Assembly (NCBI GenBank): GCA_023055425.1
Contig: JALGPY010000008.1
Span: 22,355,359-22,419,358, forward strand
Reading direction: 5' to 3'
Length of the DNA: 64,000 bases
From: Linanthus parryae
Taxonomy: Eukaryota; Streptophyta; Magnoliopsida; Ericales; Polemoniaceae
Both the position numbers and the translations under genes were made by a program. Below are positions 1-64,000 of the stretch, one piece after another. The notes under the pieces were generated by a model. The model made no database searches. It was not told the origin of the DNA and saw nothing but the letters and a program-made list of their open reading frames with translations. Numbering within the stretch: position 1 is the stretch's first letter; every line of letters begins with the position of its first letter.

Positions 1-747
1 ACCACGTTATATCGTTGTGTTGTTCTTCATATTCTTCTTCGTCTAATCACTCTTCTTGGTCCCCAACAACTGACATCGTGCTTCCGCATCGTTTTCTAAC
101 AATATTCATAGTTTTATTATATCTCTTTTGCAAGACTATTAAGAACTTACTATAATTAGTATGGCCATATTAATGTACAATATAAGAGAGGTAAGATTGA
201 GGGATTGCAAATATGTTGTAATTCCCTCGGTGTAAAAAAAAACAGTTCGATCGAGTATCATCGTAGTAATGCAAAGTTTGTTGTTTCTTCAACCATCGTT
301 CACCGAGATACATAATGAGGGAGCAATACCGATGATAAATAAATAAATAAACAGTTTCTTATTGATGTCAAAACTTGATAATGCTCATTCATGTACATTA
401 AATTAGTGCGACTAAATAACACAAAACGAAAAAGAAAACGTACTAAGAAATTTATTGGGAACAATAACAGGCTCAACCAGTTCGTTCTAGATGAGTGTCG
501 TCTATGCCACCTAATGGAGGAAGAACTGTAAAAAAGAAAATTGAACGGCTCAAATGACAGCTTTACCAGAAAAGGCAACAGAAACCGAGGCCCCAATCGG
601 GTGAGGTAAATGAGCAGGACAAGCAAGGAAGCACAAAACATAAGTTGGGATCTCACTGCAATGATATATATCCCAATGGCTCCAGGTTACTTGTAATAGG
701 AATAATTGCGCATTAAGAAATTATTCATCAAAAAAAAAATGTGCATT
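1..747. other. AT-rich sequence, nothing assigned
   Basis: No convincing coding, RNA or repeat structure was recognised. A minus-strand stretch near 530-640 has a possible donor (CTG|GTAAAG) and a pyrimidine tract plus AG before a short open segment, so it could hold terminal exons of the unidentified gene at 1084-2466. I could not connect the frames. Confidence 0.3.
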
Positions 748-1012
748 AAGAAATACTTCCTTTGTTTCTTACCCTTCTTTCTACTTTGACTTTTACCCCT
801 GCTCATCGAGTCGCTTTGACCCGATGACTTGATTAGTATTACGATGCAAAATTTTTGTTAATTTTTTACGGTGTTGTAGAGTAAAGTTTGCTCTTAAAAA
901 ACCTTGAAAAATTACCAAAAATTGTGCCGTTTTGCTATCCAAATCACCGGGTCAAGGTGACAATGTTACGAAAGAAAAAGTCAAAACTAAAATAAAGAGA
1001 AGAAACCGACCA
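748..1012. mobile_element. Degenerate MITE-like inverted repeat
   Basis: The two ends are imperfect inverted copies. The left arm has ...TTTGACTTTT... followed by TTTGACCCGATGA. The reverse complement of the right arm has ...TTTGACTTTT... followed by TTGACCCGGTGA. Small inverted-repeat elements with TTTGACTTTT-like arms are common among plant Mariner/Stowaway MITEs. No clean TA duplication was found, so the family and both edges are inferred. Confidence 0.4.
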
Positions 1013-1083
1013 AGCAATTGGTCTTGTTACATCGCACATAACCTATTTGGATATAAGGAGTAATAAAAGAGTAATAGAGACAA

Positions 1084-2466
1084 AGACTTGGAAGAGTTAC
1101 AATATTAATTGACGATTTTCGAGTGGATGATGGGGGTGGAGCTCTCTTGAGCACTCTATACTTAGTCTTTGCAAATCCTGTCAATCAAAAGAAACAAAAA
1201 ATATATTAGTTTCATGAAATTCACCATTCTTTCTACACGAAACCAATCAAAAACCAAGGCTGAAGTGTGGTTTAACAAAAACAAAATTAAAATGTAAAAA
1301 TGAAATATTTTGTGTTGCATACGATATGTAATCATTTATATTTATATATGTATATACACATAAGTTAGAAGGTTGAACTCGTGTTTGCTGTAACTGAATA
1401 CATGTGCTAATCCAATATTGCACAAAAGAGTGTTAGCGTTGAATTACCAACTGATGATCCTGTAGAAGTTACGATTTACAGAGTTTCGGTGAGGCACTCA
1501 TGTCGATTAAAGGTGCACTTTCAGGCTCCATCATGGTCTTCAGTGTCATCCTCATTGAGGACCTAGAAATCTCCAACTTCGACAATATGTTGAGTCTGCC
1601 AAAGTTGATTGCAAGCCTCGCACCATTACATAAAATTCGCTAAAAATCTTTCGAGTAATTAGCATATATATTCGTTCAAACTCAGCTTTCCGATTCAAAC
1701 CGCTCAAAGCGAAGTTCAAAGTAAAGTTAGCGAGAATTTAAGAGGAGCAGGTTAAACAGTAAGATACAAAAGTCTATAATTTAATTAGTCGCGGTGGTAG
1801 TTTTAGGGTAGCATGTATTCGATTTTTGTTAAGTCTTTGATTGGGTACAAAAACTTGGATGCTGATTAACCCTGGTCCTAAAATTTTAGCGGTTTTACTA
1901 CGGCCACTTGCTCCATGTGCATCTTTATTTAATTTTTCTGTAGAAATATAATCTGATGAAGTTTTTGTTCCATCTATAAGTTCTTGCAACTGATATGCGC
2001 ATGTCATCAGATGTGTAAAGTTAGCCGTTGGTACTCTTACTGGTGAGAAAATAACAACGGATATGTCAAAAAGTCTGATATATTTGTTCTTACACAATAA
2101 GAAACCTAGTTTCTTATTAAGAAACAGTTCAGTAGAATACGAATATGTCAAAAAGAAAACCCTTCGGGTGCTACTTATCAAGATGAACAGCCAATTCACA
2201 GAGTAACTTTAATAAAATCAATTACCCTAATCAGTATTTTGCGTTAATCACAAACGGATGGAAAACATGTAAGCAAGTTAAATTCGCAGCCACAAAAATA
2301 TCATCATATAATTTGAGGAAACGCACATAGACATGGGAAAAGACAAGAATTGAGAAACTTCGTCAAAAAGTTGGTTACCTTTCTTGAGTACACACTGTGG
2401 GGTAGGTGAAGAGTAGATAATATGGCTTCCTTGGATCGGGGTTCTATCGTCTGTGAGACCTTGCAT
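1084..2466 (-). CDS. Putative multi-exon gene of unknown function (fragments)
   Basis: I do not recognise this protein. Three minus-strand segments look exonic. The first starts with ATG at 2466 (MQGLTDDRTPIQG...) and ends at 2379 before a GTAACC donor, phase 1. The second starts at 2039 after a TTCTCACCAG acceptor and joins the first in phase, reading VRVPTANFTHLMTCAYQLQEL. A third, about 1630-1492, reads LAINFGRLNILSKLEISR... and is followed by a GTAAAT donor. A fourth candidate begins near 1171 after a GATTGACAG acceptor. The second-to-third and third-to-fourth junctions were not resolved, and one obvious join gives a stop. It could be a real gene, a decaying copy or chance. Matching RNA would settle it. 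Confidence 0.3.
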
Positions 2467-2819
2467 CTTCACCCGTTGAATCTTCTTAGGGAGAAGTGTT
2501 TCACCTCTTTTTTTTTTTTTTTTTTGAAGAAAAGTGTTTCACCTCTTCACCCGTTCCATCAATTAATTTGCATACTAAATCAACACTAAAATAATTATCT
2601 TCACATTAAAAGTGCCATACTTGTGTAACAGTTGCAATTAAAACCAACCAGATGACATGGCATTTAAAATCCACCTAAATAATTTGATTCGTCCACTAAT
2701 CGAATATATGCAAATTGTGAAGACAAATGACATATAGAGAGTGAGTTTTTGCTCACTTCTTAGCTTTTATATAAAAAATAATATAGATATAGGTACTAAT
2801 TTAAACACAAGTTACGTAG
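2467..2819. other. AT-rich intergenic sequence
   Basis: Low-complexity AT-rich DNA with a poly-T run near 2507-2525. A short motif, AAGTGTTTCACCTCTT, occurs on both sides of that run. No gene or element was recognised. It would be the upstream side of the putative minus-strand gene. Confidence 0.4.
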
Positions 2820-4250
2820 TCGATAATTGCTCCCTTCACTCTCTCTAGCTCTCTCTCACTAATATTTTTTAATGTGTCTCAATAATTAATTGATGTATAT
2901 CTCCAACTCTTTCCGCCAGCAAACGGGTGCTAGCTCACGTGTTTAAAAGCATCACATGAAGTACTGAGTTCGAACCTAGTAGACGACAAACAAGTAAGTC
3001 ATTAAAAAACTCTTTCAGCCAAAATATTAAGGGTAAAAGACACTTTCACCCCCTTCAGTCTAACCATGTTAGTATGAGTTAGACGTCAGTCAATATAGAT
3101 AGTTCTTGAAACAAATACGTTCTCTTCGAATATGGTCGGAGTCTCGGAGACAATAAGGAAATGCAAGTGTGCTGAAGTTTTACAGATTAAACTTTGGGAC
3201 ATTATGCTCAGGTCACCTCTAAAATCGGAACCACACCTCGCTTGCTAGGTAAAACACACCTTGCTGTCTCAGGTCCACATGACACTACCTTTTTTTTCCT
3301 ATTAATTTTTTTTTGTTTTTTTTTTGAGAATTTTTTTTTTCCTATTAATTGAAAGCAATGGGATCCCTCCCATGTTTTTATCTATCTATATATATAGCCC
3401 ATCCGTAGCCTGGCTATTTTGTGGTCTCCAAGTCATAGCAACTTCTCAATTCCATCGTCACTATCATCACAGTATGTTTTGCTCTCCCTCTATTGCCATA
3501 TTTTATAAGCTTTTAGCTATTTGTAGTGTCTTGTTTATTTTCTTGTCATTTTTCTGCTGGTGGATATCTACCGTAGTTGTGATATCCTTTATGGGTGATC
3601 CGGTTTGATTCAAGATTTGACTGATCCAATCAGAGCGGTTTACGTCCGAATTGGATCCAATTATCAATTTTTAAAGCAAAATCCGATCGAATTCAATATG
3701 TCATATACCCAATCCGATTCGATCCAAGTAAGTGCTATTTCACAAAAATACCAACAAGAGTTACATAAAATCACGGATATGTTATGAAATATTGTAATCT
3801 ATATTCCCTAATATTGTAATGTCATAGTTAGAGTATACTGATTCACTCCCACAGTCTATATAAAGAGTGTCTAATTGATGCTATGATATTGCTCCATTCA
3901 TTATCTCCATCTTTTTTTATGAGTTTACAACACGTCGTCAGTACTTTCGCTCTACCGGAAGAGAAGATCAAATAATTTTCTTATCTTATTATGAATGTTG
4001 TCAAGAAAAAGATGACCAAACGAAAAACATAATTTTCGATCTTGATTGTCAGTCTTGCTTATTTCAAATCAGCGATACATGGTACCAATAATTTGTTTTC
4101 GATTTCTTTTTATATTGAAAGAAAGAAGAAAAATAAATTGGTCTATGCTATGTGTTTAGAAAAAAGATGCTGAAACCTTAGATCTCGATCTACCATTAGA
4201 TTTAGAGATGGACCAGAAATTTTGCTTTCTTTGCCAAGATTCGGACTGGA
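2820..4250 (+). repeat. Segmental duplication, copy A
   Basis: This block is colinear with about 10370-14480. Shared landmarks in order are ATTGCTCCCTTCACTCTCTC, a tRNA-like piece ending in GTTCGAACCTAG, TATAGATAGTTCTTGAAACA, CTCTAAAATCGGAACCACAC, GGTCTCCAAGTCATAGCAA, the copia LTR, and a leader containing ATTATGAATGTTGTCAAGAA. Copy A lacks the two insertions seen in copy B, so it gives their empty sites. A TATA-like CTATATATATAG near 3390 is kept in both copies (near 12762 in B) and may mark an old promoter. The copies differ by many substitutions and small indels, so the duplication is not recent. Confidence 0.8.
3780..3932 (+). repeat. 5' LTR of copia A
   Basis: It begins TGTTATGAAATATTG and ends near GAGTTTACAACA. 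It matches 9765-9941 and 13950-14128 (shared: ACTCCCACA, TATATA, GATGCTATGATATT). It is shorter than the others through internal deletion. The boundaries rest on alignment by eye and on TG...CA ends. Confidence 0.75.
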
Positions 4251-4380
4251 AAAAAAATGCTCAACAACAAGTTCGAACCCAGAAAAAATGACGCTGTAGG
4301 GGATCGAACCCACAGCCTGGGTGAGAAGAATCAACCCACCTTACTCTTCTTTGCAACTAGTTGAACTAATCTCGCAATGA
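4245..4380 (-). repeat. tRNA-derived SINE-like sequence
   Basis: On the minus strand there is an A-box-like TTAGTTCAACTAGTTG followed about 60 bases later by a good B-box, GGTTCGATCCCC, then TACAGCG and a T-rich/A-rich flank. That is the internal pol III promoter layout of tRNA-derived SINEs. It sits in the copia A leader just where the segmental duplication ends. No cloverleaf can be folded, so it is not a functional tRNA gene. Confidence 0.45.
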
Positions 4381-4752
4381 TTTATTTTTAGATTTTTTTG
4401 TTATTATTATTCTAATTTGCAGTGTGCGAAAGGAAAAAAAAATGGAGTGTATGAGTTTGTAACTCGTGACCCAAGCGCACAAAAAGAATTTGTAGCCAGC
4501 TATACCATCGGAACAAACATTGTAGTGTAAAGCATTATTTTTTTCTTTTGTAGTGTTATTGATTCTATAAATCTTCCAAACAAACAAAAAAATAAAGAAA
4601 TTGGGTGATATAAAGTATAAACTTGTCGTGAAGAATTATAAAGAGTTCAATCTCGATATTTAACGTTTCAGTTTATTTACTTCGACAATTACATATTATT
4701 GTACTCGTGGTTATAATTCAGTTTTTGTCTGATTTTTTTATTTAGATTGATA

Positions 4753-5838
4753 ATGTCAAACATCGCGAAGCTCGAGTTCACTGGACTTGATATAAGTGGA
4801 AAAAATTACTTGTCGTGGACTCTTGATGCAGGAAATTACCTAGACTCAAAATGTCTTGGTCATACTATAAAAGAAGACAATAACGCGTCTGAAAAGGATC
4901 GCGTTGTTGCGTTGATATTTTTGCTCCGCCATATAGATGAGGATTTACAAAAAGAGTACCTTACTATTAAGGACCCCCTCATCTTATGGAATAATTTAAA
5001 AGAGCGCTACGAGCATTTGAAGTCTGTCGTACTCCCTCATGTTCGTTATGATTGGATACACTTGAGGTTTCACGATTACAATACGGTAAACAGTTATAAT
5101 TCCGCACTCTTCAGAATTACATCCCTGTTGAAACTTTGTGGCGAGAACGTCACTGATGAGCAATTATTGGAAAAGACATTATCTACTTTTCACTGCTCGA
5201 ATATGCTCTTGCAACAGCAATATCGAGAAAAGGGATTCAAAAAATATTCTGAATTGATTTCTTGTTTATTGGTTGCGGAAAGAAACAATGCAATCTTGAA
5301 GAAAAATCATGAACATCGTTCGGCTGGCTCGACCCCTCTCCTAGCATTGAGTAACAATGCATTCGCTGAAGCGAATGCGACTGCTTTACGTGGTCAAAAT
5401 AACCCACGTGGTCGTGGACGTGGTCGTAGACATGGTCGCCGCCGTGGACGCGGTCATCGTAAGAGCAATGTTTGGTACCGTGAGAGTCCACAACAAATGC
5501 CTTCAAATATAAACAAAAGAGGAGCACCACCACAAAACAGGGGGAGAAATAATGGTTGGAGACATCAGAATTCACAAGCAGTTGTTGAAAACGCACCTCT
5601 CAAACAGGGACAGACATGTAATAAATGTGGAACTGATGGCCATTGGGATAATGTTTGTCGTACACCACGACACTTGGTTGATCTCTATCAAGCATCCAAA
5701 AATAGGAGTGCAAAATTTAATGAATCAAACCATGTTGATTATGAGCAGCCAATGAATCTTAAAGGTTTCAATGTTGATGACTTCTTTGCTCCAGAACCAC
5801 AAGTCTGTGGCTCCTTTGGAGAGCCACATTTTCTTTAG
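4753..5838 (+). CDS. gag: Copia A Gag polyprotein (intact frame)
   Basis: Structural protein that would form the cytoplasmic virus-like particle and bind element RNA. The 361-residue frame starts at ATG 4753 (MSNIAKLEFTGLDISGKNY). The N-terminal two thirds resemble the plant copia Gag/UBN2 type (LSWTLDAGNYLDSKCLG, later LLKLCGENVTDEQLLEKTLS). A basic Arg/Gly/His-rich stretch (RGRGRGRRHGRRRGRG) lies at roughly residues 216-235. A zinc knuckle, CNKCGTDGHWDNVC, is near residue 289. The tail has NVDDFFAPEP. Gag and pol are normally one frame in copia elements. Here Gag ends at its own stop and pol is heavily degraded. Survival of the frame may be chance or may reflect slower loss. A shadow frame of 119 codons lies antisense and is not a gene. 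Confidence 0.85.
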   Translation: MSNIAKLEFTGLDISGKNYLSWTLDAGNYLDSKCLGHTIKEDNNASEKDRVVALIFLLRHIDEDLQKEYLTIKDPLILWNNLKERYEHLKSVVLPHVRYDWIHLRFHDYNTVNSYNSALFRITSLLKLCGENVTDEQLLEKTLSTFHCSNMLLQQQYREKGFKKYSELISCLLVAERNNAILKKNHEHRSAGSTPLLALSNNAFAEANATALRGQNNPRGRGRGRRHGRRRGRGHRKSNVWYRESPQQMPSNINKRGAPPQNRGRNNGWRHQNSQAVVENAPLKQGQTCNKCGTDGHWDNVCRTPRHLVDLYQASKNRSAKFNESNHVDYEQPMNLKGFNVDDFFAPEPQVCGSFGEPHFL

Positions 5839-6009
5839 ATAACTCATTTAGATATGCTTTAGTCATTTTAATTTTTTAGTTTTTTCTTCCAGCTTATGAT
5901 TTTGAATAATGTTCTCCGATTAGAACTTCAGACATTGTTTTTCTTTTTAGTAGGATTGAAAATTAATATGAGAAGTTCTATTACTTGTCAAATATTTTCT
6001 TTCGATTAT

Positions 6010-6092
6010 GCAGCTAGGGTGGTAGCTCTAGTGGTAGAGCGTTGGAAGCCCCTGATGAGGTCCCGGGTTCAAGCCCGGTTGACGGAAAAACA
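6010..6092 (+). repeat. SINE-like tRNA-derived head inserted in copia A
   Basis: The segment GGTAGCTCTAGTGGTAGAGC forms a good D-arm/A-box (GCTC pairs with GAGC), and GGGTTCAAGCCC forms a B-box/T-arm (CCGGG pairs with CCCGG). The T-loop is one base short, the anticodon arm pairs poorly and no acceptor stem exists, so this is a SINE head rather than a tRNA gene. It lies between gag and the protease remnant. Copies of a related head (GCTAGCTCAAGTGGTAGAGC) lie near 10492. Confidence 0.5.
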
Positions 6093-6116
6093 ATTTCTGA
6101 AAAAAGTAATATTTCA

Positions 6117-7370
6117 ATTATAGATAAAATTATGAATTGTGAAGATACATGCTTGGTGAGCAGTGGAACGAGTCACACAATTTTGCTCCATAAGAAATAT
6201 TTTTCGCAAATTTTTTCTATTCAAGCATTGTGAACACAATTTTCGATACATCTGTTTTAATTGAAGGCAACTGGTAGATCCATTATCATATTGCTCGGTG
6301 GAACAACATTCCATGTCAAAGAGGCATTATATTCTAGCAAAATTAGTAGAAATTTGATGACTTTTAAAGATATCTGTGAAAATGGGTACCACACTAAAAC
6401 TCTTAATGACAATGATGTAGAGTACATGTGTATTAAATCCACTATTTCATGCAAAAAGCATGTATTATAACACACTTCCTGCTTTATCATGTGGATTGTA
6501 TCATACAATCATCCAAGCAGTTAAAGTCAATGTCGCCATAAAACGAAAAGATCCCACAACATTTATGCGGCATAATAGGCTTGGGCACCCGGCGCAATTA
6601 TGATTCGAAGAATCATTGAGAACTCAAGCGGGCATCCACTAAAAGATTAAAAGATTCTTTTGCTAAAAGAATATCCATGCACCGCTTTTTCTCAAAGAAA
6701 ATACATTGCTAGACCATCACCCATGAAAGTTAGTACTGAATCTCCTAAGTTCTTAGAACGCATTCAAGAAGATATTTGTAGACCAATCAATCCTCCTAGA
6801 TTTCACTTTTACTATTTCATGGTACTACTTGGTGCCTCTACAAGATCGTCGCACTTATGCCTTATCATCTCGAAATATGACATTTGCTCGCCTTTTAAGA
6901 ATGAATATAAGGCTTATAGCACATTTTCCTGATCATCTCATAAAATCTATAGGTCTTGATAATGCTGGTAAATTTACATTGCAATCATTTGACTATTATT
7001 GCATGTCAGTGGGGATACAGGTTGAGCACCAAATCGCGCATATACACACTCAAAATGGTTTAGCATAATATTTTATTAAAAGATTCAATTAATATCTAAA
7101 CCATTGTTGATGAAAATAAATTTACCAATTTCTGCGTGGGGACAAGATGTTTTACATGCCGCTGCATTAATAGGTTTACGTCCAGTGCGTTCCCCAACAA
7201 CTTGTGCTTGGACAACCTCCAAATATATCTCATTTACGTGTTTTTTTGGTGCGCTGTGCATGTTCCTATTGCAACCCCACAACGTAACAAGATGGGTCCC
7301 CAACGCAGACTGGGTATTTGTGTTGGGTTTGATTCCCATCTATTATTAGATATTTAGAACCATTGATTGG
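6117..7370 (+). pseudogene. pol: Copia A protease-integrase remnant
   Basis: Fragments in several frames. The protease remnant reads CEDTCLVSSGTSHTILLHKK, where the expected catalytic Asp (D-S/T-G) is replaced by Ser. A pre-integrase stretch follows (IILLGGTTFHVKEALYSSK, then DICENGYHTKTLNDNDVEYM). Integrase core pieces follow at 6740-7340 (QEDICRPINPPRFHFYYFMV, DNAGKFTLQSFDYYCMSVGI, PTTCAWTT). Numerous stops and frameshifts show that it is non-functional. Confidence 0.8.
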
Positions 7371-7749
7371 GTATTTATTCCAAGCTCGCTTTGCAGATTG
7401 TCATTTTGACGAATCGTTATTCTCAAAATTAGGGGGAGACAAGTCGTAGCCTGAAGCTCGACAATTAATTTCTTGGAATTCTCCTTTGATAACACACTTG
7501 AATTCTCGAACTAGACAGTGTAAATTGTAGTGCAGAGAATCCTTAAATTTCAAAGCATAGCTAACGAAATGCCTAATTCATTCGTTGATACAAGAAAAGT
7601 TATCAAATCACGTATACTAATTTCCAGCACAGATTTATGTCTCTGTAGGAAAAAAATCGATCATACAAGAAAATGAATCTAGTGCACGCCATAAGTGTGG
7701 CAGACCTGTTGGCTCAAAATATTTGGTTCCTAGAAAGAGGAAGACAAAT

Positions 7750-8363
7750 CAGGAAACTGTGTTGAATCTTAAAGATTCCACAAATACCATTGATGATCTC
7801 ATTAAAATTGATTCCCGGAATGATTGATCAAAATTCAGTCCCAGGAGAGGGCGATATGGTACCAGAAAATCAAGATATCTCGATCAATTATATTTATTCT
7901 AGAAAAGTACCGGATCGAAATAATGTTGTCATTGATGACACATTTATGTTTAACTTTGCGATACATATAAGTGATGACGATCACGAACCACAGTCAATTG
8001 AAGAATTTCAACTTCGTGATGATTGGCCAAAGTGGAAAGAGGCTATACAAGATGAATTAAATTCACTAGAAAAACGAAAAGTGTTTGGACCAATAGCTCA
8101 AAAACCTAATGACCTAAAGTCCATTGGATTTAAATGGGGTTTTGTACGAAAAAAGAAATGAGAGAAACGATATTACAAGATATAAAGCTTCACTTGTAGA
8201 TCAAGATTTCTCGCAAAGACCATGTGTCGATTACGAAGAAACTTATTTGCCTGTGATGGATGCAACTACTTTCCTATTCATAACTATTTAGCATCATCTG
8301 AAAGTTTATATATGCATTTGATGGATGTCGTTACAACATATTTATATGGTTCACTTGATAGTG

Positions 8364-8416
<53 letters not shown>

Positions 8417-9640
8417 TGTGTGAAAGTCTCTGAAGGACTAAATCTGCAGAAAACAAACAGATCATGTACCACTTACTCTATTAAGCTCCAAAGATCTTAA
8501 TATGGACTAAAACAGTCGGGACGGATGTGGTACAATTGCTTGAGCGAATACCTATTAAAAGAAGGGTTTGTTAACAATCCAATTTATCCTTGTATCTTTA
8601 TAAAGAAGTCCACAAATGGATTTGTAATAGTGGCAATATACGTGAATGACTTGAATATTGTGGGAAGTCATGAAGAGATTATCCAAACTGCAACTTACCT
8701 GAAAAAAGAATTTGAGATGGAAGATTTGGGAAAGACAAGATTTTTCCTCGGTATACAAATTGAACACTTTTCTGAATGAATCTTACTTCATCAATCAATC
8801 ATATGGAGAAAGTTTTTAAATTATTTTATATGGACAAAACACATCCACTATGGTGGTTAGGTCGCTTGATGTGCATAAGATCCTTTCCGTTCTCAAGAAA
8901 GTGACGAGGAATCGCTTGGCCCTAAAGTGCCATACCTTAGTGCAATTTGTGCGTTTTTAGCAAATTGCACAAGGCTAGATATTGCATATTCTATCAATTT
9001 TTTTGGCTAAGTAAATTTCTAACCCTACTCGCAGGCATTGGAACAGTGTCAAACATATCATGCGATATCCACGTTGCACTACAAACTTGGATATTTTCTA
9101 TCCTCGTGGATCAAATTCCTCCCTCGTTGGATATGCTGATGTTGGATTCTTGTCAGACCCACATAAAAAAAGATCACAAACATGGTATGTTTTCACTTAT
9201 GGAGGAACTACTATATCATGGAGATCAATGAAGCAAACAATGGTAGCAAAATCATAAAATCACTCAGAAATTCTTGCAATCCATGCAGCTAATAGAGAAT
9301 GCGTGTGGCAAAAATCAATAGTTCAGCATGTCAAAGGGTCTTGTACGGATTAAATTTAAAAAATGACAGCCCAACAGTGTTATGTGAAGACAATGCGGTC
9401 TGAGTTACGCAACTCAAGGAAGGCTTCATTAAAGGTGATCGAACTAAACACATATCTCCAAAGTTAAGCTTCATGAGCTTCAAAAGAAGGGTGTTGTTTC
9501 TATCCACCAAGTGTGTTCAAATAAAAATCCAACAGACTTGTTCACAAAAGCACTACATGCATCAACACTGAAGTTACGTGTTCAAATATATGTGATGCGA
9601 CAACTCGACGATGTTTTGCATTTTTTGGATCTTATTATGA
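7750..9640 (+). pseudogene. pol: Copia A reverse transcriptase-RNase H remnant
   Basis: RT fragments are found at about 7980-8160 (FQLRDDWPKWKEAIQDELNS, FKWGFVRKK), 8290-8360 and 8525-8779. The last carries IYVNDLNIVGSHEEI, in which the catalytic YVDD is changed to YVND, and MEDLGKTRFFLGIQIEH. RNase H remnants are at 9090-9330 (VGYADVGFLSDPHKKRS, TTISWRSMKQTMVA, AANRECVW) and 9360-9620. Frames change repeatedly and stops are frequent. A TG microsatellite has expanded inside it. Confidence 0.8.
8367..8422. repeat. (TG)n microsatellite
   Basis: About 23 perfect TG units followed by GCGCGTGTGTG, inside the RT remnant of copia A. Long perfect dinucleotide tracts are likely length-variable. Confidence 0.95.
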
Positions 9641-9764
9641 GGGGTAGATTTAATTCCAGTATCCGAACTCTGAACTCTTTTCCCTCAGTTACGGTTTTTC
9701 TCATTGAATTTTACAGGATAAGATTTTAACGAGGCATATTTAGTAGCGAATATTTAAGGGGGAG

Positions 9765-9941
9765 AGTTTTGAAATATCCTAATCTAGTATGGTGAATATT
9801 TCATAATATTGTAATGCCATATTTAGAGAATGCTGAATGACTCCCACACTTTATATACGGAGTTGCTTGGTAGAAATAATTGATGCTTTGATATTCCTCC
9901 ATACATTGTCTCCCTCTTTACTTTCTGAGGGATAATGAACA
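9765..9941 (+). repeat. 3' LTR of copia A
   Basis: It follows the polypurine tract AAGGGGGAG and shares the LTR landmarks ATATTGTAATGCCATA, TGACTCCCACACTTTATATA and GATTCTCC/GATATTCCTCC with the 5' LTR. Its first bases have mutated from the TGTTATG seen in the other two copies, and its 3' edge is approximate. Confidence 0.75.
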
Positions 9942-10369
9942 CGAGGTACTGATTTACTCATATCCTCTTTCCTTATAACTTACCGAAACGACGCCACATT
10001 GTAAATGATACTTGTCAGGTGTTGAGTAACCACTAGTAGAAAATGATAGTTGTCGTGAAGAAAAAACTTTAATTTTTGAGGAAAAAGGAAAAAGTTAATA
10101 AATGCTAAATTGCGCTAACTTTTTAACGTCAAGGGGAGTTTATGTTGATTGATTAAAATTTGTAAACTATATGTAGATTTTGAGATCAAATTAAAAATAT
10201 AGTAGGTTTTCGGTAACAAATGTCAAAATGCTTGTAGGCTTGGAAGTTCAATCAAAGCTGGAGTACTAAATTTTCATTAAGAAATGACAAACTGCATGTA
10301 GTTACGATATTTAATCCTATATACTAATTGGAACGCAAGTTCTTCTGAAAAGACTGAACTACCCTTAGT
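9942..10369. other. Intergenic sequence between copia A and duplication copy B
   Basis: AT-rich DNA with no gene, RNA or terminal repeat that I can support. Confidence 0.5.
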
Positions 10370-10485
10370 ATATTCAATAATTGCTCCCTTCACTCTCTCT
10401 CTCAGTAATGTTCAAGTAATGTTTTTGAACGTGTCTTAATAACTCAGTAATATATCTCTCCAACTCTTTAAGCCAGCAAATTTGT

Positions 10486-10605
10486 GCTAGCTCAAGTGGT
10501 AGAGCGATTAAATGGTAGAGCGTTTAAAATCCTTGCATGAGTTTAAAAACCCCTACATTAGGTACTGTGTTCGAACATAGTAGGCGACAAATAAGTAAGT
10601 CATAA
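10486..10605 (+). repeat. tRNA-derived SINE-like sequence
   Basis: GTGCTAGCTCAAGTGGTAGAGC resembles an A-box arm. TGTGTTCGAACATAG about 80 bases later resembles a B-box. A short internal repeat (TGGTAGAGCG) sits between them. A shortened counterpart is in copy A near 2925-3000 (GTGCTAGCTCACGTG ... GAGTTCGAACCTAG). It shares its head with the insertion at 6010. Confidence 0.45.
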
Positions 10606-10911
10606 AAAAAGTTCTCTCAGGCAAAATATTAAGGGTGAAACGCGCGTACCCCCCCCCCCCCTAAAGTTTAACGCAAATACACCTTCATTCCTTTAAGCTA
10701 CAGAAAGAACACTTTCTTCCTTTTAGTGTACCAAATTTCAGAACACCTACAATCCATAATTCTGACCATGTTAGTATGGAGTAGAGGTCGGTCAATATAG
10801 ATAGTTCTTGAAACAAATTTATTCTCTTCGAGTATGGTCGGAAACAATAAGGGAAGGCAAGTGTGCTGAAGTTTGTCAGACTAAACTTTGGGACATTATG
10901 CTCGGGTCAGG

Positions 10912-11254
10912 TGATACACCCAGTATCGTACCAGTAGCTTGAGAGAGGCTACGAATCTCTACCAGTAGTTCGTGACACTACGAAAAACTACGAAAAGACA
11001 ATGAAAATAAGCAAAACTCAAAATAATTCATTCATCTCATACCCTAAACTGAACGATTACAATGTTTTAAATAGAAAATACTAACCCTAACAAGACAGCT
11101 TGACCTAACAGGCTCGGCCCAATCTACTAACTAAATAAATAAACATCTAATTAAAACTAATAAAATAAAATAAACTAGCTAATAAATAATACTAAGTAAC
11201 AACTAAATAAATAATAATATTACGTAATGTTGAAGATACGGTTAACCCGTATCA
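10912..11254 (-). repeat. 3' LTR (element orientation) of the TR-GAG-like element
   Basis: 343 bp. Read on the minus strand it begins TGATACGGGTTAACCGTATC, a near-perfect palindrome with one unpaired base, and ends in ...GGGTGTATCA. The ORF stop codon lies inside this palindrome. Confidence 0.9.
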
Positions 11255-12228
11255 ACTCCCCCGCAGTTGAAAAGCGCCTTGTCCTCAAGGCGATCCGGAG
11301 GACGAGAGCCATAGCCATAAGCAAAAGTCGGATTGGGTCTGGACCCAGTTGCGTTCAGTCCACTTTGAGTATTTAGCCCGTGGCCCAAATGTTGATTGTG
11401 ATAATCAGGCCTATTGCTGGAATAAGTAGGCCCAAGTTGTGAATGAAGCCCAAAACTAGAGGGTAGCCCAGTTAAGGGTGAAGCCCTAATTGTCTTCTCC
11501 TCCGGCGGCCATGGGAGGGAACCCAGCGGGTGGTGGCTGTAGATGGTGGAGACTGGACGTGGGGGCTCTGGTGGCGTTGGAACGGGAACAAGCTCGCCGG
11601 CGAAGTCAGGGGGTTCGGGTGGAGGTTCGGCTGATGTCGGGGCCGACTGTATTGCTGGTATTGCCGGCGACAATGGCGCCGTCTGATCGATTGGGTTCGG
11701 ATGTGGGATCTGGAGGGCTTGAAGAAGCGCCGTCGTCGCTCCAACGCGCCTTACTGCCGCCGACTGAACCACCAGATCTGCTTCAGTGTTCGTCCTCGAC
11801 GCCGGCGAGGGGTTCGGTGCTTCTGGATGCGTCTGGTTGTTTGTCTGCGGTTGGCCCGGCGTTCCTTGCTGAGATGTCGCCGGGGATAGCGTCGGCGTGG
11901 AGGCAGGCTTCTGCTGGCCGTGAGGCTGTGCTGGAGGCTGTTCTGGTGCCGTCTCTTCCGCGTCGTCTAGAGGATGAAACCATGGTTCAGAACCCTCTTC
12001 CCCAAGTTCCTCGGTAGCGGGTTCATCATCTTCTTGTTTGAGATTCAGTGGCAAGTCAGTCTCTTCTTGTTCTTGTTGTTCCCGCTGCCGTTGCTCTTGG
12101 TCGATCGCCTGCTTCTTTTGTTCTTTGACCGTTGCCTGGAGCTGAGATAAAAGCTTTAGGATATGATTGCAGGTCTGATCCCATAATTCTTTGTTGAAGG
12201 TTACATGCTTGTTCTCCGAGAGTGACAT
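11242..12228 (-). CDS. Proline-rich Gag-like ORF fused to a Pol-like C-terminal tail
   Basis: 328 residues from ATG 12228 (MSLSENKHVTFNKELWDQ); an upstream GTG-initiated reading was rejected. Residues about 10-60 are helical and Gln/Glu-rich (LLSQLQATVKEQKKQAIDQE), a likely coiled coil. The middle is Pro/Thr/Ala-rich and unstructured. The end, DRLEDKALFNCGGVDTG, resembles the extreme C-terminus of gypsy chromovirus polyproteins (the LEDK...GG type). It is encoded by the polypurine tract and terminates in the LTR. Inference: an internal deletion joined a Gag N-terminus to a Pol C-terminus. No capsid or zinc knuckle is recognisable, so a Gag role is unproven. It has clear GC-rich composition compared with its AT-rich LTRs. 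Confidence 0.65.
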   Translation of the reverse strand: MSLSENKHVTFNKELWDQTCNHILKLLSQLQATVKEQKKQAIDQEQRQREQQEQEETDLPLNLKQEDDEPATEELGEEGSEPWFHPLDDAEETAPEQPPAQPHGQQKPASTPTLSPATSQQGTPGQPQTNNQTHPEAPNPSPASRTNTEADLVVQSAAVRRVGATTALLQALQIPHPNPIDQTAPLSPAIPAIQSAPTSAEPPPEPPDFAGELVPVPTPPEPPRPVSTIYSHHPLGSLPWPPEEKTIRASPLTGLPSSFGLHSQLGPTYSSNRPDYHNQHLGHGLNTQSGLNATGSRPNPTFAYGYGSRPPDRLEDKALFNCGGVDTG

Positions 12229-12272
12229 GATGAAATTCACCAGTTAGATGGTGAAAGCAATGAAAGCACCAA

Positions 12273-12615
12273 TGATACACCCAGTATCGTACCAGTAGCT
12301 TGAGAGAGGCTACGAATCTCTACCAGTAGTTCGTGACACTACGAAAAACTACGAAAAGACAATGAAAATAAGCAAAACTCAAAATAATTCATTCATCTCA
12401 TACCCTAAACTGAACGATTACAATGTTTTAAATAGAAAATACTAACCCTAACAAGACAGCTTGACCTAACAGGCTCGGCCCAATCTACTAACTAAATAAA
12501 TAAACATCTAATTAAAACTAATAAAATAAAATAAACTAGCTAATAAATAATACTAAGTAACAACTAAATAAATAATAATATTACGTAATGTTGAAGATAC
12601 GGTTAACCCGTATCA
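12273..12615 (-). repeat. 5' LTR (element orientation) of the TR-GAG-like element
   Basis: 343 bp, same sequence as 10912-11254 by eye. It is followed on the minus strand by the primer-site-like TTGGTGCTTTCATTG. The 3' target copy TCAGG follows at 12616. Confidence 0.9.
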
Positions 12616-13083
12616 TCAGGTAAGGGCCTCTAAAATCGGAACCACACCTAGCTTGATAGGTAAAACACACCTTGGTCTCTCAGGGCCACATGACACTACC
12701 TTTATTTTTCCCATTAATTGAAAGCAATGGGATCCCTCGGATGTTTTATCTATCTATATATAGCCCATCCGAAGCCTGGCTATTTTGTGGTCTCCAAGTC
12801 ATAGCAATTTCTCGATTCCATCTCACTATCATCACAGTATGTTTTGCTCTCCCTCTATTGCCATATTTTCTGAGGTTTTAGCTATTTGTAGTGTCTTGTT
12901 TATTTTCTTGTCATTTTTCTGCTGGCGGGTATCTAACACAGTTGTAAAATCCTTTATGAGTGATCCGCTTCTATTCAAGATCTGAGTGATCCAATCAGAG
13001 CGGATTACGTCCGAATTCGATCCTATTAAATATTGGACCATATATCAATTTTTAAAGCAAAATTCGACGAATTCAATATGTCA

Positions 13084-13870
13084 GGGCATCTCCAACCCCA
13101 TGGGGGGAGGGGGAGGGGGAAGGGGAAAATCGTATAAAAATACGGTTCATGTCCAACCCCATGGGGGGAAGGGGAGGGGGTGCTATGGGGATAAATTTTG
13201 CCTTGGGTGAGGGATGGTTAGGGGGGATTTCCCCATGGACATCCCCTCCCCCTCCCCCTACATGGAATGATTAATTAATTGAATATTTGATAATTTTAAT
13301 TACACATACTAATATTTTGTGATTATATTATGTATTTTATTATTATGATTAATAAATTTTATTATGTATTATTTTTCAAAATTAATAATGTATTCACGAT
13401 TATTGGAAAGTATATTTACGAAAAGTCATCGTTATCTTATTTTTTTAAAATTTAATAAAACTTATTTTTTATACTGTTAACAATTATAATTTCAATAATT
13501 AAAAAACACGGTTAAAAACGTCAAATTTATTCAATGATAACGATACAAGATGTATCATTGTTATTATTATTAACATCTTTTTGTGTGTGTGTGTGTGTGT
13601 GTATATATTGGTAAACAATTTTGTATTTACTTTTTATGGTATTAATAATTCATTTTTAAATCATTACATAAATATTACAAATTATTTGCAAAAAAAATAT
13701 TTATTACAAATTAATTTTTTGAGTGGGGGAAAGAAATGGGTTGGAGACGATTAGTAGTTTGGCGGAAGGGGAGGGGGAGGGGGAGGGGGAAAATGGTGGG
13801 CCCGTGAGGGGAGGGGGAGGGGAAGGGGGAGGTGAGGGGAGGGGGAAAAAGCAATGGGTTGGAGATGCTC
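13084..13870. mobile_element. MITE with GGGCATCTCCAACCC ends and G-rich arms
   Basis: 787 bp. The ends are inverted repeats (GGGCATCTCCAACCCCATG at the left; the reverse complement of the right end is GAGCATCTCCAACCCATTG) with a 3-bp duplication TCA. The empty site in copy A (ATATGTCATATACCC) confirms the insertion. Each arm carries runs of GGGGGA and the core is strongly AT-rich. Three-base duplications with GGG ends suggest PIF/Harbinger-type ancestry, though TCA differs from the usual TWA. Confidence 0.75.
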
Positions 13871-13949
13871 TCATATATCCAACCCGATTCGATCCAAGTA
13901 AGTGCTATTTAACAAAAATACCAGCAAGAGTTACATAAAATCACGAATA

Positions 13950-14128
13950 TGTTATGAAATATTGTAATCTAGTATAGTGAATATTCCCAGATACTGTAAT
14001 GTAATATATATTTAGAGGATATTGATTGACTCCCACACTCTATATACATAGTGGCTTGGTAGAGACTAATTGAGGCTATGATATTCCTACATACATTGTT
14101 TCCCTCTTTTCTTTCTGAGTTTATAACA
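13950..14128 (+). repeat. Copia A-family LTR plus leader in duplication copy B
   Basis: It matches the copia A LTRs (TGTTATGAAATATTGTAATC at the start, ATAACA at the end), and the sequence after it to about 14480 matches the copia A leader. Because its left flank matches that of the 5' LTR in copy A, it is part of the duplication and not an independent insertion. Confidence 0.8.
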
Positions 14129-14480
14129 CGTTAGCAGTACCTTCGCTCTACCGGAAGAGAAAATCAAATTATTAACTTTTGGGTACCTTTAATTTTTTTT
14201 TATTATGAATGTTGTCAAGAAAAAGATGATCAAACGAAAAACATAATTTTCGATCTTGATTTTTGTCTTGCTTAGTTCAAAGTTGATTCAAATCAACGAT
14301 ACATCGTACCTATAATTTTTTTTTCGATTTCTTTTTTATATCAAAAGAAAGAAGAAAATAAATTAGTTCATGCTATGAGTTAAAAAAAAGGAAGAAGCTG
14401 CTCAAATCCTAAACCTCGATCTACCAATAGTTCTAGAAAGGACCAACAACGTTGCTTTATGACAAGATTCGAATTGGAAT

Positions 14481-15269
14481 AAAAAAAAAATATAGATATA
14501 AATATATGTGAATGCGAGCCGAATCCAATCAGTAGTCAGTGGCAGCTAGTAAACTGTACCCCACCACATGCACTTCAGTTCCATCACAGGAAGTCATGAA
14601 CAATTCGCAGAACATGTTGAAATGGGCAAAAATTTCCTCAACAAGCCAATATTCGCAACGATACAAGAATTCAAGTAATGCATTTTGTTTAAGCTCCTTT
14701 TTATTTTTTGAGGAATTGTTTAAGCTTTAAAATGGAGTGTTCCCCCTGTTCCGGATCACAACGGAATTTATAACTATGATTTAGACTACATTTTCTTTCA
14801 CTGTGTATATGTTAAGAGGCTTGTTGTTTGTACTCATTAGTAGGGTTAGTCATCCGCGCGGTGGCTCAAGAAGGACCCCACCGAACCTAGCACGCTAGTA
14901 GGGTTTGTGCTTGGAAAATTTTAATCCGCGACTAGTTGTTGCATGGAAATGAGCCCGAAACAACAAATTGTAGCATTATATGTTACATGACTTCAAATTC
15001 CAACTCAGCTAAATTTAGATCCCTATTTCTTTGCGTGTTATTTTTCTTTGAGAATGCTAGAGAACTTGCGCTTATCTCCCACTCATCTCTCACATAAATG
15101 TAAAATAAAAAAGATATTCAGACATTACTCATTTTACATGATTGCATTTATGTAGAAAATATGTGAGAAATAAGTGAGATATAAGGGTGAGTGCTTTATC
15201 CCGCTTCTGTGTACATTTCTGATTTGTACTCTATTGTTCCCCTGCATTTACTAGGAGAAAGAAAGGAAA
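14481..15269. other. Region upstream of the SURNod19 gene
   Basis: No gene or named element was recognised. A short GC-richer block (GCGCGGTGGCTCAAG) lies near 14856. AT-rich sequence follows to the start codon. The promoter of the downstream gene should lie here, but I cannot mark a convincing TATA box or start site. Confidence 0.4.
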
Positions 15270-17828
15270 ATGGTACATCATTTGCACGTTTGGCTGCTAG
15301 TAGTAACTCTATTAGTTTCCATAAGCCTTCCGATGTCACAGGCCAATGTGAAGAGCAGTAAAAACGGTGAAAAATCTGCGATATTTTTATCCCCAAAGAT
15401 TGAACTTATACCTGGATTGGTAGCGGACAAATATTTCTACGACATTGATTTCCCTCGAGGTCACATCGCCATCAAGGACTTCAATGCTGAAGTAGTCGAC
15501 GAGGCAGGAAACCCTGTCCCTCTTTATGAAACTTATCTCCATCACTGGGTAGCAGTAGGGTACCACCAACGAAAAGTAGACTTTGGAGAGCCCGATTCCA
15601 TGATGCTGGTGCACAACTCCGAAGGTGGGTGCCCGTTTAGTCTCGGACGATACTTTGGACTTGGATCAGAAACAAGGAAAACAATAACACGCGTGCCTGA
15701 TCCATATGGTATTGAAGTCGGTAACCCTGCGGAAATCCCTACAGGGTACGAGGAGAAGTGGCTGTTGAATGTCCACGCCATCGACACGCGTGGCGTTGAA
15801 GATAGGTTGGGCTGCGTCGAGTGCAGGTGTGACCTCTATAATGTCACGGAGAAAGAGGACGGCGGACCATTTGACCCAGGTTACATCGGCGGCATGGAAT
15901 GTTGCTATGATGGGGTGCAATGCCGAGTGAGACAAGGTTTTACGAGTGTTAATAGGAGCCTCTACATCAGGTATACGATTCACTGGGTTGAATTTGACGC
16001 CGCTAATATTGTGCCAGTTAAGGTTTATCTTTTCGATGTCACCGAGAAGTCGGATGAAACAAGTACTGGACTTGATGTGAAGCATAAATGCCCGGTTAGT
16101 ATCTATAATTAATATTTATTCCCCAAAACGAGTTACTGTTAAAATAGGGGTTGCAATTTTAACCCATACAGCTCCTAGTTGGGCTTTGCTCTATGAGCAC
16201 CTAAGAATTGCTAGATATAATGGGCTGGTTCTTGGGCCAAGCGAATTAATAAAATGGATTTCTATCAAAAAAATAAAAATATATAGGAGTTGCAGTCAGA
16301 CAATTTCACCATATTTATATATTTAACTTGCCATGGCACATGCAGGTTGAGTATCAAGTTGAGTCTTGCTCTGCCGCCGCCGGTGGGCGAAGTGAGAACA
16401 CCACATACGACGCCAAGAGAGTGTCCTTTACTCTTCCCAAAGGTGGTGTTGTCCTCTATGGCGTATCTCACCAGCATATAGGGGCAGCTGGTGCAACCCT
16501 TCACGGGGAGGTAATTATAGCATTAACATATGTCCTATTTTCTCATGAATTTTGTTAGAACTTACCATGTAGGTAGGACGGTATAATTCTGCATATTTAT
16601 TTTAAATGAAATAAGCCAGACTTCACGCGTAAAAGAGGAAGTGGGTGGATAGAGACCAAGGGCCTCTAATTACAACTAAGCAAAACTAAAACTAAAAAGA
16701 TAGAAATTCAACAATGACGATAGTACAAAAGATCTGAGACATCCTGCCTTCAAAAAGACTACTAATCGAATATGGAATATGGTAGCTCCACATGATACTC
16801 AAAACTCTTAAAATATTAGCAAGCATGACCATGAGCCACCAAAGCATGCATCCGCAACCATTTTCTCATGCATATGATCATCTTGATTAAATCCCTGCAA
16901 ACGTCCCAATGTTAAGGCGTTCCTTCATGGATTCTTCTTTTTCATCAGCTTCTAATTTTTTTTTTCCTATTGCTTAGTACATGTTGCTGTGAATATGCTT
17001 AAGCCCAAACACGGCAGCATGTAGTGGCTGATTCCAGAAAATTGGAACAGTTCGAGGCACGATCTCTTTATAAAGTTTCTCAAGGCTGCCAATGACAAAA
17101 TATTGGCACATACATGTGTATTTTGTATTTATTATAAGGGTATCATTGTTGCAAATAGTACAATATTACGGGTAGTAGTGGAACTTTGAGAAAGTCAGAA
17201 TCTAGTGCCACCCGTTGCCTCCATACGGCTCTACCAAGTCCTCTCCAAAATGTGTTCTTTACCCTTGCATTTCATGACCAGAGTTCTTTATCTTATTCCT
17301 ATTGTTCCCACATTTCTTATCTTTTTCACCTGTTTTTGGGGGTTGAATCAGGATGGAAGAGTTATATGCTCCTCCAAACCGATTTACGGAAGCGGGACTA
17401 AAGCAGGAGACGAGGCTGGATATGTCGTAGGAATATCTAGCTGCTATCCTCATTCAGGCTCTGTTACAATACCCGATGGCGAGACTCTTGTTTTCACATC
17501 AGATTACAGCTGTAGCCAAAGGCATACTGGTGTTATGGGTCAGTTTTACCTTCTGATGGTGGCTGATGCTAATTCGTCTGATTTTGGTTCTTCTCTTCAT
17601 CCTCCAATTGGCGTAAGCACGCACTTTATTTCCCTTAAAAAATTGTAGAGAGACATTTTTATGTTGAAACTTCACTCAACTTCTTATTCTCTTGGTGATA
17701 TACATTTTCCACAGAAACATGAGGAGATGGCTACCAGTCCTAGCCTTGTTCGGAACTGCATTAGACGTATCACTTGCCAAGCCTATCGTCAAAAGAGCAA
17801 TGGACAAGACGGAGTATCTATAGAGTGA
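15270..17828 (+). CDS. SURNod19-family secreted protein (stress up-regulated Nod 19)
   Basis: Four phase-0 exons by GT-AG rule: 15270-16094, 16346-16510, 17352-17612 and 17715-17828, giving 454 residues, the usual size of this plant family (Pfam SURNod19). ATG 15270 opens a signal-peptide-like segment (HVWLLVVTLLVSISLPMSQA). Diagnostic stretches are the YETYLHHWVAVGYHQRK region (about residues 90-105), WLLNVHAIDTRGVEDRLGC with neighbouring Cys residues, GGMECCYDGVQC, and in exons 2-3 VVLYGVSHQHIGA and RHTGVMGQFYLLMV. The His-rich and Cys-rich motifs suggest metal or disulfide chemistry, but the biochemical role is not established in the family; members are stress- and nodulation-induced. No frameshift or stop was seen. 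This is the only clearly intact ordinary host gene in the window. Confidence 0.9.
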
Positions 17829-18041
17829 TGGACGGGCAAATGTATTATCCTCATATGTATAGTTCCCACAGTTCGATTGCATAAGAACTGTTTCTGTTGT
17901 GAGAATAAGTTGGTACTCTCCCTGCTTCTGTTGTGAGAGTAATTTGGTACCCTCTCTTATGAGGGAAGGTTCATCATGTAATATCGCAACTATCAATTTG
18001 TTAAACTATAAAATGCATATATGTAAGTGGAGTATTTATTT
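17829..18041. other. 3' flank of SURNod19 up to the MULE
   Basis: Contains the probable 3' UTR, including a duplicated CTTCTGTTGTGAGA(A/G)TAA(G/T)TTGGTA segment (about 17890-17950). The last nine bases are the MULE target copy TATTTATTT. Confidence 0.5.
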
Positions 18042-19879
18042 GGCTTAATTACTTAATGTATACCCTCAGTTTGTTGAAACAATCACATTACAATTCCGAC
18101 TTCTAGCTGACTGCACTCCTGATTTTTATAAAAATGTCAATTTGAAACTGGTAAAAAAAAATTCATCCAAACGCCATCCCCATAACAAGGGTAAATCTGT
18201 CAATAAACAAGTAACAACGCCGCAGCCGCCAACTCTTGCAAAACCGCCCCAAAATCCGGAGAAAACTCCAAGAACTCCGACGAATTTCCATGGTTCACAG
18301 CAACAGTAGCCGCCGTTGGCCAACAAGCTGACGGACCAAAACCGGACCACGTCGCCGCTCCAAACGGTTGTTCCGGAATCTGGCCCCGTCCTCCCAGCGG
18401 CAGAAATTCCAATCCAATCCCTCCGCTCCAGCAACCGATCAGCACCGCGGCTTCTTGGCCGATCCCGCCACAACCACCTCCGGCCAGTTCCCCACTACAC
18501 GGCGCCACCTACACCAAATCCAACCTCCATCGCCACCTACAGCAGCATCCTTCCAACCCTGGGGGGCTAACTTGATTGGGCTCCATTCACTTCAGTTTGA
18601 GCTTGCTTCCCCCTTTAATCCTAGTGGGCCTAATTATTTTTGGCACAACCTATTTGGGTCTGGTGTTGATTTTAAGACTACCAAGGGAAGTTTTCCAGAT
18701 AGTTTGCCGTCTGTTTCATCCGGCACAGTTATTTCAGGGCATATTGCAGAATTTTTTTCTACTCACCTTTAGCATAAGGTGATTGTCAACTGCTGGGGTA
18801 TTGATGTGGGTCAACCGTTTTATTAATAGTATGATTTATTTATTTACTTAATTAGTATTATTTATTAATTAATTAATTTATTAATTAGTTAATAAGGTTA
18901 TTCATTTAGTTTAGTGACATTATTTAACTAAATAGCGATCGAGGTTTTTTAAACGATTCTTTCCCGGACCCGTCTAGTCAAATCGTTTTAGGTTAGGTTA
19001 GTCTTTTCTATTAAAATCTTTATAATTTCACGATTACGGTAATCAATCAGAAAGTTAAAGTCAATCGTGTCAATATGTTTGTGTGTGTGGAGACTTAATA
19101 GCGTCTAGAATTGCTATCGTGTTAGGTAAACCATAGCAGATTATCAATCAAACTTGAATCAGGACGAACAATAATCTGTTGGCTCACTCAATAATGAATC
19201 TTCTCTACCTCCAAAGCAGCTTAGACCCAACCTCTTCCCTCCTCTTCGACAGTCACTCACTTGATTCCACTGATCCATCCACCTCGCTTCAAGCTCCGCC
19301 GCCCCCAGCTCTTCTTCACCATCTCCTCCCTCGTCTCCGATCTAGCCTCATCGTGTTGTTCCTCTTTCAATGTCACGCCTCCGGCAACCCTTCCTCTTCG
19401 AGCGCTGCCTCGAATGACTCGTCTACTATGTTGCCGCTTCAGTATTCTTGACAAGTTTCAACTGGCGTGGGTCTTTGAGTCATGTAAGCTTTTGGTTTTT
19501 AATGTAGCTTTAATGGATGTCGGGGTGTTTTAGGTCGCAGGAATATGGGATTTATGAGGTCGGGGTGGTTTGGGTGGCCAGGATCTGGGTTTTAGGCAAC
19601 CGGGTTCTGGAGTGGGAGCGATGATAATGGTGGTCAAGTTGTTGATGATCGGATGTTCATCATGTGTGGTTATACATATATAATTGGGAATTGTCAACTT
19701 TACCCTTCGACAACTGTCAACTAATAGTTCATTCCGTTAAGTTGATGATTGAATATTTTTACCAGTTTTAAATTGTCGTTCTTCTTGCAAATGGAGAATG
19801 AAATTAGCTAGTTTTAGAACTGGGAGTTGCAATGTGTTAGTTTCGATAAATTAGGGGGTATGCATTAAGTAATTAAGTC
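18042..19879. mobile_element. Mutator-like element (MULE), possible Pack-MULE
   Basis: 1,838 bp bounded by a perfect 9-bp duplication TATTTATTT (18033-18041 and 19880-19888), the Mutator hallmark. The long inverted ends (about 170-200 bp) start GGCTTAATTACTTAATGTATACC on the left; the right end reads GACTTAATTACTTAATGCATACC on the opposite strand. Both arms also share ATTT(G/A)AAACTGGTAAAAA. There is no transposase. The interior holds two GC-rich, codon-like blocks (about 18230-18776 and 19180-19540) separated by AT-rich DNA, the composition expected of captured gene fragments. Confidence 0.85.
18368..18772 (+). other. GC-rich open segment inside the MULE (possible captured gene fragment)
   Basis: 134-codon open segment, Ser/Pro/Thr-rich with no recognised domain. 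Several overlapping frames are open in the same place, which is typical of GC-rich DNA, so the reading frame is not established. A second block at 19179-19533 has similar character. Donor genes, if any, would have to be found elsewhere in the same genome. Confidence 0.3.
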
Positions 19880-19888
19880 TATTTATTT

Positions 19889-21201
19889 TTTCTTACACGT
19901 GGTTCATTTTTCAACCGTATCGAGTAGTGTGATACATGCCTAAGAGTATGCTAATTTTCATCCATTTATGATCCGTTGAACTTGACACTTGCTAACTTTT
20001 CTCTCACGAGAGTTGTTATAACGAGATATCGAGCAAGAACATATAAACGAGCAGAAACAAGATCGACGACAAGAATTTAACGTGGTTCACTAGCTTGAAT
20101 AGTAGCTACATCCACGGACTTCCAATTTTATTAAGAAAGAACACCTCATTACAAGCCACACACTCGTACTCGCGCTATTGGATTTCAAAGGAAAAGGGAG
20201 AACAATCCTCAAATTCATTGAAAAGTTGAAGAAGTAGCAACAGATACAACCCCAATAGGCAAAATGAAAATGGAAAATAAAAGAAAAGGAAATTAACAGA
20301 TAAAACATCATTCTTTGCTGAAACAACCAACCAGAGCATGCCGTGTCCGTGTTGCTGAATCATCAAACAAATAACATTAACGACTAATTAAACTAGCTTA
20401 AAACGGTAATCAATCAACTCAAGCACAAAAACGCCACCGTTCCACTAAATAGTTTAAAATCTCTCGAACGTTAGCGTCGATCCAACAGTTGCTGAAGCTT
20501 CCCAAGACTTGATCCAACTCAGCTGCTAAACAACGCGAGTACTGTTCATTTGATAAGGGAGATACCAAATGAACTGTAACTTTCTTATTTCAATTCAGAT
20601 CATATCTTTATATCTTTAAGACATGGTGCACACACACATGCACACAAGTCAAGGCACGAAACTAATCCTTATATGGACCTAGGGAACGTTTCTTGTAGCC
20701 TAATTGAGCCTAAATCCAACCTACTACCAAAACCAGCCGCCACATCGAGAGACCAGCATGTGTAACCACTGAGCTGCTTGTGCAAGCTTGATTTAGCCCG
20801 CGCGAGTTCGAATCAGCTCGTGTTAGCACCTGAGACTTCCCGATTTGTTGCAACTTTGCCTCGGACCTTCCAGAAGATTTCTGGATGTCTCATGGTCCCT
20901 CTAAATGCGAGATGACATGATCTTATGCTTCTGAACCACGATGGTAATTAAGGACACCTGTAGATTGTAGGTGGGTCCACGTAGCAGTGATCAGTGACTC
21001 ATTCTTGTCTGTGTGATTAAACCATGCAATAGAAGAAGAGGCCGAGTGAGCAAAGCATCGTTTTTTCCTTAGAAATTGGACTGCAACAACAACGTGAATA
21101 TACTGTCACAGTCATAAACCTCTTGATTTCAAGTATGAATAATAATATTAGTTAGGACGCGAATTTCCTATAGATCGGTTTATAAGAGCTTCTATAGACT
21201 A
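19889..21201. other. Intergenic sequence, possible LTR fragment
   Basis: The stretch around 20011-20200 (AGAATTTAACGTGGTTCACT, then TAGCTACATCCACGG) resembles sequence often found in plant copia LTRs. I could not find a partner repeat or ends, so this is weak. A B-box-like GAGTTCGAATC lies near 20806. Nothing else was recognised. Confidence 0.25.
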
Positions 21202-21964
21202 TTGACATGGCTACTTATTATTGGTTGATGTGGATTTTTTTTTTTAATTTTTTTTGTTGAGTTGGAAATATATTATTGGTAATATTTTGTCAATTAAAAG
21301 TCTAGATACGTCAATTGGTTTTGAAAGTCATCAAATCACAGTTACAATTTCTTATTACCATCTCTAGTAGATATCTACAACCTAATTTTCATGTAAATCT
21401 ATAAATATAATAATTTCCAAAAATAACTAAAATAATAATAATAAAAAAAAGTCACGTATTATATCGAATTCGTTCTTTTCCTGTGCCATGTTTCAAGAAT
21501 AGTTGCAGTATTCAAGTGTCTATTTCAAGGTGAAGATATCTAAGAGCAAGCTCATTTCCTACTGATGATGTCAGTAGACTCCGCACATGCAAGAGACACC
21601 ATTAATTGTAAAAAGGATTAGGAATTGCCATTGGTGCCCAACCTGCAGATAAGTACTACTACTACGCATTGGATTCTTGCAGTAGACTAGTTCTTTGCAA
21701 ACATTTTCTATGTAAAACAGAGGTGATTTATTGTTCCCAAAGCTCCTGGAACAGAATATCAGCCAATAATATCAAAGATAGCTTGATGGACTAAAGGCAG
21801 ATGGTAATAAAAGAGGTTGTAACTGTGATGTGATGCCTTCCAAAAAAAGTTGACATATCTAGACTTTTAATTGACAAAATATTACCAATAATAGGTTTCC
21901 AACTCAACAAAAAAAAATTAAAAAAAAAAAATCCACTTCGACCAATAAAAAGTTGTCATGTCAA
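21202..21964. mobile_element. Foldback element with about 133-bp inverted arms
   Basis: Arms at about 21202-21334 and 21832-21964 are close inverted copies (shared core GTTGAGTTGGAAA, then ATTATTGGTAATATTTTGTC and TTAAAAGTCTAGATA) around a 497-bp centre without a recognised gene. The outer ends begin TTGACATG. No target duplication was found. It lies about 160 bp before the lectin pseudogene start. Confidence 0.75.
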
Positions 21965-22121
21965 CTCGCAGTGTAGGAAGGAACGATATGGCCATGCCAT
22001 GCCATGCCAATGCCACTATCATAAATGGATTGGGGATAGAGCAAGTCAAAAACACACAAACTCGCAACAATCAAACAGCAGCAAAAAAAGATACATCCAG
22101 CAGAGAAAAAAGAATGAGTAA

Positions 22122-23145
22122 ATGTCTGGAGGAAGTTTTCCAATATACTTTGTGCTGCGAAATGCCGACAACAAATATTTGAGCTACGTTCACGAAGGTG
22201 GTTCATTCCACGACCTTCTCTAGTTCACTGGAGAGCAAGCTATAAGCCCATACACAAACACGAATTGGTGCCAGCCTGGCGTACAGATGGTTCGTTCCAC
22301 ATACGTTGTTGCTACAACAACAAACTGTGGATGCTAAACCCATTTTATCCTCATTCAATTGCTGCTACTGCAATCGAGCCAGACGAAGAACGATCCAAGT
22401 CACGCACCATGTTTGACCTAGTAATGACCGGTGGGGATGGTAAGCTATTCCATTCCTCCACCAACATGTATCCTTCCGTCGAACCAAACAGTCCCTCCGG
22501 AACTTTCTGTGCCCCCCACCCTGCCGGACCTGTACATAATTCTCAAGACATCATTTTTTATTTCATCGATTGGGAGTCCTTTGTGATATTGCCCGAGAGG
22601 GTCGTGTTCAAAGGGGATAACGATCGCTACCTCAGCCTCCGCTACAAGGACGTCGACCGCCCCTACTTGTCATTCGATTCTACCGACATCAATCCCCCAA
22701 CACTTCTTCTCAATCGAGTCTTTTACACTCCGGACGGAAACAACATCCGTATCAAGTCAGAATCCAACGACAAGTTTTGGAATCTGAGCCGTAGGTGGAT
22801 TTGGGCCGATGATTCCCAGAAGTATAATGATATCAGCAATTCTGACTCCTTGTTTCGGGTGGTCAATGGCCCAGGCAGCAGCAACGAGGTGGCGCTTCAG
22901 AACATGGACAATTTCAGATTCTGCCAGAGGCTAACAAAGAAAGGCAAGACAGACCGTCTCCATGCCGAAGCCACCACCATGGTCAAAGAGGCAATCCTGA
23001 AGGGGGAAGAGCCTGTTGTCTCCATGAAAATCTGGAATGTCGATTTTCACCTCGAGGAAGCAAGATTCTACGACGAAAAACTCGTTTCCGTCCTCGATAA
23101 AAAGTTCCTCAACTCAATGCTTGAGTCTACACATCATACGACGTA
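22122..23145 (+). pseudogene. Amaranthin-type lectin / aerolysin-like fusion, broken and truncated
   Basis: Remnant of a plant chimerolectin: amaranthin (agglutinin) domains that bind carbohydrate, followed by the start of an aerolysin-like domain. ATG 22122 opens amaranthin domain 1 (FVLRNADNKYLSYVHE), interrupted by an in-frame TAG at 22221 and then a frame change before 22265. From there the frame is open through the rest of domain 1 (FHIRCCYNNKLW, AIEPDEERSKSRTMFDLV) and domain 2 (VVFKGDNDRYLSLRYKDVD, IRIKSESNDKFWNLS, WIWADD). After a linker comes the beginning of the aerolysin-like part (NVDFHLEEARFYDEKLVSV). Copia-1 integrase sequence replaces the remainder from about 23145. It is non-functional as it stands. 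A short conserved intron at the frame change is possible but unlikely to rescue the stop. Confidence 0.8.
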
Positions 23146-24369
23146 TCCCACAAACTTACACTTATCCGATTTCGGCCCGAGTTTGTCTGGCTGTAAACAT
23201 TTTACATAAACATCGCAGTCCCATATCCTTATAAATGACACTGTGGGATGGCTACCACTCCACATCTCATGTGGTTTCTTCATGACTGATTTGGATGGAA
23301 CACGGTTAATGGTGAAAGCTGCACACATTAAAGCATAGCCCCAAAAGGATAACAGAAGATCTGTTTGACACATCATAGATCTCACCATGTCCAACAAGGT
23401 TCGATTCCTCCTTTCGGATACGCCATTCCATTGCGGTGTTCCGGGTGGAGTGAGTTGGGATAATATCCCACACTCTCTAAGATAATCATCAAACTCTTGG
23501 CTCAAGTTCTCACCTCCTCGATTCGATTGTAGAGCTTTGATACTTTTGCCAAGTTGCTTCTCTACTTCATTCTTAAATTCCTTGAATTTCTCAAAAGATT
23601 CGGATTTAGCCTTCATAAGGTATACAAATCCATATCTACTGAAATCATCAGTGAATGTAATGAAGTAGACATAACCACCTCTGGCAGGTGTAGCAAACGA
23701 CCCACATACATCATTATGTATGAGTGCTAATTGCTCACTAGTCCTTTCACTTTTCTTGTTGAAAGGGGACTTTGTCATCTTTCCTAATAAACAAGCCTCA
23801 CATGTCTCATATGATTCAAAATCAAATGAATCTAGAAATCCATCCTTATGGAGTCTAGATACACGTTTCTCATTTATATGGCCTAGACGACAATGCCATA
23901 GATAAGCAGGATTTAAATCATTCATTTTAATCCTTTTAATATTTATGTTATAAATTGGATAGCTTAGATCAAGGACATATAATCCACTAAATAATTGCGC
24001 ACTACAATAGTGAATACTATCAAAATAAATGGAACAACAATTGTTCTTTATTGAAATAGTAAAACCTTTCCTGTCCAAACAAGATACGAAAATAATGTTC
24101 TTACTCATAGCAGGAACATAAAAGCAATTATCTATTTCTAATACTAATCAAGAAGGCAGAGACAGCCTATACACGCCTATAGCAAATGCAGCAACTCTTG
24201 CTCCATTCCCAACGCGCAAGTCCACCTCTCCTTTTGCTAATCTTCTACTTCTACTTAAATCCTGCATATTTCGACAAATATGAGATCCACATCCAGTATC
24301 CAATAACCATGATGAAGAAGTAGTTAAATTAACATCTATAACAAAAATACCTGGTTGTTGTGGGATCAC
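23145..24369 (-). pseudogene. pol: Copia-1 protease-integrase remnant
   Basis: The protease core reads SWLLDTGCGSHICRN (catalytic D-T-G). A stop follows (LSLPS* near 24148), then an open integrase frame 24108-23134. It has the zinc module H-C (LWHCRLGHINEKRVSRL ... CEACLLGKMTKSPF), core residues (IHNDVCGSF; later LTPPGTPQWNGVSERRNRTL with the catalytic Glu) and ends at DKCKFVGY. The equivalent of the first catalytic Asp of the DDE triad reads HND here and HTD in Copia-2. The frame ends in non-homologous sequence at about 23145. Confidence 0.85.
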
Positions 24370-24419
24370 TATCCCAAGCCTTTTATCCTCCAGATACTTT
24401 GGGCAATTCTTTTTCCAGT

Positions 24420-25201
24420 GTCCAGGCTGACTGCACTAGTGACAATCACCCTTGATCACGCCTTTGGCCACGCCACCAACAGGTTTAAGAGCAGTGTCCT
24501 TAGGTTTAGCAACTTCCTTGCCGTTACCCTTGGAAGTAGTGGCAAACCTTTTACCCTTTCCTTTCTGCACCATCATTATGGCCTTGCCCTTTCCCTTGTT
24601 GATGGATTGTTCAGTTGTCCTCAACATATTGAGTAGCTCTGGCAGAGGCTTGGCGATCTCATTCATATTATAGTTCATGATGAACTGTCCATAACTATCC
24701 GGCAACGATTGCAGAATGAGATATGTGGCCAACTTTTGACCAATCGGGGACCTTAGGCGATCGAGATTCTCAAGATACCCGATCATCCGCAACACATGCG
24801 GTCCTACTGGGTTCCCTTCCGCCAAGTGACTCTTGAACAATTCCCGAGAAACTTCATACCATTCAACCCTTGCCTGCTCTTGGAAGAGCTGCTTCAAGTG
24901 TTCGATCATATCAACTGCATTCATGTTCTCATGTTGCTTCTAAATCTCAGGAGACATGGTGCAAAGCATAAGGCAGGCCACATCATTAGCATCGTCAACA
25001 TGTTTCTGATATGCCTTTAGGGCTGCAGGGGTATTATTCACTGGACCCTCTGGAACGGCTTCTTCTAGTGTGTACAGTTTCTTTTGTTTTTTAAGAACAA
25101 TTATTAAATTTCTGTACCAGTCCAGAAAGTTTGTTCCAGAAAGCTTGTCCTTCTCAAGAACAGCCCGTAGGGAGTGTGATGAATTCGATGAATTGTTTGC
25201 C
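24420..25201 (-). pseudogene. gag: Copia-1 Gag remnant
   Basis: The start MANNSSNSSHSLRAVLEKDK at 25201 is typical of plant copia Gag with the UBN2-type domain (LSGTNFLDWYRNLIIVLKKQ). There is an in-frame stop after LCTMSPEI (near 24940), a long open part to GDCH, then a stop at the zinc knuckle (C-S-Q-P-G-H-W-K-K-N-C). At least two stops plus the protease one make it non-functional. Confidence 0.85.
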
Positions 25202-26487
25202 ATTGGAATTCTACAAAAACGAGAAATATACAAGATTTTAGTATGATTTTACTGTACTCAATAATGGCTAGATTATTAAATATAGCTCCCACTATTTTTC
25301 TCGGATTAATAAACCTCCATATTAATGCGGAAAATATCTTTGTATTTTCGAGTGGGCCAAGATCCATATTTCGCCTTTTCCGAGCTTGCTTTGGCAAGTC
25401 ACCTGGAATTGGTTAGTTAGGTAGGAACCATTCCAATTACATCATATGTAACTCTTGGTTCAATTGGGCAAATAACCATTATTTATCCATCCCCATGGAT
25501 AATCCCAATTGTATGCCTCTAGGTTCTTTTAATCTTATTAAATCTACCTAGTTGTGTCCAACCTCTTACTTAAACAATTGCACATTGTTACGTGTCATCG
25601 CATCTAATCACGATAAACCATGTTGCCATACTTTGGCACGCACAACCATGGGATATAGTGATCATGATGAGTGTTTAAATAACGAGAAGGCATAAACACG
25701 ATATTTTGATTGAGGGATTTGCCTTTCAATTTTAATTTGTATTGTTGATCCATATCAACATGATCTATATGTTTGAGTTTTGGGAAGAACTCCAAATCAT
25801 AGATCCGGGTTGTCTAATTTTCTTATTATCCTAAGCGCATGCATCAACCATACACCAATCACAAAATAATAAGACGATAAAATAAACAACCACAATACAA
25901 TAAAATAAACGTGATGTAGATATGGCTTTTCTAGACTAAGATATTACCAAGCCAATGAGAATATCTATGAACCCTAAAATAGATCACATCACCATGCGCT
26001 TCCATCTTTTGGTCCATCCTTCATAGTTTTGTGGAATGCTCCATGCTCCATCTCCATGGCTCCAATGTCTTTTGGCTTCTTTTCTTCAATCTTGACTAAC
26101 AATCTATTTTATCTAGCTACACCTATACTAAATAAAATAAATCTCACAAGTTGAGAAATAAACGGCTCGCAGGCCGTAAGCCTTAATTAACTATTACATT
26201 AATTGGTCAGCTCGCAGGCCGTAAAACAAACCACAAAACAAACATTCACACACAAACCACAACCTAGGGCCATATCCAACCACCATGTGAATAGCACATA
26301 AACAGTTAAAATCAATTTAACGCGCTTGTTCAATTTTAATTATTTTGGAAGAAGTAGGGTCAAAACAATCCAAAAAGAACTTCCCAAAGCCCTATTGGAT
26401 CACACACGGTCCTGGGGCCCAGCCTAGCCCAAGCCGCCGGTCCCCCCGGTCGCGTCTAGGCCTGGTCGGCCCTTAGGCCGTGCGTGG
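25202..26487 (-). other. Copia-1 leader, 3' part
   Basis: Untranslated leader between the gag start and the nested insertion. It holds two copies of GCTCGCAGGCCGTAA (about 26166 and 26211). GC content rises sharply near 26410-26480. The last five bases, CGTGG, are the target copy of the nested element. No gene was found. Confidence 0.6.
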
Positions 26488-28093
26488 TGACGCGAATTGT
26501 TAACGCTCTTAAACGCAAGTATACGGTCAAGTAGTAAGTGGAGTATTTTACGACTCCGAGTATCGAACACAAGGGAATTAGACGATTATAAGCTAATTAA
26601 GAATCAATTAAAAGATACCTAAGTAACCGGTAAGAAGTGGTTTGATTTTGAAAGTTCGTCGCCCACAAACAAGCGACTTAAAATTAAATAACACCTAAGC
26701 TAAGTATTTTTTTATGATTTTAAGTTTAAAAGAAAATAATTGTGTTTGATACGATTATGGAGAAGAACTATATAATCTAGGATCCCTAGGGGTGAATATG
26801 ATTTCTGGACTAAGCTTAAGACACACTAGTTATGATTGACTATACCGGGTTACACTCATTACACTCTTCTATCGATCTCATGTAAAAAAAAATTACTGTT
26901 AACTTAGGGTCCTTTCGGTCCACCTACGCTTACCGTTCCACTCTAGTTGGCTTGTTAGGTCTGCTCACCGGGTCCTATCGGTCCACCGCTTTCACTAAAA
27001 CCTAACCAATCCCAAGCGAAACAACCAACACTCGGTCACTCAAGTTCTTTTCTCCTCTCGGTCTCCAAGAACTACAAGAATGTCAATTGCGTTCTTAACA
27101 CACCCGGATTAGTTCACTATCGTGCAACCAAAAGGGTAACTAGCATGCTACGGGTGATCAAACCAAGCACACATATAACTACGACCAAGAACACAATGAA
27201 TAAATCAAACATAAACATAGAATTAAGCTAAAGCATGAATCAAGTCAAAATCCGGAAAAATCCTAATCCAAAACCCTAGTTCTCCATAGATTTTCTAGAA
27301 AAGAGAAGTTTATCTAGACATAATCTTGTTTAACATAGTCAAAATATCCATAATCATAGGAGAAAGATGAAGAAGATGATATCAAACGCTAACATCTTCA
27401 AAGATTGATGATCTTCGCGTTCCAAGCTTCGTCCCCAATCTTCTCTTGCTCCACGGTGCTCCTCAATGTGCGTCCCCCTCCAAAAGACATGAATTTCCCC
27501 TCTCTTAGGTCTGCTGTGGCATTTTTTACCAGCTGGACACGATTTTTAATGTGATTTTGCCGAAATTGCACTTCAGCCCCTCCAGTTTGTAATTCCCGGA
27601 CAGAATTATTTGCTGATCTTGCGCGGGCTGTATCTCCCTCATACGGACTCGTCTTTGGGCCTACCATATATCGTTGGAAAGCTACGGATGTATAATTTCC
27701 AATGCCGCAGGCCTTGCTCCAAAATTATTTATAGACTTTCCTGAGTATCGAAAAGAGTGCAGGCTGGTCCTGTGTGACTTTTCCAACTTTGCTTCGTTTT
27801 TGCGTCTCCTTTTCTCCTATTCATCTAGCTTCACTCCAAGCATATCCAAGCATCTCATAAGCTCCAATGCCCCTATTTTACCTGAGATACACAACACTAA
27901 ATAACCCGTGCAAATATCATTGAAAATATGAGAGAAAACATGCACAAATAGGCTAGAAACACAACTTTTCACTCTTAGGCTTGTAAGTCATCAATTCCAC
28001 ATATTAACGCACATATAACATATACATCATGTGAAATAAGACTATTACAAGTAATATGTAAGTATAAAAATAACTCATAAAAGAGAGTTATCA
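26488..28093 (-). repeat. 3' LTR (element orientation) of the gag-protease gypsy
   Basis: 1,606 bp starting TGACGCGAATTGTTAACGC on the plus strand and ending GAGAGTTATCA. Several percent diverged from its partner judging from the first 100 bases, so this element is older than the Tat element nested in it. Confidence 0.9.
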
Positions 28094-31000
28094 AATACCC
28101 CCACACTTACCTTTTGCTCGTCCCGAGCAACAAATCAAAATCCAACCACATCCTCACTTCATCCCACCACCACCAACAAGATATAAGCCAAGACAATTGC
28201 ATATTATTCGAAACACCGTTGCATACAAATCTTAACTAGCCGACTCAATACAAACAAAGACTCAATACATGACTCAACGATGCAACAATATGATGCAATG
28301 CAATACTACGACTTGATTCTAAATAAACGCAACTATACACAAACGCAATTTTTTTTCTTTTTGGGTGAGGTCGAGCAATCACACACTCATCAGACATATC
28401 CCTAGTGCTTACCATCCGAGCTATTTATCCACGGGTTAAAACTGTTGACGGCTTAGGACGGGTGGGATAGGCTATTTAGAAGTGTAGTCCTTGACGTCAT
28501 GATATTCTTACCTAACCCGTTTCTCACACTCCCTCACCGAAATTCAAGGAACCCAACCGAATCTCACCTACTCCGGCCCTCGTTCCCTCAATCCCGGTGC
28601 AACGCCGTTCTCGCGGCCACAAATGTGAAAGAATGTCAGAAAGAATCATAGCTAATCTCCTCGGTTCCCTTGCAATTGCCAAAACACGCTCATTTATTTC
28701 CTTTTCTTTCCTTTCATTATCTCTTTTTTTTCTTCTATCTCTCTCTTTTCTTTTTTCATTTTCTCACTTCCCACAAATAATCAACACATGGAGCACAAGT
28801 AATACTGAATGAACCCGACGAAATAAAAATATCATGTAGATGACGTGGGGGTGCAATGTGTCAAATTAAAGAGATATAATAATAATCGTCGACACCCCCA
28901 CACTCGATGTAAACCAACTCACACAATCTAGTAGTCAAAGTGATACGTGCTATCCAACCGATCGTCCTCATCACCTAAGATATAGAGAATAACATGAAAA
29001 ACTAGCACGTTCTCTTATAATATCAATCAAACCCACCCCATATTGTGAGAAAAGAATGTCACACACTACGACACTCCACCTGTGATCATGGTGTAAGGAC
29101 ACGATTCACCGCTTCACCGAAGTGTGTTGCCGTCTCTAACTCACCCTCACATCCCCTCGTAAGACAAAACCTGTAAGAGTATCCACAACGAATGTATCAA
29201 ATCAGCACACCCTCATCGAACCTCCCTAACTCGACTCCCTCTATCATGACGCATAGGAAAGGGCCATTCTAAAAAGTGATGAAAGTCACAATGAAAGGCT
29301 TCCTAGGCTAGAGGCTGTGAATAAAAGGGGTAAATGGATCGAAGAGGGTAACTAGTGGACCTAGGCTGTGAGACAGGACGTGAGGTCCCCATAAAAGTCA
29401 CTCGCACGACTGTTCCGTTTCCACTAGGAGGAGGGTTGACGACTACCTAAATGACGGCGGTGTAATACTAGTAGGATATCTAAGTCTAAGAGAGAGTTAC
29501 TTGCATTTCTAGTGTGCATCAGCTCTATAAGTCTTCCTACTCCAGATTCTCGCATCTCTGCCTCACTTCGGATCTTCATACTCCTAGGGAATTCTATCAT
29601 TAAGCCCTCGCCAAGTTCAACTCATTTTGATTGCCCTTTCTCTTAAAAATTCAATTTTTAAATTTTCTGGATTTTTCATTTTTTTTGACTAATTCCTACT
29701 CTATATGCAAGGCCAGACAAGAAAGAAGACTCGAAACTGACTCATTTCGGGTAGGTGGACTCAATTAAATAAATGTGAAAAAATCAAACAACAAACACAT
29801 ATATACACCGCTAATAACATCACAGTACGACACTATAAATAGACACGACATGGACCACGGATACGACACAATACGAACTAACAATCTACATGCTGACAGG
29901 TTAATGCAAACACGGACTGGCTAGTCAAGACTAAAAATCCCCCCACACTAGATTGCGTCGTTGTCCTCAACGAATTTAGAGACTAATCAAGAGGACTCGA
30001 CAATTCTAATGCGAGGGGCGGTGAATCTACTCAGGACCCCCATCATCCTCATGCATCAACTACTTTCTGTTTCTTCCTACAGTCAGACTCAGACGCCTTA
30101 ATCCTCAACAATTTCATTGCACAAAAAGTAGCAATTCAAATTAGATATTATATTCGCTACGTGCACGTGACAAGGAGTGTAGACAAAATTGACCAATTAA
30201 GCGCAAATTTCAGGTGAATCCAGCAAACAGTTCAACAAATCTTATATAAGTGCCTAAACTCAATTAAAATAGAGAATTTAGTGATACCTGAAGCCTTAGA
30301 GTTCCATTCTGACGGGGCTTGATCGACAAAATCAGTCAAGAAAACCGTACGGTCGAGTGATTTTTCGATAACTTTCGCGATGTGAAATTTTTAGCTCAAC
30401 AACTTCTCCTCGTCGCCCCTGTCACAACCCCGCAAACGGTTTGCTCTAATTCACACCGGTTGAGAACGAATTGACAGATTTGTGTGAGAAAACCCTAGAT
30501 TTTACACTGCCTACACCTTTCACCACCTCATAGACCATCTCAACACCACTGTCACCATCGACAACCAAAATTCAAATTGACCTCCATAGCACAGCCACGA
30601 CCTTCAGTCCTCTCCATGAATACCACACCCAATCACCAAACAAAAACACATAGCAGCCTCCGTCAATTACCCGAATTTTTACACCAAAAAGCCAGCAACT
30701 ACCTCCTCAACTCTCTGCGTATCACAAAACATTCACCTGAACCACCATTAACTGACCTGAAACAACCACCTGTTCCGCATAAATCCACCAGCAGCAACAT
30801 ATCAGAATTAAAAAGAAGCAGAGAGGAGAGATTGGGATAGGATTTCGCACGAAATCCTCGCTGATTCTTCAAAATCTCAATCCGGAGGTCGTAGATGATG
30901 CTGAGCCCAGCGGAACCCACCAAAATACGGCGATTTTCCGATCAGTTCATGTTCTTGAGGCGGTCTCTGCGTTCCTTGAAGCTCTGTCGTGGTTTTGGCG

Positions 31001-31657
31001 ATCAGAACCTCCAACGCTGTTTGATGCAGCGCCGTTGTAGCCCCCCAATCTGGTCGGCGTTGATTAGCCGAGAAGAAACCACAAATTCACGCCGAATTCC
31101 AGTAGATTTTTCGATCAATAGAGTCCTGGAGGAGAGCCTGTCGTGGGTCTGCGAACAAAAATTCCTCCAACGCCGCTTGATTTGTGCGTGTTTCTCCTTT
31201 TCTTTTTCTTCTTTGTTTTTCTTTTGTTTTTCATTTAAAATGGGAAAAGACAGAATTGCCCCTGTCTAATGAAGCAACGTTGGGAAAGAACAAGCTGATC
31301 TTGTGATCAGCACTTTGGTCACACGATCACCTATTTTGATCCTGAGTAAACTTCAGAATTTATGAACTCAAATTCCGTGATTAGTAAGTCGCTTTCTCGA
31401 GTTTTTGTGCGTTTCTTCCACGTGCATCTAGAAAGGGAGCCCGAACCGTGTCTCCAACCTGTATGCCTGCCACGACTCAATTAAAATGTCAGATTCTCAC
31501 TCTGTTACCCCCTCAGATAACAAAACGGTATTAAAAACACACACGACAGTATTTAAAAACACAATCTCTACACTAAAGCAAACAAATACGTTGGGTTGCC
31601 TCCCAACAAGCGCTTGTAATTTACGGTCGACGGCCCGACCCAGTTACCTCTGCCACC
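28094..31657 (-). other. Non-coding internal region of the gag-protease gypsy
   Basis: No pol domains or conserved frames. It includes the polypurine tract (28094-28107), a pyrimidine-rich run (28690-28770), several poly-C/poly-A blocks, and a GC-richer segment at 30480-31270 that looks gene-like (AAAACCCTAGATTT, open plus-strand stretches) but matches nothing I recognise. Near 31590 the hairpin TTGGGTTGCCTCCCAA occurs, a motif often seen downstream of gag-pol in plant gypsy elements. Confidence 0.5.
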
Positions 31658-33780
31658 TCACGAGGGTGGTCTGGCACATTGTGCCGCTTCCAGCTTAGCT
31701 TTCCTGTGTTGGATTTGAAGAAATGCTTCATGTGCGTGCACCACTGATGGCTTATTTCTTTCCCCGTAATCAGGTGGATCCCCTTGCGACAACTCTGAAA
31801 TTTGGTGCTTCACTTGTACAGCAAATGGCACCCCTAACTGATACTCCCATGAACACTGGGGTGACGGTTTGAAGACCCGAAAAGTCTCCATGTCATCATG
31901 TACCCTCATATCAGTTCTCCATTCTCTACGTTAATGAGATAACGACCAGTCGCCAAGAATGGCCTACCCAGAATTAGCGGAACATCACCTACTGGCATAT
32001 CCAATATAACAAAATCAGCCGGAATGATCAGACTTCCGACCCTCACTAGCACATCTTTAACCATCCCACATGCTTTCTTAGATGATTTTTCTGCAAATTG
32101 GAGTGTGATCCAGGTTTCCGGAGGCTTCCCCACACTTAGCTTTTTGAATACCGATAATGGCATCAAATTCACGCTCGCTCCCAAATCACATAGAGCCCTT
32201 CCAATGTAGGCGTCACCCAGTGTAGCTTCAATGACAAAACTACCCGGATCCTTCTTTTTCTTGGGCAGCCCATGCAAAACACATGAACTAACCTGTTCAT
32301 TTAGGTTCACTCTCTGGAACTCATCCACTGATTTCTTTCCAAGAACTGCATCTTTAATAAACCTTGCATATTTCGGCATCTTTTGAAGTGCCTCAATCAA
32401 GGGGATATTAATATGCAATTTAGAAAATACGTTCAAAAAGCACTTGTATTCCTCAAAATCATCCTTATTCTTCCTAGTACGTAATGGAAATGGTAGTTCT
32501 AAACAAGAAGGAGAAGATGGAAGTGGTACCTCAGTAGATTTCTCTGCATCCTGGTGAATCATGCCCTTTGATTGGGGGATCATGACAGGTTTCTTCTCAG
32601 AATCGAAGACTTCATGTTCCTTTGCCTTTGAGGCTTCCGCTCTGGCATGACTCAGATATGGAGAATCTGTAAGTGAAATACCACTTCGAGTGGTGATGGC
32701 TTGAGCCTGTCCCTCTGATGTGTGAAGAATGCTACCCAGTGCTCTTTGTTCAAGTTGTTCCTTTAGATATTTTATTTCTGCTTGAGCCACTTGAAGTGAA
32801 ATTACTACAGAGCTGACCTGTGTGGACATGTTCGTCATGTGCTGAGCCATTGTCTTTATTATCCCTGTCATCTCGGTCAACTCAGAAGGTGGTACTGGCT
32901 GCTGCTGATGCATCTCTGGACCATTTATATCGTGCACTACCTCCATTGCATTCACTTGAATAGTGTTATAAGCCATCTTTTCATCTCTTACCAGTTCCAT
33001 GTGCCTGTACTGGTAATCCATGTTCTCTTCTTGCTGAACCAAGCATCTCATCAATGCATATGCCCCTTCATGATCACAGTTAAATAAGAAGTTTCCCCCA
33101 CCTTCTATATCCATCTTGTCTCTATTGGGCTGTCCAAGTGAATCATAGAAGACCTGGATTAACTGTGGCTTGTCAATACCATGGTTGGGACATCTACGTA
33201 GCAAATGATTGAAGCGATGCCATGCTTTAACAAGTGATTCATCCTGATTCTGCCTGAACATCCAGATCTCATTCTGAAGCTGAATCACACGTGAGATAGG
33301 ATAGAACTTACTCATGAACCGTGCGACACACTCTTCCCACGTTTTGATTGAACAGGATGGCATAGAGTCCAGCCAATCCATAGCAGCTCCCTTGAGACAA
33401 TGAGGAAAGAGCATCAGTTTGAGCGCTTCAGATGTGACCCCACTATATCGGATTAGCCCACAGTGGCTCTGAAATCTCCCAATGAATGCATGTGGGTCTT
33501 CCTCGTCTGTCCCAGCAAAAATGCACTGATTCTGAGAAAATTGAATTGTTCCCAGCTTGAGACAGAAGGTTTCTGCCTGAATTGGTGGCACCACAACTAC
33601 TGGCTCCCTTCCTTGAAGATCCGCCTCAAATGCGTGGATTATTGCTTTCCCTGAACGATTATATGGCATTGAGGTCGGGTGCGGTCTTGATGTTGCTGCC
33701 AGTGCTTTCTCAACAGCTTCAGCCACCAAAGCTTGTAGCTGCTCAGTGGTGAGGCTAATCTGCCCTTGTCCTTCCGCCAT
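31658..33780 (-). CDS. gag: Gag-protease polyprotein of the non-autonomous gypsy
   Basis: Start ATG 33780 (MAEGQGQISLTTEQLQALVA). Upstream residues in the same frame come from the Tat LTR and leader and are excluded. The main frame is 624 residues to 31906. It contains a gypsy Gag (retrotransposon_gag) domain at about 110-260 (FIGRFQSHCGLIRYSGV, LFPHCLKGAAMDWLDSMP, MSKFYPISRVIQLQNEI, KAWHRFNHLLRRCPNHGI). There is a Gln-rich coiled section near 340-390, no zinc knuckle, and an aspartic protease at about 540-624 (RALCDLGASVNLMPLSVFKK, with D-L-G-A in place of D-S/T-G; PLILGRPFLATGR). A frame change at 31906 leads into MRVHDDMETFRVFK, the protease tail, ending at 31658. There is no RT after it. 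Confidence 0.85.
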
Positions 33781-33832
33781 AGCTACCTGAGAAAACAACA
33801 CTAGAACACCCGTGAGGTAAACAGATACTAAC

Positions 33833-34459
33833 TGTAGATAGTGCTTTCTGAGCTGACAGATCTTGGCCACGTGGCAACCATCCAGCACACCATATTGTGC
33901 TCCACACACACTGGATCACCAGCCAAGCTGATCCATGTGGGGGCTGCGAGACAGAGCCATCGCATACCACTGCACGGGACTTGTAGGGACTTAGTGGTTT
34001 GGAGGCTAGAGTAAGCCCTGTCGCGTGCGAGCCAAGCCCGCACGCGACCTTTAGTAACTGTTTTGAGAGATTTATGGCACGAGCTCCATAAACCCGGTCA
34101 ATCCGGTCAAACCCGGTCAACCTCGTAACGGTTCCGGTATTCGCGCACCACGTGCTGTAACGGTCCCTATATACTCGGACGAACGTGCCGTTATGGTTAA
34201 GCTAATTAAGCCTCCATCAATGGGCGCATTAACCACACTACAACGGTCACGTTCTCTGCTATATATAGGACGTTAACCTTTCCATACAAAGGAGAACACA
34301 CTTGCCATACGCGGAAGCTCTGCCAAACCTCTGTCTCTCTCTCAGACATTACTACTGCCTTACTCTCTCCCTACACACAACCCCACTCTTCCTGTGCGAT
34401 CCTCGATCCTCTACATACGGTGTACACGGAGGTCTCCCCGTCGGAATCGCTTGTGCACA
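33833..34459 (+). repeat. 5' LTR of the Tat element
   Basis: 627 bp. A TATA-like CTATATATAGG at about 34259-34269 lies some 30 bp before CTTTCCATACAAAGGAGAAC, a likely transcription start region; the same sequence is in the 3' LTR. Confidence 0.9.
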
Positions 34460-34499
34460 TTTTGGTGAACCCGACGTGAACTTACCAGCAAAAGCAACC

Positions 34500-37112
34500 A
34501 TGTCTCAGGAGGATGATATCAGCAACAGATCGCCTTCCACCGAAACTGCCTCGGGAGAGGAGACCCGCCGTACTCCTACCACTCCCGGCGAGACACCGAC
34601 GCTAGAGTCTTTGGACGCCACTGTCCAAAGTCAGGCGAAAGTTCTCAAGGCTCAATCTGCGCAATTGGAACGGATCTTAGTCGTTCTGGGCACCCTTGCG
34701 CCAAATCCTTCGTCAGCCACCACTGTCCCTCAAGGAGGAGGAGCCCCTACCGCTCCGGGACTGGGAGTGCCAACCACACCTCCCAACCCTAATCTGCAGA
34801 CTCCACCAACGACTACGCAACTGCCTTCGATTCAGGGGTCAACAGCTCAGATGTTGCCTCTCGCTGCTCACACGCCTCAGCCCTCGGCTTTGGCGTCTAA
34901 CCCAAATCTGCAGTACCCTTTGCCTCCTCCAACGGCGATCTGGGGGAATGCGAGCAGTCAGTATGCTCCCAATCCTTCGACGGCGTATGTGTCGCCCCCG
35001 CCTGCGGCAACCCCTCCGCCAGCTGCCGAAGGAAGCATTCCAGAATGCATGACGTCTCTGCAGAAGCGCATGGACACTATTCTGGCTCATCAGTCGTTGG
35101 CGGATACCATTATCCCGAAGTTAGACAACAACCCACCTATTCCACGAGAGATCTATCTCATGCCTAACCCGGCGGGGTACAAGGCTCCTAAATGGGACAA
35201 GTTCGAGGATGTCAACGGAAACGCTCATGAGCATGTCATGCGTTTCATCGATGTCATGGGGCCGTACGGGGCTGATCCCAAACTGCTGATGCGAGAGTTC
35301 CCGAAATCTCTAGGGAATCTAGCGTACAAATGGTACCGAACATTGGAAGTCGGATCCGTGAAGACTTGGGACGACATGGTCCAGAAGTTCTACACCAAGT
35401 TCTTCCAGATGGAAGAAAAGGTGACGATGATCCATCTCTCGCGGATGTATCAGAAGCGCGAGGAGGACGGGATCACTTTCATCAAGAAATTCAGGGCGAA
35501 ATCCTTGGAGTGAAAAGATCCAATGCTCGAAAGCCGGCTTGTAGAGATATGCCTGCAGTGCATGCGAGATGAATACAAAGGTATGCTCATCAATTTGCAA
35601 ACACCTACGTTTTCAAAGCTAATCGAATGCACGAAGAACATCGAGCCCATAGTCGAGAGGCAGAAGAAGAAGAACGCTCCGGAGCGATCTTCGAGCAGCG
35701 CCACCTACAAGATCGGGAGATTCAGTTACAAGAGGGGACGCAAAGTTGAGGTTAATACGGTTTCACCCCAGAAGCAAGCGAAGGTTGTAAACTTCGACGC
35801 ACCACCCCTACCATGCTCGGTAGAGGAGGCAAGCGACCTCTGCAGGCAGTGGCGTAAGGACGGTGTCCTACCGCCGCTCGAGAAGATACCCTCCAAGGAG
35901 ATGGTAAGGGACCCTAAGTGGTGCGAGTACCACGGCAAGGTCATGCACCCCACGACTGAATGTAAAAAGCTCAGGTTCGCGTTCGACCAGAAAATGAAGA
36001 ACGGCGAGCTGATCGTCAGCGATCACAGGAAGGATGTGCGCAACAACCCACTTCCTGCTCATGCGGAGCAGGGCTCGAAAGGCAAAGAGGTCGCCATGAT
36101 CTCGATCGTTGACTTGGAAGAAGTCGCAGAGGATGGTCTACCCATCGTTGCCGAAGTCCATGAAGACGAAGACTACAGCATGGACACGGAGGATGAACGT
36201 GCCGACCGGATGAAAGGGTCGCATGGCTTCAGCAGATTCTTCGACGAGATGAATTTCTCGGAGAAATGCCGGACAGATATGACGAAAGCGATCTTGAGAA
36301 TAGCGGAGGACTACGAGGAGGATCTTGTAGTATCCAACGGGAAAGTCATCAGGGCGTCCCGCTCTACAGAAAAGATTATGACCTTTTCTGCCAGCGACAA
36401 GAAGACAGATGCGAGCCATCAGAGGCCTCTGTACGTGACAGCTGTCGTCAACGGCGTCGAGTTCAAACGAGCATTCGTCGATGGAGGGGCAGCGGTCAAC
36501 GTCGTTTTGCTCCACACACTGAAGCTAGCAGGGATTCCCGAGCACAAGATCGTCAGGCGTCCTTCTCCATTGATGGGATTCGGAAGCGACTCAAGAATGA
36601 CGATCGGATGGATCCGCCTGGGCGTTCAGATCGGCAGAATCAAGTGCTCAACAAAGTTCTATGTCATAGACGCGAACACCACATATCACATGATCATAGG
36701 TCGAGCCTGGATTCATCGCTTCGACGCAGTTCCTTCAACAGCTCATCAGGTTATGAAAGCTATCTGGAACGACAGGATAGTTGAGATACCGGCTTCGACG
36801 AACCCATTCAACTTGGATGAAGCACACCTTAGCGAGGCAGTATGGTTCACCGAGATGGCGGACGAGCAAACACCAGGACCATTCAACCCTACTCCTTTGC
36901 CTCTCTGGGAGGACATCAAGGACCAGTCACCTGCGGGAGTAATGGTGACAAGGGAAGATGCCAAGGAAAAGCTGCCTACACGCGAAGAGGCGTCGCGTAT
37001 CGCATACCATCTAAAGAATGTGTATACTCTGAAGAGAATCGCAAAGAATGACCCCGAAGGCAAGGAGATAGAGAGCTTCTACGCCAATGGGAAGAAATGC
37101 TATCGCATATGA
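34500..37112 (+). pseudogene. gag: Tat Gag-protease, one in-frame stop
   Basis: ATG 34500 (MSQEDDISNRSPSTET). The longer frame starting in the LTR is rejected. Gag has a Pro/Thr/Ala-rich N-terminal part and a retrotransposon_gag domain (VMRFIDVMGPYGADPKLLM, FPKSLGNLAYKWYRTLEVG, VQKFYTKFFQMEEKVTMI). A TGA at 35511-35513 interrupts it, after which the same frame continues (MLESRLVEICLQCMRDEYKG). The protease lies near 36430-36750 (AFVDGGAAVNVVLLHTLKL, D-G-G in place of D-S/T-G; YHMIIGRAWIHRFDAVPS). The frame stops at TGA 37110-37112, just before the RT frame resumes in register. A single-base change at each stop would explain both. Read-through is possible but not shown. Confidence 0.85.
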
Positions 37113-38520
37113 AGGTGCGCGGGGATGTCCTCACACGGGCATGGGGATATCCCTGGGCAAATCAATCAAATCGAGCAAATTGCGCTGACAGAAAAGCCAA
37201 CACAGGGCGTTCCAGATGAGAAACTCAAGGAAGCACCTGAATGCATGGAAGACAGGCCCAGACCACAAAAGCAAGAACTAAAGGAAGTGTTCCTCAGCCC
37301 GAACGAGGAAAAGAAAATGCCAGTCTTTCTAAGTGCGGACCTCACAAGCGAGGAGGAGCAAGGGCTGCTGCAGCTCCTAACTGAATACAAGGATGTGTTC
37401 GCATGGGAGTATGACGAGATGCCAGGTCTGGATACAAGCATCACCATGCACCGCTTAGACATCATTCCAGGGTCTAAGCCGGTAAAGCAGAGCACAAGGA
37501 GTTTCAGGCCGGAGCTTAACGTGAAAATCAAGCAGGAGATTGTCAAACTCCTGGATGCCAAATTCATAGAGCCGAATCACCATCCCACATGGCTGGCCAA
37601 CATCGTGCCAGTAGTGAAAAAGAACGGACAGCTCCGCATCTGCGTGGACTTCCGAGATCTCAATCGCTTCTGCCCCAAGGATGATTTCCCACTGCCCAAC
37701 ATCGATTTGCTTATTGATTCAACTGCGGGCCACCGCATGTTCAGTTTCATGGATGGTTTCAGCGGATACAACCAGATCAATATGGACCCCGAAGACGCGC
37801 GGAAAACTGCATTCATCACTCCGGTGGGGGTGTTCTACTACACAGTGATGCCGTTCGGTCTCAAAAACGCGGGCGCAACCTATCAGCGAGCCATGATGGC
37901 TCTGTTCCACGACATGATGCATAAAGAAGTGGAATTCTATGTGGATGACCTGGTCGTTAAATCCAAGCACGAAGCAGATCACCTCGCGGATCTACGAAAG
38001 GTGTTCAATAGATGCAGATGCTTTCAGCTAAAGATGAATCCCATGAAATGCGCATTCGGGGTAACATCAGGAAAATTCTTGGGATGTGTGGTTCATCGCC
38101 AAGGGATCGAGCCTGACCCTGCGAAAGTGTCAGCTATCACTGGCATGACGCCACCTCATAACCAGAGTAGCTTGAAAACATTCTTGGGAAAGCTATCATA
38201 TCTGCGAAGATTCATCCCAGCGATTGCAGAAATCACCTGCTGTTTTAGTGCTCTCCTCAAGAAGGACGCCGTGTACAACTGGGCTCCGGAGCACGAAGCC
38301 GCATTCGAAAAGCTGAAGGATTTGTTGACATCCTCATAAATAATGATCGCGCCCCAACTGGGATCACCGCTTCTGCTATATCTGACATCAACAAGGAGAT
38401 CTATAGGAGCGCTCTTGGCTCCGGAGTATGAATGCCAAGAGAGGCCTATCTACTACATCTCATCGTGTAGCCTGCTGAATCAAGGTACACAGACATCGAA
38501 CGTCATTTCCTTGCCTTGTT
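37113..38520 (+). pseudogene. pol: Tat reverse transcriptase with start of RNase H 1
   Basis: RT frame 37125-38339, in register with the protease. Motifs: IVPVVKKNGQLRICVDFRDL, FPLPNIDLLIDSTAGHRMFS, FMDGFSGYNQINMDPEDARK, VMPFGLKNAGATYQRAM, and the catalytic FYVDDLVVKSKHEADH, followed by the thumb and connection (FLGCVVHRQGIEPDPAKV, FLGKLSYLRRFIPAIAEIT). TAA at 38337-38339 interrupts it in the connection. The frame continues into RNase H 1 (RSIGALLAPEYECQERPIYY) and then shifts at about 38490-38520. The catalytic YVDD is intact. Confidence 0.88.
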
Positions 38521-39275
38521 CTTTGTGATTGAAAAGTTGAAACACTATTTCGCATCACACAAAGTAGTAGTGGTCACCAAAAGCGATCCCATACGATATT
38601 TGCTAACTCACACTACTCCTGGCGGGAGATTGGCGAAATGGTACATGACCATCTCTCAATACGATATCACATGCGTGCGACCACGAGCGATCAAGTCGCA
38701 GGCGGTAGCGGATCTGTTGGCACAGTTCCCCGACAACAGCCACGAGCCCGTGATCGAGGAAGAGCTCGAAGGCCCTGAGATCTATGCAATCGATGTGCCC
38801 TATTGGACGCCCCACTTCGACGGCTCGTCAACAAGGAAAGGTGGAGGCATTGGGATAGTCTTGACCAAACCAAATGGGGAGGTCATACAGATGTCCGCAA
38901 AGCTCAACTTCGCAGTCACAAACAATGAAGCGGAATATGAGGCTCTCATCGCAGGGCTCCATGCGGCGAAAGATTTATAAGTAAGCAACCTAACGGTCAT
39001 GGGAGACTCCAAGTTGATCGTTAAGCAAGCCTCGGGCGAGTATGGTTTGAAGGAGATCAACCTTCTGTCTTACCGCACCCTAGTACAAAAGCTGGTGCAG
39101 CAATTCTGCGATGTGAGGTACGAGCACAAGCCCCGAGCAGACAACAGGCATGCGGACGCCCTGGCAACCTTGGGATCTAAGGTCAGCACAGACAAATGTC
39201 CCTCAAGGATCTCCATTGAAGTGCGAACATCGTCGGCATTGACGGAAGATGTGTGCGACGACGAACACATGGATG
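38500..39275 (+). pseudogene. pol: Tat RNase H 1 end and second, archaeal-type RNase H
   Basis: RNase H 1 ends with IEKLKHYFASHKVVVVTKSD and GRLAKWYMTISQYDI. After a linker the second RNase H starts with WTPHFDGSSTRKGGGIGIVL (D-G-S), NNEAEYEALIAGLHAAKDL (catalytic Glu), a TAA at 38978-38980, then VMGDSKLIVKQASGEY (Asp) and HKPRADNRHADALATLGS (final Asp region). All four expected acidic positions look present; the lesion is the stop. A second RNase H after the first is the hallmark of the Tat lineage in plants. Confidence 0.85.
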
Positions 39276-40844
39276 ACACAGATTGGAGAAAAGCAATCCT
39301 ACAAGCTATTGCGGAAGGCACAAGCAGTGAAAGCTGGGCACTCACCAAGGGGTACTGCATACATGATAACACCCTCTATTACAAGGGTCCCGGCGGAATA
39401 CTCATGCGATGTGTCTCCGAGCAAGAGGGACAACTATTGTTAGAAAAGATTCATCAACATGCTTGGAGAAAGCGAGGTGTCAATCTACCGGAAGGCTCAG
39501 AGATATGGAATTCATTGGCCAGACATGTCAACAGCCGCAGCCCTGATACAAGGGAAGTGCGAGAGTTGCGCACTAATCAAAGATTCTTTACTCATCTCTC
39601 TAACTGATGACGACACAGATTGGAGGAAGCCACTCGTTGATTTTCTCACTCAGGGCACCGTGCCTGAATCGAGAAAAGAAGCCGAGAAATTGAAGAGGAA
39701 AGCATCCCGATATGTAGTACAGGAAAACCTGCTTTGGCGAAGAGGACACGAGGGCAACTTGCTGCGATGTCTAGACGGCAGAGAAGCACAAGAAGTTATG
39801 GACCTCTCTCATCAGGTAGAACACCAAGGAGGTGCGAAATTATGCAGGCAGCTCCTCTCAATTGGATATTTCTGGCCCACGATGGAGGTCGATTGCCGCA
39901 CTAAAGTACGACGCTGCCAGCAGTGCCAATTCAAAGGAAACCTAGTGCACGCTCCCGCCGTGGATCTACATGCATTAGGGACGCCATGGCCATTTCACAC
40001 ATGGGCTCTGGACTTCATTGGTCCCATCCGACCAACGTCACACGGGAATCATTTTATTCTCACTGCAACCAAGCTATTCACCAAATGGGTGGAGGCAATA
40101 CCACTGAAGACGGCAAATGCGCTAGCTGTGGTCAACTTCATTCAAGAAAACATCATATGCAGGTTCGGAATCCCAAAAACCATTCTTTCAGATAACGGTA
40201 CTCCCTTTGTTAATCGCCAGGTAGCTGCGAAGTTAGCGGAGTACAATATCAGGCAAATATGTTCTACTCCCTACTACCCGAAGGGGAACGGACAAGCCGA
40301 AGCAACCAACAAAACGCTGTTGTGGATTTTGAGCAAGATGGTCGCAGATGACCACAAGAAGTGGGCTGACTCTCTAAGCATAGCTTTGTGGGCCTACCGA
40401 ACTTCTCCAAGGACACCCACGGGGGACTCGCCGTTCCTACTATGCTATGGGGCCGAAGCCGTGGTACCTGCGGAGGTTAGAGTCAATTCGGCAAGGCTGG
40501 CTTTCCACGCACTCTATGAAAATCAACGTGATCATGACTTAGTCTTGCTGGAGCAAAAGCGAGAACAAGCCAAGAGGACCAACAAGCGGTATCAAGAAAG
40601 AATCGCTCGCGCTTACAATAAGACGGTCCAGCGAAGAGATTTCGCAGTTGGGGACTTGGTCTTGCGCGCATCTGACCACTGCATGCGAGAAGCGACTCAC
40701 CCGAAGTTCGCAGCCAATTGGGAAGGACCCTTCGAAGTCACAGAAGTCTTCGACAGTGGCTACTGCAGCATACGAAGGTTGCACGGCACAACCTCAACCC
40801 CGAGTTCAGTCAACATGCGCTGGATTAAGAAGTACTATCCCTGA
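39276..40844 (+). pseudogene. pol: Tat integrase with duplicated zinc module
   Basis: There are two successive H2C2-type modules. Module 1 begins DDTDWRKAILQAIAEGT (39276 on) and ends with KCESCALIKD (about 39560-39590); a frame change lies inside it near 39465. Module 2 begins DDTDWRKPLVDFLTQGT (39612 on) and ends RRCQQCQFKG (about 39930). The core follows with the DDE triad: WALDFIGP (Asp), TILSDNGTPFVN (Asp), YYPKGNGQAEATNKTL (Glu). The C-terminal part has FAVGDLVLRASDHCMREA and KFAANWEGPFEVTEVFDSG. The frame 39459-40844 is open. It would insert element DNA into the nuclear genome, if the frame change is real it cannot be made in full. Confidence 0.85.
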
Positions 40845-41048
40845 CTTCTCTCATTTCATGCATTTTATAATGACGCTTAATGTCTTGTATGACTACGATT
40901 TACACAATCTCCTCTCCCATATGAGAGGATTGTAATCTCATCTCTCCCATATGAGAGCATTATAATAAGAAAATTCTCCCAAATGAGAAACTTCAAATTC
41001 TGAATGTCAATTTTACTTTATTTTATTTTGCTGAAACTGTTAACAATG
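40845..41048. other. 3' flank of Tat integrase
   Basis: Contains two copies of TCTCCCATATGAGAG (about 40914 and 40945) and a related CTCCCAAATGAGAA near 40977. Each is a small perfect or near-perfect inverted repeat. They may act in RNA 3'-end structure, which is an inference. Confidence 0.4.
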
Positions 41049-41920
41049 GGTTATCCGCTACAATAGCAATTTGCAAATGCGATCTTAATTGATCATCTAA
41101 GCCTATCTGTTACGATAGCAGCCTATGCAAATGCGATCTTAATTGATCATCTAAGCCTATCTGTTACGATAGCAGCCTATGCAAATGCGATCTTAATTGA
41201 TCATCTAAGCCTATCTGTTACGATAACAACCTATGCAAATGCGATCTTAATTGATCATCTAAGCCTATCTGTTACGATAGCAGCCTATGCAAATGCGATC
41301 TTAATTGATCATCTAAGCCTATCTGTTACGATAGCAGCCTATGCAAATGCGATCTTAACTGATCATCTAAGCCTATCTGTTACGATAGCAGCCTATGCAA
41401 ATGCGATCTTAATTGATCATCTAAGCCTATCTGTTACGATAGCAGCCTATGCAAATGCGATCTTAACTGATCATTTAAGCCTATCTGTTACGATAGCAGC
41501 CTATGCAAATGCGATCTTAATTGATCATCTAAGCCTATCTGTTACGATAGCAGCCTATGCAAATGCGATCTTAATTGATCATCTAAGCCTATCTGTTACG
41601 ATAGCAGCAATATGCAAATGCGATCTTAATTGATCATCTAAGCCTATCTGTTACGATAGCAGCCTGTACAAATGCGATCTCAATTGATCATCTAAGCCTA
41701 TCTGTTACGATAGCAGCTTACGCGAATGCGATCTTAATTGATCATCCAAAGCCTATCTGTTACGATAGCAAAAACGATCTTAATTGATCTTCTAAAGCCT
41801 ATCTGCTACGATAGCAATATTCTGCAAAATGATCCTGAGTGATCTACAAAGGTCTATCTGACATGATAGCACTTGAATCCGAAAGCAGATCACAAGCCTA
41901 TCCGTCAAGGTGGCACAGCT
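41049..41920. repeat. 54-bp tandem repeat array between integrase and PMD gene
   Basis: About 14 recognisable units. GCCTATCTGTTACGATAGC starts at 41101, 41155, 41209, 41263, 41317, 41371, 41425, 41479, 41533, 41587, 41642, 41696, 41751 and about 41797, with decayed units on to about 41920 and a partial unit at 41049. The period is exactly 54 bp in the centre. Each unit has two short inverted repeats, CTATC...GATAG and GATC...GATC. Central units are nearly identical and edge units degenerate, the usual pattern of unequal exchange or slippage. Tandem repeats in the 3' region are known from Ogre/Tat elements. Confidence 0.97.
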
Positions 41921-43351
41921 GCGAAAGTACGATCTCGAACGATCTAGTGAATCATCTGCGCATTCATATGACAGATAACAAATGCGACACGTGTATCTAG
42001 CATTATGCCAAGCGAAATATGCCGAAACGCATGCGATGTTGTATTTGTTGTAACAAAACAGCAGATAATACAAAAAGCTAATCATCATTATTAGTCGAAA
42101 GACTTACAATTTATCTGTCTAGATAGCAGCTTACAAGCGAAAAGCTCAAACCTGACTACACAGCCAACATGGCTTACAATACATTCAAAAAAGTAGCTTA
42201 CAAACGAGAAGTAACACATCGAGGGAATCCTAACTAAGAAAGGATGAACCCACCGGTCCTAACACCGGCGATGCAATACGCAAATCTACGGCCAAAGATC
42301 TATAGCAAAAGGGATGCTGCTGCGAAGAGATCAACTCGTCATTCGCTACGTCCCTGGCGGCAAGATCTGGGCAACGGTACGTCCACGACCCCAAGAGGTG
42401 ACAAAGGACTCTGTCTGATCAAGATAGGCACCGGAGGAACCTCCTGTTCTGGCGCGTGCCGCCGTGCAAAACAGGGGAAGCAGTCATTCCTCTGGTGATG
42501 GGTTCCTTGTCATGATTGACAAGGGCATTGACGAGCCTCCTGAGTTCAAGAACGAAGAGGCAAGAAACCCTCCTCCAGGGATGCTGGAGGGGAATTCCGC
42601 CGTTCATTACGAGACGGTAGCACGGTCACTTCGGCGCTGCACCTCACCGGGAGGCGGCCGGAAACATGACCTGCAAACATAATACACGAAGAAAATTCTT
42701 CGAACACACATGAGATATCATTCCCATCTTCTTTATGATGGTTATAAAGAGCAATATTCCTCATAAAGTGGATCTTGGAAACTATTTCTATAGCACAAAG
42801 CGCAAACTCAGGATTCACAACTTGAAGTTGCCATGAATCAACGAAAAACAAGCGTTGAAGCCAGCAGTCGTAAGGACTCACGGCAAAACACATGTTGGGA
42901 TAAAGAACCCAAATGGCAAAGACGGGGTTTATATAGACCCTGTGGAGACTCTTCATTTGCCAAGGATGAGTCAGCAGAATTCGAAAAGAGGGTAAGTTCA
43001 ATCACTTACGCCTTGAAAAGCGGCAACAATCAACTACCCTACTAAAGGCTACGACGATTCAATTGCGTATCCTAATAAATGACGGATGGTCATGATTCGG
43101 ATGGACTTCCCAACGGAAGCGTGCTTATCTGCAGAGAAATTAGCGCGAAAATCAAGCAGAGTATCAATTGCTGATGTAATAATTGGATATGCACAGAGAT
43201 ATCCCATCAAATCCCGGAAAGGGCAAAACGGGCGAATTCATTCTTGTTGTTAAAAAAAAGGGGGAGAAACCCTAGCAACATTACACTAATGTTTCAAACA
43301 TTACATTAATGTTTCAGCTATTTCTTTGCTATTTTTTGAAAATTCAGAAAG
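41921..43351. other. Non-coding spacer between the tandem array and the PMD 3' end
   Basis: No gene was recognised. Near 43275-43315 there is a short direct repeat (CATTACACTAATGTTTCAAA and CATTACATTAATGTTTCAG), within 80 bp downstream of the antisense stop codon, so it could lie in that transcript's 3' UTR. Short open stretches at 42244-43001 overlap in several frames and are not supported. Confidence 0.45.
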
Positions 43352-46300
43352 TCAAAGCAAATTCTTGATCAAGGAGTCTTGGGGCTCGAACTGATGGCTC
43401 AGCTTCTCTACCTGTTCCACTTCTTGCTTCAGTTGCTCGCACCTGGCATTCATCTCATGATAGAGCTTCAGAGCTTCGTCAACCTTTTGCTTTTGCTGCT
43501 CCACCTTCTGCTTCTCAGCTGCGAGATTCTGGTGGCCGAGTTTCAAAGTTACGGCTGCGCGAATCAACGTGACTCTGTTCATAAGAAATTTGAAACCCAG
43601 TCTGCCCTGGACTTTGGTAAGAAGATTTTGGCACATGCCACATAGCAATTCAGCACTCTGGACATAAATGGTCGCAGGCGTAGTCGCAGACAGCTGCTCC
43701 AAAATCCAAATGGCTTCAGTAAGAAACAGCCTCCTGTCGAAGGGCCCTATCTCCAGAGATCTCACAAACGATTGGGGGTAGGTGAGGCGCATCCGAACCA
43801 CCCAGTCTACATCGGTTTGCTTCAAACCTAAAGTGATGTCAAAGCTAAGTTATGATATCAAACTCGCAAGTGAATAACGCGAGGTGCGAACAGTAAAGCT
43901 CTACTTACCAGTTCCTTCCAGAATCTCATGAAGAGAAGGAATGCGCGCTGCCGGGGTGGTCGAAGACTGTCCTCGCTCCATAGCTCTCCTGTCAGCTGCG
44001 AGCTCCAACCTCTCATAGTCAGGAGGAAGAGTGTAGGCCGCACCAGCTGCGACTGCATTCCCAACCTGCGAGCCCCAAAAGCTCCACGCAGGAATAGGTG
44101 CCACTGGCTCAGTCATCGCCGGAGGCGAAGTGACAGCCGAAGTCGCTTGGCGAGGGACGCTCTCCGATGCGAAAGCATTAGCAGCACTTGTCCTTACTTC
44201 CTCAACGCCAGTATGAACATCTTCATCCATTAGCACAGCATCAGCTTCAGCATCATCGGAAAGTTCGATGATGTCCTCGAGAGGCTCACTTGCGTGTTCA
44301 GCAGCTGCGACGGGCTTCTCGGTATGGGAGCTCGGAATCGGAACATAGGACGCAGAAGGCTGACTTCTCTGCTCCAGCACAGGTTCCTCAGCATGGCCTG
44401 CGATATTAAATGCGATAATATGAGGTAACTTGTGCTATAAGTTATTTCGCTATCTTTACTAAAGCTAAGAGTAAGCACCTCCACGCGAAGGTGGGATTGA
44501 GGTATCTTCATCATACACTAAGGACGTGGAACCATGTCCGATTAGTGTCTCCTCACTAAGCAAGTCTTTAAAAGGAGCGTGACCTGGGATGCGAAGAAAC
44601 CAGTCATGATCCTGTCTCAAGTTGCTCAGGTCTAGCACATGCATATCGCTCAAATATTTACCTGAAGGTTCTCCGCACTTGTCTACTAGCCAACGGCGAA
44701 TGTCAGTCTTTGACACACCATGCTTTAATGCACCCGCAATAACATCTCTATAAGTTACTGTGAGATTGAAGATCTCACCTTTATCGCCGCCTGCGATTTC
44801 TTCAAAGTCCGCTTGGACTTGCTCCACGGCTGCTGCATCCTCTTCTAGAACCGCATCCTCCTCCGCCTGGGGAGCCACTTCTTCGGGAAGCTCATCTTCC
44901 TCGCTAGCCGGACGCACTAAGTCGTCAACATGTTGCTCTTCGAGGCTCCGCTGTCTCACACGCTCGAGCTCCTCCTCTTCCCGCTGTCTCCTTCTTTCAG
45001 CAGCCTCCGCGGCTGTCTTCCTGGACTCAGCAAGAACGTCCTCGCTTATGGGATCGTCTGGAATGCCAGAATGGGCATCTCTCTTTTGTCTCTTGGCCAA
45101 AAGGCCCCCGATGATCTCGTCGTCATCATCATCTGTGAAGAAATGATTGGTTTAAGAAAGAAGTGCAAAAGAATCACGATAATGGGAAAGGAAACGCGAC
45201 GGAGGTACCTCCTGATTCTTCCTCATGCATCACAACTGTTCTTTCTTCTTCTTCTTCATCACTCTCTCTGGGCTCCTGCCTCTCTTCTTCTTCCTCTTGG
45301 TTGAATGGAACGAAAGTCTCAACTGCGAGCTCTTTCTGCACTTTGCTGGGCATGCGACCTTTGCCTTTGTCCTTGACAGAAAGGGACTTCACCGAAGGAG
45401 AAGTTGGAGCACTTTTGGGGGAAGAAATCGTAATTCCCTTTTGCCTGGGTCTTTTCACTCTCGGCGCCGCGGTCGCTGGAGGGGACGGATCATCTCCGGG
45501 AGGAGACGAGGCCGGAGCATTGTCTATCAGCGAGTCAGCAAAAGCATTCATGACTGCGCGAATCTTGGTTTCGACCTCAGGGTCCATCCTCCATGCTAGC
45601 TGAAATGACTGCTTCTGTCTTCTGGTGGCAACAATGGTGTTAACCAATGACTTGGAGCGATCGCCAGATGCGAATCTCCGCACATGACACTACAGCAAAC
45701 AGTACAGAATGAAGGTGTCAGCATAAGAAAATCAAGAAGCTTAACGCACGCGAATAAATTGCTTACCTCAGCAAATGCCTTGCTGTATCTGACGACATGC
45801 GTGTCGCCCTTCTTAACTGCGGCGACCTTCTCCTTCAGAATGATGTCAGGACACAAATGGTTCTCACGATCCAACAGTGAGTAGCAACCATATTCAGACT
45901 CGCTCAGGCTACAATTGGGGCGAAACGGAAAAGAATTTCTCTTGATCAAGGGAGCTCTACTAGGCTGCGCGGCCGACTGCGTCTCAATCCTCGTTTGCTG
46001 GGCAACCCAGTACGCGAGCCAGTTCTGGGAACAACCACCCTCGCGGGTTCCCTCAGGCTGCTCAAAGGGAAGATTGTTCATGAAGACTGTCTTGCACTCC
46101 TTTGTTAGCAAGCGCTTATAGCACCCTCTGATAATGGACTGGGGCCAGATTGATGGAGCCACCGCATCAAAACCGAACTGGGGAGAAACTCGAGTGGGGT
46201 CAACATCCACGGTAATCTTTTCATACCTTGGCGCGAGCTCACGAATATGCTCTGCGAGGGCAGGAAGGGAACCCCACAGACACCAGCAAAAGAACTCACG

Positions 46301-47647
46301 ATATCGCTCGTGGAAATGCGATCCCTCTTCGAAGAGCAGCTCTTCTGAGAAGACAACACCCTTAGAGGGATACAACCTTGGAAACCATCGCACATTCTCA
46401 ATGCGTGTGGCATAGGGCCTGGCAGTAAACTCCTTCCGCTTGTCGCATATCAAACTCCAAACGCATTTGGTGTTGCTCGCCCCAAACCACCTCGCAGCCC
46501 TACCGCTGTTACGCTCTTCCGTCTCGCCTGGGGGACACCACTTGTCGAGTTTCAGAGCAGTTGGAGCATAGTATGGCCATCGCTCGAAAACCCACATTGT
46601 CAAAAAGGAAATATTGACAAAAGTCAGTACATCGAGGCGGCCACGCGATTCTTTCATGGCTAGAACCAGCTGATCAAGCCTATAGTACAGCGTGCCCCAG
46701 ACCAAGGGTCCGAGTGCGACTCTCTGGCCAAGGGCGAGCCTCACAGCAAGTGGCAAAACATGGTAGAAGACCCCGTCATGTGGGTGACCATCAATCAGGT
46801 ACCTCGATAACCAAGCACAGAGGAAAGCACAAAGGGTCAAGTGATAGCCTTTACCCTCTACATAATTCTCAGCCTCTGGGTTCTCACTCAGAAGCTTCTT
46901 CGTGATGCTACTGTTCGCATAGTCTCGAAAGAAGTACTGCAACCATTTGTTCCAGGTGTTCTTCGCAGACGTATCAACCAACTGCCAGTTTGGAAGGGCC
47001 TTTGTAGTGGTCCACCGGGTGGAGATTTTCTTTACCTCTGCTAGGCATTCCTCCATCTGCGTGTATAAAGCAATCTCCGCAGATGTCCTCAAAGGACTCA
47101 TAGGGTCCACTTCACCCATGGGGGAAAGATCGTACAGCATTTGCACGTCCTCGAGTGTGGTGGCAGCCTCGAACTCAGCAAAATGGAACGTGTGAGTCGC
47201 AGGTGAGTAACGGGACAGAAGGTCTAGAAGCATGGACTGATCCAGCTTCACGGCAGCACCCTTCATAGCACGAACGGCGAAGTATACGCCGGCATCATCA
47301 AGAGTCGCAGCATGATTGGTCAACACGTGGTCAATCCACTCATCCATATAGTCCAATTTCTGGACGAAAGCCTGGGTAGAAATCGCGGTGTAGGGGAAGT
47401 ACCCGTTTTCGATTCCCAATCGAACCACATCCTCGGATCCAATCAACTCGAGCAAGGCCGAGTTAACTGGGCGAGTCAGTGTCAGCAATCCCTCAACCGG
47501 GACAGGATCAGGCATCCTCTTCGCCTTAACCCTCGCATGGTAGAAATCTTTGCCACCTAAATAGGGGGCTTTTCGCCACAGGGCCTGTGGAAGGTCGGGT
47601 ATCTCTTCATCTTCCTTGACAGGTCTGGTTCCTTTTGTCTTGGCCAT
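43352..47647 (-). CDS. Antisense plant mobile domain (PMD) gene inside the Tat element
   Basis: Five exons predicted on the minus strand: 47647-45767, 45689-45209, 45132-44479, 44397-43909 and 43827-43352. Introns are 77, 76, 81 and 81 bp with GT-AG ends (donors GAG|GTAAGC, GAG|GTACCT, GAG|GTGCTT, CTG|GTAAGT). Phases fit at every junction and the exons sum to 3,981 nt, 1,326 codons without a stop. Exon 1 (residues 1-627) carries an aminotransferase-like/PMD fold signature (RYSPATHTFHFAEFEAATTL, TLEDVQMLYDLSP, FFRDYANSSITKKL, FLCAWLSRYLIDGHPHDGVF, WVFERWPYYAPTAL). Exon 2 is Ser/Pro-rich with acidic runs. Exon 3 has acidic, Arg/Glu-rich helices. Exon 5 ends in a coiled coil (EKQKVEQQKQKVDEALKLY). 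PMDs occur in host genes and in transposons and are linked to silencing control in Arabidopsis MAIN/MAIL1. Antisense extra ORFs are known in some plant gypsy elements. The role here is unknown. Confidence 0.85.
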
Positions 47648-48366
47648 TCCTGCGGAAGAGCAAGAAAAAAGGGGGGGAGAAATACCACACTTCAGTTTGA
47701 ATTTCGAAACTCAAGATCTATGAAAAGAAAGACGAACAGTTTCTGGTATCAATTTCAGAAATCAGGGAGTTGCATTATCAGTGATTTCAAGATCTCACAT
47801 CTGAAGTTCTTATTATTGAAGGATCAAAGCAAAAGTGGGTTCAAAGATCAAAGCTTCTTCACAAGTTTCATGGGCTTATAGATTCAACGCAGTTCAAGGC
47901 AAACACTGGTATCTTAAATCAAAATTGAACAAGGCCAACCTTGTTTTCTTGAAGCCTGCTTGGATATGCACAATTGAAGAACACGATTTGCAGTTCTGAA
48001 CTGGTGATTGATTATCTGAATCTGCTCTCGAAGATCTCCGTGTACCATTCACTTTAAGAGAAAGAAGTGATGCTTTGCAACAATGGAGGATACAAAGTAT
48101 TTATCCAAAACAATGAAGGGTTGTGTCCTTTCGGTAGTCGAATCGCAACCGTCACCATCGAATCGCGCAATCACAGGACAAGCTGACGTCACGCCTAAAA
48201 CCCTAAAGGCCAGACGGCACGACTCTAGGGGTTTTAGGTCATAATGGCACGCATGGGGGCTGAACTTACCCGTATTCGAATTGGTGCGTGGCAATGACGC
48301 GTATGTTGGTTTCCGCGCATGGAAGCCTATGCAGCTATGAGTCTTCACGCGCAGAAAGGGGGCTAA
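47648..48366. other. Upstream region of the antisense PMD gene and Tat polypurine tract
   Basis: This 719-bp stretch lies between the PMD start codon and the 3' LTR. It should hold the PMD promoter unless transcription starts in the LTR on the minus strand. I see no clear TATA box. The last 14 bases (48353-48366, AGAAAGGGGGCTAA) are the plus-strand polypurine tract. Confidence 0.5.
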
Positions 48367-48993
48367 TGTAGATAGTGCTTTCTGAGCTGACAGATCTTGG
48401 CCACGTGGCAACCATCCAGCACACCATATTGTGCTCCACACACACTGGATCACCAGCCGAGCTGATCCATGTGGGGGCTGCGAGACAGAGCCCTCGCATA
48501 CCACTGCACGGGACTTGTAGGGACTTAGTGGTTTGGAGGCTAGAGTAAGCCCTGTCGCGTGCGAGCCAAGCCCGCACGCGACCTTTAGTAACTGTTTTGA
48601 GAGATTTATGGCACGAGCTCCATAAACCCGGTCAATCCGATCAAACCCGGTCAACCTCGTAACGGTTCCTGTATTCGCGCACCACGTGCTGTAACGGTCC
48701 CTATATACTCGGACGAACGTGCCGTTATGGTTAAGCTAATTAAGCCGCCATCAATGGGCGCATTAACCACACTACAACGGTCACGTTCTCTGCTATATAT
48801 AGGACGTTAACCTTTCCATACAAAGGAGAACACACTTGCCATACGCGGAAGCTCTGCCAAACCTCTGTCTCTCTCTCAGACATTACTACTGCCTTACTCT
48901 CTCCCTACACACAACCCCACTCTTCCTGTGCGATCCTCGATCCTCTACATACGGTGTACACGGAGGTCTCCCCGTCGGAATCTCTTGTGCACA
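48367..48993 (+). repeat. 3' LTR of the Tat element
   Basis: 627 bp, about six differences by eye from the 5' LTR (for example GAGCCCTCGCAT against GAGCCATCGCAT, AATCTCTTGTG against AATCGCTTGTG). Followed by the target copy CTAAC. Confidence 0.9.
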
Positions 48994-49056
48994 CTAACAT
49001 AAAGAAAAATAAAATAAAAACTCTAAACTAATTTCTAACTAAACAATCTACCGTTG

Positions 49057-49074
49057 TCCCCGGCAACGGCGCCA
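49057..49074 (-). promoter_or_regulatory. tRNA-Asp primer-binding site of the gag-protease gypsy
   Basis: On the minus strand TGGCGCCGTTGCCGGGGA, 18 bases complementary to the 3' end of plant tRNA-Asp including CCA, six bases after the 5' LTR. It primes minus-strand cDNA synthesis in Athila/Tat-type elements. Confidence 0.9.
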
Positions 49075-49080
49075 AAAACT

Positions 49081-50684
49081 TGACGCGAATTGTTAACGCG
49101 CTTAAACGCAAGTATACGGTCAAGTAGTAAGTGGACTATTTTGCGACTCCGAGTATCGACCCAAAGGAATTAGACGATTATAAGCTAATTAAGAATCAAT
49201 TAAAAGATACCTAAGTAACCGGTAAGAAGTGGGTTGATTATGAAAGTTCGTCGCCCACAAACAAGCGACTTAAAATTAAATAACACCTAAGCTAACTATT
49301 TTTTTATGATTTTAAGTTTAAAAGAAAATAATTGTGTTTGATACGATTATGGAGAAGATATATATAATCTAAGATCCCTAGGGGTGAATATGATTTCCGG
49401 ACTAAGCTTAAGACACACTAGTTATGATTGACTATACCGGGTTACACTCATTACACTCTTCTATCGATCTCATGTAAATTTGTTTTACGGTTAACTTCGG
49501 GTCCTTTCGGTCCACCTACGCTTACCGTTCCACTCTAGTTGGCTTGTTAGGTTCGTTCACCGGGTCCTATCGGTCCACCGCTTTCACTAAAACCTAACCA
49601 ATCCCAACCGAAACAACCAACACTCGGTCACTCAAGTTATTTTCTCCTCTCGGTCTCCAAGAACTACAAGAATGTCAATTGCGTTCTTAACACACCCGTA
49701 TTAGTTCTCTATCGTCAACTAAAGGGTAACTAGCATGCTACGGGTGATCAAACCAAGCACACATATAACTACGACTAAGAACACAATGAATAAATCAAAC
49801 ATAAACATAGAATTAAGCTAGAAGCATGAATCAAGTCAAAATCCGGAAAAATCCTAATCCAAAATCCTAGTTCTCCATAGATTATCTAGCAAATAGAAAT
49901 TTAGCTAGACATAATCTTGTTTAACAAAGTCAAAATATCCATAATCATAGAAGAAAGATGAAGAAGATGATATCAAACGCTAAAATCTTCAAAGATTGAT
50001 GATCTTCGCGTTCCAAGCTTCGTCCCCAATCTTCTCTTGCTCCACGGTGCTCCTCAATGTGCGTCCCCCTCCAAAAGACGTGAATTTCCCCTCTCTTAGG
50101 TATGCTCTGGCGTTTTTTACCAGCTGGACACGATTTTTAATGTAATTTTTCCGAAATTGCACTTCAGCCCCTCCAGTTTGTAATTCCCGGACAGAATTAT
50201 TTGCTGATCTTGTGCGGGCTGTATCTCCTTCATACGGACTCTTCTTCGGGCCTACCATATATCGTTGGAAAGCTACGGATGTCTACTTTCCAACTTCGCA
50301 GGCCTTTCTCCAAAATTGTTTGTATATTTTCCTCAGAGTCGAAAAGAATGAAGGCTGGTCCTGTGTGACTTTTCCAACTTTGCTTCGTTTTTGCGTCTCC
50401 TTTTCTCCTATTCATCTAGCTTCACTCCAAGCATATCAAAGCATCTCATAAGCTCCAATGCACCTATTTTACCTGTGATACACAACACTAAACAACCCGT
50501 GCAAATATCATTGCAAATATGAGAGAAAACATGCACAAATAGGCTAGAACCACAACTTTTCACTCTTAGGCTTGTAAGTCATCAATTCCACATATTAACG
50601 CACATATAACATTTACATCTTGTGAAATAATCCTATTACAAGTAATATGGAAGTATGAAAATAACTCCTAAAAGATAGTTATCA
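49081..50684 (-). repeat. 5' LTR (element orientation) of the gag-protease gypsy
   Basis: 1,604 bp, partner of 26488-28093. Both LTRs contain a conserved-looking 89-codon antisense frame, which is explained by LTR duplication and is not annotated as a gene. Target copy CGTGG follows at 50685. Confidence 0.9.
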
Positions 50685-51033
50685 CGTGGCTTGGGCGGCA
50701 AGGCACAGGGGCGGTCCCCTATGGGGGGCCGAACCCTTCTAGGAGTTGTTTTTGGAAACAACTCCTTCCTTGTTTCCCAATCCAAGTTGTTTCCATGTTG
50801 AAAAACCCTTTTTTCAAACATGTGCCCAAACCCTAATCTTCAAACCAAGAAACTCAATAATTTGTTGCATCCAATTCACAATTAGATCTTGTTAGATTGA
50901 ATCTCTATTCAATTGCATCTACTATGCTTAATTTGTCGTTTTACGCTATAAACATGAATTTAAAGTGTTAAAACAACAAAAATCGTAACACATAAACTAC
51001 GTTATGCTCTACGACCTGTGGCTCTGATACCAC
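50685..51033 (-). other. Copia-1 leader, 5' part, with tRNA-Met primer site
   Basis: The leader segment continues the sequence at 26487 across the nested insertion. The primer site TGGTATCAGAGC (minus strand, 51032-51021) matches the initiator tRNA-Met complement used by most plant copia elements. Confidence 0.85.
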
Positions 51034-52410
51034 TGTAGGGTTTTGAACATGGAATCGCAGTGGAAGAAGATAACTATTCCGTTCAAATCCCTCCAAGGAC
51101 CACAAGTCAAGAACACATAACGATAGTAAATGATTAATATGTGTTTACCTTTGAGTTCTCCTGTGATGACTTTAAACGCGAATAATGTCACGTTCTCTAC
51201 GGTTGATCCACGCCTAGGATAGATAATTGGACCTCCCAACCTTCTTGTGCTAGATAGAGCAGAGGAAGGAGACAACGGAATCACGCAACGAAGTCACAAG
51301 GAGGGGTCCGGCCTCCTTGTGTGGTCGACGTGTTTGGGGCGGACACGTCTTGCCTTTCTTGCTCTCAACTCTTTTCTCTCCTCTCAATATGTGTTATGAA
51401 TAACATGTCTTGAGAGGGACGGAAGGAGTTCCTTTATATAGTCCAACTACTCCTAGTTGTTTCCATAAAGGGCCCAATACTAATCATATCCATATATGGA
51501 TTAGTATTATTTGCTAACTAGTCCCACTAAGTTAGCAACTTGTTTCAATTTAATTTATCCTTATTAATTAAGTCTCTTGTGCAATTATATCCATATGGTG
51601 TGTGACCCCATAGGTTTCTACTTAATTGGTAGTAACTATTTACAAACATGGAGAGGTGTCTAGCAACACATCCATGCCACCCAATTAATAGAAATAGTCA
51701 TCTTGACAAACCTTTGTGATCTTATTATCGCATCCCTTTGTCTCATTATCCGGATTAGACAAGACATAGAAGTCACACTCGTATATCCAATCCATGTTTC
51801 TCGATCCTGGGAACAGCCCTACCCATGCATATGACATCAATATCCCCATATTGATTCATATGAGTCTGGCCAGGCATTCCATAGGCGCCATCCCTCGAGT
51901 GGCCTCAGATATTTTCTTCCGTTATGTGGGAGGGACAAATCTTATCTAAATCACTCACCATCTCTAATCTTGCTTCCTATTGTGTCCAACATGCGCTTTT
52001 ATGACTACCCAGTTACGGAGTAGTGTTTGACGTTGTCAAAGCACAATATTCCACAACTAGAGGATCTAGTGACTTCAAGTCTAAGGATGATAATATCCTA
52101 TCACCGCGAGAAGCTCTTGTGACTTTACATAACATGTATGTAGCCTTCTCAGATTTGGGTCAATCCGGTATGTCATCTCCTAATACACACCCATGTGTTG
52201 GATCGTGATATCTCCATATCAATCCAACCCCATACTAGTATACAGATGATCCTTCTGTTAATCATTATTTGACTAGGAATATTTAAGATAAACAACACGA
52301 TTTGTAAATCTAAGGACTTCATTATATTAAATATCTCCATAAATAGTACAATGATTATTCTAGCCAATTCATACTAAAATTGAATTGCCTCTAGGGCATC
52401 TATTCCAACA
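51034..52410 (-). repeat. 5' LTR of Copia-1
   Basis: 1,377 bp. On the minus strand it starts TGTTGGAATAGATGCCCTAG and ends AAAACCCTACA. It shares both ends and long internal blocks (for example TGTGTGACCCCATAGGTT, GCGAGAAGCTCTTGTGACTT) with the Copia-2 LTR at 59353-60774. Confidence 0.9.
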
Positions 52411-52454
52411 ATTAGCACATAGCATAAATAATCATATAAAAACAAACATATATT

Positions 52455-53022
52455 GGGTCTGTTTGGATGGGAGGAAGTAGAGAGGAAATGAAGTTTCAAC
52501 AATCTGAAAAAGTGGTCAAACAATCTCCAACAAGTTTATAAAATTCTGGAATTCCGAACAAATTTTAGGACTCCGGATTTTTTCTATCCGGAATTCCGGA
52601 AAAAGCGTCAGAAATCCGGATTTTCGGATTTATCCGTTGTTCTGGACTGACTTTTAACACAACTCCAAATTCAGCTGTACATGTGGATTATTTCTTTCCA
52701 TACCCGGTCAATTATGTGAGAAGTAAAGTTATTCTTCTCTTCCCCATGACCCACTTTTCAGCAACTACTTTTCTATGACCCCACTTTTTCATAACCTACT
52801 CTCTCTTTTTTTCACCACCATGTCACTCATGACACATTTATCCAAAAACACAAACGTTTTCTAATTTAAATTTGGCCATTCATCATTTTCTTTAATATTT
52901 TATTATTAATTCTAATTTAAAATTTACAATAATCTAATTTAATCTAACATATCCAAACACTCCAGATAAAAGTAGATCTTTAGCCAAAACGCTCACTTAC
53001 TTCCGCTCATCCAAACAGACCC
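52455..53022. mobile_element. Tourist-like MITE
   Basis: 568 bp. Inverted ends GGGTCTGTTTGGATG and CATCCAAACAGACCC, flanked by the 3-bp repeat ATT (52452-52454 and 53023-53025). GGGTCTGTTTGG ends are typical of PIF/Harbinger-derived MITEs. An ACTTCCTC-like block follows the left end and its inverse precedes the right end. No coding capacity. Confidence 0.75.
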
Positions 53023-53498
53023 ATTGTCTAAAAGATCTAACTTATTAAACTAAAGAAGCAGCAAAGTGTAGATAATCCAGATAATCCCATTTGACTAAAA
53101 CGAGGTCATCTAAATAAAACATAACAGATAAAAAACAACCTAACTTTCTCTCACTTTTTGACTTTCATCAAAAAAGAATGAGAATATGTTGGATCAATGT
53201 TTGGAAAATAAGAAAAAATAAAAGCTTTAAAAGTTAATAATTTCAAGGCTTTGGAAAAGAGTTCAAGGCCTTGCAAAGAAAAAGAAAGAGTAGGCAAGAG
53301 TTAAGGGGTAGGGTCTTCATCTCCTTGCTTGTCTGCATCTTCTTCTTGACTTTCATCCTCATCATTCTGATCTTTTTCTTGTTGATCTACCTCATCAATG
53401 ATTGTGCTTATAGTTTTGATCACACTGCTGTGCAGAAAAGTTTACCCTTCCAAGGCTTTCCTTCCATGCTTCAGTTTCTTCCTTACAACAACCCTTTT

Positions 53499-53943
53499 TT
53501 ATGTCAGTGAGGAACCTTTCTTTTGAATCTTTCTTTCAGGCTCCATACTTGATTCTGACTCATATTCTTGCGGATGTTTCTTCTTATCCACTCTTTTTGA
53601 GACTGAATACACTCCATACGAACTTGATGATGTATATGAGTCCGAGTCTTGAATGTAAATCTTCTCTTTTCCTTTTCCTTTAAAGGTAATTTCTGCCTTA
53701 AACTGTGACTTCTTTGGGCTACCAATCAGAATACCCGTCTGTTTCTGTGGTGCTGTCTCCACTGCCTTCTTCTTCTTCTTGCTGGGCACTGGGGTTTCAT
53801 CCTTCATGGCCTTCTTCTTGGGAGGAGGAGGGGCTATTTCTTCCGCAGTAGGAGTCTGAGAGCTTGAGTCTCAACTGATGGTTTGAACCTCTTCCGCAGT
53901 GGCCTTTCTTTTCTTCTCTGTTGTAGCCTTTGATCCACTAGCC
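53499..53943 (-). pseudogene. Lys/Ser-rich ORF downstream of the SIRE-like pol
   Basis: ATG near 53943 (MASGSKATTEKKRKATAEEV), an in-frame stop soon after, then an open stretch to 53499 (KDETPVPSKKKKKAVETA, ITFKGKGKEKIYIQDSDSYT). It is highly basic then acidic, with no recognised domain. It is preceded by an AAACCCTAATGAGC leader-like sequence and a pyrimidine-rich run. It could be a third ORF like those downstream of pol in SIRE-group elements, or part of the LTR or of a neighbouring element. Confidence 0.35.
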
Positions 53944-54439
53944 ATTTTGATTCAGTCTGAGGCTCTTCTAGTGCTCATTAGGGTTTAGAAAGGAGGAGGG
54001 ATGTAGGATAGATACGAATGAGAGAAAGAAGGAAGGAGATAAATAGAAGAGAGTTTCAGCTAGAAAAGGAAACCAAATGTTTTCTCTGATCTTAGAAGAT
54101 CTTGATGAATCAGAAAGATTCAATAATTGAGTGTGTCGTTGGAAATAAAATATTTAATATTATTTTGGCTGAAAAGGGGTTTTTCAAAATTGAGGGGCAA
54201 CATTGAGCTATTATCTATAGAGATAACACCCAACATTGAAAGATCCAAAATTATTGATTAAGTAACAGGCAGTCTTATTTTCAAGTCTTTGGGAAGGATT
54301 TCAAGGCCTTGAAACGCTTTATCATGTAAGGAAAAAAAACTCAAAGCTTTTAAAGGATTTTTAAGGCTTTGAAAATCAGCTCAAACCTTTGAAACACATA
54401 ATACTTAACTGATTCTCCCCCTTAACTAAAGATTCCTTA

Positions 54440-55880
54440 TTTAGCATGCCCAATTCCAATCTTAAGGATGAGAATCCTTCATCTGGCAATGGTTTAGTGA
54501 AGATATTTGCAAATTTCATGTTAGTTGAAACAAATTAAAGAACAATATCACCTTTCTCTGTATGATCTCTAATGAAGTGATGTCTAACATCAATGTTCTT
54601 TGTTCTTGAATGCTGAACTGGATTCTTTGTAATTGATATTGCACTTGTGCTGTCACACTTGTTAGGTATATCTCTGAAATAAAATCCAATATCTCTCATT
54701 TGTTGTGCTATCCAAAGTACTTGAGAACAACAAACTCCAGCTGCTATGTATTCAGCTTCATCTTTTGATAATGCAACTGAGTTTTGCTTCTTTGAATGCC
54801 AGCTGATTAAAGATGATCGAAGAAATTGACAGCATCCTGATGTACTCATTCTATCAACTTTATACCCTGCAAAATCAGCATCTGAATAGCCACATAAAGA
54901 GAAATTAGAATATTTAGGATACCAAAGCCCCAATCCTTTGGTACCATTGAGATATCTAAAAATTATTTTAACTGCAGTCACGTGTGATTCTTTACGATCA
55001 GCTTGGAATCTAGTACACATGCACACGCTGAACATGGTATCTGGTCTACTAGCTGTGAGATAGAGTAGTGATCCAATCATACCTCTATACTCTTTCACAT
55101 TCACACTCTTAACAGATTCATCCTTTTCTAAAGACAGTGTAGAACTCATGGGAGTCTTAATCTCTTTGGATTGATACATATTGTACTTGTTTAGAAGTCT
55201 TTTGTTTACTTGCTTTGATGTAGGAAAATGCCCTTCTTCATTTGATGAATTTGAAGTCCAAGAAAGAAGTTCAATTCTCCAATCAAGCTCATTTCAAATT
55301 CCCTGCTTATAAGACTTTAGAATTCCTTGCACCGAAGATCATTAGTAGCTCAAAAAGAATATCATCAACATAAATTTGAACTACTAGCATATCTTTCTCA
55401 CGAGTCTTTATGAAAAGGGTTGTGTCTACCTATCCTCTTTTGAAATTATTTTCAAGTAGAAACTTTGACAATCTTTCATACCAAGCTCTTGGAGCTTGTT
55501 TTAAACCATAAAGAGTTTTGTCAAGTCTGTAAACATGATCTGGAAACTTGTCATTTTCAAAACCTGGAGGTTGAGCAACGTAAACTTCTTCTTGCAGATA
55601 ACCATTTAGAAAAGCACATTTCACATCCATTAGAAATAGTTTCATGTTTTTTGTGAGATGCAAATGCAAGTAGAATTCTAATTTATTCTAACCTTGCAAC
55701 AGGAGCAAAAGCTTCTTCATAGTCAATATCTTCTTTTTCGATTGTAGCATTGAGCTACCAATCTAGCTTTGTTCCTGATTACCTCTCCATTCTCATCTAA
55801 CTTGTTTTTGAATACCAATCTGGTGCCAATGAAAAACTTATTTCTTGGTGGAGGAACTAGGTTCTAGACCTTGTTCCTTT
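54440..55880 (-). pseudogene. pol: SIRE-like RT-RNase H remnant
   Basis: RT pieces at about 55880-55690 (FIGTRLVFKNKLDENGEV), 55669-55430 ([40 protein letters not shown]), a damaged catalytic region 55430-55180, and RNase H 55179-54535 (YRGMIGSLLYLTASRPD, GYSDADFAGYKVDRMSTSGC, NSVALSKDEAEYIAAGVCCS). The C-terminal motif NIFTKPLPDEGF is in another frame near 54500. Several stops and frameshifts. Confidence 0.85.
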
Positions 55881-56359
55881 CAAACTCATTGATTTCACTT
55901 TGCATAGCTATAATCCAGTCTGCTTCTTGTAATGCTTCCTTCACAGTTTTAGGTTCTACAAGAGATATAAAGCATTAAAAGCACAAAGATTTTTAAACTG
56001 TGATCTGGTTTGTGTACAAGTGGTTGGATCAGAAATAATGTTATCAGCAGGATGAGATGAGAGGTATTTGAATCTCTTTCTAGGTGACCGGGGTTAAGGT
56101 TCTCCAATTAGCTTCTCATGTCTCTGAGAACTTGCTGTAGCAGCTTGTTCTCCTGTTTTCTCTGGAGATCCAGTTTCAAGGCTTTGAACCTTTGTTTCAA
56201 GGCCTTGAAAATGCCTGTCTTGATCCAGTGACATTTCCTTGGATCCTTTTGAGAATTTTTCTTCACTATCTGAATCATGCTTATTCAGATTGGTGTCTGC
56301 AAAACCATTACTCAAAGAACCATCATAGCTTTCATAAAAAACAACACGAATACTTTATT
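55881..56359 (-). pseudogene. Integrase-RT linker of the SIRE-like element
   Basis: Low-complexity acidic linker containing two FQGLE-like repeats (HFQGLETKVQSLETGSPEK), typical of the variable region between integrase and RT. Broken frames on both sides. Confidence 0.6.
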
Positions 56360-57577
56360 CTACAAGCCTGGTTCTTTTATTGTAAACTCTATAGGCTTTG
56401 CTTGCTTGAGAATAACCCAGAAAAATACCTTCATCACTTCTTGCATCAAACTTACCAAGATTGTCCTTACCATTATTGTGGACAAAACATGCACAGCCAA
56501 AAGGTTTAAGTGATAAATATTTGGCTTTCTTCCCTTGAACAACTCATATGGGGTCTTTTTCAGAATTGGTCTGATCAAGCACCTGTTGAGAATGTAGTTT
56601 GCTGTATTCACAACTTCTGCCCAATAATATTTTAGCAACTTGTTCTCCAGCAACATTGTTCTTGACATATCTTCAAGTGTCCTGTTCTTTCTTTCAACAA
56701 CTCCATTTTTTTGAGGAGTTCTAGGAGCAGAAAAGTTGTGAGAGATACCATGCTTGGAACAGAAAATATCAAATTCTAATTGAGCAAACTCTCTACCATG
56801 ATCACTTCTAATTGAAGCAATAGGTAAGTTTTTCAAAGTTTGAAGTTCTCTACAAAGTTTGAAAATTCAAAGAGAGCTTCAGATTTTTCTTTCAGAAACA
56901 TTACCCAAGTATATCTAGAGAAGTCATCAACAATAACAAGCATGTACTTTTTACCCTTTGGATTTGGAGTTCTCATAGGACGACAAAGATCCATATGCAG
57001 CAGTTCAATGGGTCTAGTAGTATTTACAAGTTTCTTTGACTTGAATGAGCTTCTAGTTTGCTTGCCTTGTGCACAAGCTTTTGCATACTTTTTCATCGTT
57101 GAACTTGATAGAGAGCAAACCTCTTACTAAGTTCTTGGAAACTAACTTGTTCAAGGTATGCAAGCTAATATGTCCGAAATTTCTGTGCCAAAGCTTTGAA
57201 TCCTCTTTCAAGGCCTTGAGACACTTCAAGTTTTCACCTACAACTTTGTTGGTCTGAAAAGTATAAACATTGTTTGATCTAGAGGCTGTGAGGATGCAGT
57301 TGCCTGATTTCTCATTCTGCACCACACACTTCTCTTTATCAAAAATAACTTTGTTGCCATTGTCGCAAAGTTGAGATACACTAATCAAATTAAATTTCAA
57401 GCCATCGGCTAGATATACATCAGAAATGGAACTTTCAGAATTTGTACCAACTTTACCAATACCAAGAATGTTGCATTTGCCTTTCTCACCAAGTGTAATT
57501 GAACATTCAGATTGCTCTTTCAATTCTGAGAATAAAGATCTCTTTCCACTCATGTGTCTTGAGAAACCACTATCCAT
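56360..57577 (-). pseudogene. pol: SIRE-like protease-integrase remnant
   Basis: Protease MDSGFSRHMSGKRSLFSELK (D-S-G), GAG-pre-integrase with LWHRNFGHISLHTLNKLVSK, then a frame change to CAQGKQTRSSFKSKK and LLHMDLCRPMRTPNPKGKKY (catalytic Asp). Another frame change leads to IRSDHGREFAQLEFDIFCSK (Asp) and PQKNGVVERKNRTLEDMSRT (Glu). The triad residues survive but the frame is broken at least twice. Confidence 0.85.
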
Positions 57578-57635
57578 AAACCATTTATTTTATTTGATCT
57601 TGGTGAGAACCTGCAAACACCGATCACTGCCTTAC

Positions 57636-59340
57636 CTAGCTGTTAGACCAAGTGTGGAATTTTGACTCATATTCAGGATCAACCATGTTGGGTGTTCTGA
57701 ACCCTTTAGGAACCCAAATTTGTCTGACTTTTCCTTTGAGTTGAAAGGGGAATGAGTTCCTCATTATGTGAGGGTCTCTTCTTCTGAAAGGACAAGTCAC
57801 ATTAACATGACCAACTTTTTTGCAGTAATGACATTTAGGAGAAGATTTGTTTCCTGCTTTCACAAATCAGGTATTGTTCTTTCTGGGAAAATTTGGATTG
57901 TATCCAATACCAGCTTTGTGAACAGACTTTGAACTTCCTTCAAGAATTAAGTTCAAATTGTGTTCTGAGCCTGCAAGCTTGGCTTTGACTAATTCTGATT
58001 CTTGAACTTTATCAGTAAGAGTAGTCTTTTGTTTATCCAATTCATCAACTTAATGTCTAAGATTAACAAGGCTATCACTCAGTAGAGAGTTCTCAGTGAC
58101 TACTTCATTGAATTATGTTTTCAAGGCTTTGAAACTGGTTTTCAAGGCCTTGAAATCACTGTCAGTTTTTTTCTGAGAGATTTCAAGATTCTGATTTAGA
58201 CAAACAAGATGTAAATTTCTTTTGCTTGCTCATGAACTTTTTCTTTCAAAACTCTAATTTATTTCAGATAGTCCTCTTCATTTAAAAGCATTGTTCTAAG
58301 ATAATCTGAGAGGGCTTCTGTTGGTTTTGAAATCAAACAATTCACCATTACCTCAATTTTTTTTCCAGAACTTTCATCATGCTTGGCCATAAAGCATAGG
58401 TTGGCATGTTCTTCTACAGATTCAGAGTCACCTGAGGTATCTGAATCACTCCATGAAGCTATCATAGCTTTCTTTCTCCTATCATGATCTTTCTTCTGAA
58501 ATTTCTTACTTTTCTTGTGTGGACAGTCTCTAATCAAGTGTCCTGCATCACCGCACTCAAAGCAATTCATGAATTTAGATTTATTATTTTGTGAAGAAGA
58601 CTTACCTTTTTAGTCCTTGCTACTGGAGGATCTGTGTCTTTCTCTTTTGAAGTCTTTGTTTCCAAAGTTTTTCTTCATCTTAAGAATTCTGTTCAAGGCT
58701 TTGGAAATCAAAGCAATTGGATCTTCATCATCATCCTCAGTTTCAAGGCTTTGAAGTTTCTCATTCTCTTTAGCCTTGAGTGCCAAGCTCTTAACACCTT
58801 CTCGTAGTTCTCCATCAACTTCTTCATGGATATTTCATGTGTCAGGAGCTTCCCTTGCAGGTCATCAAGTTGGAGTGATGAGAGATCTTGAGCTTCCTCA
58901 ATAGCATTAGTCTTTGGTTCCCATTTTTCCTTTGGAAGACTTCTCAGAATCTTCCTCACCTTTTCTTAATTGGAAATATGTTTTCCCAGTGAATCAAGGT
59001 TATTGACAATGTCTGTGAACCTTTTGAACATGTCTCTGATTGATTCATCTACATTCATCTTGAATAAATCATATTGCCTGAGATAGATGTTGATCTTGGT
59101 CTGCATGACTTGGATGGTTCATTCAAATGTCACTACAAGCTTATCCTAGATCTCCTTGGCAGTCTTACAGCCTGAAATCTTGTTGAATTCATCTATACTC
59201 AAAGTACAATACAAGATATTCATGGCTTTGAAATTTTAGAGAATTGTTCTAATTCATAGGGAGAGAGAGAGTCTTCAGATTTGGGAGTTTTAATCCCATC
59301 TTTCTCTGTGTAGAAAGTATGAGGACCATTATGAATGATA
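57636..59340 (-). pseudogene. gag: SIRE-like Gag remnant
   Basis: UBN2-type pieces (TKINIYLRQYDLFKMNVDES, RKILRSLPKEKWEPKTNAIE), first knuckle CFECGDAGHLIRDCP near 58565, Glu/Asp-rich region, FKALK-like repeats near 58120-58155, second knuckle CHYCKKVGHVNVTCP near 57840 and QIWVPKG. Multiple stops. The N-terminus is on the far side of Copia-2 and outside the window. Confidence 0.8.
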
Positions 59341-59352
59341 GTCCATAGTTCT

Positions 59353-60774
59353 TGTAGGGTTTTGATTCATAGATGCGCAACGGAAACAATAATTAACCAT
59401 GCAAAACCCTCCAAGAATCACAAGTCAAGAGACATAACAATGGTAAAGGAAGAAATCAATAACGCACCTTAGGGTTCTCCGTTGATGACTTCAAACGCGA
59501 ATTGTGTCACGTTCTCTATCGTTGATCCACGCCTAGCGTTGATTTCTAGATCTCCCACTCCTTGGTTCTAGCCCGGAAAGAGGAAGAGGAAGAAGAATCA
59601 CACAAAACAAGACGAACCAAAGGAGGTTCGGCCTCCTTTGGGGCCGACGGGGACGGGCGGCGGGCTAGGGGGCGGCGAGCTCCTCTAGCTTGCTTGCTCT
59701 CTCCTTTTTGTTCTCTTCCACTCAGTTTATGATCTAATGAATCATAAGTGTGGGAAGGAAGGAAGGAAGGTCCTTTATATAGTCCAACAAATCCTTGCCA
59801 ACTACCTAAAGGACTTATTCTAGTCCTACTAGAATTCAATTTAGTCCCTTCCTTGCAAATTAGTCCCTACTAAGTTTTCAAGGTTTTGCAAAGTGATCCT
59901 TCTAATTAATTAATCCAATTAATTAATTCCCAAATCTAGTTCAACTCTATATAGCGTGTAACCCCATAGGTTCAATCTAGTTGGTAGCAACTATTTTCTA
60001 ATATGGAGCAGTTTGTAGCAAAACATCCGTTCTAGCCAACTAATAGAATAGTCATCTTGACAACCTTTGTACAAGTAATTGTCTCATCCCTTTGTCTCTA
60101 TATCCGGATTGGACACAAGACATACAAGTCACACTCGTATATCCAATCCACAGATTCTCGATCCATGGGAATAGCCTTATTTGAGCAAATAACATCAATA
60201 TCCCATATTGATTTATTTGAGTTTGGCCATACATTCTATAAGCACTATCCCTCGACTGGACTAGGATATTTGCTCCCGTTATGTGGGAGGGCCAAATTCT
60301 ATCTAAGTCCACTACGATCTCTAAGCTTGCTTCTTATTGTATCCAGTACACGCCTTTATAACTACCCAGTTACGGTGTAGCGTTTAACGCTACCACAATC
60401 ACAATAATCCACAATTAGAATATCTAGCGACTTCAAGCGTAAGGATGAAAATACCATTGCACCGCGAGAAGCGCTTGTGACTTAACATAACGTGTATGTA
60501 GCCTTCTCGGAGATGGGTCAATCCAGTGCTTCATTACCCCTAATGCACACCTATGTGTTGGATCATGATATCTCCATATCAATCCAACCCCATACTAGTC
60601 TATAGATGATTGTCCCATTGATCATTATACTGGACTAGGGATATTTAAGATAAACAACACAATTGTAAATCTAAGGACTTCATTATATTAAATATCCAAT
60701 AAATAATAAATGAATTTCTAGCCACAAATAAATTCATACTAAACTAGATTGCCTCTAGGGCATCTATTCCAACA
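59353..60774 (-). repeat. 3' LTR of Copia-2
   Basis: 1,422 bp with TGTTGGAATAG...CCTACA ends on the minus strand. It shares blocks with the Copia-1 LTR, with GC-rich differences near 59640-59690. Confidence 0.9.
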
Positions 60775-60788
60775 GTCTCCCACTTGCA

Positions 60789-62413
60789 CTAGAGCCAATC
60801 TGGCGCATCTCTTATGCCCATACTCCTAGTGTTCCCTTCATGCTTCCACTGCGTGAGCGGCTTTGTAAGAGGGTCTGACAGGTTCTCATCTGTAGGAATC
60901 TTGCATATCCGAACGTCTCCTCTATCGATAATATCTCGAATCAGATGAAACTTCCTAAGCACGTGCTCGGATTTCTGGTGTGATCTGGGTTCCTTTGATT
61001 GCGCAATCACCCCAGTGTTGTCACAGTACAACTCGACTGGATCCGCAATGCTAGGAACCACACCAAGTTCAGAAACAAACTTTCTTATCCAAACAGCTTC
61101 CTTTGCTGCGCCATTTGCAGCAATGTACTCAGCCTCTGTTGTAGAATCAGCCACCGTCTCTTGCTTGGAACTCTTCCAGCTCACCGCTGCTCCATTCAAG
61201 CAAAACACATATCCCGACTGTGATCTAAAGTCATCTCTGTCGGTTTGGAAGCTTGCATCAGTGTAACCCTTTACATGCAATTCTTCCTCACCGTCAAATA
61301 TCAAGAAAGCATCCTTAGTTCTTCTAAAGTACTTTAGGATGTTTTTTACTGCAACCCAGTGACTCTCACCTGGATTGGATTGGTATCTGCTTGTCATACT
61401 CAAGGCATATGACACATCTGGTCTAGTACAATAGATCCTATGGCCGAGGCATAGGGAATTCTACTCATGTGTTCCTTCTCAATCTCATTGGAAGGACAAC
61501 CACTCTTCGAAAGAGTGATACCATGTGACATGGGCAAGAATCCCTTCTTGGATTCTTGCATGTTGAACCGTTTCAACACCTTGTCAATATATGTACTTTG
61601 ACTTAGGCCTAGAAGTCTCTTAGATCTATCTTTATAGATCTTTATACCGAGTATATAGACTGCTTCCCCTAAGTCCTTTATTGAGAAACACTTCCCTAGC
61701 CAATCTTTAACAGATTGCAGCATGGGAACGTCGTTTCCAATGAGTAGTATGTCATCCACATACAAGACCAGAAAAGCTACAGAGCTCCCACTAACCTTCT
61801 TGTAGACACAAGACTCATCTTCGTTTCTGATGAAGCCAAACTCTTTGACTACTTCATCAAAACGTCGATTCCAACTCCTTGAAGCTTGCTTCAATCCATA
61901 AATAGATCGTTGCAGCTTACAGACTTTGTTGGTTTGTTTTGGATTTTCAAAACCCTCCGGCTGTATCATATACACGTCCTCGAGGAGATTCCCATAAAGG
62001 AATGCTGTTTTGACATCCATTTGCCAAATCTCATAGTCATGGTATGCTGCAATCGCAAGTAGGATTCGGATGGATTTGGTCATAGCGACTGGTGAAAAGG
62101 TTTCATCATAGTCAATACCATGAATCTGTCTGAATCCTTTAGCCACCCATCGGCCCTTATAGGTAATCACATTACCATCCATGTCGATCTTCTTCTTGAA
62201 GACCCATTTGCACCCTATGGGTCGCGCCCCTTCGGGTGGTTCCACCAAAGTCCATACTTTGTTGGTATACATGGATTCCATCTCGGATCTCATGGCTTCT
62301 AGCCACTTCTGAGAGTCTGGGCCCTTCATGGCCTCTTCATAGGTAGTAGGCTCATCATCTATGAGCATCGTGTCACCGGAATCGGTCACGAGAAGTCCAT
62401 ACCTCTCGGGTTC
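60789..62413 (-). pseudogene. pol: Copia-2 RT-RNase H, one frameshift
   Basis: RT frame 62389-61400: VWTLVEPPEGARPIGCKWVF, KGFRQIHGIDYDETFSPVAM, MDVKTAFLYGNLLEDVYMIQ, catalytic VLYVDDILLIGND. A frame change at about 61430 (in the IPYASAIGSI region) leads to the RNase H frame 61415-60789: VKGYTDASFQTDRDDFRSQS, ISWKSSKQE-like VSWKSSKQETVADSTTEAEY, ELYCDNTGVIAQSKEPRSHQ. All catalytic motifs are intact. A TAG near 62412 separates it from the integrase C-terminal region. Only three visible lesions in the whole pol. Confidence 0.88.
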
Positions 62414-64000
62414 CTAGCGCACTCTACTAGATCTACGAAGCTCTTGTGTTACCTGAACATGCTGCTCCACAACTTGTTGTTCCTGTTCATGTTCCATAAT
62501 CGGTTCAGTGATTTGTGGTTCTTGAACCCCTTCAAGTTCTACAGTCCTCCCACTTGCTTGTTTAGAGACAAACTCTCTTTCTAGATATACTCCGGTCCGT
62601 GCAACAAACACTTTGTTCTCGGTTGGATTGTAGAAGTTGTAACCTTAGTTTCCTTAGGGTACCACACAAATTTACAATTATCCGACTTTGGCCCTAGCTT
62701 GTCTGATTGTAAACGTTTTACATAGACATCGCAGCCCCAAATCGTCATGAACGACAGTGTGGGACGCCTCCCACTCCACATCTCATATGGTGTCTTCATG
62801 ACTGATTTAGATGGAACACGGTTAATGGTGAAAGCTGCACTTAATAGAGCATAGCCCCAAAATGATAATGGAAGATCGGTTTGACACATCATAGATCGAA
62901 CCATATCCAATAGGGTTCGATTCCTCCTTTCAGACACGCCATTCCATTGTGGCGTTCCAGGTGGAGTGAGTTGGGACACGATCCCACACTCTCTAAGATA
63001 GTCGTCAAACTCTTGGCTCAAGTATTCTCCTCCACGATCCGATCGTAGAGCCTTGATACTTTTTCCAAGTTGCTTCTCTACTTCACTCTTGACTTCTTTG
63101 AACACTTCAAAGGATTTGGATTTTGACCTCATGAGGTACACAAATCCATATCTACTGTAATCATCAGTAAATGTAATGAAGTAGACATAACCACCCCTGG
63201 CAGGCGTGGAAAATGGTCCACACACATCAGTATGTATGAGCGCCAATTGCTCACTAATCCTCTCACCTTTCTTATTGAAAGGGGACTTTGTCATTTTTCC
63301 CAATAAACAAGCCTCACATGTCTCATATGATTCAAAATCAAATGAGTCTAGTAGTCCATCCTTATGGAGTCTAGATACACGTTTCTCGTTTATGTGGCCT
63401 AAACGACAGTGCCATAAGTAAGCAGGATTTAAATTATTTATTTTAATCCGCTTGGTATTAATGTTGTAGACAGGATTGCTTAGATCAAGGACATACAGTC
63501 CATTAAATAATTGCGCACTAAAATAGTGAATATTATTCAAATAAAAGGAACAACAATTGTTCTTTATTGAAATAATAAAACCATCCTTGTCCAAACAAGA
63601 AGTAGAAATAATGTTTCTGCTCATAGCAGGAAAAAAATAGCAATTATTTAATTCTAAAACTAATCCTGAAGGCAGAGATAGCTCGCACACGCCCACGGCT
63701 AACGCAGCAACTTTTGCTCCATTCCCAACGCGCAGATCTATCTCCCCTTCAGCCAATCTTCTACTTCTCTTTAGATCCTGCACATTTCGACAAATGTGAG
63801 ATCCACATCCAGTATCTAATACCCGTGATGTAGAGACAGTTAAATTGACATCTACATCAAAAATACCTGGTGGTCGTGGAATCACTATTCCAAGCCTCTT
63901 GTCCTCCAGATATTTTGGGCAGTTCCTTCTCCAGTGTCCAGGCTGACTGCAGTAGTGACACTCACCAACAACAGGCTTAAGGGCAGGTTCCTTGGACTTG
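62414..64000 (-). pseudogene. pol: Copia-2 gag end, protease and integrase (partial)
   Basis: The frame is open from the window edge to 62581: zinc knuckle CHYCSQPGHWRRNC near 63955, protease SRVLDTGCGSHICRN (D-T-G), integrase zinc module LWHCRLGHINEKRVSRL...CEACLLGKMTKSPF, core LIHTDVCGPFSTPARGGYVY (Asp), ALRSDRGGEYLSQEFDDYLR (Asp), TPPGTPQWNGVSERRNRTLL (Glu). A frame change at about 62640, after KFVWYPKETK, moves into FVARTGVYLEREFVSKQASG (62611-62414), the integrase-RT linker. Confidence 0.88.

Follow-up and report, generated by a model that had tools for sequence, protein, structure and literature searches.

The window analysed here, 64,000 nucleotides of Linanthus parryae DNA, contains a single Ty3/gypsy LTR element of 15,161 bp (33833–48993), with a broken gag-pol on its plus strand and an uninterrupted, intron-containing gene on its minus strand. 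Two LTRs of 627 bp each, both reading TGTAGA...TGCACA on the plus strand, bound the element (5′ LTR, 33833–34459; 3′ LTR, 48367–48993), and a 5 bp target-site duplication, CTAAC, flanks it (33828–33832 and 48994–48998). The LTRs differ at six sites, with no indels. Their K2P distance of 0.0096 (0.96%) would place the insertion about 0.4–0.7 million years ago, a range obtained with two assumed rates from six LTR differences. On the plus strand, a likely primer-binding site starting with TGG lies shortly after the 5′ LTR (34463–34481) and a purine-rich stretch that is likely to be the polypurine tract abuts the 3′ LTR (48354–48366), both recognized by eye. The gap between pol and the antisense gene holds a tandem array of a 54 bp unit in 13.9 copies (41072–41816). 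No Rfam family was found in 33700–49100 and no tRNA gene across the window. Pieces of several LTR retrotransposons are also present in the window.

The sense gag-pol (34500–40844) comprises gag, protease, RT, RNase H, RVT_3 and integrase. A Pfam scan of six ORFs, five of them sense and the gag ORF left out, returned in order along the sense strand an aspartyl protease (19.3 bits, under the cut-off of 26), RT, RT_RNaseH, an RVT_3 domain interrupted by a stop, and an integrase with H2C2 and rve matches. The assignment of gag relies on its place in the element and on a tblastn match with a neighbouring gag ORF (E = 2.8e-5). The domain order PR–RT–RH–INT (with the protease below its cut-off), the TG...CA ends of the LTRs and the 5 bp duplication are those of a Ty3/gypsy element. 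According to Neumann et al. (2019; PMC6317226), a second RNase H of archaeal type, located after RH and before INT, is what marks Ogre and Retand within the Tat clade. Here, the Pfam scan placed RVT_3 after RT_RNaseH and before H2C2/rve, and RVT_3 is probably this second RNase H. The double RNase H indicates that the element would belong to the Tat clade and be of Ogre or Retand type, which upholds the Tat placement proposed by the earlier sequence-only reading.

Four in-frame stops (35511, 37110, 38337 and 38978) interrupt the gag-pol reading frame, which also changes twice, at about 38.47 and 39.46 kb; these positions were read by eye, with no reference polyprotein as a guide. Since the 37110 stop falls after the protease and before RT, where an ORF may end naturally in some Tat elements, either five or six lesions are to be counted. 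The sequence-only reading had counted at least six; the broken state of gag-pol stands, while the count is to be read as five or six. An intact polyprotein cannot be made from the present copy.

Between the integrase and the 3′ LTR, the minus strand carries a gene of five exons and four GT–AG introns, which join into 1326 codons that are open throughout. Exon 1 (45767–47647, minus strand, as are all the following features of the gene) has 627 codons and bears a plant mobile domain (PMD; residues 127–501). It is followed by intron 1 (45690–45766; 77 bp), by exon 2 (45209–45689), with a basic cluster, KRPRQK, and then an acidic run, and by intron 2 (45133–45208; 76 bp). Exon 3 (44479–45132) is acidic and charged, with the basic clusters KRQKR and RRRQR. 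Intron 3 (44398–44478; 81 bp), exon 4 (43909–44397) and intron 4 (43828–43908; 81 bp) lead to exon 5 (43352–43827), which contains the stop codon and a C-terminal helix that is perhaps a coiled coil. Both the position of the gene in the plus-strand element and its structure, with five minus-strand exons, four GT–AG introns of 76–81 bp and 1326 codons, were recovered as the sequence-only reading had given them. Other combinations of splice sites give open frames too, 36 solutions in all with 1322–1334 codons for the 15 longest, and individual splice sites are thus uncertain. Upstream of the coding sequence, a candidate 5′ UTR intron of 290 bp was recognized by eye on the same strand (47650–47939; AAG/GTTGG...CCGCAG/GAATGG, slashes marking the splice junctions), with a suitable donor at 47939 and a good acceptor that ends 2 bases ahead of the start codon. 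A candidate antisense promoter (48098–48191, minus strand) was located by motif positions, with TGACGTCA from 48191 and ATAAATA from 48104. ATAAATA is frequent in the window (39 matches, both strands), and TGACGTCA is found in the window at two places (four matches, the motif being a palindrome).

The orientation of this gene, opposite to that of the element, raises the question of whether a second PMD-bearing mobile element inserted in reverse, after or shortly before the last jump. A search for repeats of at least 60 bp in 30000–60000 gave three direct families and no inverted pairs, and apart from the LTRs of the element itself no such repeats frame the gene. Moreover, antisense ORFs are reported to be general at this position in Retand elements (Vicient, 2025; PMC11963269). 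A nested second element is unsupported at the repeat length searched, and we consider it extremely improbable.

Coding potential of the antisense gene

The openness of the spliced frame was compared with controls by a search for frames with an ATG start and up to four GT–AG introns of 65–100 bp each. The longest frame found has 1330 codons on the strand of the gene, against 391 on the opposite strand, and 40 first-order Markov resamples reached at most 372 codons (mean 269), which leads us to reject a chance spliced frame. Elsewhere in the window, the best of the 48 tile-and-strand scores was 1136 and lay over the sense gag-pol. The search can thus bridge lesions where the sequence is truly coding, and an open frame does not by itself prove introns. 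The four introns could, in that case, be coding sequence whose lesions had been bridged. A codon test was performed with a table trained on gag-pol only, z being computed against base shuffles. It is positive in the named frame of all five exons (z = 4.3–9.2) and negative for their two other frames and for the other strand. For the introns it is negative in all three frames of all four, so that bridged coding sequence is rejected as well. The introns have a T content of 33–43%, compared with 20–25% for the exons. These comparisons confirm the antisense gene as real. Its anatomy, its frame, its domain and its codon fit can be read directly, and from them we infer its transcription and splicing, as well as the nuclear location and function of its product.

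An antisense transcript could also act as RNA, by pairing with the genomic RNA and feeding small-RNA control, in which case the protein would be a passenger or a minor product. The anatomy lends itself to this, as the sense RNA must traverse the whole antisense gene and convergent transcripts would pair. The idea of double-stranded RNA has been raised in a review of such elements (Vicient & Casacuberta, 2020; PMC7264820), and in tea 175 PHAS loci are reported at PMD genes, out of a total of 476 21-nt and 43 24-nt loci (PMC10673657). On the other hand, a frame of 1326 codons with protein-like codon usage over five exons suggests that the protein has been under selection, if only in the past, and we regard an action mainly as RNA as unlikely.

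The predicted protein

Residues 127–501 match the Pfam PMD family (PF10536) with 90.5 bits against a gathering cut-off of 34.9 (E = 1.6e-25; profile positions 5–295 of 347), in agreement with the domain assignment made at first reading. PMD is described as an angiosperm-only domain (PMC8616336). Beyond exon 1, the tail of about 700 residues carries basic clusters at residues 706, 801 and 834 as well as long acidic runs. No Pfam family reaches its cut-off there, which is consistent with the earlier remark that the C-terminal extension was not recognized from the host proteins. A weak BORCS6 match near the C-terminus (17.6 bits, under the cut-off of 35) would fit a coiled coil. Transposase_28 (PF04195) is absent from the four Pfam matches obtained up to E = 1.

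A single-sequence structure model of exon 1 gave no fold (mean pLDDT 34.9), and a PDB sequence search returned three matches, all at chance level (best E = 0.62). Against a set of 5.8 billion proteins, none of the 7988 candidates scored with the full protein reached E = 0.001 and none of the 7995 candidates for exon 1 reached E = 0.01. In IMG/VR, one stretch was pattern-matched by exon 1 and none confirmed, and the RT and integrase stretches had no match; in GTDB contigs, three stretches were pattern-matched by exon 1 and none confirmed. By their description these databases hold mainly prokaryotes, viruses and metagenomes, and are uninformative on the rarity of the gene in plants.

Integrity of the element and selection

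It is tempting to take an intact gene in a broken element as proof of selection. Using half the LTR distance and four transition weights, we expect 0.63–0.83 nonsense changes in the antisense gene since insertion, with none observed, and 0.94–1.28 in gag-pol, where four stops are present. The Poisson probability of zero nonsense changes in the antisense gene is 0.43–0.53, before indels. With LTRs only 0.96% apart, its intact frame is therefore close to a coin toss, and we reject this argument as proof of selection, an intact frame being expected about half the time. For gag-pol, the probability of at least four nonsense changes is 0.02–0.04 (Poisson), or 0.07–0.14 for at least three should the 37110 stop be a natural one. 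The confinement of all six lesions to gag-pol has p = 0.05 by length (0.08 for five), which as a sign of selection is suggestive, no more. There is a weak hint that part of the gag-pol damage is older than the last jump, the age being drawn from six LTR differences.

A frame that is intact next to a broken gag-pol would also be seen if the element were dead and this single copy were in use as a host gene. The insertion, however, is young, which leaves little time for such an exaptation, and intactness by itself is expected at near even odds. We therefore hold exaptation to be very unlikely. That the gene is kept because it is useful to the element is plausible.

Origin and possible role of the gene

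Accessory genes of this kind are known (PMC5418596; PMC6317226; PMC11963269), in line with the sequence-only reading, which had pointed to extra ORFs, some of them antisense and some PMD-like, in plant Ty3/gypsy elements. PMD is reported as the most frequent non-canonical domain in the consensus sequences of plant LTR retrotransposons from ten species (PMC9289625), and Neumann et al. (2019; PMC6317226) give the share of Ogre elements that carry it as 57%. The clades PMD-A1 and PMD-A2 are described as exclusively Gypsy-encoded across angiosperms (Ikeda et al., 2017; PMC5418596). Antisense coding regions ahead of the 3′ LTR are reported for every Retand cluster with recent activity (Vicient, 2025; PMC11963269), and gene23 of the maize element Grande is described as having a promoter of its own and a product that is nuclear, in a review that also urges looking at spliced antisense transcripts (Vicient & Casacuberta, 2020; PMC7264820). 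An antisense PMD passenger is thus of a known kind, to which the complete spliced gene model, long tail included, adds a good new case. In the literature searched, which left most subscription papers outside, we noticed no description of an antisense PMD gene with several exons in an element of the Tat clade. Two surveys scored unspliced ORFs, with thresholds of at least 600 bp (PMC11963269) and at least 250 codons (PMC6317226), and in such surveys a gene with introns of 76–81 bp would be scored as several ORFs or partly lost.

The sequence-only reading had also considered a captured host gene. A recent capture of a host PMD gene (PMD-B or PMD-C, the latter including MAIN and MAIL1) would have taken place as genomic DNA, introns included, and the introns indicate that the gene did not enter as a spliced (processed) sense cDNA. 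Host PMD-C is reported to have been captured twice by MULE DNA transposons (PMC5418596). However, the Gypsy-encoded PMDs are reported to form clades of their own across angiosperms (PMD-A1 and PMD-A2; PMC5418596), which makes a recent event less likely, the gene sits where Retand elements usually have their accessory genes (PMC11963269), and its codon usage fits that of the gag-pol of the element, a weak hint of long residence. Taken as a recent event, host capture seems to us quite unlikely.

The explanation that we favour, and judge to be moderately probable, is that of a young Tat-clade copy (Ogre/Retand type) with its own Gypsy-type PMD accessory gene, the product of which would most likely be a nuclear helper. 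The genomic RNA of the element would be of the opposite strand, where the splice sites of the introns are reversed and would go unrecognized. Because of this reversal, the introns would survive each reverse transcription, a stability through retrotransposition that the anatomy suggests. A PMD followed by an acidic, basic and perhaps coiled-coil tail would suit a helper acting on chromatin, transcription or silencing. The broken copy could still supply this helper, or be copied by the enzymes of a relative.

MAIN and MAIL1 are host PMD-C proteins that silence transposons, together with PP7L (PMC7156037; PMC5418596). A counter-silencing role for the PMD of elements has been published as a suggestion (PMC8616336), and counter-silencing has also been suggested for MULE elements (PMC5418596). 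Among the functions that the proposed helper may have, we favour countering or redirecting host silencing of the MAIN/MAIL1 type, though at clearly less than even odds. We give little credence to a bolder scheme, in which the PMD protein would be a decoy of the MAIN/MAIL1–PP7L module that protects in trans, copies whose gag-pol is dead while their antisense gene lives would be kept as helpers, and the multiple antisense ORFs counted in a Tat element would often be exons of one spliced gene. The present copy, as a full gene model, offers a starting point for the question of whether elements turn their PMD proteins against the MAIN/MAIL1 host pathway.

Comparison with known systems

The protein shares its PMD with MAIN and MAIL1 (PMC7156037; PMC5418596), but differs from these host genes in being encoded by an element and in carrying about 700 extra residues for which no Pfam family passes its cut-off. 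With gene23 of Grande it has in common the situation of an antisense accessory gene between pol and the 3′ LTR; the promoter and the nuclear product are reported for gene23 (PMC7264820), whereas for the present gene they are predicted, and the passages used mention no PMD for gene23. The antisense position between pol and the 3′ LTR, the length of this region and the tandem array are also shared with the Retand elements that bear TRP28 (PF04195) ORFs, yet the gene described here encodes a PMD instead of TRP28, and the ORFs of that survey are unspliced and of at least 600 bp (PMC11963269). Like the PMD-A1 and PMD-A2 genes, the antisense gene is encoded within a Gypsy element, a resemblance that concerns its location (PMC5418596). 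Finally, the element resembles the Ogre elements with PMD in its probable Tat-clade placement, in the additional RNase H that follows RH and precedes INT and in its PMD-bearing extra gene (PMC6317226), and it differs from them in its short LTRs (627 bp), in the antisense orientation of the gene and in its five exons.

Insertion site and internal features of the Tat element

The edge of the 5′ LTR (33833-34459, plus strand) of the Tat element, a Ty3/gypsy LTR retrotransposon, is overlapped by a minus-strand ORF of 669 residues from another element (31906-33915; Retrotrans_gag, E = 2.7e-21), and the Tat insertion therefore directly adjoins that gag. Elsewhere, the window contains a plus-strand piece of a host-type gene with a SURNod19 domain (15255-16112; E = 4.1e-106), a plus-strand agglutinin-domain ORF (22118-23209; E = 2.2e-13), the end of which is overlapped by an opposite-strand ORF with gag_pre-integrs and rve domains, and a 92 bp direct repeat (51147-51238 and 59466-59557; 82% identical, spacing 8.3 kb).

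Within the Tat element, the stretch that precedes the integrase core is present in two copies (39272-39457 and 39609-39815), which share 33% identity over 69 aligned residues; they might form two zinc-finger-like modules in tandem. The antisense gene, a five-exon minus-strand PMD gene, is followed by a minus-strand ORF of 151 residues (42546-43001), for which a Pfam scan gave no match. A TATA-like TCTATATAAACC is located at about 42930, and the two together perhaps represent a second antisense transcript.

Finally, a tandem array of a 54 bp unit (13.9 copies, 94% matches) occupies positions 41072-41816, in the interval that separates pol from the antisense gene. Arrays of this kind are described for roughly half of the Retand elements with recent activity (PMC11963269).
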